Below, one piece after another: positions 1 to 64,000 of a DNA stretch of 64,000 nt (positions within the stretch are counted from its first letter, which is position 1; each line of letters starts with the position of its first letter). The position numbers and the translations under genes were made by a program. The notes beneath the pieces are model-generated. The model had not been told where the DNA came from. It made no database searches and was given only the letters and a program-made list of their open reading frames with translations. This stretch comes from Nigrospora sphaerica (Eukaryota; Ascomycota; Sordariomycetes; Amphisphaeriales; Apiosporaceae): assembly GCA_018287875.1 (NCBI GenBank), contig JAGVVL010000013.1, positions 3,968,001 to 4,032,000 on the forward strand, read 5' to 3'.

Positions 1-278
1 GTCTTGGGGGCTTCTTCGGCCTCGTGGTCCTCGGCGTCTTCGTCCTCGATAGTAGCGGAGTCGGGGGGCGAGCCGTCGGAATTACTGGCGGCCTCATCGT
101 TGTGGCGACTCTCCCCGTTTGCTTCATTGTCTTCACTCTCGCTCTCGCTCTCCTTCGTGACTTCGGCCGCAACAAGGGCCTTCGGCTTGTGGTGTTTTTG
201 GTCGCTGATCTGGTTGGATTTTTTGGGGCGCGGTGCTTCATGCGACAGCTTGCGCCGCTTCGCAATGGCGGACGACAT
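1..278 (-). CDS. RRP3: Probable ATP-dependent rRNA helicase RRP3, N-terminus only (runs off window)
   Basis: An open frame starts at the ATG read on the minus strand at 278 and runs off the left edge, giving about 92 residues. What is seen: a basic start (AKRRKLSHEAPRPKK), a long acidic, serine-rich low-complexity stretch, and a final EEAPKT. In fungal RRP3, a DEAD-box helicase needed for 18S rRNA maturation in the nucleolus, a similar KRRK start and acidic linker lead into an APKTF-type Q-motif region, so the last visible residues fit the entry to the helicase core. No helicase motif is inside the window, so the name is an inference from the leader and from its neighbour, another ribosome-biogenesis gene transcribed divergently. 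Other acidic nucleolar proteins could start this way. Confidence 0.5.
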   Translation of the reverse strand, partial: MSSAIAKRRKLSHEAPRPKKSNQISDQKHHKPKALVAAEVTKESESESEDNEANGESRHNDEAASNSDGSPPDSATIEDEDAEDHEAEEAPK

Positions 279-904
279 TTCGGACGTACGGTCGGTCTGG
301 CAGGAAAAGCTTCGTCCTGAGTGTTGAAGAGGTATTTTAAACAAGGCGGAAGGACTCGATGTACGTCGGGATTGGAAACGGCCTTGTTGGTTCGCGCGGG
401 AGGAAAGCAAGCTCGGCATCGAAATGACGCTGGAGTCGCAACTGGAGGCAGAGGAAATCCATCGCTCGTGCCCCACTAAAACTTTTATGCGGGTCGAAAC
501 TTATCGGAGCTTATCGTCGTGATATCGTAACGTGAAATTGGCACTGCTGTTTCTCCACAAACCCTCGAAAAGCCATCTGATTGGCTCATGTGACTAGAAT
601 CTCAGCTGTTCATTGGGCACTGCTCTCTGTGCAGGACTACTTATGACAGTTTTGCCGGCAGGCGCTCGTCGCAACTGGGTGATTATCGATACCCGCGCTT
701 CAGTGGGTCTGCAACTTTTTTGGATTGGATTGGGTCTATTGCGCTGTTCGATGGGTAGGCTCAGAGAAGTTCGCTCCCACATCGAAAGGCACCCCCAAAG
801 ACGAAAGCCGGGACAATTCGGGTTTTCTCCTCTTCCTGCCACCATACCGCACCGAGCCTTTGATTCTTTCCTGATCTCGTAAGCTTTACACGTACACTCT
901 CGCC
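279..904. promoter_or_regulatory. Shared divergent promoter between the RRP3-like gene and SSF1
   Basis: These 626 bases separate two head-to-head genes that both appear to act in ribosome biogenesis. No intact ORF of its own is convincing here. A C/T-rich stretch just upstream of 905 is typical of a fungal transcription start zone. Co-regulation through this shared region is inference from the arrangement; I could not identify a defined PAC or RRPE element. Confidence 0.45.
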
Positions 905-2293
905 ATGGCCAAGAGGAGATCCAAGAAGCGCACCCACGTGGGTGCCAGCAACCCCGACACCCAGGCCGTCTCCAACGGCCATGCGTCGGCCAAAGACCCC
1001 AAAAGCATGGTCATTCGCATGGGCGCCGGCGAGGTCGGTTCCAATGTCAGTCAGCTGGTCAAGGACGTCCGTCACGTCATGGAGCCCGGCACCGCCAGCC
1101 GTCTCAAAGAGCGTCGCGCCAACCGCCTGCGGGACTACATCACCATGAGCGGACCTTTGGGCGTTACCCATCTGATGCTCTTCTCGCGCTCCGAGAATGG
1201 CAACACCAACATGCGCATGGCCCTCGCCCCCCGCGGCCCGACGCTGCACTTCCGCGTCGAAAGTTACTCGCTGTGCAAAGACGTACGCCGCGCCCAGCGC
1301 CATCCCCGCGGAGGCGGCAAGGAATACCTTACGCCGCCCCTGCTCGTCATGAACAACTTCTCGACCCCCGGCGCCGACGCCAAGTCGAAGGTTCCGAAGC
1401 ACCTCGAGTCCCTGACGACCACCATGTTCCAGTCCATGTTCCCGCCCATCAACCCCCAGAAGACGCCGCTGCACTCGATACACCGTGTTCTCCTCCTAAA
1501 CCGAGAGCCCGCTCGTGGCGCCGATGACGGCAGCTTCGTCATCAACTTCCGACACTACGCCATCGTCACCAAGTCGACGGGCGTGTCCAAGCCCCTCCGC
1601 CGACTCGATGCCGCCGAGAGGATGGCCAAGAAGGCGAGGAAAGGCGGCCTGCCCAATCTGGGCAAGCTGGAGGATATCGCCGATTACATGGTTGGCGGCG
1701 AGAACGGCGAAGGGTACATGACGGACGGGACCAGCGGCAGCGAGATGGACACGGACGCCGAGGTCGAGGTTCTCGACCAGGCGCCGCGTAAGGTCCAGTC
1801 TCGCAAGGCGCGTGCCGCGCTTGAAGAGGAGGACGGCGCGGCCGAAGAGCACGACGAAAGGGTGGCGAAGCGCGCCGTCAAGCTGGTCGAGCTGGGGCCG
1901 CGCATGAAATTGCGCATGACCAAGGTGGAAGAAGGCATGTCGGACGGCAAGATCATGTGGCACGAGCACATCCACAAGACCAAGGCCGAGGTGGAGGAGA
2001 TAGAAAAGCGCTGGCAACAGAGGGCCACCGAAAAGGAGAAACGACGAAAGGAACAAAAGGCCAATGTGGAGAAGAAGAAGAAGGAGCGTGCTGCCAGTGG
2101 GGTTCACAGCAAGAAGGACGGCGACGACGAGGCCGACGAGATGGATGTGGATGGCAACAACAGCGACCTGTTTGAGGACATGCTGGACGAGGATGAATAC
2201 GACAGCGAAGAGCTGGAGGGCGACGCCGAAGAGGCCGTCAATGCGGCCATCGATGCGCGCATGAAGGAGGACGGATGGGAAGATGATGAGTAG
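905..2293 (+). CDS. SSF1: Ribosome biogenesis protein SSF1/Peter Pan (Brix domain)
   Basis: Uninterrupted 462-residue frame, one exon, starting MAKRRSKKRTHVGA, the conserved start of fungal Ssf1/PPAN proteins. The Brix domain spans about residues 35-330; key stretches are KDPKSMVIRMGAGEVG, VMEPGTASRLKERRANRLRD, the GPLGVTHL segment, and SLCKDVRRAQRHPRGGGKEY. Residues about 270-310 are acidic; after about 340 comes a basic, coiled-coil-like KEKRRKEQK tract and a strongly acidic tail. Known for the family: a nucleolar assembly factor that binds pre-rRNA during 60S subunit maturation (27S processing). Length is normal. It is transcribed divergently from the RRP3-like helicase gene. The ATG at 905 is chosen because it opens the conserved leader and follows a pyrimidine-rich 5' region with a CGCCATGG start context. 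Confidence 0.95.
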   Translation: MAKRRSKKRTHVGASNPDTQAVSNGHASAKDPKSMVIRMGAGEVGSNVSQLVKDVRHVMEPGTASRLKERRANRLRDYITMSGPLGVTHLMLFSRSENGNTNMRMALAPRGPTLHFRVESYSLCKDVRRAQRHPRGGGKEYLTPPLLVMNNFSTPGADAKSKVPKHLESLTTTMFQSMFPPINPQKTPLHSIHRVLLLNREPARGADDGSFVINFRHYAIVTKSTGVSKPLRRLDAAERMAKKARKGGLPNLGKLEDIADYMVGGENGEGYMTDGTSGSEMDTDAEVEVLDQAPRKVQSRKARAALEEEDGAAEEHDERVAKRAVKLVELGPRMKLRMTKVEEGMSDGKIMWHEHIHKTKAEVEEIEKRWQQRATEKEKRRKEQKANVEKKKKERAASGVHSKKDGDDEADEMDVDGNNSDLFEDMLDEDEYDSEELEGDAEEAVNAAIDARMKEDGWEDDE

Positions 2294-3202
2294 AGTGCGG
2301 CCGTGGTCACGACGACTTCGTCCCGCAATTTCAAGAGGATGGCAGGGTGTGCCACTTCATGTTCGGCGTTGGGCTCGTTGCTCTCTGGTTGGATTGCTAT
2401 CAATATACCACCACGTTCCCGGTTTCAACCCTTATGGCAGTCTCAATCTCGGTCTCCCCAGATTTGAGGAGACAGTCGGTGCACGTCCGGCTCTTCTTTC
2501 CAACTCCTGCCCTTCTAGCGAGGATGGCGCTCACGGTGGGCAACGCATAAGGAAACCAGCCGCCTGACGGTTACTACGGTGTTTAAGACACAGACACGGT
2601 CCTCGGCGCCGTCGAAGGGCCTGCGGAGCCAACAGCGGACCACGATGATGATAGCACGATACCACCTTCCCGCTCGGCCGTGATGGCGCTGCATGGGAAC
2701 GCACCGCTCACATGTCTACATTAAGTCTGGCGACTGGCCGCGGCTGCTTTCCAGGCAACCCGCCTCGGGAACTGGTTCGACCCCCGGGTTTCCAGGATTC
2801 CCCAATTGCGGGAGGCGCGGACCTGGATTGCCCGCAGCCAATCGCGACGCCACTCTTTGCCAGGTTCCCCGGAACATCAAGAGCCAAAAGCTTCTACCAC
2901 ACCACCCTTCTTTGCGCCCGCGAATGGCGAGTGGCGGCCGATGCATGGGCAATTTCGGCGACGGTGACGGATCCGGCTTCGGCGCCGATGGCCCTGCATC
3001 TGCGTATACGACGGTGGGCCAGAGACCAGAGGGAAATGCGGGGTGTCGTATCCCGATGGGCGACATCTGACGCCGACTAGGCGAGGCGGGTGACCTGGCC
3101 GTCGGAAGGGAATGGCAAGTGATAGACGGGCAAGCGGAAGACGGGCAGTTAGGGGAGAGAATGACAGACGTATCCCCTACTGCATCTGTGAGCCGGGCTG
3201 AG
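2294..3202. other. Intergenic region, no gene seen
   Basis: Between the SSF1 stop and the promoter of the HsbA-like gene I see only short overlapping frames without recognisable protein character. It should hold the SSF1 3' UTR and the upstream control region of the next gene. Confidence 0.5.
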
Positions 3203-3210
3203 GATATAAA
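3203..3210 (+). promoter_or_regulatory. TATA-like box of the HsbA-like gene
   Basis: GATATAAA lies about 130 bases upstream of the ATG at 3338, followed by a C/T-rich stretch with CCACCACCC, a usual layout for a strongly expressed fungal gene. Assigned by position and composition only. Confidence 0.45.
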
Positions 3211-3337
3211 CCGAGGGTTAGGACGCTGGTCCAGCCGTCTCTGCCTCGCCGCCACCACCCAGCTCACAACTTGTCTCTCGTCCCAAGCCTCTCCAGTGCC
3301 TTACCTTCACGCCGCTGACCGCCCTACCCTAGTCACC

Positions 3338-3856
3338 ATGAAGTTCTCTTCTGTCCTCGGTGTCCTCGCGGCCCTCACCCCCACGGTGGCGGCGGACGGG
3401 GCATCTGTGCAGGCGGCGCTGCAGGCCGTCATCGCCGACACGGCAGCGCTCAACACGACGGTGGCGAAGTGGTGCGGCGGGCTGGTGCAAGCGGTGCCCA
3501 TTACGGCGCGGGCGACGGCGCTGCTGCTGACGGTGGAAGAGGGCACGCGTACGGCGCGGGCCTCGGCCAACCTCACGACGCTCGAGGCCCTCGGTGTCGG
3601 CACCCTCACCCAGACCCTCGTCGCCGACGTCAACCGCACCCTCGATACCCTCGTCAGCGCCAAGCCCAAGTTCGACCGCCTCCTTCTCGGCCCTGCCATC
3701 CTGCTCACCCTCAAGGCCCAGCGCGACGCCAGCGCCCGCTTCGGTGCTGCCGTCGTCGAAAAGATACCCGCCCTCGTCCAGGGCATCGCCAAGACCCTCA
3801 CGGCCCAGATTGACGAGAGCTTTGCCGAAGCTATTGCCGTTTACAACCCATTTTGA
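3338..3856 (+). CDS. Secreted HsbA-like (hydrophobic surface-binding / cell-wall mannoprotein family) protein
   Basis: A 172-residue frame. The open frame extends further upstream, but the start is set at 3338 because it begins a clear signal peptide (MKFSSVLGVLAALTPTVAA, cleavage likely near residue 20) in an ACCATGA context, and a TATA-like box lies about 130 bases upstream. The mature part is alanine/leucine/threonine-rich and helical: VQAALQAVIADTAALNTT, then repeated heptad-like segments, with one cysteine and a few N-glycosylation sites (NTT, NLT, NRT). This pattern matches the HsbA/galactomannoprotein family (PF12296), whose Aspergillus oryzae founder binds hydrophobic surfaces and helps recruit cutinase. 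The family assignment is from pattern recognition; the role is by analogy. A possible AATAAA polyadenylation signal lies at 3999-4004. Confidence 0.75.
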   Translation: MKFSSVLGVLAALTPTVAADGASVQAALQAVIADTAALNTTVAKWCGGLVQAVPITARATALLLTVEEGTRTARASANLTTLEALGVGTLTQTLVADVNRTLDTLVSAKPKFDRLLLGPAILLTLKAQRDASARFGAAVVEKIPALVQGIAKTLTAQIDESFAEAIAVYNPF

Positions 3857-5619
3857 GCGAGCGGGACCACGTTGGAGGGACGGCTTGATGAGCTGAAACG
3901 AGAAACGACGTGACGTGCGGGGAGGGGGCCTATGAGCCACTGGGTTCTTGTGTTCGATATGGCACCTGACTAATTATCCATGTGTTGGGAATGGATCCAA
4001 TAAAACTTGCGAGACACTCTTGCCTACGATGCGTGAACATCCCATTCACCATTCCTCTAGATCCATCAGAGCCGCCGAGGACTGATGCCAGAATTGGTGT
4101 CACCACCCGCTCCTTAACCCAGACAGGCCCCGTGTGAGTCTCAAGCCGGCCATTCCTTTTTGACTACCCTCGCTGCCCATCACTACACAATACAGCTACA
4201 GAAACCCAAGTTCTGCTGTGGTCCCCGCATCATCATCACACTGCCAATATACAGGGGCCAGCCGCGGTTGGCGATGGGTGCCCTCACGCTTCCATGGGGG
4301 ACAGGACCCGTATATTAGACACTGCGGCGCGAGTTCGAGAACGGAAACCCTATCATCGTGTACGCGGCGGGTGCTTGAATGCGTGCTGCTCTACTCGGAC
4401 GACGGACCCGAGAGGAAAAACGGAGGGGGACGGCACTGGGCGCACTTGTTGAGTTCCGGTAGCAGCAGCAACGGCGATCATCACCAAGGCCTGGCCCAGC
4501 AGCTCGCTGAGTCCTAGGTCGAACTCGCTCGAAAAATGTAGGGATGAACAAGCTACGGTGGCGACAAGTGCCTGCTAGAAGTCCTGGAGCTCGAAGCCGA
4601 ACATAGGCTGACTAAGTTCCCCATCTCCTTCTTGGGCATAGACGCCCCTTTGGCAGACTTTAGGGCCCCCAACACTGGGATGCGGCTTAGGAGTGTCTAT
4701 GAACCTCGTCACCATGCGTGCAACTCCGCGATTGGCCCTTTTCCATCAGCGCCGTTTTGCCGCCCCTGACCCCCTGCTTTCCACCCCCAAGGCACCAGCA
4801 GGCACTGCCACTTCAAAAGGAACTCGTGAGTCAATTTACACAAGGTTCAGACCAAGCCTATCCCAAAGAGTATCCATTGGTGCCATCGTCTGGTGCGGCA
4901 TCGAGGCGTCTGCCTTGGTTGCACGCACGGAGCTGGATACTGCATTCTCGCTTACGTGGGAAGTCGAACGTCGTCCACTATCATCAACTCGTGGCAAGGG
5001 TTCACGGAGCCGTATGGGCGCTTTGGGGGCCTGGATTACATCAGTTCTTTCGATTCCTGACGACGACGGGTGGCATACAACCGGGTCGCCGCAGACAGTT
5101 GTCGATTGCGACTAATGCGAATCTGCCTTGCGCATTGGGCCGTCGTCTCGCAAGTGGAACTCGGATCCTTCAGGATTACTCTCTCTCGACCCGTAGCCCC
5201 GGCGAGGGTTCCCGGGAACAAGGGTGAGAATTACGAACGGAAGCAAGGAGTTCACCGTCTTGACGGCCCTGGGCTTCTTGGTTTCCGGCCCCCAACCATC
5301 CCGCGACGATAGGGCTAGAAAGCAACGCCAAGGCTGACACTGGCGAAGCGAAATCCCCCAGGAACAAAACACGCGTCAGTTTCCCCAAGCGACCCCCAGA
5401 CCCCTGTAATCCATGTGGCTTCGTCCGGACTGGGCCGTACACCTCCCTGCTCACGCAACCAAGCGATGGAACTGACTTCAGGGAGCAACCGGGGTTTTGG
5501 TAACGCCCCCATTGCCAAGCGAAGTCGCTCACCGGACAAAAGCTTGGGGGTGGGGGGTTTGGTGACATGCCGGAATAAGAAGCCTTCTCTGTGAACGATT
5601 CACGGGGGCGCATTGGACG
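3857..5619. other. Intergenic region, no gene seen
   Basis: Several short frames on both strands, none with family motifs, a convincing start, or splice sites that join them. AATAAA at 3999-4004 is the likely polyadenylation signal of the upstream gene. Nothing else can be supported. Confidence 0.5.
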
Positions 5620-5627
5620 TATATATA
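5620..5627 (+). promoter_or_regulatory. TATA box of the secreted-protein gene
   Basis: TATATATA about 110 bases before the ATG at 5738. Position and sequence are typical of a fungal core promoter. Confidence 0.5.
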
Positions 5628-5737
5628 CCGCGGAGATATCCAAGTGTTTTGAAGCAGCGCTACTCCAGCAGAAGTGTAACTCAAGACCCAACTCCAGCAT
5701 CGCCTACAACTCTTGCCATTACCCGAGAATCCCTTCC

Positions 5738-6979
5738 ATGATGAAGTGGCCATCCCTTTTCATCCTGAGCAGCATCACCTGCCTCGGCACTGCCGAGGTT
5801 CTCAACTTGGGTCGACTGGAGCAGTACAACGCGAGAACGGTGGGTGGTCGTTGCCCTGCATGATTCCGCATAACAACTGAGAAAAGCAACAGAGCGATAC
5901 TCCCAAGCTATCCGGAAAGGCCATCTGGGCTTCGGCACGCGGGAATGACGGGTACGACGTAGCCTTGTCGGCAGACACGCAGTTGCAGGTGCGCCGGGCG
6001 CTCGAGGGGTGCGGCGGGACGGACGGCCGGTGCTTCGACGCCGTGCTGGACGCGCTGCAGGCGGCGCAGCTCGAGGTGGACGCCGGCACGGAGCCGCGCG
6101 CCTTCCTCACCCGGCTCGGCGCCACCTGCCGGACCCGGGCCAGCTTCCTGGCCTTGTACGCCGGCGTGCTGCAGAGCCTGTGGACCGACGCCCAACGGCA
6201 GCGACCGCAGCAGCTGGGCGGCGAGTCCCCGCGCCCGCGCCACTTCCTCCCCTACGCCCGCGCCGGTGACGCCGCCCTGCTCGCGACGGCCGCCGCCCCC
6301 GTCACCGTGCGGGCCGCCGGCGTGACGGCGTGGACGCTGACGCCGACGCCGGCGCCGACGAAAGTCGTCCTCCAGGGGTGAGACTCTTTGTTTTTTGTTC
6401 CCCGCCCCCTCCCGTCCCTATCCCCGATGCGCAATGCTAACGCGACGGTACCCCCACCCCAGGCTCACGCCGCCCGAAGTGACCGAGTTTTCTTCGCCGC
6501 CCACGCCGGCGCGGGCGGACGACGACGGGCTCGCCCCCGCCGTGACGCAGTACGTGGCGCGGCTGGATACGGACCTCGCGCGGCGCCTCGACGTGGCTCT
6601 GCGGCTGCCGCGGGGCGACTGCGCCGACGGGCGCAGGGCCGGCGCCGGCTACGGCGCCGCCGTCTGCGCCGCCGAGGCCCTGGCCCCCATGGTGGGCGCC
6701 GGCGGGCCGTTCCACGACCTGCTGCTGCTGCGGGGGCCCGAAGCCACCCCCAACGCGACGACAACGGTGGCCGGATCGCCGGCCTCGGGCGCCGCCGCCG
6801 CCGTTCGCGCCTTCTTCGCCGAGGCGGCCGCGGCGCCCCTCGGCCTCGACGCCGGCCTCGCTCGCCGCCTTGCCACCTTCGTCTTCGCCCTCGCCGTCGA
6901 CGCCCTCGTCGAGGGTCGCGTGGTCGGTCCTGAGAACCCTGTAGACGCGGCGCTGGTCCCCGGCACGGGCGAGCCTTAG
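5738..6979 (+). CDS. Unrecognised secreted protein, three exons (5738-5839, 5893-6377, 6463-6979)
   Basis: Hand-built model: intron 1 is 53 bases (donor GTGGGT, acceptor CAACAG), intron 2 is 85 bases (donor GTGAGA, branch GCTAAC, acceptor CCCCAG). Both junctions keep one frame and give 367 residues. Exon 1 encodes a signal peptide (MMKWPSLFILSSITCLGTAE). The mature protein is alanine-rich and mostly helical, with cysteines around residues 75-85, 114 and 228-245 that could pair, and a threonine/proline-rich linker (about 180-210). I do not recognise the family and infer no function beyond probable secretion. A second ATG at 5741 is equally possible. Exons 2 and 3 are much richer in G+C than the flanks. 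The gene converges on the LRAT-like gene at 7254-8083, about 275 bases away. Confidence 0.7.
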
Positions 6980-7009
6980 GGCTGGCGGGTGGGAGGGGGG
7001 TTGGGTCGA

Positions 7010-7265
7010 GGTGAAGGGCCTCCTTGAAGGCGCTTTGGAGGCTTCTTTGCCTGTCGATGCTGGGAACTTCACATTTGATGCCTTGTTGATCCATTGTCCC
7101 CTTTTCATACCAAAGTGCAGGTGTACCGTGTAGTCGTATTTCTCCCAGACGGCGTCAACAAGTTTTCGTGCTGAGTTTCCACTTCCATCCGTGGCAGACA
7201 CGACGCGAACGGGGATCAAGACGTGCTCAAAACACCAGGGAATGTTCGTCTCGTTAATCGCTTTT
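7010..7265 (-). other. Unassigned protein-like reading frame downstream of the LRAT-like gene
   Basis: On the minus strand, in a different frame from the LRAT-like CDS, is an open stretch that reads like real protein (for example IPWCFEHVLIPVRVVSATDG and WEKYDYTVHLHFGMKRGQ) with balanced composition. It has no good ATG at its beginning. It could be an alternative last exon of the LRAT-like gene, a relic of a lost gene, or chance. I cannot place it in a model. Confidence 0.2.
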
Positions 7266-8083
7266 ACTTGACGGTTCCAGGCTTCCCTTGAGGTCGGCCT
7301 GGGCCTTTTGGATGCGCTTCTCCTGGCGGTCGCGCGTCGTCATGAGGGCGGTGGCGCTGCCGAGGGCGAGGTTGGCCGAGGCGGCGAAGGCGGCGGCCGA
7401 GGCGCCCGAGTAGTCGACGGTCGAGGTGCCGAGCGTCACGACGGCGGCGATGGTGGCCATGGTGCCGACGGCGACAAAGGTCATGGTGTCGCGCGCCATG
7501 CCCGCCCGCTTCATCCACTGGTCGAAGAAGGACGGGAACTCGGCCTGCGTGCTCGCGTCCCCGACGAGGTCGACGAGCAGCCGCGTGAAGACCTGGCAGT
7601 TGGTCGCGTCCACGGCGTATTTCTTCTCAAACGACTTTTCCCACACCTGCGTGGCTGTGGAGGGGAGTTTTCGCGTTAGCCGTGTTGGCTGTGCCGGTGT
7701 CTGTCCTCGCCGCTGGACACGCGTCGCCTCTCCTCGGAATGAGACGGCCGGGACTCACCGATGGATTCGACGTATTCTTGGGTATAGGGCTTGGCAGTTC
7801 GGCCGTGGAAGCCCTCGACCAGCTTAACCACCCGCTTCTCCTCCCTCTTGATGTCTTCCCACTCATGCTGCGGCAGGCACCGCATCTTGTGCCTGGGCCC
7901 CTTCTTGACCCGTTCGGCCTTGGGCACTCTCGTGACCTCGTAAAAGTAGCCATCGATGCATACCGCCCAGTGGCCAAAGACGTCGATGGGCTTCTTGAGG
8001 AACTTGGTCGTCGCCAGCGGTGTCGTGTACAGCTGCATGGGGTGGCCCGGCCCAGGCGCGTACGGGGGCGGTGGGGTTTCCAT
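7254..8083 (-). CDS. Membrane-associated protein with LRAT/NlpC-like permuted papain signature, two exons (8083-7759, 7654-7254)
   Basis: Model: exon 1 starts at the ATG at 8083; the intron (7655-7758) has donor GTGAGT, branch GCTAAC and acceptor CCACAG; the junction is in phase and gives 241 residues. A proline-rich start is followed by FGHWAVCIDGYFYEV (His38), a charged middle with KxRHKMRCLP, and ATNCQVFTRLL (Cys128). A His in a GHW..-strand followed far downstream by NC.xF is the order seen in circularly permuted papain-like proteins such as LRAT/HRASLS, which are acyltransferases or lipid hydrolases. Residues about 160-210 form one or two hydrophobic segments, as in HRASLS C-termini. That the fold and activity apply here is inference; the family itself is not one I can name. 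The next ATG upstream is absent; a start at 8083 gives a GGAA-type weak context. Confidence 0.7.
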
Positions 8084-8946
8084 GGGGACGATGGCTGGCG
8101 AGGGCAATGTTCGATTCTGAGCGCACGTTCGAAAGGATCTTGGTTCTGAACTGCGGCGACAGAGGTGCCAGACGTGACCCTTGGATGCCGATGTGCCGTC
8201 GCCGGCATTTATGATTTATGGTCTGGGCATTCGCATCCATCCACGCTTCGCCTGCTGCGGGTGGTGCTCCACTCTGGATTCTACGATGTAAGCCCCACGA
8301 GGGCTGATCCGCTTGCCGGTTACACTAAATGGAGGCTGAATGGCGCCCTGCAAGCTTCGTATATCCCGAAATAGGTACTTTCAATCTACAGGCCGTTTTC
8401 TGGCCAATCAAAGGGTGAGCGAGTGCCGGCTCGGATAGAAGGATAGTGTGGCAGTCGATGCTCATGCGTGCCCGGCAGCGCATCACCTGGATGCGCATTA
8501 ATTTAGGCTCCACCGTGCTATTATCAGCCTTGCTCGACCGTTTATTGGTGATGCAGCCACGAAGGAATGCCATCCCTGGCTTACCAGCTGCGCTCCGGTC
8601 GCCTGAGCTCTGATATCGAGAGCCACATTAGGCGGTGAAATCCCCGCCGCCTCTCTTGGCGTAAGCTCTGGGGCTATTTCGGGAATGGCGCGGGCGCCTT
8701 ATGCCATAGCCTTATGGAGTAACAGCTCCTCCCGTTTGGCCGGCAAAGCTTTCCTCGGCCTCATCCGACCCAGCAGAAGATAGAATACTTCTCACTTCCC
8801 TCACTTTCCTAACCGGATCCCAAGTCATATTCTTTGTCATCACTTCCATCGGGGGCACTTGGCGACACTGTGTCGGCCGTTTGATCTTTCTGCCCGGCCA
8901 ACAGGAACCAGTCTTCAATAATACCCCCTTCCATCCCTCGGACGCT
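8084..8946. other. Divergent intergenic region, no gene seen
   Basis: Separates the LRAT-like gene (minus) from the membrane-protein gene (plus). Contains short frames without character; it must hold both promoters. Confidence 0.45.
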
Positions 8947-9871
8947 ATGACCAAGGCCGCCCCCAAGGCAATCCTAACAACCGTCGCCCCTCAGCAAAAT
9001 GGGGTTGAAACAGGCATGACCGACACGAAAGCCATTGCCCTCCTTTTTAAGCCCATAACTATAAGTTACTCGGGGGCTTTCAAATACCACACTCTCCATC
9101 CGATGGAATACGTCAAGGCCAACCAGGACTACTGGGCGGATCCAATGGCGACGATCAACGCATTGGCTCAGTTCCGCCAGTCCAAGGATCAAGAGCTAGG
9201 CTTCGTGAGACCAGCGGTGAGTGCGCCTGGCCGGGCGCTTCCGACGATTTGATACTGAGCCTCCTCTGCTTTCACAGGCAACCCTCTGCGGAGGCGCCGT
9301 CATAGGCGTCTTCTCGTGGCCCACGACCGAGAAGGCCATATGGGTGAGCAAAATGCTGTGGCATCTGAGCCTCTTCATGTCTTCGTTTGCCCTCATCGGC
9401 TCGGCTCAGCAGCGCCTGTTGCGACACCTGCCCGCCAAGGAAGATGATGCCTCCTTTGCCAAAACGGACGACAACAGGTCCTTTAACGTCGCCCTGAGTC
9501 TCTTCCTGCAGCCGCCAACACCAAAGGTCAACCAGCAAAAGAGGCGAATCAGCCTCCGGATGGTGTGGTTCTGGCAGTGCCCCATGATGCTCATGAGCTA
9601 CTCCTGGGTCTTCTTCCTGCTTGGATACGCACTGCATCTATTAACCCCCGTTATTGGCCCTTCACAAGCGGAGATATCCAAAACAGTGAGCCAATATGAT
9701 CACAACCTCTCCAGTGAAGCTACAGACTTTAACGAAATGCAGGTGTCCATTGTCACAATCTGTGGCTGCGCCCTGGTCGTCCTTAACTTTGCCATCTGTG
9801 CGGGAATCTGCCAGGCTCGGCTCGTCGCAGCTGGCGATAAATGGAGCAAGTCTGACTTGCACCAAGGCTAA
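8947..9871 (+). CDS. Multi-pass membrane protein of unknown function, two exons (8947-9216, 9278-9871)
   Basis: Intron 9217-9277 has donor GTGAGT, a CTGAGC branch-like site and acceptor TTCACAG, and joins in phase to give 287 residues. Residues 1-90 are hydrophilic with a short hydrophobic patch. Exon 2 opens with a hydrophobic ATLCGGAVIGVFSW segment, then MLWHLSLFMSSFALIGSA, a polar loop with KEDDASFAKTDD, then a long hydrophobic stretch (MVWFWQC..LMSYSWVFFLLGYALHLL) and a last membrane helix (IVTICGCALVVLNFAICAGI) before a short polar tail. Three to four membrane helices are therefore predicted. A second, in-frame 57-base segment from 9688 (GTGAGC..ATGCAG) could also be spliced out, removing 19 residues before the last helix. 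I do not recognise a named family. Confidence 0.7.
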
Positions 9872-11015
9872 ATACAGCCTCGCTAGACATATATGATAGC
9901 CACAGATCAAACCATAACATGAATGATACAACGATTAACGTATTTTAGGGCTACAGTCTCATATGCTCCCCGCCGACTTTGCGACATCGTCGCATAGGAC
10001 TGACTCGGTGAACGGCTCCCCGCTCAGACTTTCCGGCCGTGGAAGTTCGGTCGACGGTGTTGTACGAGTAACCTGAGAGATCTTCGCAAATAGGGGAGAC
10101 GAGCTAACATTCGGCAACCGGAATTGATGGATCACTCCGTTTGCTACGGTAACCAAGTAGGACAGCACATGTATAACGAGTTGCTCCTTCTTTACAGGGG
10201 TAATGATGTACTCGTATCGAGGCTGTGTCCCGGCCTCGTCTCTCTACCATAATGCAGTTCGCAGTAGGTGGATTTGGACATCATAAGGCCTCGAGGACTT
10301 CAAGATGAATCTACGCCTTATAAAGACCAGAGTTAAGCAAAAGTGCGCAGAACCTTGGAGGAAAGGTTGGGATCAAAGTTGTATCTGCTGACGCCACTAG
10401 GATCTGCGCAGGTCTCAAATCAAAATTGTCAATGGAGCGACTAGTAAAGTGCTTTACACGAAGGAACCGCAATGAAACTGTCCCAGAGTCTCTCATTACA
10501 TCTTATTGAACGTCTGATACCCTCCATGTCACTACGTGATACGGATGCCAACTAGACCCCAGACAAGACAGGACAAAAAAGACGCATCCAAGCGATCAAC
10601 GCAAGATTTTATGGACTTATAACGCGGATGTGTATTGTTGACGTCAGACCAGATGGGGCCCAACCTGAACGGCCGCGGTTCCCATGTATCCACATGCCAA
10701 GTCGTATACCCTTCTTTGTAAATATATACCCAATGAGAGCCGGTTATGCCCAGATGGCGACCCGCTAAGCCCTCGGCCGGCTTGGCTGTCAGCCAGGAAC
10801 AAACGAACGGGTCCCCATTGGTCTCAGATCTCTATTCCATTCGTTCTTGGTAGCCCTTTCCAAGGCTTGACTAGCCGCGATTTAAACCGACTCCCACTAC
10901 TCACCGGGCGGCAGGGGTTCTGATAGTTTTCCAGGCGGTGGCCACACTTTTTCCAGCTAATCCTGTCAATAGGGTAAAGAAAGGCCGTTACCCAGACGAG
11001 AAATAGCCTGGTCTT
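9872..11015. other. Intergenic region, no gene seen
   Basis: Low coding character on both strands; no family motif found. Confidence 0.5.
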
Positions 11016-11691
11016 TGTTACGACCCCAAGAACCTAAGCCAAGAAAAGTGGCTAGGGCAACGCACCAGCCACTCCAGCATCCCACCAGCCACGAAAGGAC
11101 CAGTCAAGGAAACGTCCCCAGGAACAACGAGGAACAACACCGAAGGAAAGACAGCTCCGGATTGGGAACCAGGGGTCACGTGACACAATATGAGCGATAT
11201 GTGGTTACCGAACATATTCCGCATATTAACCCCTGTCGCTTACCTATCTGATATGTTAGGATATGTGGGATCACAACATATCTAACATACCCAACATATC
11301 TAAGTGAGGGAATAACTTAGTATATAAGTTAAAAAGATTTCCTAATTAAATAGTCATTACCTTAGTGATTAATTTAAGCATCTATCTTACCTATAGATGG
11401 GAGTAACCTCCGAACGACCTATTGTGAAGATTTAGACCAGTTACCTAGTTAAGCACCCTCAGCTTAGCAGTTACCCTACGACCAATGTCCAAGCAGACAG
11501 ACGCTCTCTGCCCCTGATTATACAAACCCTACGTCACTGATGCGTAAAAGGTAGGGGACCTGCCAGTTGACAGATCCTGTTCTTAATAGCCTATGTATGT
11601 CCACGGTATCCAGTTTAGCAGACTAGGTTATTGTCCCCCCCCGTGGTGGCACGCATCAGTCACGCAGTACTTAGGTATAGCGTTCGTTACA
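11016..11691 (+). mobile_element. Solo LTR of Gypsy family A with 5-bp target-site duplication
   Basis: Begins TGTTACG and ends CGTTACA, and is flanked on both sides by GTCTT (11011-11015 and 11692-11696), a perfect target-site duplication. Long parts match, in opposite orientation, the LTR at 58189-58772: the TATATAAGT promoter core, the stretch through AGCATCTATCTTAC.CATAGATGG, the GCAGACAGACGCTCTCTG segment and the terminal ACTTAGGTATAGCG..CGTTACA. It is about 90 bp longer than that copy because of an inserted or duplicated stretch of roughly 120 bases near its 3' end (about 11540-11660). No internal element sequence lies beside it, so it is a recombination remnant (solo LTR). Confidence 0.9.
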
Positions 11692-14380
11692 GTCTTGGCC
11701 TCTTCCAAGGTCAGAAGGGATATTTGTCAGCGGACTGGTGTCGCTTGCGGGATGTTGGATTATATTTGAGACGTTCGAAGGTCGGGGGGTATAGAAACAT
11801 ATAGGTATGAGTGTATTCACGCTCATCCCCGGACGTCTGCTCTTGCCATCATCGTCACCGCTCTCTGCTGTTCGCTATCCTCTCGGTTCTCCGCCACTGC
11901 AACCTCCTCCATTGCAAGCCCAAAGTGAACATCGGCTGTGCGTAGTGCTTCTGCATGTAGTCCCGGTACAATTTGAAACTCGCACCGGCTGTCACGTAAG
12001 AATTGATGGGATGTTATAGCCTTCTCTTCCCCAATCCGAACAACCAACACCACTTGCTGGGGCCGTGATGAGCTATGGCAATCTACCCCAGTGGCCACCT
12101 TGGTTGATTACTATTACGTCAGTTTTGACACGTTGGGGCTGCCCTGAAGAATAGCCTGATACTTCAGAACTACAGTCATTGACTGCTTAGATCGGATATC
12201 TCCGCCCAGAGCTCCCGCTGACAGTTGCAACTCCATCTCACCATGACGCAGCATAGGGCCTGAGTAAGCCAACTGGTACTGATCTTTGTCGGAACGAAAA
12301 TATGCGGCAATTAACTTATCAGCAATATAGTCAACCCTTTGTGCTTTCACATGCCATTTGTGGCAAGAAATATTTTCACATTAATTATTAGCTCCATGTC
12401 AGAAACGAAGCAACCCGTTCCTATATCATATTCTGTGATAAAGGGACAGCCACCTCTTCATTATCGAGCCAAGCCTGAATATGTGGATTCGTGGTTTTGG
12501 AAAGCCGTAGTTCCCATTGCTTGCTCTAATTGTAAAAGTAATATCGAACATTTGCGGTGAGAGAATACTTCTGGCTTCAATTCTGGTATTTGAAAAGTAC
12601 ATCGTGGCCTCCATGGATACCAAGTACAGCTGCATCGATGACTGCGCAAGCTCCGGCTGTGGTTTCCTGCCCACTATCACTTACAAGATCCCCGGCTACA
12701 TTTCGCTGCACCGTAACTAGGACAGCGGCGAACCCAGAATTTGGTACAGGATATCCTTTATCATGTCGGAGAGCAAGGATGCTTGTGATACGGTGTTCAG
12801 CGCGCTGTCGACCGCCACTTCGGGGCTCGAATAGCCTGTCTTTTTCGACATCATCAAGATTTTTGCTTCCAAATAATGCAAAACTAGCTACCCAGACGGT
12901 CCCCAATAGTTTGCTCTTAGCCTTTGTTATTGACCACTGGTCAACTCAGACCCTCGATTCCTCCCAATGATGTGTAGTGAGGCTATCTATCAACACCTGC
13001 CTGTGAGGTATGCGTATGCAGATCCTTTTAAGTGGGATGAAGCGATTGAGTTCAGTATAACATTGAGAAGAATACGAGAGGACAAAGGAAATTTATTGCG
13101 ATAATATTCCTAGAGCGAACGTTCTGGCACAAACATAAGTGAGTGACATGATGATTAATGGCGTCTGATGCTAACACTTCCACCTTCCCCATCGAAGCAC
13201 TTACAGAGAATGCAGCCAGATTTGGTGGTCTATGGGCGTTTTTATACCAGTGATTTGAATACTTACTCCCGAATAGGATGGCAATGGAAAATCCAGCTTG
13301 TTTGAAATCCAGCTTACAACCGACCAGATAGTGAAGGGCTCGGATCGGGACTTGGCATTCCCCTAGCGCTGTGATACTCACGGCCGCCGTGACTAGTAAG
13401 TAGGGAAGACGCCGTATGCACGATCATGATTCTAATGGTATGTATAGTCTCCACCAACAAGGGCCTTCTCTTGAATCTATGCGCGCCGCCCACCCTCAGT
13501 TCGCCTCCACGGTAACAACGGCCCGAACTCAGCTAGTCAAGAACGCGGCACGCGTCTAATTAGCCCCAAGCCTTGGCACCGCAGAGCAAGCTGCACCCTG
13601 GTAGCTGGCACAAGAGGCGTGTCCTTCTCATAGCAGACACGCCCTTTCTGGTACGGTTGCCGACCAAGCGCATGGGCTAAGGCGAAAGAGGCTAACAGTT
13701 TCCCAGAACCCAAGATCCTCGTAGGTGTCATTGCATGCCTGTAAGCCACTATAAGCGACCTTCGCTCTCTTGGTCACTTTTGTAAACAAACACTATCAGA
13801 TAAAAGCAAGATAGGGCCGTCTGTTGCCGTCATCCGAACCTAAAATCCATCCAGGCCCATGTCAGACTGAGGGCCAAAAAGCGACATGAACATATGCTGC
13901 GCCCGTGAGCACATGGTGAGGTTGTCAGATAAATACCCACGTGCATGGTTTCCGAACCTGGCTAGTATGGTGACGGCGGCCTTACAATCCCGGAGTGCAA
14001 CTATGTATAGATGGTCGTATAGCCGGTACGATGCTGGTACGATGCTGACATGATCGACTCATGTCCACTCACGCGGGATCCCTTCCCCACAGGATGGAAC
14101 GTGGATACATGCGAGCTGGCCCGAGACTCTGAAGAAAAGTTGTGCGGCAAGACCCTAATTCCGACAGCCTACCGGCCGCTCAGCTGTGCGCCTCAGCGGC
14201 TTGTTCTCCCTGATGCGAGGAGAGAACGTCAGTGAAGCCCCACGCGTGCTGCGTCGAAGACAACGGGAGTTGATGGCTGGCAAACCTTATTTCCTAGGTG
14301 CGAAGCAATGAATCGAGAAGGGAGCCTCGCCGCCATGAACAAGGGTGACGATACCGCGTAGGCTGATGGCCTCCATGGTG
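11692..14380. other. Gene-poor region, no gene seen
   Basis: Moderately AT-rich with only short frames. No splice-joined model, family motif, or terminal-repeat pair could be supported. Confidence 0.5.
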
Positions 14381-14387
14381 TATATAA
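14381..14387 (+). promoter_or_regulatory. TATA box of the small Zn2Cys6 gene
   Basis: TATATAA lies about 165 bases upstream of the ATG at 14550, followed by a long C/T-rich leader, typical of a fungal core promoter. Confidence 0.5.
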
Positions 14388-14549
14388 GTGGGAATGCGAA
14401 TACCCCTCAAGCCGACTTACGAGATCAACTGCCTGAATACTCGTCTCTTCCCAATCGTCGTCCTTCTCAGCACCGGCGCGGCCCTCCGCTCACTCTCCCG
14501 CTCTCCCTCTCTTCTCCGCCCATCGTCTCACTGGTCCACCCCTCCCGTC

Positions 14550-15188
14550 ATGGCTTCCCCTTCCCCGCGACCCAACTACCCGTCAATCCGGGCATCGTGC
14601 GACCGCTGCCGGGCCAAGAAGCTGGCGTGTGTCATCTCGAGCGAGCGGACTGAGTCTGGGGCCCGGCAGTGCGTGCGGTGCCACCGCGCCAAGGCCTGCT
14701 GCGTCTTTGGGCCGCGCGCGCAGAACACGCGCCGCAAGACAGCGCCTAAGGGCGCCGGCGACAAGAAGCCGAGGCCACTCGCCAAGGCCGCCGAGCCGCC
14801 CCGGCCCCACGAGGTACTGCCCCTGACCCCGCCGCCGCCGGCCCCCCTCGACCTCCCGTGGGTCGAGTTCCCCGAAGGCTTCTCCTGCATCTCTCCAACC
14901 TCCTGGATCGACGGCTTCATCATCGGCGACGCCGGGGAGTGCTGCGGGACCGGCTTCGACGTACACAACTTCTGCCACGACGAACCCCTTGTCCTGGACC
15001 ACTTCCTCGACCCTTTTCCGCTGTTGGACTTCTCTGACACTTCAGCCATGGCACCTTGGGCCCCTGCGGACTCTTGGGAGTACTGGGGAAACCTGCCTCT
15101 TCCCCAGCCACCAAACCAACAACCTTGGACCAACGGATTCTATACCTCGGTACCGTTGGGAGCCGAAAGGGGAGGGACGCACTGCTGA
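14550..15188 (+). CDS. Small Zn(II)2Cys6 transcription factor, no regulatory domain
   Basis: One exon, 212 residues from the ATG at 14550, chosen because it directly precedes the zinc cluster and has a GTCATGG context; the frame is open upstream but that part is the pyrimidine-rich leader. The binuclear cluster is at residues 17-51: C17, C20, C27, C41, C44 and C50 (or C51), CX2CX6CX13CX2CX5-6C, with the basic RAKKLAC helix. A basic/proline-rich linker follows (KTAPKGAGDKKPRP), then an acidic, tryptophan- and phenylalanine-rich C-terminus that could be an activation region. The fungal_trans regulatory domain seen in full-length factors is absent. Short factors like this occur in secondary-metabolite clusters, but no such cluster is seen here. 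Target genes are unknown. Confidence 0.8.
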   Translation: MASPSPRPNYPSIRASCDRCRAKKLACVISSERTESGARQCVRCHRAKACCVFGPRAQNTRRKTAPKGAGDKKPRPLAKAAEPPRPHEVLPLTPPPPAPLDLPWVEFPEGFSCISPTSWIDGFIIGDAGECCGTGFDVHNFCHDEPLVLDHFLDPFPLLDFSDTSAMAPWAPADSWEYWGNLPLPQPPNQQPWTNGFYTSVPLGAERGGTHC

Positions 15189-17814
15189 AAAGGGATGTTC
15201 AAGAGGTCGTGTTTGTTCGCTCTAAGAAGTACTCGTATTTGCTCCCCCCCCAGTTGGAGTACTGGAAAAGTCTATATCGCCGCCGGAGGCTGTACAGAAC
15301 GAGGATCCATCATGTTACTGGGCACATAGATGAATCTCCCGGGAGGGATAATTCAGCAGACGAGACATTGCCTTGGTACTGTGCAGTGGACTTCAAGTAA
15401 AAAGCTTGTTACAGTTTCACTTCCGTACTATAAAAACTATCATGCCGTCTATGTACTTATGCTGAGAAGCCTGTGGGCCGCCCTTGATGCTCTACCCAGT
15501 CTGTCGGAATACTCTGAGACAGATACATCACCTGCATGAATAAACCATACGATATGCGAGGTGGAATCGTGGGCACAATGTGCCGTGGTGCAAACCCCAG
15601 ATATGGGGCGACTTGTTGAGCAGTTTCGTGCAGGGAGGTACGAACAGCAAAAGCGACTGGGTTCAAGCAGGGGCTGCGCAAGGGCAGTGCATTGCTTGTT
15701 CATTAGATCCTTACAGTTATATTCCGAAACCAGCAGTGGGGGTCACATACAGTACTTAAGTAGGTTATTCTACACACTTTGCCTTCTATTTTTTGGCTCT
15801 ACGACTTTCTACTCTGAAAATCATTCGTTTGTTATTTCAATCCCGGGTTGCCTACACAAACCTGAATGCCAATGAGAGGAAATGGAACTTATCGCTAGAA
15901 TTTCCTTCTAGCGCAAGTAATATGAAGTCATCTATGTGTCTCATACCCATCCATCACCTGTTTACATGAAAAAGACTGCCCTGAGAATGTTTCTGCAGGT
16001 TCGGGGTAAGTGACTGTCGGAAGAAAATGCTATAAAGATCGCCGTACTAGTTTCCATTTGCTCATCAAACGACTTCCTGAAATGTCCAGGCACAACGCCT
16101 TGATACAAAGATCTTAATTTTAACCCCATCGTACAGAGAAAGTGTGTCTCAGGCATTATCCCCAATTACATGGCGTGAAATATCTCTGAGTTGTGTCCTT
16201 AGTAGGTCGTAAAATCGGCAATTAGCTTGGACCTGCTCTCTGCCTCATCTTCTACTAGCTTCCACGGACCTCGATGGTTAAGTAGCTTTCCAATGGCTTG
16301 CGCATCAACTGGCAAAACTAACAAGGTGAGCCCGTAGCAAAGATAAAACTTTTCTAAAACGATCTAACCTATTTGACGAGATTGAATGGCACAGAACCGA
16401 GTTATTCAGCACGCGGCGCAATCTAGAGGCGTCCACCCCCCAAAGGATATTCAAAGGCATCTGGTTCTGCCGCGAGGAAACAGTATCATTAGAATTTCGA
16501 GCCGCACTTGGTAGGCGTGAAAATATAGAGCAGCAACGACGTGGTGGTCCAGTTCACCCGCCCCGTGTTCGGCCCCCTTCAATCACTAGGTGCGGAGCAG
16601 TCGAGTACCGTGCTGCGCAAAAAGGAAGTGGGCATTTTTCGAGATGCGTGCACAAAGCCATAGGTTGAGAATACTGGCCGTGTCTTCCGAGCCTGCCGGC
16701 GCAAAGGGGAGCTACTAGGCCAATGGAGAAACCCGAAGGCATGCCTTGCAAAGTGACGGATGCATTGATAACATTATCCCCAGCCAGACAGCACGTCACC
16801 GGCAAGTTTCTTTGCCAGGTGCTCTGCCAGGTATGCCCTACTGTTCGTATCGGCCAGCTGTAGAAGAAGGAGATAGGTGCTCGCTAAGCTTTACACTTTG
16901 CGTATCAAATAGGGACGGCATGAAGGGTGCATAAATAGTCTCACACCACCACGTTGCCAAGATTTCCGTGTTATGCTTTGGCAACCATCTCGGGGACTAC
17001 GATCTACCCGCAAGGCGGCGGACGAAGGCATCGGACGTTGGACCCTGAAATGGGTGGGGGAAGTTCCGCCGATCCTCGGTTGCTAACGCACTGTCGCCCA
17101 TGCAATGTCAGCCTTTCTGGGGCGCCTCAGGTGGTCTGTTGCGCGTCCTTCACGCGGCATTGGCCTGTGAAGACCACGGCAGCAACGGAGTGATAGGGTA
17201 ATGCAGTGGAATAGCCACTAACGAAAAGCTGGTGTGGTCTTATCCAACATGAATCGAGCAGAACTTTGATGCGAGATACTCCACAGGCAAATTCCCTGCT
17301 AGTTTGAAGCCAGGGTTACTTAAGCTCCCTGTCTGTTACAAATACTCTGCATCTACAGGAAAACCCCTGCCAAGCGGGACCAGGCGGGATATACTATTGA
17401 TCAGCCCTGTTACGGGAACCCGCGGGCACCAATGGTGGCCCCACCACGTGAACTTTCAACATTCTTCCCTGATACTGATGCACATTGCTCCATGTCAAAT
17501 ATTCACAGTGCGAGGAGAAACAGATAATCCAGAGCCCAAGTGAGGGATTTCCGGACCAAAATGGCGAAGAAGCATACTATCAGGACAGCAGGAAGTTGAG
17601 AGACCACTTGCCATCACCGCCACCCGAAGCCGCTCGAACGTCTGATTTACTTTGAGTTTCTGTTTCTCAAAGGCTTTCGCTGAGCATTATCACCCTTAAA
17701 ACTCCCAGTTACAGAGTCTCTCCTATCTAACGACCGGAAACTATGAACCTACGAGACTCGACATTTGCGGCTCATCTCTGGGGTGACTCAGTCTTGTGCG
17801 CCTCACAGAGTGCT
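15189..17814. other. Gene-poor region, no gene seen
   Basis: Short frames only; no recognisable protein or repeat structure. Separates the Zn2Cys6 gene from the Fot1-like transposon. Confidence 0.5.
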
Positions 17815-17816
17815 TA

Positions 17817-17862
17817 ACGTAATCGATAAGCGAGTGCAACAGACAAGTGAATGCAACACTAA
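17817..17862 (+). repeat. Left terminal inverted repeat of the Fot1-like element
   Basis: 46 bases that are an exact reverse complement of 19629-19674, adjoining a TA target duplication. Confidence 0.95.
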
Positions 17863-17922
17863 ATCTCACCGACCGAACTATTATCATTATATCTCAACCA
17901 AAAAAGCTCAAATCAAGCTGAT

Positions 17923-19576
17923 TTATTCCGAATCCCCTTCCTGAAATGCACCGACATCAGTTCCGCAAGTACGTGCATTATGGCCTCCATTTCCACATCG
18001 TCTACAGCGCTGTTGCCTCGGCTGAACCCCCCCGACAACAATACAATCTTCTTCCCCGTCTTGCTGTAAGTACTCTGGAGGGCCTGTTTGTCTTATAAGA
18101 TCTTGTCCCTCTTGTAGCGTCAGTGATCCTCCTTGGTGTAAACGTGTCCTTTTTGCCTTACGACGCTTACTTAGCGTCTCATTTGCCTGTCGAAGGTCTT
18201 GTACCTCGGCGCGGAGTAATGCGACTTGGTGCATTATACCCTGCGTTCCTTTCGTAAGCTGGTCAATCGAGCGATAAATTGACGTCGGCGAGCTATTCTG
18301 ATGCTGCGAGATGCGACGCTTAATGTATTGCGTCTGCGAAGTTGCTTTAATTGGGTTGTCAGGTGTCTTGGAAAACCATGGTGTGGGCAGCTCTGTAACC
18401 GACTCCGGTGGCGTCGGCGTACGTAGCTTAATATCCAGCTTCGATATGACACTTTCTGGGCTGAGAGGGACAAGGCCAGCTCCTCGGAAGCCTCCTTGGA
18501 TATTTTGAGCAGTTAAGGCGTCTTGGAATGCTTTATAGAAGGCCGGGAAGAAGTCAGCCTTTGTGATGTGCGTGACATGCCTGCGCATCAACTCTTCGAT
18601 TTGTCGACCGTATGCTTTCTTAAGCGGACTAAAACAACCGACGTCAAGCGGCTGAAGGAGGTGGGACGAGTGTGGAGGCATGCATAAAGTAATAATCCTG
18701 TTTTCTTGGCAATAGAGCTCGAAAGCGGTCGAGTGGTGGCTCTCGTGGCCGTCGAGGACAAGAAGACGATACGCCCCGGTTGTACGCCCTTTGGTGTGTT
18801 GGTCGAAGTGTTGAATCCATTCCAGACCTCGCTCGTTTGTTGTCCAGCCGTTTTCGCTAACGGAAATCCTCTAGTCTTCAGGTAGCTGGCTATCTTCGTA
18901 CCAGGAGGAGAGGTGGAATTTGCTGGCAACGATGATGAATGGCGGGATCGCCCAGCCCTGGGAGTTGACGCCTTGAATCACTGTAATCCATTCCCGATTG
19001 CCTTGTTGGGCTATCTTCGGCCTTCCACGCCTCTCAGCGCTTGTAACGACCATGCCCGCGGAGATGATGCCGATCATGAAGCCTGTCTCGTCGAAGTTGT
19101 AGATATCCGCTTCTTGTACGCCATACTTCGCGATTATGTTCCGTATAAGCCGAAACCACGCGTTTATCGCGTCTGGATCTTCGCACTGGGCCCTCTGGTA
19201 GTCGTATCTCCGATTTAAACGCGTCCGGAGCTCGGGTTGTCGTTTTACGAAGTTTGTAGCCCAGCGCTTGCCAACTGGTGACGCGTCGCGGTCGCGTAAC
19301 AGTTGATTGGCTATATCCCCACGCGAGCGAGATTTGGAGGAAAGCGCGAGAGTCCAGGTCAAGAACGTATTGAACAATCGTTGATTCCTCCAGGTCCGTC
19401 AGTTTTCGTGATTTCGGTACAGAATCGCGTCGCGAAAGGCGACCGCGCCGGCGGCGACATAAGGTTGTATGGTCCACGCTGTAAAGCCTTGCAGCGCCGC
19501 GGGCGCTAAGTTCCGGGTCTCTTTCCATAGCCTGAATGGCTAGGATTATATCCTTTTCGTCGCTCCTATGCTGCAT
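17923..19576 (-). pseudogene. Fot1/pogo-like DDE transposase, interrupted
   Basis: Read from the ATG at 19576 down to the stop at 17923. In order: an N-terminal helix-turn-helix region (DEKDIILAIQAMERDPELS..AARLYSVDHTTLCRR), a CENP-B-like part (PVGKRWATNFVKRQPELRTR), then the DDE core with NFDETGF (first Asp), VLDGHESHHS (second Asp) and PLDVGCFSPLKKAYG (third acidic residue region), and a C-terminal coiled coil plus a CX2CX4HX4C zinc knuckle (CRRCGNGGHNARTC). Breaks: the frame shifts near 19330-19360, at the join of the HTH and CENP-B parts, and a TAG stands at 18871-18873 where relatives usually have Trp in the xWxIxVSENGWT motif (TGG to TAG). It would cut and paste the element if intact. 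Confidence 0.9.
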
Positions 19577-19628
19577 CTTTGGTTGTGATGGAATCTTGGT
19601 TTTAGTGCAAGTGTCGCGTGGAATTTGG

Positions 19629-19674
19629 TTAGTGTTGCATTCACTTGTCTGTTGCACTCGCTTATCGATTACGT
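19629..19674 (-). repeat. Right terminal inverted repeat of the Fot1-like element
   Basis: Exact inverted partner of 17817-17862, adjoining TA at 19675-19676. Confidence 0.95.
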
Positions 19675-19676
19675 TA

Positions 19677-20989
19677 TATATCAAGGCGGCGGCAGCATCA
19701 TGACTGTGTGCCATTAATCACTTTGTAGCTTTGCACTCTGCTGCTCGTGTCTCGCCCTGCCTAAGCCTTCTACCTTATACACCCAAAGTAGCGTATAAGT
19801 GACAAGTGAAATCCAGACTCCCTTCATCCAGCTTTAGAAAATGTTAGAGGCCAAACATCGCCGAAGCCCAGGATACCGTTTTCGACGCCCCAAGAAGACC
19901 TACGATGCGAATCGGAGTTCACTCGCCGCGGCGCTTAAGAATAAAAGGGTAGATTAGCTAGCAAACCCATATGCCGTTCACACCCAATATGACCTCATGC
20001 TTCAATGTCCCAAGTCCCTCGATATCAAGAGGTACCCGGCTCAAGACTTCTGTTTCCATCTCGGCCGGTTACACGTGTTCGAACGACCGGGGCTGAACTC
20101 CGCAGCTTAGACGGTTGGAGGATATTTGCAGATCGTTGTCCGGGATCTACCTCGTTTGAAATGTAGCAACGGATAGAAAGAACCCCGAAAAGTCCCGTGT
20201 GGAACTTTCCACGGGGTCTGACCAATTGAACAGCTTTTGGCGTTCTCGGTTCAGTCTCCACGCTAGGCGTTATCGCCATGCCTATACACTGTGTGCAACC
20301 TTCCCAAGTCCCAACGAATGACGTATCAGCTAGGGAAGTGAGGGACGGAAGGCTGCGTGTGTACGGCGTCCGTGAATGATCATGGGCGTTGGAAATCCGC
20401 GTGATGCTGCCCTGGAATACCTTTTCCGGTGGAAAACTTCTTCGTGAATTGAGATTTGAATTGTGGACACTTGATGGCATTTCGCAAAAAAGAAGAAAAA
20501 AGGGTTGACACCATCTTCATGTAACGATGATTTACCTGGCCCTAAGTTATGATACCAGCAGATGATTTGAAAAGTGCTACAAAGGGGCCAAAAAGCACGC
20601 CTGGTGTGAGTATATGTTTAAAAGGCCCTGTGAACTTATCAAAATATATAAACAAATATTCAAGGTAGTGTACCCACTACGGGACCAACCTATCATACCG
20701 CCACCAGTTTTAGAGACCTCATGATGTGAGCAAAAAACAAAACAAACCAATTATCTCAACAACTAGAGTAGTGTCACGGCACGCAGTTGGACAAGTCGAC
20801 AACTGATCGTAGATTGACTGAGGATAGCAACGTGAGGAAGAAAAGAAGGAAAACACACGATGGCTCTGGCAGTCTCAAAGTATCTAAGTACCCTGAGACG
20901 CACAGGCCCTCCCTTCTGCCAGTGTCCACCACCTGTTCCATCAGTGTACAGTTGCCAGCGCCGTCACAAGTAGTTACAGATAAACCGAT
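19677..20989. other. Intergenic region, no gene seen
   Basis: No supportable gene. An A-rich run (AAAAAAGAAGAAAAAAGGG) is near 20485. Confidence 0.5.
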
Positions 20990-21900
20990 TAGTTTTAAGA
21001 AATAACGATTACCTCCTCTACCTCTGGCTCGCTTTCTTCTATATAACTGTCTATCGTAATCGATAGAGAACATATAATGATCGTAGCTCCTTTACCGTTA
21101 GAGGTCGCTATCTTTGCTTTCATATTATAGACGTCTAATATACTCACAAACCTCTTCTAAGCAGTTTAATTAACTTTACGGCGCTTCTAAGGCTTTTAAT
21201 ACTCTAGCGCTACTGGAAATTAGTTTTGTTCGTGCTTAAGGCTAGAGATCTAAGCGGCTTCTCAGTCTAAAGCCTTACTAGTCTTTTAGAATACTTAGCG
21301 TAACGTGGCGTTATTATAAACTATATCGACGCTACTTAGTTCTCAATGGATATCCTAAACCTGCCTTAAAGACCTTAGTATTCTAAGGTTTAAAGTAGAG
21401 ATCTAAGATAGTAGAGAGTTCTCTATTAACTGTAGAACGCTTTAAGTTGCTCTTTCTAGCCTATCTTACTCTTTTTATCTTGTTAGTCGGCTATTAAAAG
21501 GTTTAAAAACATCTTTTAAATAGATTCCGGTTACCTTTTAGCGTATAACTATATAGACTAGAGTTATAGCAACCTTCTAAGCCTTATTTTAAGACTTTAA
21601 AAACTTTAACTTCTTTAGAGTTATTGTTAAGCTAAATATATAGGCTTAATAAAGAAACTTCTAATAGGCGCGCTTTAATATATTAAAGAGACTAAGGTTT
21701 AAAGACTAAAGAACTTATAAAGTGTGCGCTAAAAGGAAGTTTAACTAGACTTTTAATTTGAAGTAGGTTAATATAAACTCTTCACTATAGTGGCTTACGT
21801 GGCTATTAAGGATAAGATGTCGCCATTATTTAAGGTTTTCTAAAGCAGTTTAAGGTAGGAATAAGTGCTATAGCTAGCGTAGTTTAATTAATTTACTAGT
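20990..21900. repeat. AT-rich RIP-degraded repeat relic
   Basis: The composition changes sharply to TA-rich sequence full of TTAA, TTTA and CTTA with almost no CpA/TpG, which is the product of repeat-induced point mutation. No frame is open for long. It continues in character on the far side of element D (31515 on), so it looks like the old repeat into which element D and the solo LTR B were inserted. The original family is not recognisable. Confidence 0.6.
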
Positions 21901-21904
21901 CCAG

Positions 21905-22075
21905 TGCAAGAGAGGAGGCGCTGGAGAGGTGCATCCGCAGGCTGGTTACCTGACCTGCGGCACAGACCCACCGGCAGCCTACTAGCGAGAAGCGGGCGCA
22001 CTGCTAGCGCCCGACCTGAACTTAGATTCTGCAAGAATCAGTCTTGCAGTGGAATTGAGCCTGCCCTTCGCTACC
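21905..22075. other. GC-rich island with three consecutive short hairpins
   Basis: Inside AT-rich relic sequence is a non-degraded patch with three inverted repeats in a row: CCGCAGG/CCTGCGG (21935-21941 and 21954-21960), GGGCGC/GCGCCC (21994-21999 and 22007-22012), CTGCAAGA/TCTTGCAG (22029-22036 and 22042-22049). It ends about 60 bp before the left LTR of element D. It may be a fragment of a structured RNA gene, a SINE-like element, or a piece of a younger repeat. No Pol III box or tRNA-like cloverleaf was found. Confidence 0.4.
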
Positions 22076-22110
22076 CTATATCTGACGGTGCCACTGTGAT
22101 TCCTTCGGAT

Positions 22111-22343
22111 TGTAACGGAATGATACGAATCGAACGAGGTGACTATGTGCACGCAATTCCAATGACTGGCTGGCTGTATTGACTTCAATCTGGCCGTCCC
22201 TCCGTTTGCGGGCGCGGCCAGATTCTGCATAAGGGCGCCCCGGATTAACGTGGCGCCGCTCCGCCGTTTCGGCGACCGCCCTGGCGCTTGCTTCCCGCCG
22301 GCGCGCCGACGCACCGCCGATCCGCCCGCCCGGCCCCTTTACA
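22111..22343 (-). repeat. Element D 3' LTR (233 bp)
   Basis: Identical to 31282-31514. The adjoining purine-rich tract, read on the minus strand, is GGAATTGGGGGGGCAT (22344-22359), the polypurine tract that primes plus-strand synthesis. Confidence 0.97.
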
Positions 22344-22359
22344 ATGCCCCCCCAATTCC
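22344..22359 (-). promoter_or_regulatory. Polypurine tract of element D
   Basis: On the minus strand the 16 bases directly before the 3' LTR contain a run of seven G after GGAATT, as expected for a plus-strand primer. Confidence 0.6.
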
Positions 22360-22815
22360 TGGGCCCGGTCTCCGGCGCCCGTGGAATTCCTATCGGTGGA
22401 GCGGTCTCGGGTGCGCCGCGCCGCGTGGGTCCTTGGCCCGCCACCTTGTGGTCGCCGCCCTTCGTGGGGTTGTCCTATGCGCTCGTTATGTCTGCTGGCC
22501 CGCCCATCGGCGGCCGGTCGTTGCCTGGGCGGCGCTGCCCCGCGCTGCGTGTTTGTCTCCAGTCGCGCTCTCTGTCGCGGCGGCCTCGCCGCCTCGCCGC
22601 CTCGCTGCCTCGCTGCCCGTGTTGCTGCCTGGGGCGCCGAGGGCTCGGCTTTGTTTGTAGCTCCGTACTCCATACCAACTCCTGGGTCGGCGCCTGGTTG
22701 CAGCTTTCCTTTGTTCCCGTTCCTTGTGGCAGGCGACCTCTCCATTCCCCGTACGTCTCGTGTTTCGTGACGCTCTCTGTTCCTCATCCATTCGTTCTTC
22801 GACTGTTCGCCGACA

Positions 22816-24889
22816 ATGCTGTACCCGATCTACTCGCGCGAGGACGCGCTTAACCGCATTCGCGAGTGGGAGGTCCTCCCCGCCTGTCACTCTGTCTTTC
22901 GTTTTGGACACTCCGGCGGCCCTTTGTCCCGGAACGCCGACGACGATCTTGTCGTTTCCTTGTGCGTCCCGCATCCTGGTCGGCGCTCTATCGGGCCTCG
23001 CTCGGCTGCCTCGGGCGTTGCTAACCCTCCCCTCTAGCCCCAATGCCTTTTGTTGCAACAGTGTCACGACCGGCGCTGTTGATCCCTCTCTGAACTGTGA
23101 GGGTGCCGGCAAGTGCGGGATCTGCGCCATTGATCATCGCAAATGTGTCGCCGTTTGTGTTGCCCTTTGCCCGCGACTGTGTTGCGATGGCTGACGCGTT
23201 TAGATTCCCGAGGAATTGGTCGGTGCCGGCCGCGTCCTCACCGCTGGCATCGCCCATCTTCGCGTCCTTCAATACCGCGGTACCCACATGGGCCAGGTGG
23301 GCAGTTCCAATTGGAACTGGCGATACGTCCAAGCCTATGGGTCGCTCAAGACGGTCTACCACGAGGCGGCGATGGCTTTCCGCCTATGCTGCAATGAGGA
23401 GGACATTGCCGTCTTCCAGGAGCGCAAGGAACAGAAAAAGCGCGAAGCCGCCAACTCCCTCGCCGTTGTTGAGGCGCAGAGCCAGCGCCGGTTCGTCCAA
23501 TTACAAACGGACATCCTCGCCGTGAGTTTCCCCTCCTTTCGCCGCCGCGTCGGCGTACTGGTTCTAATCGTGTTCCGGTAGGGCGCCCATGGCCAACGGG
23601 AGCCTGTCAGTGCTGAGGAGTACCAGCGGCGATACACCCTCGCCCTTCCTGTCGGCGATCGCAGTGCCGATAGCCTGTCCCGCCTTATCGCGCACTGCGA
23701 GGAACTTTATCGCCTAACCGTCGACAACTACGACGACAAGCTGTACCGCTGGGCGCCTGGATACCATTTTCTCGCGGGCGAGGCCACATCGGATATCGAT
23801 TGGCAGCGTCGGTTCAAACGATCGCAGAAAAAGGTGCTGCGAGGGTTGATTCGTGGTTTGGTGTCAACCACGCCCGGCGGGAGAAACATGGTAAGAGCCG
23901 CGTTGCTCGAGCAGGTCCCGCCGCCCCTGGTCGCCGTACCCCGGTGAGTCCTCCCCGTCTTCGTTTTGACGCGACCGGTCCTTAGTTAACACTTCCGGTA
24001 GGGTAGCAAGGCGTCTGTCCGCCGATCCCATTCCGACGCACGAGTCGACTCCGCCGGGCCTTCGTCGCCCTTCACGCCAGTCCCCGCCGCGATGCCTGGC
24101 GATGAATCGCCTTCCGACGACGAGGACTCTGACGACGACGCCTCGAGCCTGGGTGCGGACACTGACGACGATGGCGAGTACGTCCAGTCGCCGTCCGGTC
24201 GCAGCTCTCCTTCCGGCTCCAGTGCCCGTCCTGGCCCCTCCGGCCGGGGTGGCTCGGGCGCGCCTGCGCTAGAGGATCGCGACCTGCTGTCCTCTGCTGC
24301 GTCCCTGTCGGACGCGCCGATGTCCTCTGCGCCGGCCTCTCGGGTCCAGCGCTCCACTCGTGCTGCGACACCCTGGCCCTCCAGCCCTGCCTCCGGCGTC
24401 CGCTCTGCTAGCGGTGCTCCCTCCGCTAGCGGCGCCTCCTCGATGGTGGAGTGGCGGGCCGAGCGGCGGATCCATCTCACGATGATCTCCAATACCTGTC
24501 CTCTGCCTGAGAAGCCTTGGTCCGCGGAGGAGTATCGCGACTGCGTCGCCGCGCGCTTGGAACTGTGGCATAAGTTCGACCAGGTCCCCACGACCGTCGC
24601 CGAGCCACCTCATTCGTCCGCTCGTGACCAGAAACTCATTGAGTTTCGCGATTTGGTTCCCCCCGCCCTTCCGAGGTTGGAGGCCACCATAATCCTGTCG
24701 CAATGTACGACGTTTACCATACTGCCCGACGCGGTTTCGAGACCTGGCTTCGACGTCTACACCCCTTGCCTTCGTCCGGCGGCTCGCTGCCGTCCCCTCT
24801 CGTCGCCGGCGAACGGCCAGCGTACTTACAGCGCCTCTCCGGGCTATGGCAAGGCGAGTACGACCCGTTCGCTTCGCCTAAGCGGGTAA
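22816..24889 (+). CDS. Spliced gene carried antisense inside element D; cysteine-cluster protein of unknown function
   Basis: Model with five exons: 22816-22961, 23038-23152, 23204-23521, 23582-23890, 24002-24889. Introns have donors GTGCGT, GTTTGT, GTGAGT, GTAAGA, branch-like TTGCTAAC, GGCTGACG, TTCTAATC, AGTTAACA and acceptors CTCTAG, GTTTAG, CGGTAG, CGGTAG; every junction keeps frame. The start MLYPIYSREDALNRIREWEV is followed by a cysteine cluster in exon 2 (FCCNS..NCEGAGKCGICAIDHRKC), then a helical, charged middle (FQERKEQKKREAANS; EEYQRRYTLALPVGDRS) and a disordered acidic/serine region (ESPSDDEDSDDDASS). No reverse transcriptase or other retroelement domain is present. The cysteine spacing suggests a metal-binding module, by analogy only. 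The frame probably shifts near 24700 and continues in the next entry, so the C-terminus is uncertain. Confidence 0.55.
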
Positions 24890-25871
24890 ACTTCAGCATG
24901 CCCGGCGACGGCGGTCGCGACGTTTCCTCGCTGGACAGTAGCCGCTCTGGTTCCGATGTCGTGGACGGTCTGGACTCGTGCGGCCCTTCCTCTCCCTTGA
25001 GCGCGGTCGCCGACCCAGATGCGTCCGACGGCGGCAACGCCCTGTCCGTTGGCTCCGACACCGGCGGTGACCGCTCCCCTAGCCCTGATGGCGATGTTGA
25101 CATGGTCTCGGGGGCACTGACGCGTCGGCGCAAATGCCGCCACCCGCGCAAGCTCTTGCCCCGACCGGCCCGTCCGTGGACCCACACTGGACTGCCGAGC
25201 AATGGGCGCTCGCCCGCCGACGGGCCATGAACCGCATCCTCGAGCTGTATCCTGACCCCGCTCCCCTGTCAGCGTTACCGCCTTCCGGGACGTCCTTTGG
25301 GCCCGGCACTTCAGTCTCCACTCGGCGAACCGCGAGATAGACACGGCTATGCGCTGGGATTCCCATCCCGCGCCGCCTAGTGTTCAGCACACGCGAGACA
25401 CTGAGAACCTCGACGTGGCCACCATCACGCTCTCGGCGACGGCTGACGTCCTTGGTTGTGCTCCCCGAGCTGGCCATCTCTCTCTGGCTCGGCTTGCCCA
25501 GGCCGGCGGACGATCGCATGTCCTGCGCCGCTTCCCGATCGACGCTACCCGCCCCGATCCCATTGGAGCTGGGTACACACCCCGGTACGTCTCCGAGATC
25601 GTGACTAGCCTTCCGGCGGCGGCTCCTCCCCCTGCCGTTTAAGGACTGGTCCCCGGCCGCAATGGAGGAGTACTACAACAGCGCCTTCTCGTCACTCGGC
25701 TTGCGACGGATCAACGTCCTCGGTGGCATCGCTCCGCCCGCCGTCTCGCCGTCCTCGTCGACCCGAGGTGCCAAACGTCGCCGCTCTGCCGCCGACGACG
25801 CGGCTCACGGTCCCTCGGCTGGACCCCTCCTTCGCGACGCCTTCGCCCGTCTCGCCGCTAGGTCGCCCTGA
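24703..25871 (+). CDS. Probable continuation of the antisense gene in element D, frame broken
   Basis: Successive plus-strand open stretches in changing frames: 24703-25230 (starts MYDVYHTARRGFETWLRRL, then a serine/aspartate-rich region), 25134-25340 (contains HWTAEQWALARRRAMNRILE), 25349-25642, and 25662-25871 (MEEYYNSAFSSLGLRRINVLGG with a basic RGAKRRR patch and a stop at 25869). Composition matches the end of the previous entry. They look like later exons or a coding region broken by small indels, as seen in the pol genes of the same element. No function assigned. Confidence 0.35.
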
Positions 25872-26040
25872 CGCGTCACCTAGTTTGCCGTCCCCTCATC
25901 CGCTGCGTCCTGCGCTTTGGCGGATCCTCGTCGCCCGTACGCCGCCTAGCGGACCTCCTGCGTCCTACTCTGCATGCCGCGTGCGACCTTCCACAGCAAT
26001 TGCATGGCTTAGCTCCGTGTACTTCTAGGCCCTGGCCTCG

Positions 26041-26643
26041 TTAATTGATCTGCTGCGCTTCGCGCCCCGCCACTCCGTGATTTCCTGTGCTCGGAGGGCG
26101 ATCGTCGTCCCATTTACGGTGGGACCGCCGCTTACGATAGCGTGCCACGATCTTCGGCGCGTTCTCCAGGTTCGCCTCTGGCTCCCAGGTGTTATATTCC
26201 ACCGGCCAGCCCATCCATTTCACGAGGTACTCCGCCCCTCGGGCGGTCGTCCTGTGTCGGAGGATATCCTCGACCTCCCACTCCTCTTGGTCCTCCACCA
26301 GTCCTGGGAGTGCCTCATGGTCCCCGGAGGCCTTGCCAGTCCATGGCTCCAACGATGACACTGGGAACACGTCGTGTATCCGTTCGTACTGCGAGGGCAG
26401 GGCGACCCTGTAGGCCACCTTACCAATCCTCTCCGTGACCTTTACCCGAATGTACGTCGGGGCGAGCTTCGCACCGCACTTAAATCGGAACCGCTTCGTC
26501 GAGAGGCCTACCCACTGACCTGGTTGGAACTCTTGGTCCTGGTGCCTTCGGTCGTAGCCCTTTTGTTGGGCTTTCACTGCGACGTCCCAGTGTTCTCTCA
26601 TACGCGCGCGGACCTCTCGGCTCTTCTGTAGCCGTTCTAACAC
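26041..26643 (-). CDS. Element D integrase C-terminus with chromodomain
   Basis: About 200 residues. The first part has the GPY/F-like region (KVTERIGKVAYRVALP) of Gypsy integrases, then SSLEPWTG and a chromodomain (EWEVEDILRHRT..EYLVKWMGWPVEYNTWEPE) with the aromatic residues expected to read methylated histone H3. In chromoviruses this module steers integration to heterochromatin. A basic tail (RYRKRRSHRK) follows. It lies in a frame different from the integrase core upstream, so a shift separates them. Confidence 0.9.
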   Translation of the reverse strand: MLERLQKSREVRARMREHWDVAVKAQQKGYDRRHQDQEFQPGQWVGLSTKRFRFKCGAKLAPTYIRVKVTERIGKVAYRVALPSQYERIHDVFPVSSLEPWTGKASGDHEALPGLVEDQEEWEVEDILRHRTTARGAEYLVKWMGWPVEYNTWEPEANLENAPKIVARYRKRRSHRKWDDDRPPSTGNHGVAGREAQQIN

Positions 26644-26881
26644 GCCCGCGCTCCGAAAGCGTTCTGCTTGGGGGCGAACTCCGTCATCCTCGGGTGAAAT
26701 CCATACAGCGCCTCAAACGGTGACACCCCGATGGAGTCGTGGCGGCGGTTATTATAGGCGAACTCGGCTTCGTGTAGCCCGGATGCCCATGTCGCCTCGT
26801 CGCAACACGTGCGTAACCACTTCTCTAGTGTTTGGTGCGTTCTCTCTGTCTGCCCGTCCGTTTGGGGATGGTACGCCGTGC

Positions 26882-27622
26882 TCAGCCGGCGTTTCGTTGC
26901 CCTTGCCTCGCACCACTCTTGCCAGAACCGGCTCGTGAGTAGGAGTCCCTATCGCTCACAATCCCGAGGGGCGTCCCGTACCGGCATTCCACTTCCTTAT
27001 ACAGGATATGGGCTAACTCTGCCGCAGTTAGGGTTTTCCTCGTGGGTAGGAACAGTGCCATCTTCGTGAATCGGTCCACGATGACTAACACGGCGTCGCA
27101 GGCGTCGCCCTCGGGTCGGCAGCTGATCGGCAGCCCAGTGATGAAGTCCATGCTAATCTCTTGCCAGGGTCCCTCGGGTAGCGGTAGGGATTGGAGTAGG
27201 CCGTACGGTTTGTGCCTTGGTCTCCTTGCTCCCTGGCACTCCTGGCATGACTCTGCGTACTGTCGCACCTCCTCGGCGATCGCGGGCCAGTGGAACTTCC
27301 TCGTGAGCAGCTCTAAGGTCTTATTCGCGCCTAGGTGTCCCGCCCTGGGGTCATCGTGGTGTTGGTGGAGTAGTTGGGCCCTTAACGCTCCCTCATTAGG
27401 GATGACTAGCCTTCCTTTAAATCGGAGGGCTCCTTCCTCGTCTAGGTGGTACCCCGCAGCTTGGCCTTGCCGCGCCTTCTCCATTCGTTCCGCGATGTCC
27501 CGGTCCTGGGGTTGTAGCCCCCGAATGAGCTGGTAGAACGCCTCAGTGGGCTTATCCGCCCAAGTGGTCTCGTTTCTTGCCACGCTTCGAGCCACTGCTC
27601 TCGGGAGCACCTGTCCCCCCAC
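26882..27622 (-). CDS. Element D integrase, zinc-binding and catalytic core (frame broken)
   Basis: The H2C2 zinc domain is visible (HHDDPRAGHLGANKTLE..CQECQ) followed by the catalytic core: SMDFITGLP carries the first Asp and VSDRDS the second. Just after VSDRDS the frame is lost; one base fewer in a C-run at about 26943-26945 moves the expected continuation (SRFWQEWCEARAT) to another frame. The catalytic Glu segment (STAYHPQTDGQTERTHQ) is present at about 26820-26885 in that frame. The integrase inserts the reverse-transcribed DNA into the genome; it is normally one polyprotein with RT and chromodomain. Confidence 0.9.
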   Translation of the reverse strand: MGGQVLPRAVARSVARNETTWADKPTEAFYQLIRGLQPQDRDIAERMEKARQGQAAGYHLDEEGALRFKGRLVIPNEGALRAQLLHQHHDDPRAGHLGANKTLELLTRKFHWPAIAEEVRQYAESCQECQGARRPRHKPYGLLQSLPLPEGPWQEISMDFITGLPISCRPEGDACDAVLVIVDRFTKMALFLPTRKTLTAAELAHILYKEVECRYGTPLGIVSDRDSYSRAGSGKSGARQGQRNAG

Positions 27623-29450
27623 CGGCCTCGTCGATCACTGCTCGGCGCCTCGTCGTGGGTGGCCCTCCTGGCCTTGTGCCCGGGTTACCGGGGCAAGGAC
27701 CGCGTCCCCCCTGGCCACCCGCCGACCTTTTGTCTGTGTGCGTCACCATCGCCCGCACCGCCCCCACGTACGTCGCGGTCCCGACGTTTCTCGTGGTGCT
27801 GATCCTTGCCACCTGGTGTCGGACCTCGGCCGGCAGCTGGTCGACGAGTGCCAGTTTCATTGCTAGTGACGGAATCACGTCGTGGTAGCTGATCTCCCCA
27901 GCCATGTAGTCTGGTCGCCGCGATAGCGGATCCGCCGGGTTCGTGGCCCCCTTCCGATATTCCATATCGAAGTCAAAATGCGAGAGCCTGTACACCCATC
28001 TTGCGAGGCGGCCTCGTAAGTCTCTCGCCGGTGCTTCCACGACCCCTTTCAGTGCCTGGTGGTCGGTCCAGACCGTGAACTTGGCGCTCAGCCCCTCAAG
28101 GTAGTGTCTCCAATGCTCGAGTGATTCGACAATCGCTAGCAGTTCCTTTTGGCCCGTGGCCCAGTTCAGCTCGGGCGCCGTGAGTTTCCGCGACCAGTAG
28201 GCGACTGGCCTCCACTCGCCACCTCCTTGTTTCTGTGATAGGATGCCTGAGACTGCCCTATCACTCGCGTCTGTCTCGACCCTGCTAGTTTTCTCCGGGT
28301 CCCAGTGTCGGAGCACCGTCGCCGAAGTGAACGCGTGCTTTAGCTCTTCGAACGCCTTCTGTGCGTCCAGGGGCCACTGGAACGGGCCCTTCTTCCGGCC
28401 GGCCTCCATGCCTTTCAGTAGCGCCGTAATCGGTGCCGTGATATGCGAGTACTTCGCAATGAACTTCCTATAGAAGTTGGTGAACCCTAGGAACACTTGG
28501 ATGTCCCGGTACGACTCAGGAGGCTGCCATTCCTGCACGGCTATCACTCGTTTCGGGTCCATCTTTAAGCCTACTCGGCCGACCACGAATCCTAGGAACT
28601 CGATTTCCTCTTTAAAGAATTCGCACTTCGAGATCTTCGCAAATAGCTCGTGCTCCTTCAGCCGTTCGCACACCATTCGGAGATGCGTCGCGTGTTCCTT
28701 CGCGTCCTGCGAGTAGATGACGATGTCGTCGAGGTAAACCACGCAAATGGTGTCAATGAGCCCTGCTAATGCCTTCTGCATATAGGCCTGAAACGTGGCG
28801 GGCGCGTTCGTGAGCCCCATGGCCATCACGTTATACTCGAAGTGGCCGTACTTCGTTCGGAACGCGGTCTTCCAGCGGTCGCCCTCTGCGATTGCGAGGC
28901 GAAAATAGGCGTCTCGTAAATCCATCTTCGAGAACACCTTCGCCGACCCCAGCTGATCCATCAGCTCGCTAATTAGCGGAAGCGGATATCGGTTCTTTAC
29001 CGTGACCTTATTTAGGCCCCGGTAATCGACGCATAGTCGTAGACTGCCGTCCTTTTTTGGCACGAATAGCACGGGTGCCCCCGCCGGGCTCGTGGAGTGC
29101 CTAATGCGACCGGTTTCCAACGCCTTCGCGAGGTACTCCTCGAGCTCCTTTCGTTGCGGTTCTGAGAGGGGATAGATAGGTCCGTGTGGAGGCTGTGCGC
29201 CGGGGATGAGGTCGATCGTGTGCGGTGTCTCTCCTAAAATAGGCGGCTCCGCGGCTGCGGACTCACTAAACACGACCTCGTACTCCTTTAAACAGGCTGG
29301 TAGCGCGACGGTCCCTATGGGCGGTTCGTCGTCAAGCCCCGGTATCGCCGACGCGTCACCTAACTCTAGCCTCGCTAGCTGGGCGATTAGCACCGGTTCG
29401 CCTTCGGTCGCTTCGCGGGCGAACTCCTCTGGCCCCACGAACTGCATCAC
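27552..29450 (-). CDS. Element D reverse transcriptase and RNase H
   Basis: 632-residue frame. RT motifs in order: GRIRHSTSPAGAPVLFVPKKDGSLRLCVDYR, KMDLRDAYF, KTAFRTKYGHFEYNVMAMGLTNAPATFQ, and the catalytic VVYLDDIVIYS. These are followed by the thumb/connection (FLGFTNFYRKFI) and the RNase H domain (VETDASDRAVSGILSQ, ELLAIVESLEHWRHYLEG, FTVWTDHQAL). The frame stays open past RNase H into low-complexity sequence and overlaps the integrase reading frame, so a shift is present near 27600. The core motifs are intact. Confidence 0.95.
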   Translation of the reverse strand: MMQFVGPEEFAREATEGEPVLIAQLARLELGDASAIPGLDDEPPIGTVALPACLKEYEVVFSESAAAEPPILGETPHTIDLIPGAQPPHGPIYPLSEPQRKELEEYLAKALETGRIRHSTSPAGAPVLFVPKKDGSLRLCVDYRGLNKVTVKNRYPLPLISELMDQLGSAKVFSKMDLRDAYFRLAIAEGDRWKTAFRTKYGHFEYNVMAMGLTNAPATFQAYMQKALAGLIDTICVVYLDDIVIYSQDAKEHATHLRMVCERLKEHELFAKISKCEFFKEEIEFLGFVVGRVGLKMDPKRVIAVQEWQPPESYRDIQVFLGFTNFYRKFIAKYSHITAPITALLKGMEAGRKKGPFQWPLDAQKAFEELKHAFTSATVLRHWDPEKTSRVETDASDRAVSGILSQKQGGGEWRPVAYWSRKLTAPELNWATGQKELLAIVESLEHWRHYLEGLSAKFTVWTDHQALKGVVEAPARDLRGRLARWVYRLSHFDFDMEYRKGATNPADPLSRRPDYMAGEISYHDVIPSLAMKLALVDQLPAEVRHQVARISTTRNVGTATYVGAVRAMVTHTDKRSAGGQGGRGPCPGNPGTRPGGPPTTRRRAVIDEAGGGTGAPESSGSKRGKKRDHLGG

Positions 29451-29482
29451 TCTAAACGTGAACGTGTCTGGCTTTCGTGTGT

Positions 29483-30301
29483 CTAAGGTAATTCCTCCCG
29501 CCCCATGCCCGGGCGGGACAGTAGCACCTGGGCCGCGTGCTTATCTCGGCGCACGACGAAGAACACCTGCGTGAACCTCCGTACCTGCCCTTGCACGTCT
29601 TGCATCTCTATCGCCGCTTCCACGGCGCCATAGCACCGTAGCGGCTGCCCGTCGACCCCTAAAAGTCGCGGCAGAGTTATGGGGACTTTCGTAACCCAAC
29701 CCCTCGTGACGGCTCGATCCGCCGTCCGCTTTGCGATCACGTTGACCTCGGCCCCCGAATCCAGGTCGATCCGAATCGGCTTCTTCGCTCGGCCGAGTTC
29801 GTCGCATAACTGGCCCGTGGTGCGCATGGCCGCGCCTAGCACCCCTGTCGCGCGGTGTGTGTCCGCTGAGTCGTCTTGCGCTCCGTCCGGCTCAGCTACA
29901 CATTTCCCGCCTCGCTCGCGCTCCAGTCGGAGTCGGATCGGTACTGGGGCGTCTCTTGCTTCACCTCTGCCGCCTGGATCCGCGCGCCGGCCGCTCGTGT
30001 AGCGCCGGTGTGCGCCGCCGGGGATTGCCTGCCCGGCGGCTTGGCCGTACAATCCCGCTGGATATGGCCCCCTCGCCGCATTTATAGCAACGGACGTACT
30101 TCGGGCGGGGTCTCCTCTCGGTGGCGCCTGGGCCGAACCCCCTCGACGAACCTTCGACGCTGGTTGCACCACCGCCTGGTTCACATACCCCTGTCGGGTC
30201 CCGCTAAACTCGTGCTCGGCCCGGGGTCGCTTCCTTCCTCCCGGAGTCCCGTCGCGTGTCCCTTCGCGATCCCTTCGCTGATAAGGGAGAGGATCTGCCA
30301 T
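29483..30301 (-). CDS. Element D zinc-knuckle/protease region
   Basis: The aspartic protease motif is IRIDLDSGAEVNVIA (DSG form), with a second conserved stretch (LPRLLGVDGQPLRCYGAVE). The CCHC zinc knuckle is split across two other frames at 30040-30090: CYKCGE in one, GHIQRDC in the next, separated by a run of five G where six would keep the frame. The protease would release Gag and Pol products. No clean -1 or +1 slippery site could be identified. Confidence 0.75.
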   Translation of the reverse strand: MADPLPYQRRDREGTRDGTPGGRKRPRAEHEFSGTRQGYVNQAVVQPASKVRRGGSAQAPPRGDPARSTSVAINAARGPYPAGLYGQAAGQAIPGGAHRRYTSGRRADPGGRGEARDAPVPIRLRLERERGGKCVAEPDGAQDDSADTHRATGVLGAAMRTTGQLCDELGRAKKPIRIDLDSGAEVNVIAKRTADRAVTRGWVTKVPITLPRLLGVDGQPLRCYGAVEAAIEMQDVQGQVRRFTQVFFVVRRDKHAAQVLLSRPGMGREELP

Positions 30302-31245
30302 CGACGCTCCGCCTCGTGGGCGACCGCTTGGGCGTCGGTGATAGCAACGTTATCCCGAATGATGTCCATCCGTAGCCACGGTCGCAGCTTGAGTAGGAAC
30401 TCGTGTGCGATGAGGGGCTGGCCTGCGATGCTCTCTCGAACCCGTCGCTGCCACGCGGACCACTCGTTATAGAACTGTGTCGGCGATTGGTCGGCCGTTT
30501 GCCGGATCCGTTGTAGCGCCGCCATTGACCTCTGCATATTCTGAGCCGGGTCGATGTGTTCCCGTCGAATGAACTTTAAGAAGTCTGCCCACTTGGCCTG
30601 CTCGCTGTATTTCCCTTGCGGGTATAGATCTTCGGCGTGGGTGCGCCACTCGCTTTGCAAGGCGTAGTCCACGTTGGTGAGGGCCCATTCGATATAGCGA
30701 GCATCCGTCTGGTCGGGTCGGCTCTCGTTTTGTTGTTCCACCGCCACGATCCAGCTTCGGATCTCCACGTGGGTCGAGGCCTCCTCTAGCTTCTTGCATG
30801 CGTAAGTCGGTGGCTTCTCGTACGTGCGCGGTTCTCCGCTCGTGCTCCGACTGGGCGGCGTTAGTCCTTGACCCCGTTGGCGGTCGGCTCGGTCCGCCGT
30901 CATCATCTCGATCATCTTCTGCTGTGTCTTCAGCAGCGCGCGGAGAAGGTCGTTCTCCCGCGTGGCGACCCGGAACAGATCGGACTCCGAGGGGGTTGAC
31001 ATGTCGGGTCCCGGCGTTGGGCTTGGATCCGTTTCGCCGGATGGTCGCGGTTCGTCCGCGCCCGTGGGCCCTTCGTCCATTGGGAACGGGCGCCCCTCCA
31101 CCGTGCCCGCTCCGGTAGTCAGGGCGCCGGGGATCGCCGCGTTGCTCGGCGCGGCTGGCTCGTTGGCTCCTAACCCTAAGTTGGGGTGAGAGCTTGCTTG
31201 ACCGGGCGTCGAGCTGTCGGGGCGCGATCGGGTAGCGGGTGCCAT
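30181..31245 (-). CDS. Element D Gag
   Basis: 354 residues from the ATG at 31245, just after the 5' LTR and leader. The first 120 residues are proline/serine-rich; a leucine-rich heptad segment (ENDLLRALLKTQQKMIEMM) may form a coiled coil; residues about 140-300 are the Retrotrans_gag region (IEWALTNVDYALQSEW, WADFLKFIRREHIDP, PTQFYNEWSAWQRRV, FLLKLRPWLRMDI). The frame stops before the zinc knuckle, which is found downstream in other frames. Gag forms the cytoplasmic virus-like particle. Confidence 0.9.
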   Translation of the reverse strand: MAPATRSRPDSSTPGQASSHPNLGLGANEPAAPSNAAIPGALTTGAGTVEGRPFPMDEGPTGADEPRPSGETDPSPTPGPDMSTPSESDLFRVATRENDLLRALLKTQQKMIEMMTADRADRQRGQGLTPPSRSTSGEPRTYEKPPTYACKKLEEASTHVEIRSWIVAVEQQNESRPDQTDARYIEWALTNVDYALQSEWRTHAEDLYPQGKYSEQAKWADFLKFIRREHIDPAQNMQRSMAALQRIRQTADQSPTQFYNEWSAWQRRVRESIAGQPLIAHEFLLKLRPWLRMDIIRDNVAITDAQAVAHEAERRWQILSLISEGIAKGHATGLREEGSDPGPSTSLAGPDRGM

Positions 31246-31281
31246 AGCCGGCTCGTTCTCGTGGTGTAGAGATTGAAGAAT

Positions 31282-31514
31282 TGTAACGGAATGATACGAA
31301 TCGAACGAGGTGACTATGTGCACGCAATTCCAATGACTGGCTGGCTGTATTGACTTCAATCTGGCCGTCCCTCCGTTTGCGGGCGCGGCCAGATTCTGCA
31401 TAAGGGCGCCCCGGATTAACGTGGCGCCGCTCCGCCGTTTCGGCGACCGCCCTGGCGCTTGCTTCCCGCCGGCGCGCCGACGCACCGCCGATCCGCCCGC
31501 CCGGCCCCTTTACA
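31282..31514 (-). repeat. Element D 5' LTR (233 bp)
   Basis: Identical to 22111-22343 and followed (minus strand) by the gag leader. Target duplication CGGAT abuts its outer end at 31515. Confidence 0.97.
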
Positions 31515-31699
31515 CGGATCTTTACATCTAGCCAGCCTTTAAGGCTTCGAAGCGCTAGTTTACAAAGTCCTCTTTATTTAACTATATTAAAAACCACTGC
31601 TATTAAACTGCTTTACCCTTAAAGATCATTAACAGTGACAGCACTTTACTATTAGTAAAGATAGCCTTTAAAAAGGTCGACCACTTACCTTTAGCTATA
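31515..31699. repeat. AT-rich RIP-degraded relic between element D and solo LTR B
   Basis: TA-rich sequence depleted of CpA/TpG, same character as 20990-21900. No gene. Confidence 0.5.
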
Positions 31700-32261
31700 T
31701 GTTGCAGGTATAGGACTTATCCTATACCGTTCTCCGTCACTACAGACTAAGCTATGCACTTAACGGAAAGCTAGTCCTTTAACCGAGCCTATTCTAGAGC
31801 TCGGGCTAGCCTACCCTAGAGCACGGGCTAGCTTACCCGCAAAGACGGCCGCTTTACCCGCCAGCGTGGCGTACGCCACCTGGAAGCTTCTACAAGTTTC
31901 TATGAGTTTCCACGTGGCTTCACAAGCCCCCATAAGGCTCTACGAAGCTCCATAAACCTCTATAAGGTTCTATATGCTTCTAAGCCACGTAATCTCTTAC
32001 GCAATCACTTACGCGTTCTCTTCTTTGTATTACTAAGAGGATAAGAATCTAACAGGTATAAGTAAGGGCTAAATCTTCTCTTTCCATGTATCTAGTCTAT
32101 CTTTAAGCAAGCATGTAAGCACACGAAATACACTCTTGTTCCTCTTAAAAAGAAGTTCCTTATTCTTCCGTGTTTCTTTACTTATAAGAAACGACCTCCG
32201 AGATCGAAAAAGCTCTTATAAAGGATTGCTTCCTCTTCTAATTAAACCACCACTTTTAACA
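31700..32261 (-). mobile_element. Solo LTR of family B with 5-bp target-site duplication
   Basis: Begins TGTTGCAGG and ends TTTTAACA on the plus strand, with CTATA on both sides (31695-31699 and 32262-32266). About 390 bp at its right (from about 31872) match 58773-59157 in the same orientation, including the CCACGTAATC.CTTACG stretch, TTGTATTACTAAGAGGATAAG, and AATACACTC. Differences are mainly transitions, this copy having the A/T states, a RIP sign. By comparison with the other copy, which reads TTCCAACA at its end, the original ends were TGTTG..CAACA. Orientation is given as minus because the related Gypsy pol beside the other copy is read on the minus strand. Confidence 0.85.
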
Positions 32262-33000
32262 CTATATTTATAGTAAAGTCCTTATTAAAAGAAGCCAGGT
32301 TAATAACGAAGAAACCGTCTTTAAAGCTAATCTAAGCCTTAATCTTATCGAAGTTCTAAGTGTGCTTTAGTAGTATACTAGCACGGTGGTCCTTAGTTAA
32401 CCTTAAGAAGAACTCCTTAATGTTATTATAAAAGGCTCTATTAATGCAATAGAAATCGATCTTAATAGACATCATGGTCTTTTACTGCGGTTAGCGTTTA
32501 AAGAAACGTATATACTAATGCTTTCTAATAAAGTGGCTTTTATTAAACTGGCTGATGATTAATTAAGTGTGTAAACAAAAGCGGTTATATTAAGGAGCCT
32601 AGCTAAGTCTAGCTTAGAGCAACACCTACTAGACTAGCTAGAACTCCTACTCCTTACTAAGGGCTTAACAGTGCTTTTAAGCGCTTCGTTTAATAGGTTT
32701 GCTTTTAAAACAACACGTTAAATAGAGTTTAGAGACTTGATATCGCTTAGCGACCGACCGAATTTATTCACAGTGGTAGATACGGTAGAGAGCGGCAGCT
32801 AGCTACACTTCATCTATATTTGTTAGTATCGAAAGAAAGATAAAAGCATAATGATTTGAATAAATCTGGTTTCCTTACGATACAACTAGTGGCTATTAAA
32901 ATATTTGCTGTTGAAACGCCGAGAATAGCCTTAATGTAAGGGATAGCAGGAGGTAACCACTCGCTCACAATGCCCAAAAGGCTAGCAATGTCTCCACTTA
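32262..33000. repeat. AT-rich RIP-degraded repeat relic, right part
   Basis: Continuation of the old degraded repeat, ending where composition becomes more normal around 32800-33000. A minus-strand stretch at about 32270-32480 is open but for TAG codons; no family recognised. Confidence 0.5.
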
Positions 33001-35406
33001 TGGAGACGCACCCCTCCAATCCAGACCTATATGGACATAGCGGGCCAGACGCAGCTGCAACCCTTACACTTAAACTGTCTCGAAACTGGTGGCGGTTTGA
33101 TGGGCCGGTCCCTTGATGGGTACACTACCTTATGGACGCCTTTTCTCCCCATTTACGACTAAGAGCGTATAACAGAAAGTTGTGAACGGTTGTGATGTGA
33201 GTAGGCACTCCACTACACCAAACTGTATAGACACTAATACTATACATAGGAAATGGGCAAGCTGAGGTCAGGATCCAGCAATATGTGTTTCCATGGGTGG
33301 CTGAGCAAGGGCTTTGTGGGTTCCTCTCTGTTTCTCAGTCTAAGGTACAACAGGATAACGGTCTATGACGAGTAACGATAAGCAGCTCAGCTATATGTTA
33401 TTGTCGTGAGGATTACTACCATTTTTTGATGACCGATGATGAAATGGAAATTAATCGAATATGGTAATCAGTCTCGAATCAAGTCGATGTTGCCATACAT
33501 TCAACTCCGTCAGCAATTGTGAAGACTAGGTTCTTGACCGCCAATCTTGGGGCACGCTGAAGTTGAAAAAATGAACGATACAATCATACTTGCGTCATTA
33601 AATAAAGCTATTTATCGAAGAATTAGTCCATAGATTTAAGATGGCCATGCCAGCCTTGCTGCTGCCTCCTTTTACCTCATCAACATACTAGAAGTTTTGG
33701 TCGATTCGAATCTTGGACTAAATTCTTAGCACATCTGACCTTCCCTGGCCGGTATGAGGGAAGTTTCTTGTAACTGTTCCTCCTAAGCAAAACAGAGCCG
33801 TGAGATATTACTTAGCCAGCGGCTTTTCTTTTATATTGAAGCTCGGCTGATCTTCCCTACGACGCCGGTATGTCGGTAGTGGTGAGTGCCCGCTTGAGGC
33901 AGGATAGGGCCGAATTTCAACTTTCAGTTGCAGCCGAGGCAAGCAAGAAAGGGACCCAATGTTGAAAAAGGCTCTCAAATCGTCGCCTAAATGCTTCAAG
34001 AAGTTGCGAGCGAGCACAACGAGTCTCAAGGGCGCGCCTTAGCAAAATGCATTGGCTTCTCACCTCCGTGCCGTCCCAGTGACCTTCCCTCAACCCAATG
34101 CAAAGAAGGCGGTGCAAGATGTCCCATTAGCAGCTTTCCAATATCACACAATCTAAATGTTACTGGCCTTCGAACTGGACCTCAACGGCGGTGGGAAGAC
34201 GGAACGTTTATTTGGGCAGCCAAGAAGGGACAGGCTTGGGCGGGCGTCCGCGCCTCTACCGCTTTCATGTCCTTCAGTAAAGCCCTGGACTAGGGGGAGA
34301 ACTGCAGGAAAGCGTAGAAAAGGATTGATGACAGCATTATAATGGTGACTGTTGAGGATTGCAGACTTGATGCATCATGTGAGTTGTAGAATTGACACTA
34401 CCGACCTTGTCCGGGTAATCCGAGTCTCCAGGTTCCGACATGTGTTTCTCATCTTCTACCCGCAAACTGTCTCCTCGCTGACTGGTGGCGATGACCGCCG
34501 ACACAAACCCCGAACGTGGTCGTCTTCTTCCTCGGTATCGGCATTTCCATGGCACCCGCATAACTCGCGAATATTGGTTCTCCGTATGGGAAGAATTGCA
34601 TTCTTGCTCGTGATCGGAGCCGGCCAATTCAGGGGCGCTTCCGAAATGTGGTAGCATATAAAAGAGCAGTAGCCGCTTTCCTTTGCTGCATAGAATCTGA
34701 GGGCCTCAAACCCTGTTCCCGATTGTAGAGAGATGGTTAGGTTACTAGGCTCTCGACGGCCGATCCTTGCAAGTCGACGCTATCTCTAGTGCCCGCTATA
34801 CCTCACAGGACTGAATAAAAAGGATGGGACATAAAACCCAATCGCAAGGGCATCATGACAAAGCCATTCATTCGCATTAAGTAATCAAGTAGACTGCAGG
34901 CGTCTTATTCCATCATTCCCACGCCTCCGTTGGGAAAGGCCGACCAGGCCACGAGGCCTAGGCAAGAATTTCGACTGCCAATATAGTTTTCGTCGTCACC
35001 GTATGTGCGAGTGGTCTCAGGGAATTAATCGCATCCGAGCCGCGATTCTTGGCCCTGTGTTTCGGTGGAACAAGACGCTCGGGCGCTTTTAGGGACCGCC
35101 TAAAGTGAGGGTAGCCAAAGAGATCCCAGATGGACAAGAACGCCGACGTCGTATGATTCAATAATAACATTCTGTACCTTCCAGTTGAGGTTAAGCAATA
35201 GGTCTTCAGCTTCAGCAAAGACCGGCTCTTCCATCCGTCGAACCTTGAGGCAGACCTTCGGCCGACCTCTAGTGCTAGGCGGGACAGGCTGCGGCTCCGT
35301 TATATATAAGGGCGAGGGAATAAGATGCACCATTCTGCAGTGACCAGGGTATTGGAGATTAATACTTCTGCTACGCACGAATTTCGGTATTGCCCTTTTT
35401 CATCGC
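33001..35406. other. Intergenic region, no gene seen
   Basis: Mixed composition with short frames only; no family motif, no paired repeats. Confidence 0.5.
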
Positions 35407-35542
35407 GGGTTTCTCTGCTTCCCGGGTTTCTCTGCTTCCCGGGTTTCTCTGCTTCCCGGGCTTCTCTGCTTCCCGGGCTTCTCTGCTTCCCGGGCTTCTC
35501 TGCTTCCCGGGCTTCTCTGCTTCCCGGGCTTCTCTGCTTCCC
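35407..35542. repeat. Minisatellite, 8 copies of a 17-bp unit
   Basis: Exact head-to-tail array of GGGTTTCTCTGCTTCCC (first three copies) and GGGCTTCTCTGCTTCCC (last five), differing by one base. It starts 7 bases after the stop codon of the minus-strand NmrA gene and so lies in its 3' UTR. Confidence 0.97.
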
Positions 35543-35548
35543 GGGTCT

Positions 35549-36785
35549 TTATGACGGCCCCGAGGTAGCACCTTTCAACACCGTCGACCAGTCATGTCTG
35601 GCTGCCCAGTCTTCCCACGTCGTCATGGGACATTCGATACCGGCCTGTCAGAAAATCGACAGGCTTCACTTAGCCACACGTTACTGCCGCAGTTGGGGCG
35701 TGCCCCTGGAGCGTGGGGGGTGAAGCTTACCTTTCGGATATCGCCGGCCGTGAGCAGTTGCATGCCGCCATCGTAGCCCGGGTCGGACGAGTAGGAAAAC
35801 ATGAGGGCCGTCTCGACGCCGAGGTCCTCGTCCCCCGCGGCCGCCACCATGGTCTCATGAGAGACCTGCTCATAGCGGGCGGCTACGCCCGTCGCGCGGC
35901 TCCAGGCGGCGAGGAAGGCGGGCCAGGTGCACACAGTGCCGGCTGCCATGTAGGCGTGCCCCGGCGGCATCTGGTGCACGGCGTACGCGAAGGTACCAAG
36001 GTCGCCCTGAACGTCAAGGTGGGGCTGAGGTACGTCAGGGCTCGTCGTGAATTGCATCCTGATGGTGCCGTCGGGTTGCTGTCGAAGCGGGTACCGCGCC
36101 GGGGTTAGCCAGGTCACCGCCGCCATCACCACTGCGGGGGGGCGGGAGGACAGGAGGAGAAAACACGGGAGAAACGAGGACGGACCTGGGCAAAGTACGA
36201 GTTGGGCAAGATGGCGTAGCTCGTGAAGAAGTAACCCGCATGTATGCACGACATCTTGGCGGCCAGGGCCGGGTGGGTGCGGGCGACGTAGTCGGGGAAA
36301 ACGTCGGCTTTGGCGTCGAAGTGGTAGAGATCGACGAAGCGGCCGGCGCTGCAGCGGCGTGCGTGGCTCAGCGTCGAAACCAGGAAGCCGTTGGGGTCGA
36401 GCGAGGCGGCGGTGGCGGCGGCGGCGTCGGCGATGGAGCGGCCGTGGCGCAACTCGGCCTCGTATGCGAACTGCCGGACCGAAATGCCCTGTGCCGCCGC
36501 CGCCGCCCGGTCGGCCGTCCGTCCGAATGGCTGCCAGTACTGCGTCACGCTGAAAATGACGGCGGCGCCCCGGAAGACAGCCGCCAGCGCCGCCGCGTCC
36601 CCCGTGTCCAGGTCCGCCCGCACCATTTCGGCGCCCGCCGCCGCCAGCGCTTGCGCCGCCGCGCTGGTCGGGTCCCGCGTCAACCCCCGCACCAGAAACC
36701 ACGGGTCCTGCAGGAAGCGTCGCGCGACCGAGCCGCCTTGGTTGCCCGTCGCCCCGCAGACGACAACCAGCTTTTTCTCCATCAT
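35549..36785 (-). CDS. NmrA-like NAD(P)-binding family protein, three exons (36785-36186, 36078-35731, 35644-35549)
   Basis: Introns: 36079-36185 (donor GTCCGT, branch GGCTAACC, acceptor TTCGACAG) and 35645-35730 (donor GTAAGC, branch TTTTCTGAC, acceptor TGACAG); all phases are zero and give 347 residues. The splice choices restore family-like sequence: NSYFAQ joins QPDGTIRMQFTTSPD, and AGDIRK joins AGIECPMTTWEDWAARHDW, the usual C-terminus. The N-terminus has the Rossmann glycine motif GATGNQGGSVARRF. Family knowledge: NmrA-like proteins are short-chain-dehydrogenase relatives that bind NAD(P) and act as redox-sensing regulators or isoflavone-reductase-type enzymes; which applies here is unknown. 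Two ATGs in a row (36785 and 36782) could start it. A 17-bp minisatellite begins just after the stop. Confidence 0.9.
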
Positions 36786-37698
36786 CTTTAGTCCGGAAGG
36801 GCCGAGGATTGGACGAACACGGCGGGAAGAGAAGGTGATAATGAATACTTGTCTTTTTGACTCGGGTCCTGCGTCTGCCACCATCCCAAGTGGGTAAAAA
36901 AGATCTCGATCAACAGGGCTTAGCGTGTCACCACAGCATGTTCCCTAGAAACAGGTACTTCACCTCGTGTGGATGCCAAGCCAACCTGCAGATGCTGAGG
37001 TTGGTGGAGCCTGCAGTCACTCAGGTTCCCGTCCATAAAGCCAGCCTCTTACGCACACAATTGATTTTGCCAATCTGCATGTTGATGCATTGCGTGGGCG
37101 AATCGCGTCCATCGAGTACGGTGGTGAGATGGGAATTTGGAAAAGAGGCAGAGCATCTGAAACGCTTCCATTTTTAGGTACCGTACAGAAACATAAGGCT
37201 TACTTCTGATTCCCCTCGTCATTGGGTGCCAGCATCAAGCACTTGGGTCCTTTAGGGCACACGCGGCGTAAGCAAGATCCGTTGGGAGATCTGCCTCGAG
37301 GTGGTATAAACATGTGATAGCACGTACCTTACGATGCTGTACCCGTTATTGCGCGACAGATGTGACATGACGAAATAATGACACGCACAGTCCCAAAACC
37401 CAATCAACCCCCCAACCAAAAAGCAGGCAAAACGAAGAAGCGAGTTTCGTAGGTACCTAGCTATAAAACGAACCTTCTGCTCCAAGCCCGCTTATGATTT
37501 GGATACAAAACAACAACAACCCAAATCGACCACCCGAAAGCCGGTTAACCCCACTAACCTAGCCATTTGGAGGCACAACAAAGTAGTACGAGTGCATGGG
37601 GAAAGTACGGAACCAGCAAAAAGAGACTGCCCAGCTATCTACTTTGGTGAACCTGTTCACTACATCCACCGTTTCTCCTGTATCAGCCGGCGACGAAC
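36786..37698. other. Divergent intergenic region, no gene seen
   Basis: Between the NmrA gene (minus) and the caleosin gene (plus); must contain both promoters. Contains an AC-rich tract upstream of 37699. No other gene. Confidence 0.5.
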
Positions 37699-38553
37699 AT
37701 GGCGGCAGGAAGACAGATGGAGCCAAGCAACGGACATCTCAAGCCGAGGGCAGAGGGCTCTGACGCCAAAGTGGTGACGGCAACAGCGAGCGACAATTGT
37801 CATCAATCAGGACTATCCCTCCGCAAAACAGATCAAGCAAAGAAACAGGCCGATGGTGATGGTGGTGGGCCGGTGACGGTGAATCCTTCAATGGAGACAG
37901 ATGCCCAGAGCGTGACGGCGGCCTCACTGGAAGCAATCAGAGTGTTTCTCACGCAGGAAATAACGGCGACAAGCGAAGTGCCGTCACCGGAAACAGCGCC
38001 AACGACGCTCCAGTCGCACGTGTCATTCTGGGACACGGACGGCGACGGCGTCATCTGGCCGCCGGATGTGTACCGGGGGTTCCGCCGCCTCGGTTTCGGC
38101 TACTTCATCTCCATTATGTCGTTCCTGATCCCGCTGTTCTTCTCGTACCCGACGCAGCTGGCGCGGTCCTGGGCGCCGGACCCATTGTTCCGCATCCACG
38201 TCGAGTCGATCCACAAGGCCAAGCACGGGAGCGATACGGGCGCCTACGACATCGACGGCGCCTTCTGCGAGGCTCGCTTCGACGACGTCTTCGCCCGCTA
38301 CGACGGCGACAGGGTGAACGGGCTGACGCTGCGACAGCTGTCGGAAATGACGCGCCGGAACCGCTGTGCCGCCGACCCGGCCGGCTGGTCCTTCGCCTTC
38401 ATGGAGTGGTACACGACGTGGCTGCTGCTGGCGCGGGACGGACGCGTCTGGAAGGACGACCTCCGGGCGTGCTACGAGGGTACCATTTTTCACCGCATTG
38501 CCGAGGAGGTGAGTGCCGGCAAGATGAAGGGAGATAGAAATACCAAGACATAG
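37699..38553 (+). CDS. Caleosin-family peroxygenase
   Basis: 284-residue frame in one exon. After a disordered 105-residue start comes the caleosin core: LQSHVSFWDTDGDGVIWPPDVYRGFRRLGFGY, with an EF-hand loop (D112-x-D-x-D-G) directly followed by WPPDVYRGF, then a hydrophobic segment (about 134-152) with prolines, and the conserved SIHKAKHGSDTGAYDIDG block and DVFARYDGDRVNGLTLRQL. Caleosins are calcium-binding, haem-containing peroxygenases of lipid bodies that oxidise unsaturated fatty acids; the His of the LQSHVSF segment is the usual haem ligand. The long N-terminus is unusual for the family and may include a mis-chosen start, but no better ATG precedes the core. The last residues (VSAGKMKG..) follow a GTGAGT, so an intron with a different C-terminus (acceptor TTCGCAG near 38580) is possible. 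Confidence 0.88.
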   Translation: MAAGRQMEPSNGHLKPRAEGSDAKVVTATASDNCHQSGLSLRKTDQAKKQADGDGGGPVTVNPSMETDAQSVTAASLEAIRVFLTQEITATSEVPSPETAPTTLQSHVSFWDTDGDGVIWPPDVYRGFRRLGFGYFISIMSFLIPLFFSYPTQLARSWAPDPLFRIHVESIHKAKHGSDTGAYDIDGAFCEARFDDVFARYDGDRVNGLTLRQLSEMTRRNRCAADPAGWSFAFMEWYTTWLLLARDGRVWKDDLRACYEGTIFHRIAEEVSAGKMKGDRNTKT

Positions 38554-39022
38554 AAGAATGCACTTGAGCCGTCTTCGCAGCCTTCGATACCGTCTTCGAC
38601 CCAGTAGTACTAGTCCGGGCCAGAGAAACAAGCATGATATTTTCGAGCATGTTGACTGACTGCACATTCGTCCGAATATGCTCGTAAATCCACAAACGTA
38701 GTTTTGGAGCCAGCAGACTGCCCGAATGACAATAGCCCACCAGTAGGGAGGCATGGATGCTGTCGAACGACGGCTCTTACCTTTGGTTGTTGGATCGCCA
38801 CCGCCGGCCGCTTTCTTGATACTGCCAATATCACTCGGTACAGATGTGTGAGGGATATAGGGGCTAACATGCGCGACAACAATTCGTTCCTTGCCCTAAA
38901 GGGAAGGTGAGCTTTTTTAGGTACGCTTCTTTATCATGGATACTATCATTAGCAGTCGCTTGGTCCTTTAAAAAGCCACTTTTACACCTGAGGGGCAAGC
39001 ACACGGTCATCGTAATCCCGCT
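38554..39022. other. Convergent intergenic region, no gene seen
   Basis: Holds the 3' ends of the caleosin gene and the Zn2Cys6 gene. No coding character. Confidence 0.5.
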
Positions 39023-41673
39023 CTAGTTGCCCCAAGGCCATTGGGTCGGGTTCATGGCGTCCATGTCTGCGAAAATAAGATTAGTCGCACCAATTCACAC
39101 AGGGCCACGCCGGGAGGGGGCACGGGGGCTCACATACTATCCATGACCTGAGGAGAGAAGGGAAGCATGGGCTCGAAGCCGGCCTGGCCCGGCCAGCCTC
39201 CCCAGGCGGCGGCGTCATAGGCCGGGGCCTGGTTGCCAAAGGGCAGCGGAATGCCTATGGGGTTGAAGCAAGCACGCATTAGTGTCGAGCCAGGAGCCAT
39301 GGGAGAGCCCACACTGGGGGGGGAGGGGGTGGGGGTTGTCACCGTACCCGACAAGTCATACGTGGGGCCGCCGTGAGACGGCGGCGAGGTGGCCAAGCAC
39401 GGCGTGTTGGCCTCGGGCATGGGCGTGGGCGGGCTCTCGATGCCGAGGACGACGCTGAGGGCCTTGGCGGCCTTTTGGGCCTCGCGCGACGAGCCGCTCG
39501 AGCGGGCCCAGATGTCGTGCGACTTGCGCAGGGAGACGCGGATCTTGGCGACAACAGCCTCGTCGCCGGCCGGCCGGTCCGGGCCGCCGTCCTCGCAGGC
39601 CTGCTGCAGGTAGGAGCACAAGATGCTCGTGGCAAGGAGGAAGTCGCGCTTGATCAGCGACGAGATACGCCAGCGCTCGTGGTAGAGCTGCCCGAACGGC
39701 TCCGTCTTCTCCTGCAGGATGTGCTGGAACTCGACGAGGTTCAGGGCGGCGTCGAGGCACTTCTGTCGCGCGTCGGAGTGCTGCGGGTCGCCCGACGGCC
39801 GCAGGTACCGCTGGTACAGCACGATGCGGGCGCGGTTGATGATGATCTCGAGCGAGACCTTCTGCATGACCTCCTGGGGCGCGTCGGCGATGCACAGGGC
39901 CGTGGAGCACCACTTGAGGCACGGCGGGATGGAGGCGTGCGCTTCCTGGAGCTTCTTCTCGAGGGCCACGACGTCGGCGTACCGGTAGGGCCGGATGTCG
40001 GTGGCAAAGTCCCAGATGGCGCCAATGGCGGCCACGATGCGGGCCTTAACAAGGCGGTACAGGATGGGCGTCAGGTCCGTCTCGGGCCGCGACGGCGGCA
40101 GCTCGGCCGTGTTCTTGTCGAAGTCGCGGTCCTGCAGGTTGGAGGGCGAGGCGGTGTCGGCCTGCCACGGCTTGGTGAGGCGCGGGAGGCCCATCTGTGA
40201 CGAGATGCTGAGGTCGAGCTCGACGATGGTGATCCACACGCGCCGCTGCATCTCGCTCGCAAAGGGCGTGACGCCCCCAAAGTGCTTGGGGTCGCGGTGG
40301 TAGCCCATGTGCATGGCCAGCTGCGTGATGGTGCCCAGGAGAACCCACACGCCCATCTCGATGTCGCTGCTGCGGAACAGCTCGATGGCCAGGTACAGCA
40401 TCAGCGTTTCCAGCACGTTGGGCCCGCCCTTGACATAGTTGCCCAGGATGAGACATTGGGCCGTCCGTTGTTGAAACGTCTCGGCGGTGCTCTGGAGGTG
40501 CCGCTCGGTCGAGAGCATGGCGGGGGTGGGCGCCCCCAGGTTCAGCCTGTACCGTTGAAACAAGTTGGCAAGGCACATGAGGGTGAATAGAAGGCCGACC
40601 CAGACGATGGGAGTGCCCGATGGATTCTTCCAGAACTCATCGTACTGGGGCAGTGTCAGTAGCTGGTAACGGGAGCGACGACGACGGGGTGCGTTACCTC
40701 CTGCAGAAACTGAACACTGTGGAGGATGGCTGTGACAGCGTCAGCCTCCCAACACATCAACGGGGGAGAGGGGGCACGGACCTGGCGACAACTCAAAGGA
40801 ATTGAAGTAGCACGAGACCAGCTGGTCGACGACGGGCCGTGGGGGGATGGATGCCAGGATCTCCTCCCTCGTGACGGTGGGCGAACAGCCGTAGAGCAGC
40901 TGCGGGCCGCTCGGGCCCGGTGCCGGCGTCTCTTCCAAGTGCGCATACTTGGCCTGTCGGTGGTCCTCGCCCTCGTCCTCGAAGTGGCCCTTGAGCTCGG
41001 CGATGCCGTCAAGCACGGCGGCCCAGTGGGCGCTGTTAAAGTAGCTGGCGCCCGACTTGGTCAAGTGGATGCTGCCGCAGTCGGATGAGGTCGGCGAGGA
41101 CAAGGCGTCGGGCGCTGGCGGCACCGGGGCCGACGAGGCGTTGTTGGTGACACCGTCGGGAAGGAAGGCCTCGGGGGTACGAGGCATGCTCGAGGCACCA
41201 GCACGACCGGGCGAGGCGGCCTGCTGGGAACGCATCAGATGGACGAGCAGGTCTTCGAGATGCTTGATACGGTCCTGCACCGTCATGGCCGAGGCCGACG
41301 AGCCGGGCCCCGCGGCACTCGACGGCCGCGTTGGCGTTGTGGCGGCCGGATAGGCACATGTGTCGCCCAGCACGCGCTTGGTGCAATTGGCACAAGGCTG
41401 TTGCCGGTTACACCGGAGCCTGGGCCGGGCCGTCAGCCGGGAAATTTACCCCCTCCCCGAAGACCCTAAGCCAACAAGGAATAAAAGAAAGAACAAATAA
41501 ACAACTTGGGAAACTCACTTCCTCTGCCTGCAGTGGTTGCATGACAATTGCGGCCGGTCCCTCCGCCGGCTTGAGGGCAAACGAGCGCGGCCTCGCGCCG
41601 TCTTACCAGGCCCCCATTCCACAAGTTCGGCCTCAGCAACGCTGGGGTGCTGTCGATCACTCTTGTCGGGCAT
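39023..41673 (-). CDS. Zn2Cys6 transcription factor with fungal_trans domain, five exons (41673-41519, 41419-40782, 40729-40698, 40644-39138, 39066-39023)
   Basis: All junctions keep frame and give 791 residues: intron donors GTGAGT, GTCCGT, GTAACG, GTATGT, with acceptors CCCAG, TCACAG, CCCCAG, TCGCAG and a CTAATC branch in the last. Intron 1 splits the zinc cluster; joining restores CX2CX6CX5CX2CX8C at residues 45-73 (C45, C48, C55, C61, C64, C73; [20 protein letters not shown]). A dimerisation coiled coil follows ([16 protein letters not shown]). The fungal_trans region begins around the exon 2-4 joins ([28 protein letters not shown]) and includes [14 protein letters not shown] and [12 protein letters not shown]. 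The C-terminus is proline-rich and ends WPWGN, coded by a 44-base exon. Exon 3 is only 32 bases. Target genes are unknown. Confidence 0.92.
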
Positions 41674-41705
41674 GTCGGGCTATCATCAAAGACTGGGACG
41701 CGAAA

Positions 41706-41722
41706 GGGGGGGGGGGGGGGGG
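41706..41722. repeat. Run of 17 G upstream of the Zn2Cys6 gene
   Basis: An uninterrupted G17 homopolymer 33 bases before the minus-strand start codon at 41673, so it reads as C17 in the 5' leader. Length of such runs is often uncertain in assemblies. Confidence 0.9.
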
Positions 41723-42422
41723 TCCTCGCAGGCCGGTGAGGTTTGGCGGGAAAGCGCCTATGGGGAGGGGGCCCTAAGTCGCCATCTTTCTCGCCTCTTT
41801 CTCCCCGCGCCCTATCTCCGCTCCGATGCTCCGCGTCCACAATTAACCCCCTTGTCGCATTTTACGCCAAGCCCTTCTCAGACGGCTATCGCCTGACACA
41901 TAGCGCTACGGTCCTTCCCGGTTCTGCTGACGAATGCGCCACTGTGAAGTACTTGGGGTAGGTTTCAGCGTGGGGGTGAGTTGATAGGGCCTCTAGTTTG
42001 CGAAGCCTTAAGAGGGGTCTTACCCAGGGTCAGGTATCCCAGCCCCCCCCCCCCCCCCCCCGACCCCAAGTACCTGGACCTGCATACTAGATGTAGGAAT
42101 TGCGATTGCAAGGATGATGCAAGTGATGCGCACTGGGGAGAGTCCTGGGACACGATGCAACCGCAGCCATGCAAGCCTGCCGCCCGACCCTGGTATTTTT
42201 GTTAATTCGTGCGCTTTTGTCCGCAACGACACCAACCATCCGGGCCCTAGAGGCTGAAAAAGTCTGCTTCATGATTGCGATATCCCCACAAGCTTAAGCA
42301 CCGGCGGATGCCCCACAAGCGTCGAATAAGCACAACAACAGCTACAACTTGGACGGAACGTCACCGGGACGGATTAGCAATCAATCACGTCCTACTCAGT
42401 ACATAGTCCATGACTAGGAATT
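41723..42422. other. Promoter/intergenic region with a 19-C run
   Basis: Upstream of the Zn2Cys6 gene and of the HET remnant. A C19 homopolymer lies at 42043-42061, flanked by an inverted pair (GTACTTGGGGT near 41949 and ACCCCAAGTAC near 42063). No gene seen. Confidence 0.7.
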
Positions 42423-43947
42423 ATGTGCGCCGCCTGCCAAACAAACAGGATTGTCAGTTACCCTCCGCATAAGCCTTACATATGTCTGTCTTATGTTTGG
42501 GGTAGCCACTCCAAACAACCACCAGAAGACCGCTTCCCCCAAGCCGTGCTTGATGCCACTCAAGTCACACGGGCTCTCGGGTTTCGCTATCTCTGGGTCG
42601 ATAGATATTTACGTTACGCCCTCATGGACTAGGAACTCGTGCCTACTAATTAACAGTTCAGTGCATACCGCAAGATAATATCAGCGGAGGCATACCATGC
42701 TCGCCTAAATGGATCGCATCTATGCTCGATCACTTCTTACCATAGTGGCTTCGGCTGGCCTTTCATCAGAAGATGGAATCCCTGGTGTTAGCACTGCCCG
42801 AACACAACACCAGACAATTCACACCCCCCGTTACGAGGTCGTCGAGTGGTTATTCGGCAAAGAATCAGTCATCAAGGATTCGCTTTGGTCCAGAAGGGCA
42901 TGGACTTTGCAGGAGGGCCTGCTTTCCCCAAGGCTTCTATTCTTCACGACACGTCAATGGGCCCTCTTTTGCAACGCAGGGAAAAGCAAAGAGCTTGGCT
43001 CTTGCCCAGAGAAGGTCTTCACTTCTCTTTCCCTTATGAACTACTTGAGAATGCACAACAGCAGAAACGGACACCCCCTGCATGATCTGATCGGACACAT
43101 CACAGATTTCAGCCGGCGAGAGATGACCGACGCAGAGGACTCCCTCAATGCCTTTCTTGGGATTCTTAGTCATTTCAGCCGGCTTGAAGTACCGGTCCAT
43201 CACATTTGGGGCCTCCCAGTGTATGAAAATCAGCCACTACTGGAATGGAAACATTCGTATTTGGCGCGTGGTTCTCAAGGTTCTGTGCGGCTTAAGGACG
43301 GTTCCCGCCGTACGATATTGCCTAGTTGGTCCTGGTCAGGATGGGCCGGTCCCGTGAGCTATACCCATGTCTCAGACAGGAAACCTCATGGTCTGTCATT
43401 CAACTGCAGCTATCATACTCACGGTACTTTTGACTATACCGTCGTCGCTTTGCATTATCCAAACGATTTGGACATGGAAGCCTGCAGCAAACTGGCAGAC
43501 TCCATCGAAAAGCCAAAGCTGCTAATGATAACGGCACCGACACTCGTGCTAAGACTGACGAACGGCCCGGCAACATCGAGAAAACAGGGAATCAAGTGGT
43601 AGGGAAAGCCAACCCTCACCTCTGGGGCATATTATGGGAAATGCTGGATCCCAATGATCCACTCTATGATCTCGAACGCTGGTATTCTTGGGGATGGTGG
43701 AGCGCGACCAGCGCGACCAGCCCGAAAAAGCCGAGGCCAGTTTGCAGCCAGGCGGCTGTTTTCGATATTTCCACTATCGCGGCAGCAGCTGATATTCACA
43801 TGGATGAGCCCCTGACCCTAGAGGATGGGACTCTTGGCCTTGTCCTGGGGCGCACTGGTTGGGATGGCTGGTCCAGCCTAGACTGGGGAAACGCTGCCAT
43901 CCTGGTTTTGAAGGAGGTGGCTGACCACTATGAGAGAGTAGGCATCA
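42423..43947 (+). pseudogene. HET-domain (heterokaryon incompatibility) gene, decayed and cut by a LINE
   Basis: HET motifs are recognisable in order but in different frames: YICLSYVWGS and LDATQVTRALGFRYLWVDRY (42423-42632), then MDRIYARSLLTIVASAG, WSRRAWTLQEGLLSPRLLFFT, and PSWSWSGWAGP (42709-43602), then a C-terminal part (43596 on) ending VADHYERVGI. A functional protein would contain all in one frame. Breaks: TAG at 42630, a TAA directly before MDRIYARS (CAA to TAA would explain it), a lost segment between these two parts, and another frame change near 43600. The start usual for the family is missing. The 3' end runs into the TTATTA tail of the LINE at 43948. HET proteins trigger cell death after fusion of incompatible strains; this copy cannot work. 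Confidence 0.85.
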
Positions 43948-45195
43948 TTTATTATTATTATTATTATTGTTCTTACACCTAGCGACCTATCTAGGCCATG
44001 AGGACCCCCTGCGCATCTTAGCCTAGGAAAACCGTTCCGGGCTAACGTCCGGCCGGGTGAAAAACCTAGGTTCCGCTGCGTCGTACCGCTTCTATCTGCT
44101 CTTTGACCTGCCATACCGAGATCGGGCTCAGCGCGCCCGCTTCCTAGCTGATGAGTTGATTCGCTAGCTAGAACATGTCTAGCCTGCCCGAGCGGAGTAG
44201 CCATCTCGCGATAATTCCTGCTTCTCCTGGGGTATCGAGTATCCTGTCCGTGTCTATCGGTCCTCCTAGAGCTTGGACGAGATGCTCTTGTCTTTCTCTT
44301 TCCCGTGGGCAGAAAACGAGGATATGCCAGACCGTCTCCTTACCCTGACTGCAGTCACACTATAGGTTGTCGAAGCCTAGAACCCTGCGCTTAAAAAGGA
44401 AGTCTCGCAGCTTAATTTTGCTGGTCCTTGCTTAGATAAGGATCGAGCTCTCTACCTTATAAAGTCCTTTATAGAGCTTAAGGATATGCTTATTTAATAG
44501 TATCTTAGTTGCCGCCAGGGCTCGTGCTATTCGGTTTTTCTACGTTTGTTACTATCTTTAAAGCTAGTCTCTCTTCTTAGCCTTATATACTAAGTCTTTA
44601 GCTAACCATTTATTTAGCCACCTCTTATATCGGGAGTGTTAGGGCTTTTTAGTCTATGCTAACGAGTCGGTTTTATTAGAATCTATCTAGCTACGTTATC
44701 GTATCTTACTTAGATAAGCGTGGCGATATATAGCTATTAAAGCCTCTCTTTCGAAGCCGCTACTCTTTTATTAAGCTATATATTTAAGGGCGATATATAG
44801 GCTTCTGTTTCTAGTATCGTGACTGCTGTTGCCTTAAAGGCCCTCGTGACTTTATAAAGGCACTCGGTCTGAATGTCACCTAGTGTCTTAGCCTTACTTT
44901 TCGGAATATAATAGTGCTATTCTAAAGCTCCGTAGCTTATAGCAGACTATATAACGGCTATGTAAACTTAGCGGGCTTGCTAAAGGAACGCGCCCTATAT
45001 CGAGCTAGCTATCCGGTCTAGGGTATAGACCTCCATCGCTATCTTTTTCGATATCGACTAAATATGGACATCCCAGTGGAGACATCTATCCACTTAGATT
45101 CCAAGGACACGGCAGGAGTCTTTTAGTTCGATTTTGTGACCTTCTAAGGCTATCTCTATATCCGGACCTTTCTGCTTTCGAGAGAAGTGAACTAG
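43948..45195 (-). mobile_element. Tad-like LINE, minus-strand 3' portion, interrupted by element C
   Basis: The (ATT)n tail at 43948-43968 and the next several hundred bases are the reverse complement of the 3' end of the plus-strand LINE (55900-56215), e.g. the GTAGCCATCTCGCGATAATTCCTGC stretch. Further in it is degraded to TA-rich sequence by RIP. It stops at 45195 at the target duplication of element C and resumes at 51206-51356, where it matches the FADDTN part of ORF2. The copy is thus 5'-truncated in the RT domain and split in two. Confidence 0.92.
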
Positions 45196-45411
45196 TGTCA
45201 CGGTTCAAGGAACGAAGAATCTGTTAATGACCCAAGGGTTCTATTAAGATGCGAAAACTACAGGTGAAGAGGAAAAGAAGAGGAGGAACAGGCTCCTCTC
45301 AGTCACTGTTTGGCAGGAATATATCCAGCCAGCGGCGGTACGTACCGCCAGGCAGCGGTAAGTCGTCCATGCGTTGCCATGCCCTTGTACCTATATACCC
45401 ATACCGTAACA
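45196..45411 (-). repeat. Element C 3' LTR (216 bp)
   Basis: Pairs with 50985-51200; six differences, all transitions at CpA or TpG. Confidence 0.96.
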
Positions 45412-45452
45412 TTACCCCCCCTCAAGAAATAAAACTTGTCCGCAAGTTTCGG

Positions 45453-48400
45453 TCACTTCTTCCGGGCAATTCTCTTTCTCGTTCGGTTCGTCGAAGCCGG
45501 AGAGTTGTCGTCGGCGTGAGGTGGGTCGATCTTGTCGTCAGCTGCGGCGTTAAGCCATGAAGCCAGTCGCTTCGGCGGTCCTGCGTTGTCTGGATACTCC
45601 TCGTGGTATTCCTGGAGAAGTGTGGCGCTGTTCTTAAATGACTCCGCGTTGTACCACGTCGCGTCCGGGTCCCAACCTTTCCAGCGCACCTGGTATTGAA
45701 GTTTCCTATAGTGCAGTCGAGAGGATAGCACTCGGTCTACCTCCCATTCTTCGTCCAATAAAGGATCCACGATTTCGCCCTCCGGATTCTCGGCCTGTTG
45801 TCCCGGGAGAGGGTCGTCTTGGAATCGCCGAAGGCGATCAGTGTGAAACACGTTCGTGCCCTTCCAGTCTGGCGGCGTGTCAAGTTCGTAGGAGTGTCCT
45901 CTCATCCCCTTAATAGTGTAATATTGCTGCGTTAAGGGGAACGTCAGGGCGTCGCCAGGTTAGTCCGTCGTCCATGTCCGTTTAAGGATAACCACCTTAT
46001 CCCCGACCTTAAAGTCTGGCTTGCGTCGCGACTTGTTAGCCTGGTTGTATATACGGCGTTGGGATAAGGTAGCCTGTTATCGTGCCGCTTCTATATATTA
46101 GTAGAGTGTCTTCATAATCTTCTGCGTGTCTTGTCGTCCGAGACACTCTGTTGTCGGAAGCTTGCCAATGTCTTAGGTCCAGTCAGCTTTGGAATATAGC
46201 AGCGGCATAAGGAAACCACGCTCCACTTCATAAGGAGACAGTCCTGTCGAGTCCTAAGGCAGGTTAGCTTAGACAGCGTCCAAAGCTGGAATCACTAACA
46301 ACCAGTTATCTTGGAAGTGTGATAAGTAAGGCAGAATCCATTACTAGATAGCCTGGTTTATACGCTCCACTTGCCCTTGTAACTGGGAGTAGCCGGAGGA
46401 TCCCAGTTTCCAGGTGATGCCCAGCAGCTTAGAGACTTCATCGGTGAAGTGAGAGACGAATTGGGGTCCACGGTTGCTCCCAATCTGCTGTGGTAGTCTA
46501 AAGACGCGATATAGACTATAGTAGTATATCTTAGTAACGTCTTTAACTGTCACTAATCGGGTGCAGGGAACGCACCAACTCCTCTTACTTAATAAGCAAA
46601 CTATAATAAGGAGGTTATTAAACCCCTTTCGATCTTTAGGCATGGTCTTAAAGTCCATCTAAATCGACTGCTATAAGCGAAGCGGTATCGGAAGCAGATA
46701 GAGAAATCCTAGTGTCTTATCCCGGGGGACTTTAAATAATCAGCACACTCGATAGTTGGCCACGAAACCGTCGATGTCTTTAGATAATCCTAGCTACCAG
46801 TACTGGCTCTGCACTAGCTTATAGAGCTTATTATATCCCGGGTACGCGGATGTCAAGCGCGAATAGAAGTCTTCTAAGATATGCGTCCTCAGATTGTCTT
46901 ATTCGGGGACCACCAGTTTGCTGTTCCTTAGGAGGGTTCCGTTAGAGAGGGTCCAGGTAATGCCGTCGGTCGGCTTTAACGTAGTCTTTTCCCGAAACGG
47001 CTGGAGAAGGGGGTCGGTGCAGTTAAGTTCGACGGCACAATATACCAGCATTGACCCAGAGAGTGGTGGCGGTGGCAGGTCGTCCTCTAAGAGGGCCACC
47101 TCACTTAAGGGTTCCACTATAAAAAGCGCTGGTATATATCTGTGTTCGCCCTCCTAGAAGATGGCTAGGTGTCGCATCGCCTCGGTTTTCTCTTTCTGTG
47201 TTTTCAGATCTTCCGTTTTCCGTGATAAAGCGTCGGCTACGGTATTCTGCGTTCCTAAGCAGTACTTCAGTAGGCAGTGGTATTTAGCGAGGAGCTCCGC
47301 CTAGTTCGCTTATCGCAAGTTAAGATAACGTTTCTGGCTAAAGTATTCCAGCGCGCTATAGTCCGTCACAATCGTAAACTGTGGACGCTGAAGTCCCACG
47401 AGCTTAACGCGCTAATACTTAAGGGCTTGGACCACAGCTAACAGTTCTTTATTATGGATGCTGTAATTGAGCTCCGAACCTTGGAGGGTCTCTAAGTAAA
47501 AGGCGACGGGGTGCCAGTTATTAGAAGCGTCATCCTTCTTTTACGATAGGACTCTGGTAATCACTCCGTCGGAAGCATCTGTCTCCACTCGTGTATTGTT
47601 CTTATAGCCGAAATATACGAGGACTGGGGCCTCCAGCAGTCGTTGTTTCAAGGTATCGAAAGCTTCCTGGCACTCCTCTATCCACTGGAACGTCGGTAAA
47701 CCTTGCTTCGTTAGGTTGGTGAGCAGTCGAGCGATCCGCCTATACTCGCGAACGAACTTGCGATAGAAATTGCAGAAGCCGAGAAATAATTGCACTCCTT
47801 TAATAGACGTCGGAGGTACCCAGTCGCAGATGACGGACGTCTTAGCAGGATCTACGGCCACTCCTTCTATAGAGATGATGAAGCTTAAGAACTTCGTTTC
47901 CCGAATATGAAATTCGCATTTATCGGTGTCGGCTTATAGTCCGGCCTCTCGGAGGCGCTGCAGGACCCTCCTCACATGGTCCTCGTGTTCTTCAACTGAA
48001 TCCGAAAAAATGACGATGTTATCTAAATATACCAAGCAGAAATCATCCAGATAGTCTATTAAGGTGTTATTTATAAAGCGCTGAAAGGTCGCGGGTCCGT
48101 TTGTTAATCCAAATGGGAGCACGTTGTACTGAAAGGTGCTATAATAGGTACGGAACGCTGTCAACTCTTCTAATCCTGGCGCCATTCGGATCCGGTGGAA
48201 TGCTTATCGGATATCCAACTTTATAAAGACCTTTACCTTGGAAATCCGGGCTATAGTCTCCTCGATTAAGGGAAGTAGGTGTCGGTCCTTATAAGTGATA
48301 GAGTTGAGCTTTCTGAAGTCCATGTAGAGGCGTAGTCCTCCATTCCCTTTAAATGCGAAGAGGATTAATGCCGCCTAAGGCGCTTCACTTAGCTCGATAA

Positions 48401-49121
48401 ATCCCTTTACTAGGTTCTCGGTTATGTACTTCCAGTATGTCTCCATTTCCTTAAGCGATATCTTCCGCAGGCCCGAGTATCCTAGGAGCTCGTCTAGCTT
48501 GGCATTATTATTCAAGATGATCTTATAGTCGCAGGTGCGATACAGTAGTAACTTGTCGGACTCGAACTTACTGAACATATTTAAGTACTCGTGGTATTAC
48601 TCTAGTACCACTTATAATGCTTTTTCGCGAAAAGTGTCCGAGTCTGAGGGTAATATGTCCCCTCGTGACGTTTGCTTCTCGAGGATAATCTTATCTATCG
48701 CGTGGAGGCTAGTGACATGCCAATCTTAAGGGTTTCGGCGGTAGGACATTTCCATCGCCGGTGCGGAGATAAAAGCGACGTCGATGCGTTCTTTAAAACT
48801 TCCTGCCGAGCTCCGGCGTCGGATAAAGGGTCCTTGAGAGTCGCGTTCCATCGGGGACGACGGTGCCCTTGGTGGCGGTGTCAGAGACGGTGGGGGCACG
48901 TCGGTTAGTTTAGCTAACGCGTATTTCATCTTCGCGATGCCTTCATCGTTTCGTTGTCCCTGCGCACGAGTGGCTATAGATCGTGTTAGGATTTTCTCAT
49001 ATCGAATTATCGGTGGTGACTTCTCGCGATCGGTGTCGGTCGTATATAAACTGCGGATGACTAAAGGATCCGGACGTCGTGATCTTCGGCTTGCCAGGCG
49101 TCGCTGGTCTTCTATAGCCAT
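45453..49121 (-). pseudogene. Element C pol (RT, RNase H, integrase, chromodomain) with in-frame stops
   Basis: All recognisable parts share one frame, so only nonsense and missense changes have accumulated. RT: FRTYYSTFQYNVLPFGLTNGPATFQR, then CLVYLDNIVIFS (the catalytic YLDD now reads YLDN, a GAT-to-AAT change) at 47934-48185; connection FLGFCNFYRKFV; RNase H start RVETDASDGVITRVLS (47541-47861); integrase FVSHFTDEVSKLLGI..SGYSQLQGQVERINQ (46344-46658); chromodomain DEEWEVDRVLSSRLHYRKLQYQVRWKGWDPDATWYNAES (about 45560-45770). The tail ends in a basic KRIARKK. No activity is expected. Confidence 0.93.
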
Positions 49122-50164
49122 CTTTTGCTCGTGGCTTTGGGCGTCTATATTAAAGGTAGGGTTCTATAGAAGCTATCCGGCTTAGTCTATAGCGATATGA
49201 TGTTCTATACGTTAGGGGGTCCATTCCTCGGGGAAGAGAAGACGACGGCGACGAACATTTAGCGTTATATTATATGTTTCCAACTATTTGCGACCGACTA
49301 TCATGTCGTGGCGCATATTAAGGACTAGAAAATGGGTTCGGGTGGTGAGACGGCTCTGGATTTAGAAGTGTCCCAGCAGGGCAATGTCCACTAGTTACGA
49401 TAGGGTACCGTCAAATCCGCCGATAGGTTAAGGGTGAAAGTCACGAACAGTAAGGAGGTGTAGGTATCGGAGGAGCCTTCAGGCGAAGGCCACGCTTATA
49501 AACAGGTATCCGCTTACTCCGGTGTCGACGAGGGCCTAGGCGGAGAGAGACGATCTATTATAAGCTATAGTATAGGGGAAGGTAAATAGTCTTCCCTTTA
49601 AGTGCTTGCTTAAAAAATTAGAGGATCGCTTATCCCGCGAGTTCTTAATATCGACGACTTCCCTTAAATCGGAGTCCACTTGTCTAAGGGTATCTAGTTT
49701 TCCGAATCCGTGATATCTTCGACTTAGTCGGAGTCAGGAATCTCGATCGCAAGACTATCGGCGTTCGAATAGGGACGGGGAGTTCCTATCCACTGGCTAA
49801 CTAAAGCGTTAATACGGTTCGAATAGTTAACATTGACTCGCTTCTCTAGGCAGTTGTTAACGTAGTGGCTAGGCTTTTTGCAGTTAAGATAAAGTCGGTT
49901 CTTTAAAAGGCGACGGAGCTTGTTAAGACCGTGTTAACAGGCCAGGGCTAAGGTAGTGTAACGCTTCTCCGAAGGTTTAGTAAGATCCGATTGGTCGACA
50001 GCGGGGATAGGGGTTCGGCGATTACCGCCACGGTTTCCGTGGTTCGCGCGATATCCAGGGTCGTCACTCTTGGCAGACTGGAGGACCAGTGCAATTTAGG
50101 CGGCCTCGGTTGCAAACGCGTCGAATCCAATGCTGCTCTTAATATAGGAGGAGGCCAGTGCCGT

Positions 50165-50900
50165 TTACAACTCTATCGTAAGCTTTCGGTTGAAAAGGCG
50201 CTTCCAATCCGTTTTAACTTGGCCAGTTTCGTTAGTAAGTCGAAGGAACTTATTCTTAAAGACCTGGAAATCCATTCCCGCGGCTATATGGAGGTTCTCA
50301 AATTCTAAAGAGGCAGCCTCCATTTGGTTGGGGTCATGGTACTGTTGCCAGAGATGCGCTATCAAGGCCTCGTACGACTGGATCGGAGTAGGGTGTGTCT
50401 GTTGGAGGTAAAGCTGGAGATCATCGCTGGCCTCTCCACCGAGGCGGCCTTCGATATAGGCCTGCTTAGAGAGGTCTGTGGGGAAACAGGAAGCGTTTAC
50501 TAGGATCTTGTTCTTGACCTGACGGAACCAAGTCTCGAACTTGACGATGTCCTTAGACTTCTGATTGTAGAAAACTGGGGGGTTAGGGAGGCGCTCAACC
50601 TCCGGTTGGGAGCCCTCAATATCGGGAAGTACAGGCGGTGGTGTACTTTAGGTACTTCCTGCCGTCTGCCGGATTAAGGCAGCCATCTGCTGTTGGAGAT
50701 CCTTCATCTGTCTCTTTAGCTTAAGGCGTCTGTAGCGCTCTTAGACGAATCTGGACTCGGTGTTGTCAACGTCGCCGGTGTCATTCGTATCGGCGGAACC
50801 CTCACGGGTATTGTCGGGGTCATCCTTGTGAGTTTCTGTGATCCGGTAGAGGGATCCACCTTGTTTGGCCGGCATCTTAGCGGTGTATATGGGTCGCGCT
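50165..50900 (-). pseudogene. Element C gag remnant
   Basis: Between the 5' LTR and pol, in a different frame. A clean stretch (50165-50365) has gag-like character (WQQYHDPNQMEAASLEFENL and FKNKFLRLTNETGQVKTDWKRLFNRKL). Upstream and downstream parts are interrupted by stops. Confidence 0.7.
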
Positions 50901-50984
50901 TGCAGCTGCGTACCTGTCGGAATGTCTGTAGGGTTTGGGATATTGATAGAAGCCTTCCTAAGCGGATGAGGAGACCTGTAGTTG

Positions 50985-51200
50985 TGTCACGGTTTAAGGA
51001 ACGAAGAATCTGTTAATAACCTAAGGGTTCTATTGAGATGCGAAAACTACAGGTGAAGAGGAAAAGAAGAGGAGGAACAGGCTCCTCTCAGTCACTGTTT
51101 GGCAGGAATATATCCAGCCAGCGGCGGTACGTACCGCCAGGCAGCGGTAAGTCGTCCATGCGTTGCCATGCCCTTGTACCTATGTACCCATGCCGTAACA
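50985..51200 (-). repeat. Element C 5' LTR (216 bp)
   Basis: Pairs with 45196-45411. ACTAG target duplication abuts its outer end. Confidence 0.96.
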
Positions 51201-51205
51201 ACTAG

Positions 51206-51356
51206 GTGATATTTCTGGACTACAAAGGTTATACTATAGCTAACTGCCTATTCTTTATAAACCTTATAAGCGGCTTCTAGCTGCTTGCAGGTCTGCTCGA
51301 GGTCTAAACTAAAGCCCACGAGGTTTGTGTTATCTACGAAAGCTATAGTAGCTATC
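51206..51356 (-). mobile_element. Second piece of the minus-strand LINE
   Basis: Reverse complement of the LINE ORF2 segment around 54824-54975 (the region of FADDTNLVGF and QKYHLV), with transitions. Continues the copy at 43948-45195 across element C. Its 5' end is lost at about 51356, where the plus-strand LINE begins. Confidence 0.9.
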
Positions 51357-51481
51357 TGAATAGGAGGCCCGGGAAAAAAACTTCTCGAAACCGACCCCAC
51401 ACGGCGATAACTTCACAACCACGACTCTGAAACCCACCGGATAGCCCGGAAACTGTTCCTAGGGCCCCATTTACCCTAGAA

Positions 51482-52840
51482 ATGGTCGATCCACCACCCT
51501 CGAGGCAAAGCGCGGGTGGCGGGAACCCCCAACGTCCCGCCCCACCACCCGAGCCGTCGCCTCCAGACTCGCGTACGCCATCGCCAAGCAGCAACACGGC
51601 ACCTGGACGCAGTCCAGAAGCCATTCGCAGCACCGTAAACAGCCTTAGACGCTTCTTAGCTGGTGATTCCGACGTTGCCACCTTAGTCGCAGCCGTACAA
51701 GCCGCCATCCCGGTCCTCGAGGCGGCAGCTAAGGAACCAGACAACCAGACTAGCATCGAGAGACGCATCGATGCCATCGAGAACACGCTTCAGGCTATCC
51801 ACAAGCACATTAAGGCTCCTAAGACACACGCTGCCGTTGCCACCGCCATAACCGCCGCTCCCTCACTTAGAGCCCCTCAGATAGCTAAGGCGCTCCCTCC
51901 CCGTCAGGAACAAGAGATCACCGTCAAGGCTACAGAGACAGAAGGACGCACCTACGCAGAGATCGTTCGCAAGATCAACACCGCCGTAGGGAGAGAGGCA
52001 GCAGTAGCAGCACGTAAGCTCCCTAGCGGAGACTACGCCATCATATGCAAGACAGCAGCGGAGAAACAAGCCCTAGAAGCCGACCTAAACTAGACCGCCG
52101 AGGCCTTCGGAGAGAGTGCCTCCATCCAGAAGAGAAAGATCCTGGTGGTGGCCCATGGCATTAACAAAGAGGCCATAGAGACGAACCAAGGGCAGCTAGG
52201 AGTCCAACTCCGGAACCAGCCCGGCGGCCCTATCGACGTACTAGAGGCCAAGCTACCTCGCAACGCTAAGACCTCGTCTAGGAAGGTCACGGCCCTATAT
52301 ATTGCAGTACCCACGGTTCAACAAGCGGAACAGCTATGTCGAGACGGCCTTATTTGGCAGTATAGCTACTATCTATGCGAGCCCTTCGCCGAAGGAGCAC
52401 AGCTTAAGCAATGCTACCACTGTTACCGTTATAAACATATCGCCTGTGTTTACCGCCACGCACGCAGGTGCGGGCTCTGCTCTTTAACAAAGCATGATAA
52501 TAAAGAATGCCCAGAAGCCGAGAATAAAAGCCGGTACTGCTGTCCAGCATGCCGAGGACCACACACTACGTGGTCTAAGGAGTGCCTAGTCCGCCAAGAG
52601 CAGGTCCAGATTGCCAAGGCTGCTTATATCACAAGACCGAAGGGATTCGCACTGCCCTCGCAAGAACCCCCTAAGCCAACAGCCGAAGACTGGCAGACAG
52701 TTCAGCCGCGGAAGCGTCGAGCGACCAGCTGCCGTACTAGAAGCACTGGCAGAGCCCGCAGTAGAACCCACGAAGAGATAGACAACATAGACATCGAAAC
52801 ACCGGAGTCAACACTAAACAGCATCCACGCTCGACCATGA
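51482..52840 (+). pseudogene. LINE ORF1 (gag-like, three zinc-knuckle motifs), one stop
   Basis: 452-codon frame broken only by TAG at 52091-52093 (CAG to TAG likely). The start is proline-rich, then alanine/lysine-rich with a helical stretch; residues about 290-370 contain CYHCYRYKHIACVYR, CGLCSLTKHDNKECP and CPACRGPHTTWSKECLVR, the triple CCHC array of Tad/I-type ORF1 proteins (the first now lacks its last Cys). It binds the element's RNA. The stop codon overlaps the ORF2 start (ATGA at 52837-52840), pointing to termination-reinitiation. Confidence 0.9.
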
Positions 52841-55800
52841 CAGCGCTAAGGATCCTACACTGGAACACGCAGAAAAGTAAGAAAGCACAGATCCCGGTAG
52901 TTGATGCCATCTCCGAAGAGTACGACGTCCTAGCTATCCAAGAGCCCTGGCGAAACCCAAATATGCCGACCACCTACTGCCCGAGATCCTCTCTATACTA
53001 CCTACTCTACGCAACCGAGGGAGGTAGGGCATGCATCTATATTAATAAGAAGTACACCCCAGCGTAATGGACATACAAGGCGCAGCCAGATAGGTGTCAC
53101 ATCACAATCCAACTACCAGACGGTCCCATAACAGTCGTCTGCATATACTCGCCTCCCCCTGGGTCCACCAGCAGATCGGACCTGCCCGCTATTGAAGCCC
53201 TCCATGCCGAACCCCAGCTAAGACGAACAGTCCTTGTGGGAGACTTTAACGTCCACCACCCCGTCTGGGGAGGATACAACGTCCGACCCCATAAAGCAGC
53301 TGATAAGCTGCTCTAGCTAGCAGAATCCTGGAGACTCCAGCTGATCACACCCCTTGGAACACCGATATGGACTCGAAGAGGGTGCATGGACTCCACGATC
53401 GACCTAGCGTGGGCCACGGACGATCTCCGAACTGCCTACGACGGGTACGCCCTATATGCTGGATCCGATCACCTCCCGCAGGTGATACGCGTGGCTGGAC
53501 CCTATACAGACCGCCAAGACAGGCCACGACGCAGCTGGAAAACAGCTGACTATGACCAGGCGAAGGCAGAAGCGGTATACCTACCACAGCTAGGGCGACT
53601 CGAGACACCAGAAGAAATCGATAGCTACACTGAAACGTTAACTAAGGATTTAACTCGGATAGCCGACCTAGTTGCCCCCCTCCGCTACTCTAAAGGGAGA
53701 GGCAAAGCCTGGTGGAACCGCGAGACAGAAGAAGCTATAGAGAAGGAGCGAAGAGCCTAGCGGATATGGCTTTCCGACAGGACGGACGTAGCTTGGCGAG
53801 CCCTCCGGCAGTCAACTCTCTTAAAGAAGAAAGCAATCCGAGAAGCTAAGACGGCGTCCTGGAGACATATGCTCCACGAGGCCTCTAGCCAGCCAGCTGG
53901 CGTCTGGAATATCGCGAGATGGGCAAGAACGGAAGGAGCAGCACCGCCGTTACCCCCGGCAGTCCCTACACTCTACATACCGCGTGGCGAAGCAACGACC
54001 TATAAGGAGAAAACAGAGGCCTTCCGAGAGAGGTTCTATCCCCTCCCTAAGGCTACGTACACCGGCTTCCGAACAACGAACCGGCTCGCAGCGCCTCTCG
54101 ATATGGACAGCAAGATGACAATAAAACAAGTCTAAGACGTCCTTACTAAGGCAGGCCAGTGGAAGGCACCTAGACCAGACCAGCTTCCAAACGGATTCCT
54201 TAAACGCCTAGGAAAGCCCCCCTCCCAGGCCTTAGCCTCCCTAGCGGAAGCGTGCTGGCATATAGGATACTATCCAAGAGCGTTCCGGAAAGCAGTCACC
54301 GTCATCCTCCGGAAGCCAAGAAAGCAGCCAAACGAGTATCACCAAGCCGGCGGATGGAGACCTATCGCGCTGCTCAACACTATAGGGAAAGCGATCGAGA
54401 GCCTACTAGCGCAACGGCTAGCTAGCTTTACCGAAGAGAATAGACTGCTCCCGGACGAACAGATGGGCAACCGGAAAGGCCGCTCCACGGAAACAGCCTT
54501 ACAGTTACTAACGGACCTAGTCCGCACAGCCTGGAAACATGGAGGCGCAGCAACCCTTCTATCGCTGGATATTTCGGGCGCTTTCGACTCGGTCGACTAT
54601 GGAAGGCTCCTCGCTAACCTGCGAGCGCTAAGGGTCCCTATATGGACTATTAACTGGATCCGAAGCTTCTTATCCAACCGGTCCACTATACTATTCTTCG
54701 ACAGCCAGGAATCGGACGAGATCCCAGTCCCGGCAGGCGTCCCGCAGGGCTCACCCTTATCGCCTATCCTCTTCTGCCTCTATACAGCCGGTCTTTATAA
54801 GGCTCTCCGCGCTGTACTAGGGATAGCTACTATAGCCTTCGCAGACGACACGAACCTCGTGGGCTTCGGTTTAAACCCCGAGCAGACCTGCAAGCAGCTG
54901 GAAGCCGCTCACAGGATCTGTAAAGAATGGGCAGTCAGCCACGGTATAACCTTCGCAGTCCAGAAATATCACCTAGTCCACTTCTCTCGAAGACGGAAAG
55001 GTCCGGACATAAAGATAGCCTTAGAAGGCCACGAAATCGAACCAGAAGACTCCTGCCGCGTCCTTGGCATCCAGGTGGATAGACGTCTCCGCTGGGACGT
55101 CCACATCCAGTCGATATCGAAGAAGATGACAACGCAGGTCTATGCTCTAGACCGGATAGCCGGCTCGACATGGGGCGCGTCTCTCCAGCGAGCCCGCCAA
55201 GTCTATACAGCCGTCGTACAGTCTGCGATAGGCTATGGAGCTCCAGAGTGGCACCGCCAGATCTCGAAAAATAGAGCCAAGGCACTTAACGACGTCCAGA
55301 CAGAGTGCCTCCGAAAGGTCACAGGAGCTTTCAAAGCCACGGCCACTGCAGTACTAGAAACGGAAGCTTACGTATCCCCCTTAGACACGTGGCTCAACAG
55401 AAGGGTGGCGGCATCGGAAGAGAGGCTCCAACAGCCGCGTATCGCATCACTTATCCAAGCAAGGTGCGATAGCGCAGCTAGATGGATCCTAACAAGACCG
55501 ACTCGCCAGCGCAGACCGAAAGGCCCCGACGCTCCCGATCGTAAGAGGTGGCTAGACGAATGGCTAGCTGGAGACTCAATATATAAGGCTGAGGAGAGAG
55601 ACTGGCTTCAAAGATGGCAACAAGCGTAGCAAAATCGAACAGCACGGACCCCGGCAGCAACTAAGATGCCGCCAGGTAAGCACGTCCTCAAGCTCCATAA
55701 GGGACTCTATAAGGCCGAGAGCTCCATCCTCGTCCAAGCGAGGACTGGCAAGATTGGGCTACGAGACTTCCTTTTTAAGCGTAGGGTCCCAGGCGTCGAC

Positions 55801-56025
55801 AGCCCCTGGTGCGTCTGCGGTCAGGGCAGGGAGACCGTCCGGCATATCCTCGTTTTCTGCCCACGGGAAAGAGAAAGACGAGAGCATCTCGTCCAAGCTT
55901 TAAGAGGACCGATAGACACGGACAGGATGCTCGACACCCCAGGAAAAGCAGGAATTATCGCGAGATGGCTACTCCGCTCCGGAAGGCTGGACATGTTCCA
56001 GCTGGCGAATCAACTCATCAGCTAG
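52837..56025 (+). pseudogene. LINE ORF2 (endonuclease and reverse transcriptase), five in-frame stops
   Basis: 1062-codon frame from the ATG overlapping the ORF1 stop. The endonuclease part has LRILHWNTQKSKKAQ, VLAIQEPWRN, VLVGDFNVHHPVWGG, and GSDHLPQV; RT has QMGNRKGRSTETAL, LLSLDISGAFDSVDYGRL, PAGVPQGSPLSPILFCLYTAGL, and the catalytic IAFADDTNLVGFG. The C-terminus has a CCHC-type motif (CVCGQGRETVRHILVFC). Stops: TAA 53065, TAG 53314, TAG 53758, TAA 54133, TAG 55627; all are one transition from CAA/CAG or TGG, and no frame change occurs, as RIP predicts. The product nicks target DNA and primes reverse transcription. Confidence 0.93.
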
Positions 56026-56215
56026 GAAGCGGGCGCGCTGAGCCCGATCTCGGTATGGCAGGTCAAAGAGCAGATAGAAGCGGTGCGACGCAGCGGAACC
56101 TAGGTTTTTCACCCGGCCGGACGTCAGCCCGGAACGGTTTTCCTAGGCCAAGATGCGCAGGGGGTCCTCATGGCCTAGATAGGTCGCTAGGTGTAAGAAC
56201 AATAATAATAATAAT

Positions 56216-58126
56216 GGGTTCCTTTGCCTCATGTCCTCCTGGGGGCACGACTAGCTGTGCTTTTCGTTGTTCGCGAACTTTCTGTTCGTAGAGGACCTTC
56301 AACTTCATCCATACTTCGGCCTTTTTAGGTCCGTGGATGCGGCATTGGTGCGTTGCGCACTGGTGCCATTCGAGTTCGCTATCCACGCATGCTCGTGGGT
56401 ACTCGAGGGGTGCTTTAAGCAATATAAACCCACTTCGTTCTATAAGTTTAACGACGGTCTTGTCGACTTCTTCCAGCGTGTACAGGTAGTAGACCGCTTA
56501 TCCGGGGACCCGTCGAGGGAACACATAGTTTCGGAGCTTTTCTCCTAGGTGGTGGAAACAGGCGTCGTAAATGTAAGAGATCTATGCTAGCTCTCTGTGG
56601 CGTTCTGTATGAGGGTGAACTCTTTCGTCGTCACCGAATCTCGGTCTTCGTTGCATCTAGCCGTTGTTTCGGGCGGTGTCAACAAGTCTTTCCGCCGGGC
56701 AGTTCTGGTCGAGGAACACTCCTTTGAACAAGATCCAACTGTCGCCTTCCATGCTTCGGTGGAACGTGGCTTGTTCGTTGAGTGTCTTATCGGAGTACTT
56801 GTTCATTTCGTGAGGTTCGGGGAACTCGACCCATCGTCGGAGTTCTTCTCCCTTATCGCTGCTTTCTTCGACTGAGGATCGTCCTTCGTCGATGTCTTGT
56901 CGTAGTACTATCGCGAGGGTACGCGTCCTACGTGGCTGTTGGGGGTACCATCTGGCGCTATCCTTGGCTGGCCGGTGGAGGCCACAGTTGTCGTTGTAAC
57001 ACGCTGTCCAACTGAGTTCGTCGTGGGGCACACTGGGGGTACTTGTGACTTCCTTTCTCACTCTATCTAGTGCCGGGGTGTTGCTGCGTCGGAGGACGTT
57101 AGCGCGTCGCTTAGGGACTTGCTGCCACTGTCGGGGCTTCTTAGGTTCCTTGCACAGGCGTGCAGGGTGTCCTTCCTTCCTGTAGTTATAACACTTGCCC
57201 TGGAATTTGGGCTTGTCGTGGTAAGTTACGTCAAGGTCTATTGGTCCCGAATGATTGCCGTAGGAGGTCTTATTCCTCCATCCTTCGTTGTTGCGTCGGA
57301 AGGGTTGATTCGCTTGTCGCTTCTTTCCGGAGTTGGCAACCATGGGTTTGTGGAGAGGTTGTTATCCCTTACACTCCATCTTTCTCTCGTAGAGTCTGTT
57401 GTCGATGCGCACAACGAGCTCGATGTACTCGGAGAGCTCGCTGGGGCGATCCATTCTGGCGACCTCGTCCTTGATTTCTTCCTTGAGACCGTGGTAGAAC
57501 TGGGCAATGTAGGCATCATCGTCCCAGTCTAACTTGGAGATGATTTGTCGGAATCCGGCTGCGTACGCGGCAGCGGATCCTTTCTGCTGGTGCTTCATGA
57601 GCTGTCGTTCGGCCGTGCGGACTTCGTCTAGGCTCCCGAAGGTGCCCTTGAGCTTGGCTTCGAACGTCTCGTAGCTTCCGAAAATTGCCTTGGTCTTATC
57701 CTCCTGAAGCTTCTCTTTATTGGTCAGGTAGTCTCTTATTGTGGGTTCAAACCACGCGAGGGCGTCGCCTTGGAGGTATCCAGCAATGCACATAACCTTG
57801 TCAGAGTCGTTAAGGAAGCTGTTGGAGTAGTACTTCAAGTAGGCCTTGGTCTACGTGAGGAATATCTAGACGTTCCTATCTCTGCTGTTGTAAGGCGTAG
57901 GGCCGGGGTACTTGTGCTTTCCCTGGTCCCCATTCTTAGTGGCGATCTGCTGCTGGAGCTGTATGTTGTTGTGTTAGAGGGTCGCAACACTCTATCGAAG
58001 AGCGTTGATCATGTTGTAAAGCTCCTGAGAGGCATCGGCAGCTGTAGGCTGTGCAGTCGGTTGAGGAGTCGCTGGGGCTCGCTGGCCTGTGGCAGGTGCA
58101 GGTGTGGTTGGGGTTTGAGGTGCCAT
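56216..58126 (-). pseudogene. Family A gag-pol start, single frame with RIP-type stops
   Basis: From the ATG at 58126 all recognisable parts stay in one frame. Proline/threonine/alanine-rich start, then two stops, then the Retrotrans_gag region (IAGYLQGDALAWFEPTIRDYL, FGSYETFEAKLKGTFG, AAAYAAGFRQIISKLDWDD, QFYHGLKEEIKDEVAR; 57362-57838), then the zinc knuckle CYNYRKEGHPARLC, in which the second Cys is replaced by Tyr, then a tail (56216-56422). Interruptions are TAA/TAG codons only. Confidence 0.9.
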
Positions 58127-58188
58127 TGCGTCGAGAGGTTAGTGTTCAAGTAGTTGACGGTGACTAACCTGAGCACGAGTGATCAAAA

Positions 58189-58772
58189 TGTAACGAAGCG
58201 CTATACCTAAGTACTGCGTGACGTAGGGTTTGTATAATCAGGGACAGAGAGCGTCTGTCTGCTTGAACACTGGTCGTTAAGTAACTGACTGGCTGAAGGT
58301 GCTTGACTGGATAACTGGTTGACGATGGTACGGATGCGTGCAACTGATCTCACGATAGGTCGTTAGGCGTTAGCCCATCTATGGGTAAGATAGATGCTTA
58401 AATTGATCACTAAGGTAATGACTGTCTATGTAGGAAATCCTCCTGACTTATATACCAAGTCATTCCCTCACTGATACCCTGGATCACCTTGGATCACTAC
58501 TGATCCAACTGATCCCTTGGTGTTGGCTCACTAACACCGTTACTGATCCTGTACCGGAGGCTCACCAGTGGCCCCACTGATCCATCCCGTGGATCAGTGC
58601 CAAGCCTAGTGATCCATCACGTGACCTAGCCTTGTCGTGGCTTGCCCCTGGGGCTGGTGTCTCTTATCCGAGGCTGGTCTCCCTTACTTGGTGATGTAGT
58701 AGGCGAGGTCTTGGCTGCATGGGCGCTTACCCGCTTCCATAAGATGCTTGTTGGTTCGGGTCGTCCGTAACA
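58189..58772 (-). repeat. Family A 5' LTR (584 bp)
   Basis: Starts TGTTACGG and ends CGTTACA on the minus strand and matches the solo LTR at 11016-11691. TATATAAGT promoter core at about 58447-58455. The upstream part carries eight GGATCA/TGATCC hexamers between 58480 and 58620. Its outer end sits inside a family B LTR. Confidence 0.93.
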
Positions 58773-59157
58773 TTCTGCAAGTTTCCACGAGTTTCAACGA
58801 GTTTCTACGTGGCTCCCTGAAGCTCCCACGAGCCCCTATAAGGCTCCATGAACCTCTATAAGGTTCCATATGCTTCTAAGCCACGTAATCACTTACGCAA
58901 TCACTTACGCGTCCTCTTCTTTGTATTACTAAGAGGATAAGGGTTTAATGGGTATAAGTAAAGGCTGAATCTCTCCTCTTTGTGTATCCAGTCTGTCCTG
59001 AAGCAAGCAAGCAAGCAAGCACACGAAATACACTCTCGTTCCTTTTGAAGAGAAGTTCCTTATTCTTCCGTGTTTCTCTATAAAAAACGACCTTCAAGAT
59101 CGAAAGAGCCCTTATAAAAGGTTGCTTCCTCTTCCGATTAAACCACCACTTCCAACA
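58773..59157 (-). repeat. Family B LTR, outer part missing (385 bp)
   Basis: Matches 31872-32261 in the same orientation. It ends TTCCAACA at 59157. The outer 170 bases seen in the solo copy are missing because family A begins at 58772, so family A inserted into this LTR. Contains an AAGC repeat (five units) near 59001-59020. Confidence 0.85.
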
Positions 59158-62100
59158 AATAGTCTAATCTTCTTAAAGTCGAGTTTTTCGCTTAGTCGCT
59201 TTGTTTTAATGTTTTTATAGAGTAGGTAGACTTTGTCTCCCCTTTTAAAGGTTGGTCCTTTTAACCTTGCTTAGTTATAGTATGCCTTTATTCTTCCTTA
59301 TAGAAAGATAAGGTCTTCCTGTAATGTTCTCTATATATCAACGATCTATACGACTGCGATTCTTACGAATAGGGCGTCTTCCCTTTTGATTACTGATTAT
59401 ATGACCTCTAAGTTGAATCTATAGTTAGCCTTGAATGGTGATATACCGAGTAACTCGTTGTTAGCACTGTTATAAGAGATCTGTTCTATCGGCAGTAGTT
59501 TGATCCAGTTGTTCTATCAATAGTTAACATAGCATTGTAAATACTATTCGAGTGCCTGGTTTATTTTTTCTGTCTATTTATCCGTCTATAGATAATAGGC
59601 CGTGAATAGCTTATGCTTAACACCTAGCTGTGCTATAAGTGATTTCTAGAATTTGCTTATAAACAGCTTATCTCGGTTGGAGATTATTTGTTCTAGTAAT
59701 CCGTATTAGCTAACAACAGTCTTAAAGAAGGCGTATACGAGTTCCTCTACGTTATTTAACTCTTTATATAGTATAAAATACGTGTACTTTGTGAGTTTAT
59801 CTATAATAACAAGAATACTGTTATAGACTGCTTATATTATAAGTTTCTTCGATAACAGTACTTTCATAATGAAGTCTAATGCGATTGTATTTTAGGCCTT
59901 ATCTAGTGGTGATATAGGCTAGAGTTCTCTATATAGCTTATAGCGTGGGGCCTTAGCTTTATTATATAGATCGCATTCTTTAATAACAGTTGCAATAATA
60001 TCTTTTAAGTTAGGATAGTTATATTATCGTTTAATCCGTGTTAGGGTTTTGAACCTTTCATAGTATCCATAAGCAGGATGCTTATAGAAGTCCTTAACAA
60101 GTTCAACCTGAAGATATTTAGGGATCTTGGTTTTACCGTTATACCTGGTTAGTTTGTTACCGCTAATCTTTCGAATTCGCTTATCCTAATCCTTATATTG
60201 CACGCGATATACTGCGTCGAGTCGCTTAACAGGTACGAGATTTCCGTCTGGATCCTTAGTAAAGATCATATGTGTCTCGATTAGTACTTCTTATTTGTGA
60301 TCCGGTCGGCGGCTTAAGGAATTGGCCTTACTATTCTCATTACCTTTACAGTAGATAATAACGAAATTGAATTCTAATAGAAATTCTATTTAACGGATTT
60401 ATCGCTTAGTAAGTTTCTTATTTGTTATGAAGGATGCGAGGTTCTTATAGTCTGTGTATACCTTAGCTTAATAAGTTATACTATTTAAGTAATGTTTCCA
60501 TTCTCGGAATGCTTCGATAATAGCTATCAACTCCTTATTGTGAATTTAGTAATTGAGTTTCTTTAAGAAGAAGGCTATTAGGTGTAGCTTCCTATTCTCG
60601 TCGGCTTAGCTCAGTTAGCCTCCGATTGCATAATCTGATATATTGGTCTCGACTTCAAAGGGTCGTGTAGGATCGGCTATACGTAGTACTGGTTCGTCGG
60701 TGATCCTTTTCTTTAGCTTATTGAAGGCTGTTTCTTCCTTATCTGTCTACTGGAAGTCGGCGTACTTATAGGTTAGGTTCGTCAAGGGAGTGGCGATTTT
60801 TCTAAACTAGTAAATAAATATTCTATAATAGTTTGCCAATGCTAGGAAGGATCGTATATTACTTACGTTTTAAGGAGTTAGCTAGTCTTTAACTGCTAAC
60901 ACCTTAGATTCTTTTATACGAATTTCTCCTGCGGATATTATATATCCTAGGTAGTTAACTTGTTTTTACTTGTACTTGCTTTTCTTAGGGTTTACAAGTA
61001 GTTTTATATTGCGGAGTGCTTACAGTATTAACCTAACGTGCTCTTAGTATTACTCGAGATTCTCTAAGTAGATGAGGATATCGTCAAGGTAGACGATAAC
61101 GAATTTGTCGATAAAGTCGCGTAGGATATGATTTATTATATTCTAGAAGCTTGCTAGCGTATTGGTGAGGCCGAACGGCATTACCAGGTATTTGAAATAT
61201 CTATACTTAATTCGGAATGCTGTTTTCTATTCCTTGCCTTCCTTAATATATATAAGGTTGTATTTATTAGGTAGGTCAAGGGCTGTGAAGATCTTAGCCC
61301 TGCTTAATTTATCCTATAAGTTGTTAATTAACGGTAGTGGGTAGCAGTTTTTAACCGTTATTTCGTTAAGCTTCCTGTAGTTAATATATAGTCGCCACTT
61401 CTTTTTGCCGTCCTTGCCGGCCTTCTTCGGAATAAAGACTATAGGGTATCCGGTAAGCGATGTCGAGGGTTTGATATTGCCTTTTACGAGGTTCTCCTTA
61501 AGATATTCTTTTAGTACTTCCTTATATTTAGAAGTGAGTCGGTATGTTAGTATAAATTAAGGCTCGCGGCCTTCTTTTAAGGGTACCTTATAATCTTATC
61601 TGTTGTGCTCTAATAATCCTGTGGGCAGTTTTCCACTGAACAGGTTGTCGAACTCTTAGTACTGCTCTAATACTTTGGGTTTTAGTTTCGACTCGACTTC
61701 CTTATCCTCCTATATCCTTAAGTAGGCTCGAAAGGTTATAGGCTTGCTTAAGGGTTTTCTTTAGCAACGCTCCTTAAAGGCTAAGTCTCTTTTTAATGTA
61801 TCCTATTAAACTTAGCTAGTTATTTAGTTAACTCTAAGATTGCTCTCCTATAACTAGGGTATCCCTAAAATCATATCGTAATCTGATATATCGGCGATAT
61901 TGTATATAAGAGTTTCTGTTTTCTTAGGTAGGTGTATTAAAAGGGGCGCAGTCTCCCTTAACACTTCTCTGTGGTTGTATACGAAGGGCTCTCTATCTGC
62001 TATGTTAAGTTAATAAGGGGCGTCTTTTATCCTCTATAATATCCGGAGTTTATTAACGATTCGTGGAGAAAATAGTTTCCTTAAGCTCTGCTATCGATTA

Positions 62101-62845
62101 ATGCGGGTACTTTATATCCTATAACCTATACTAGTAGTACTAGCAGTTTATGTTTATCGCGGTAGTGTTTTCCTTTATTACCTATCGTATATAAGGACTT
62201 ATAGTTTTGTTAAGTTAAGTGTAGTCTCTTTACAAATAGCATCGGTCTTTTCCCGACTTCTGAGTTTGTTATTGGCGAGTAGCTTTAGCTTACCTTACCG
62301 TTTCCATATTTATTTAAGCGCCTTAGCGTCTTAGGTATCCTGTGTATTCTCTTAAGGTTAGGTCGTTATTAGATAACGATATATATTCTATTAAATCGAT
62401 AGTCTTTAGTATTGACGTTTTAATTAATAAGGCTTCTTCTTTTTTATATAAGGTGGAGTTATATAATATTAAAACTCGGATAAGTTCCCTTACCTTATGT
62501 CCTTTTAGGGGCATAATTAAGTGTGCCTTTTATTATTCGCGGACCTTCTATTTATAAAGAACTTTTAACTTTATTTATACTTTGGCCTTTTTAAGTCCGT
62601 GGATATAGTATTAGTGCGTCGCATACTGGTGCTATTCGAGTTCTCTATCTACGTAGGCTTGTGGATATTCGAGAGGTGCTTTAAGTAATATAAACCCACT
62701 TCGTTCCGTGAGTTTGACGATAGTTTTGTCAACTTTCTTTAAGGTATACAGGTGATGAAGTGCTTATCTAGGGACCCGTCGAGGAAATATATAGTTTCGG
62801 AGCTTCTCTTTTAGGTGGTGGAAATAGGCGTTGTAAATATTAGAA
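59158..62845 (-). pseudogene. Gypsy family B pol, heavily RIP-degraded
   Basis: TA-rich throughout. On the minus strand at about 61060-61260 the RT core is readable through stops: KYRYFKYLVMPFGLTNTLASF, then FIDKFVIVYLDDILIY, with TAG where relatives have Trp or Gln. Regions of RNase H and integrase should lie to the left (59200-60900) but are too mutated to outline. Bases 62490-62845 match the gag-pol junction of family A (56216-56575), so the two families are related. The 5' part and 5' LTR are absent, cut at about 62845. Confidence 0.8.
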
Positions 62846-63287
62846 CAGACAAACACTAGGTGTAGTGCCTGGTGGAAAGACGCGGTCGTGAGGTCGATCC
62901 CTGATAATGTGATAGACATGCCCTCGATTTAGGACGTGCAAGTCCTTGATCAAGGGTATGTCTATCACCCAAGTAAAAGTGAGGTCCAACTGGGACAATA
63001 ACTGGGACAAAACGGTTACGAGTGATGGTCTCAAAAGATAAAAGGAAGTGAACATGTCTTGTTGTTGTCTTATCTCTACGGTGGAAGCTGGACGGCTACT
63101 TATAGGTGCAAGTCCTTGATCAGACCCCTGGCATTGGGTGCTTACGTACCCTAGCCCCGTCTTAACCGTCCCCCAGTTGGGAAGCGATCGTACCGAATGT
63201 CAAAATGAAAAAGCATCACAACTAAAATACAGTGTGTGTGAGAGCGACCAGACTCTAATGAAGGGGCTAGTCTATACAAGGCCTTGA
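62846..63287. other. Non-coding stretch with a 16-bp hairpin and a duplicated motif
   Basis: No coding frame. GTGATAGACATGCCCT (62909-62924) and AGGGTATGTCTATCAC (62953-62968) form a stem with a single G-T wobble or mismatch and a 28-base loop. GTGCAAGTCCTTGATCA occurs twice (62936-62952 and about 63102-63118). It probably is the 3' untranslated/LTR part of the element whose ORF follows; no LTR ends could be fixed. Confidence 0.45.
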
Positions 63288-64000
63288 TTAGTCTGATACC
63301 CCGTAGATGTCCTCCTCAATCTCCTCAGGCTCGTTCCCTGCGACCATTCCTGCGCGACGGGCAGCGCGCTCTTGTCGGCCTCTATGGACCGGCAAGTTCT
63401 GTCGCTAAGCGTCCTGCAAGGCGGTCATGCGAAGTCGCATGTCGTTCCATCCGCGCCAGTCCGCAGGCGCCGTGGGAATGGGACGGGTCAGAGCGTCCTC
63501 TCTGGTATCCCCAACCCTTGCGTAGCTTAAGCGACCTCCTTGATCAAGGGCTTGCGCCCGTTGTCCTCTTGTTATTCCCAGGTAGGAACCGTCAATGTCG
63601 GAGACAAGGTCTTGCCCTGTGCTGCTTGGGTCGTATGTGTATGTCGGCATGGGAGGCTGCTTGTGGTGCTTGCTCTTAGTTAATGTACCGACCTAAGGGT
63701 ACTCGCTCTTTGTTAAGTCCATGTCCGGATCCGTGGGGTTGTCCTGCGTAGGCTCCTCGGTATGCGCTGCTTGTGCGGGCTCTGGGTTACTGGCGGTATG
63801 TCTCTCCGACCTGGTGGATCGACGGGTCTGTCGTCGGCCTCTGTCTGCTGGACCTCCTGGCGTGGGTCGCTCTTGAACAGCGGCTTCCTCAGGGATTGTG
63901 GCCGGGATCTGGCCTCTGGAAGTCGTTCTCGTCAATCCGCTGTTAGATGGGCCTGCTGTTGGCTCGTTGCCAGTGTCGCCAGGTCTCTGTGAAGAGCTTA
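63288..64000 (-). pseudogene. Hydrophilic gag-like ORF of an unidentified retroelement, C-terminal part, two stops
   Basis: One frame runs from the right window edge to TAA at 63288, interrupted by TAG at 63693-63695 and 63405-63407. It is rich in charged residues, Pro, Thr and Gln (for example PATIPEEAAVQERPTPGGPAD), with a more ordered part (PADWRGWNDMRLRMTALQDA) and an acidic end (GNEPEEIEEDIYGVSD). Two TAG stops in an otherwise intact frame suggest RIP of a repeated gene. No zinc knuckle or enzyme motif is inside the window, so the family is not recognised. Confidence 0.5.

Follow-up and report, generated by a model that had tools for sequence, protein, structure and literature searches.

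A probable spliced accessory gene convergent with pol in a young Ty3/Gypsy chromovirus of Nigrospora sphaerica

Results

Organization of the chromovirus and its additional segment

The window analysed in this study is the whole stretch of 64,000 nucleotides taken from Nigrospora sphaerica (contig JAGVVL010000013.1, positions 3,968,001 to 4,032,000). On its minus strand lies a young Ty3/Gypsy chromovirus, element D, which spans 22106-31519 including its target-site duplications and has the following features:

22106..22110, no strand: left 5-bp target-site duplication CGGAT, a repeat of 31515-31519
22111..22343, minus: 3' LTR in the orientation of pol, identical to 31282-31514
22347..22359, minus: polypurine tract, G-rich on the minus strand and adjoining the LTR (direct reading)
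26041..26643, minus: ORF of the integrase C-terminal part and chromodomain (Chromo E 6.9e-19, SH3_Tf2-1 E 1.7e-12)
26882..27622, minus: integrase ORF (Integrase_H2C2 E 8e-18; rve E 0.0072, below its cut-off)
27552..29450, minus: reverse transcriptase and RNase H ORF (RVT_1 1.8e-37, RT_RNaseH 2e-33)
29483..30301, minus: protease-type ORF, DSGA motif seen by eye, without Pfam match
30181..31485, minus: gag-like ORF by position, without Pfam match; the listed ORF starts inside the 5' LTR
31282..31514, minus: 5' LTR, identical to 22111-22343
31515..31519, no strand: right 5-bp target-site duplication CGGAT, a repeat of 22106-22110

The two LTRs form an identical pair of 233 bp each with TG...CA ends and, together with the 5-bp target duplication and the polypurine tract, they agree with a Ty3/Gypsy chromovirus. 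Moreover, Pfam matches and ORF order put the reverse transcriptase and RNase H upstream of the integrase with the chromodomain at the C-terminus, which is the order of chromoviruses. The chromodomain ORF stops at 26041, and 3,697 bp lie between this stop and the 3' LTR, which bears out the original observation of an extra segment of about 3.7 kb. For comparison, approximately 40-45 bp separate the end of the chromodomain ORF from the LTR in the window's other chromovirus (45182-51200).

Predicted exon-intron structure of the antisense gene

The gene in this segment is read from the plus strand, opposite to pol, and was modelled with five exons and four introns as follows:

22816..22961, plus: exon 1, ATG at 22816, recognisable in the C12 (L022) and C13 relatives
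22962..23037, plus: intron 1, GTGCGT ... GCTAAC ... CTCTAG
23038..23152, plus: exon 2 of the gene model, holding the cysteine cluster
23153..23203, plus: intron 2, GTTTGT ... GCTGAC ... TTTAG, acceptor position common to the C18 pseudogene
23204..23521, plus: exon 3, in which the conserved core domain begins (sequence comparisons)
23522..23581, plus: intron 3, GTGAGT ... TTCTAAT ... GGTAG, 1 nt shorter in L021, same position in C18
23582..23943, plus: exon 4, remaining core domain; the A-run 23828-23832 differs by one base among copies
23944..24001, plus: intron 4, GTGAGT ... TTAAC ... GGTAG, alternative acceptor 24006, 2 nt longer in L021
24002..24889, plus: exon 5, acidic Ser-rich part, with the stop of the window copy at 24889
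24703..25230, plus: exon 5 continuation, in a different frame in the window copy; the C-run 24659-24664 is variable among copies; matched in C13
25265..25871, plus: possible further C-terminal coding stretch, two ORFs in broken frames, unproven

The model of four in-frame introns stands, with two boundaries changed from those first proposed. The intron-2 donor at 23147 was dropped for 23153 on motif and frame, and the intron-4 acceptor is placed at 24001 or 24006. As assembled, the window copy keeps the frame into exon 5 only with acceptor 24006, and acceptor 24001 keeps it in copies with one extra A in the run 23828-23832, as found in 8 of the 19 near-identical copies and in a further copy at 93%. 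Furthermore, the gene extends beyond the fourth exon with which it had been thought to end; the window copy can be read as far as 24889, and L002 and L006, as assembled, as far as 25230, giving a product of 723 aa. This product contains both the cysteine cluster and the acidic part that had been described, and it matches no Pfam family at E<=10, in agreement with the claimed lack of a retroelement domain. Small cysteine clusters are present in fungal proteins within DUF3716 and other fungal cysteine-rich domains; the product gave no match to DUF3716 in the same Pfam search. With up to four motif-bearing introns allowed, the longest ORF was 607 codons on the plus strand and 214 codons on the minus strand; when the plus strand was shuffled 200 times with its dinucleotides preserved, the longest spliced ORF had at most 472 codons (median 179).

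Frames are broken in many copies, and in no assembled copy does an uninterrupted frame run beyond 723 codons. Under the model with acceptor 24001, an early stop was found in 18 of 20 copies, in 12 of these at or before codon 403, and in eight of the twelve the stop falls exactly at this codon owing to the absence of the extra A. Among the 19 young copies there were 22 non-edge gap columns, 20 of which fell in runs of 3-6 equal bases, and this concentration in short homopolymers suggests sequencing error or slippage. A break at 25109 is common to all 19 young copies relative to L020.

Presence of the gene in copies of the element

The genome contains 19 near-identical full copies of the segment and one copy at 93%. 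Each of the 20 strong pol matches lies directly beside a segment (20/20), at a distance of 2 bases in the 93% copy, and the other 22 of the 42 pol matches are pieces at 66-78%; these counts are lower bounds, with 40 of 56 candidates scored. Copies lacking the segment, which would have spoken against a fixed gene, were not found among the 20 close copies. In 18 of the 19 young copies, neither LTR differs from the window LTR. Matching 5-bp target duplications flank 13 of the 20 copies, with sequences that differ between sites (L006, L008, L010, L013, L014, L016 and L018 showed a mismatch), and therefore the segment moves with the element. The expectation that the gene travels with its carrier is thus upheld, with the gene enclosed by the LTRs in each of the 20 close copies.

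Selection on the spliced frame

Selection was tested on a single diverged 0.6-kb fragment (L021, C7; 85% identical), itself with two stops, which was compared with copy L002 within the limits of the BLAST match (160 codons, two stop-containing codons omitted). Substitutions at codon positions 1, 2 and 3 numbered 12, 9 and 50 of 160, 161 and 161 sites (chi-square p 2.9e-10), and none of 20,000 random placements reached 50. The comparison gave a dS of 0.635, a dN of 0.055 and a dN/dS of 0.087; an earlier value of 0.147 (175 codons), computed with some 15 codons misaligned at one end, was replaced by it. The minus-strand frame of L021 that has its third positions in common also looks constrained (ratio 0.145, 5 stops). 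Moreover, intron lengths in L021 differ by -1 nt (intron 3) and +2 nt (intron 4) with the exons staying in phase, and therefore only splicing preserves the frame. Judged from its substitution pattern, the compared part of the spliced frame is under purifying selection, and the proposed spliced gene behaves as protein-coding, with its frame conserved where the L021-L002 pair allows a test.

L020 and L022 were left out of the selection tests since their differences are mostly of the RIP type (204 of 229 and 203 of 224 substitutions, respectively), and the exon substitutions of the RIP-damaged L022 by codon position (32/16/37) say little. These two damaged sequences are the relatives that clearly span the cysteine cluster.

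Relatives of the gene in this genome and in databases

An older, RIP-damaged version of the gene with collinear exons was found on C13, where it starts approximately 460 nt from a related LTR (66%), so that the layout of LTR, about 0.47 kb, ATG and exons is repeated in a degraded relative; a weak reverse transcriptase-like match (E 5e-4) lies there on the opposite strand. Another fragment of the gene on C13 (2692278-2692442, plus) has a reverse transcriptase match (E 1.7e-13) directly behind it on the same strand. Unless elements are nested at this place, the fragment does not conform to the antisense arrangement, and the match that does conform is much weaker. On C12 (L022), exons 1 and 2 and the beginning of exon 3 lie beside an LTR-like stretch.

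A free-standing pseudogene with the core domain, 34% to element D, was found on C18. It has kept introns 2 and 3; intron 3 and the acceptor of intron 2 are positioned as in element D, and exon 4 carries three stops. No LTR of the element-D type lies nearby, and a remnant integrase/chromodomain ORF is located approximately 6.5 kb away. An intact free-standing copy of the gene was not found in this genome.

In a search with profile A1 (7,993 candidates scored), the core domain was also found in the database proteins P0001 and P0002, with E-values driven in part by the C18 row that the profile includes. P0001 alone matched the element D copies (E 2.7e-13, 38%), and this protein, which comes from another source, is 66% identical to the C18 copy. 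A search of a 5.8-billion-protein set with the single product returned nothing at E<=1 among the 7,997 scored candidates with the most words in common, and words from residues 1-315 returned nothing at E<=10 among 4,699 candidates. No relatives of the antisense gene were found in the viral contigs searched, and for the later gene parts (24703-25227 and 25265-25639) only the element's own copies gave E below 0.5. The sequence at C10:2787678 was rejected as a relative, being without the core motif, although it had one local match to P0001 (E 6e-7 against the 6-kb piece alone). A weak match was also recorded at C7:2425356.

Discussion

In the present study, element D is quite likely a recently active Ty3/Gypsy chromovirus with a fixed, spliced, protein-coding accessory gene convergent with pol, a judgement that refers to the gene and its mobility and not to its function. 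The introns of the gene are reverse-complemented and without the splice signals of the gene on the pol-sense RNA, and therefore survive reverse transcription intact; the orientation relative to pol thus agrees with the earlier claim that antisense introns stay in the genomic RNA. A promoter within the 3' LTR or immediately inward of it would fire towards pol, and a separate spliced mRNA would yield a protein with the cysteine cluster, the conserved core encoded by exons 3-4 and the acidic low-complexity part. A self-regulatory accessory protein is our best guess for the function. Such a protein might act in trans, either in the nucleus or on silencing, favouring or metering the element's own expression, to which we give somewhat less than an even chance. 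Regarding origin, it is possible, though doubtful, that a chromovirus lineage captured an intron-bearing cellular gene in antisense and kept it, introns included, under selection for a regulatory role across many cycles of reverse transcription. In that case the introns would record the orientation of copying, and the family would still be free-standing in other organisms.

A related reading takes the segment as host cargo, an intron-bearing gene captured in antisense through template switching or insertion at the DNA level that retains its host function. The C18 relative, free-standing without a nearby LTR of this type, 66% identical to P0001 from elsewhere and sharing the intron-2 acceptor and intron 3 positions with element D, speaks for this reading. 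However, the C18 copy is a pseudogene in a genome that yielded no intact free-standing copy, and it could be a relic of an old element, given the integrase/chromodomain remnant close to it. Moreover, the C13 relative indicates that the gene is old in elements and is no recent passenger, and long-lasting selection on a gene carried by the element speaks for its use by the element, which leaves host cargo unlikely. The antisense transcript itself might also matter by forming dsRNA with the pol RNA that feeds or dampens RNA silencing, an idea raised for antisense ORFs in PMC7264820, and a convergent transcript would indeed be complementary to the element RNA. Nevertheless, the third-position bias and the low dN/dS point to selection on a protein, which dsRNA does not need; we consider the dsRNA reading improbable as the explanation, and both could coexist.

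The remaining alternatives concern the nature of the segment. GC-rich DNA yields long chance ORFs, many open frames occur on both strands, and those of the window copy are broken, as would suit chance frames or a nested insertion of another transposon in place of a gene. The codon-position signal of selection contradicts this, as do the relatives and the shuffle control. Furthermore, the segment has no inverted repeats of at least 16 nt and a single weak 26-nt direct repeat, and no transposon domain was recognised by Pfam in its product, so that we regard an absence of any gene as very improbable. An env-like or structural gene for particle formation that merely happens to be antisense is equally hard to credit; env-like genes do sit between pol and the 3' LTR, but the orientation is wrong for them and the product has no Pfam match. 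The preferred reading is the accessory gene convergent with pol.

Among fungi, the nearest counterpart by description is brtn of Boty, an additional ORF in antisense that lies between pol and the 3' LTR (PMC7264820, PMC4227169, PMC8365987). Boty-like elements with brtn occur in Botrytis cinerea and Sclerotinia sclerotiorum and have a chromodomain pol (Zhao et al. 2011, Virology 417:248, cited via PMC7264820 and PMC4227169). As described in these sources, Boty resembles element D: both are LTR elements of fungi whose pol has a chromodomain and in which an extra antisense gene lies between pol and the 3' LTR. The suggestion that a spliced one in a fungal chromovirus may be undescribed is therefore not supported in its general part, an antisense gene as such being known there. 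The element D gene has four introns, and selection was shown on part of its spliced frame; the two genes are likened here by description. Its multi-intron form and protein family look new; among the matches listed in a search of open-licence titles and abstract starts, no report of an antisense gene with several introns in a fungal LTR element was found, a weak absence.

Antisense genes of LTR retrotransposons are known, whereas their roles are not, and a young, multi-copy, multi-intron case offers a clean test bed. Splicing sets the mRNA of the gene apart from read-through, the introns reveal which strand was copied, and selection signals that the protein matters. Should the free-standing relatives prove to be host genes, a retroelement would also have retained a captured gene together with its introns.

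In plants, antisense additional ORFs are described in PMC7264820 for maize Grande (gene23), rice RIRE2, Silene Retand and PvRetro13; they lie between pol and the 3' LTR in most copies, are of unknown function and have in some cases nuclear products. In the text of that review the word 'intron' is absent, study of antisense and spliced transcripts is called for, and an antisense promoter in the HTLV 3' LTR is mentioned. The element D gene shows features of the class termed aORF-3R: it is oriented against gag-pol and located between pol and the 3' LTR, most copies of its family have it (20 of 20 strong pol matches), and it is conserved in a protein-like manner (dN/dS 0.087 in the 160-codon comparison). 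Its host is a fungus, in contrast to the plant examples, and the likeness drawn here concerns position and orientation. The HBZ gene of HTLV-1 is a spliced antisense retroviral gene expressed from the 3' LTR with a regulatory role. It is compared here only in the way it works, with a different host and element class and no claimed sequence relationship. Both GENE23 of Grande and HBZ are thought to be regulatory, and they serve as models for the role proposed for the element D protein.

Results

The window corresponds to C5:3968001-4032000. Element D encodes RT, RNase H, integrase and chromodomain on the minus strand (Pfam), and by this domain set is therefore a chromovirus. Its G-rich tract is separated from the chromodomain stop at 26041 by 3.7 kb carrying an antisense gene. 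In the one other chromovirus compared, at 45182-51200 in the same window, no such stretch is present and the chromodomain ORF ends approximately 40-45 bp from the LTR.

Features of element D and its antisense gene (window positions)
22111-22343 and 31282-31514: LTRs, 233 bp each, identical
Both flanks: target duplication, 5 bp, CGGAT
22347-22359: G-rich tract adjoining the LTR
22816, +: start codon (ATG) of the antisense gene
22816-22961, 23038-23152, 23204-23521 and 23582-23943, +: exons 1-4
24002 or 24007, +: start of exon 5

Two further elements were observed in the window. The DDE transposase gene at 17923-19714 (-), which we take to be pogo/Fot1-like, is split over several frames, one piece matching Pfam DDE_1 (E 3.2e-8). 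The second Gypsy element, at 56218-62783, has LTR-like repeats just 77% identical, and a gag-like frame (zinc-knuckle-like by eye, no Pfam match) occupies the place where the 3' region is expected, which suggests nesting.

Every intron of the antisense gene is 51-76 nt long, opens with a GT donor, closes with a YAG acceptor and contains a branch-like motif. With the acceptor at 24006 the window copy yields 607 aa, a length never reached in 200 dinucleotide shuffles (maximum 472 codons, median 179); the predicted four-intron gene was upheld, with two boundaries changed. With the acceptor at 24001, the young copies L002 and L006, which carry one extra A in the run 23828-23832, yield 723 aa as assembled; in 18 of 20 copies the frame ends earlier, and in twelve of these no later than codon 403. 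An alignment of the 19 young copies varies by substitution at 8 columns and by gaps at 22 non-edge columns. Since 20 of these gap columns lie in runs of 3-6 equal bases, the pattern suits sequencing error or slippage better than decay, without proving either. Short-homopolymer differences between near-identical insert copies (e.g. 24659-24664, 25262 and 25627) are a useful gauge of assembly error or reverse-transcriptase slippage. ORFs downstream of 24703 look like continuations of the gene in other frames; none of the 20 assembled copies joins them past 25230.

The genome (51.6 Mb, 33 contigs) holds 19 near-identical full copies of the segment, a further copy of 93% identity, plus three fragments. 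The pol segment gave at least 42 matches, a lower bound with 40 of 56 candidates scored; 22 are short pieces of 66-78% identity, and each of the 20 strong ones adjoins an insert copy: the segment travels with the element. Both LTRs equal the window LTR exactly in 18 of the 19 young copies, and in L018 one LTR is at 99.6%. The 93% copy is RIP-damaged (C-to-T or G-to-A in 204 of 229 substitutions). Matching target duplications, varying in sequence between sites, flank 13 of 20 copies; the other seven include the tandem pair L010/L018 and the swapped-duplication copies L006 and L008. The duplications of L006 (C5:269805-273502; GCTCG/GTATC) and L008 (C6:37754-41447; GTATC/GCTCG) are reciprocal, the arrangement expected when two copies have recombined. 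The tandem (C5:119803-132662) has one LTR in common, and the sequence at the start of its outer flanks resembles that beside L008, which lies on the small contig C6.

Selection on the protein was evident in L021, a fragment on contig C7 with 85% identity over 23421-24019 in which RIP changes are not dominant. Against L002, exon substitutions by codon position were 12/9/50 of 160/161/161 sites, and the spliced frame gave a dN/dS ratio of 0.087 (dN 0.055, dS 0.635), bearing out reading-frame conservation. Four of five alternative frames gave 1.6-3.3; the minus frame with third positions in common gave 0.145 with five stops. Moreover, intron lengths change by -1 and +2 nt while exons hold phase, so the constraint requires intron removal. 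The fragment contains two stops and is thus dead at present.

No Pfam family matched the product at E<=10. A profile of its relatives retrieved two unnamed database proteins from short contigs, P0001 (E 5e-44) and P0002 (E 1.7e-24), neither with a Pfam match at E<=0.01. The core domain (exons 3-4) has 23 invariant residues, six of which form the AYGSLK motif.

Relatives also occur within the genome. A heavily RIP-damaged stretch on C13 (GC ~0.28) matches collinearly from exon 1 to the part beyond 24703; an LTR with 66% identity to the element D LTR lies ~460 nt from its residue-1 equivalent, against 472 nt in D, and the strand opposite to the gene has a weak match resembling RT (E 5e-4). Because 112 other transitions and 212 transversions accompany 1,057 RIP-type differences, by sequence comparison this relative is an older subfamily, more than a damaged copy of D. 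Directly behind a second C13 gene fragment, itself accompanied by a related LTR, an RT match lies on the strand of that fragment (E 1.7e-13), which would agree with the antisense layout only if elements are nested there. L022 on C12 retains exons 1-2 and the beginning of exon 3; an LTR probably lies ahead of them, judging by a match to the 68 N-terminal residues of element D's gag-like ORF, which the LTR encodes.

Discussion

The genomic RNA of element D is pol-sense. On it the antisense gene's introns are reversed, without that gene's splice signals, and for this reason outlast reverse transcription, as geometry and general knowledge indicate. The gene would require its own promoter, probably located within the LTR or the 0.47 kb that separate it from the ATG, and transcribing towards pol. 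Grande GENE23 and HTLV HBZ are the analogies for the product, which is most likely an accessory protein with a nuclear or silencing-related role that serves element D.

The main rival is that the gene is host-gene cargo, a reading kept alive by the branch of P0001 and a C18 pseudogene: P0001 shares 66% identity with the C18 copy and 38% with the copies in the element. The pseudogene, 34% identical in the core domain, has three stops in exon 4 and no RIP-damaged look, and its intron-2 acceptor and intron 3 are at positions equal to those of the element D gene. In the surrounding 30 kb no LTR of element D type was seen, and the sole element D protein trace is a remnant matching the integrase-end/chromodomain ORF, ~6.5 kb off. 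Just upstream of its exon 3, 48-bp inverted repeats (L034 5430-5477 and 7310-7357; 96% identical, ~1.9 kb apart) may mark a DNA transposon whose insertion divided the gene, and on either side self-matches revealed tandemly repeated units of roughly 126 bp (L035 2149-3650 and L036 2840-3828).

For the accessory-protein reading, the proposed analogue GENE23 is nuclear according to a review (PMC7264820). In the same review, antisense ORFs between pol and the 3' LTR are a recognised class of unknown function, Boty is a fungal case, and work on antisense and spliced transcripts is called for. PMC4227169 describes Boty-like elements whose pol carries a chromodomain and which also contain brtn; by description they resemble element D, both being fungal with an antisense gene between pol and the 3' LTR. 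The novelty originally proposed is therefore narrowed: an antisense gene in a fungal element was already known, whereas no multi-intron fungal case appeared among the matches listed in the open-licence literature. On the evidence of these sources, the element D gene is a variant within the known class that includes Boty.
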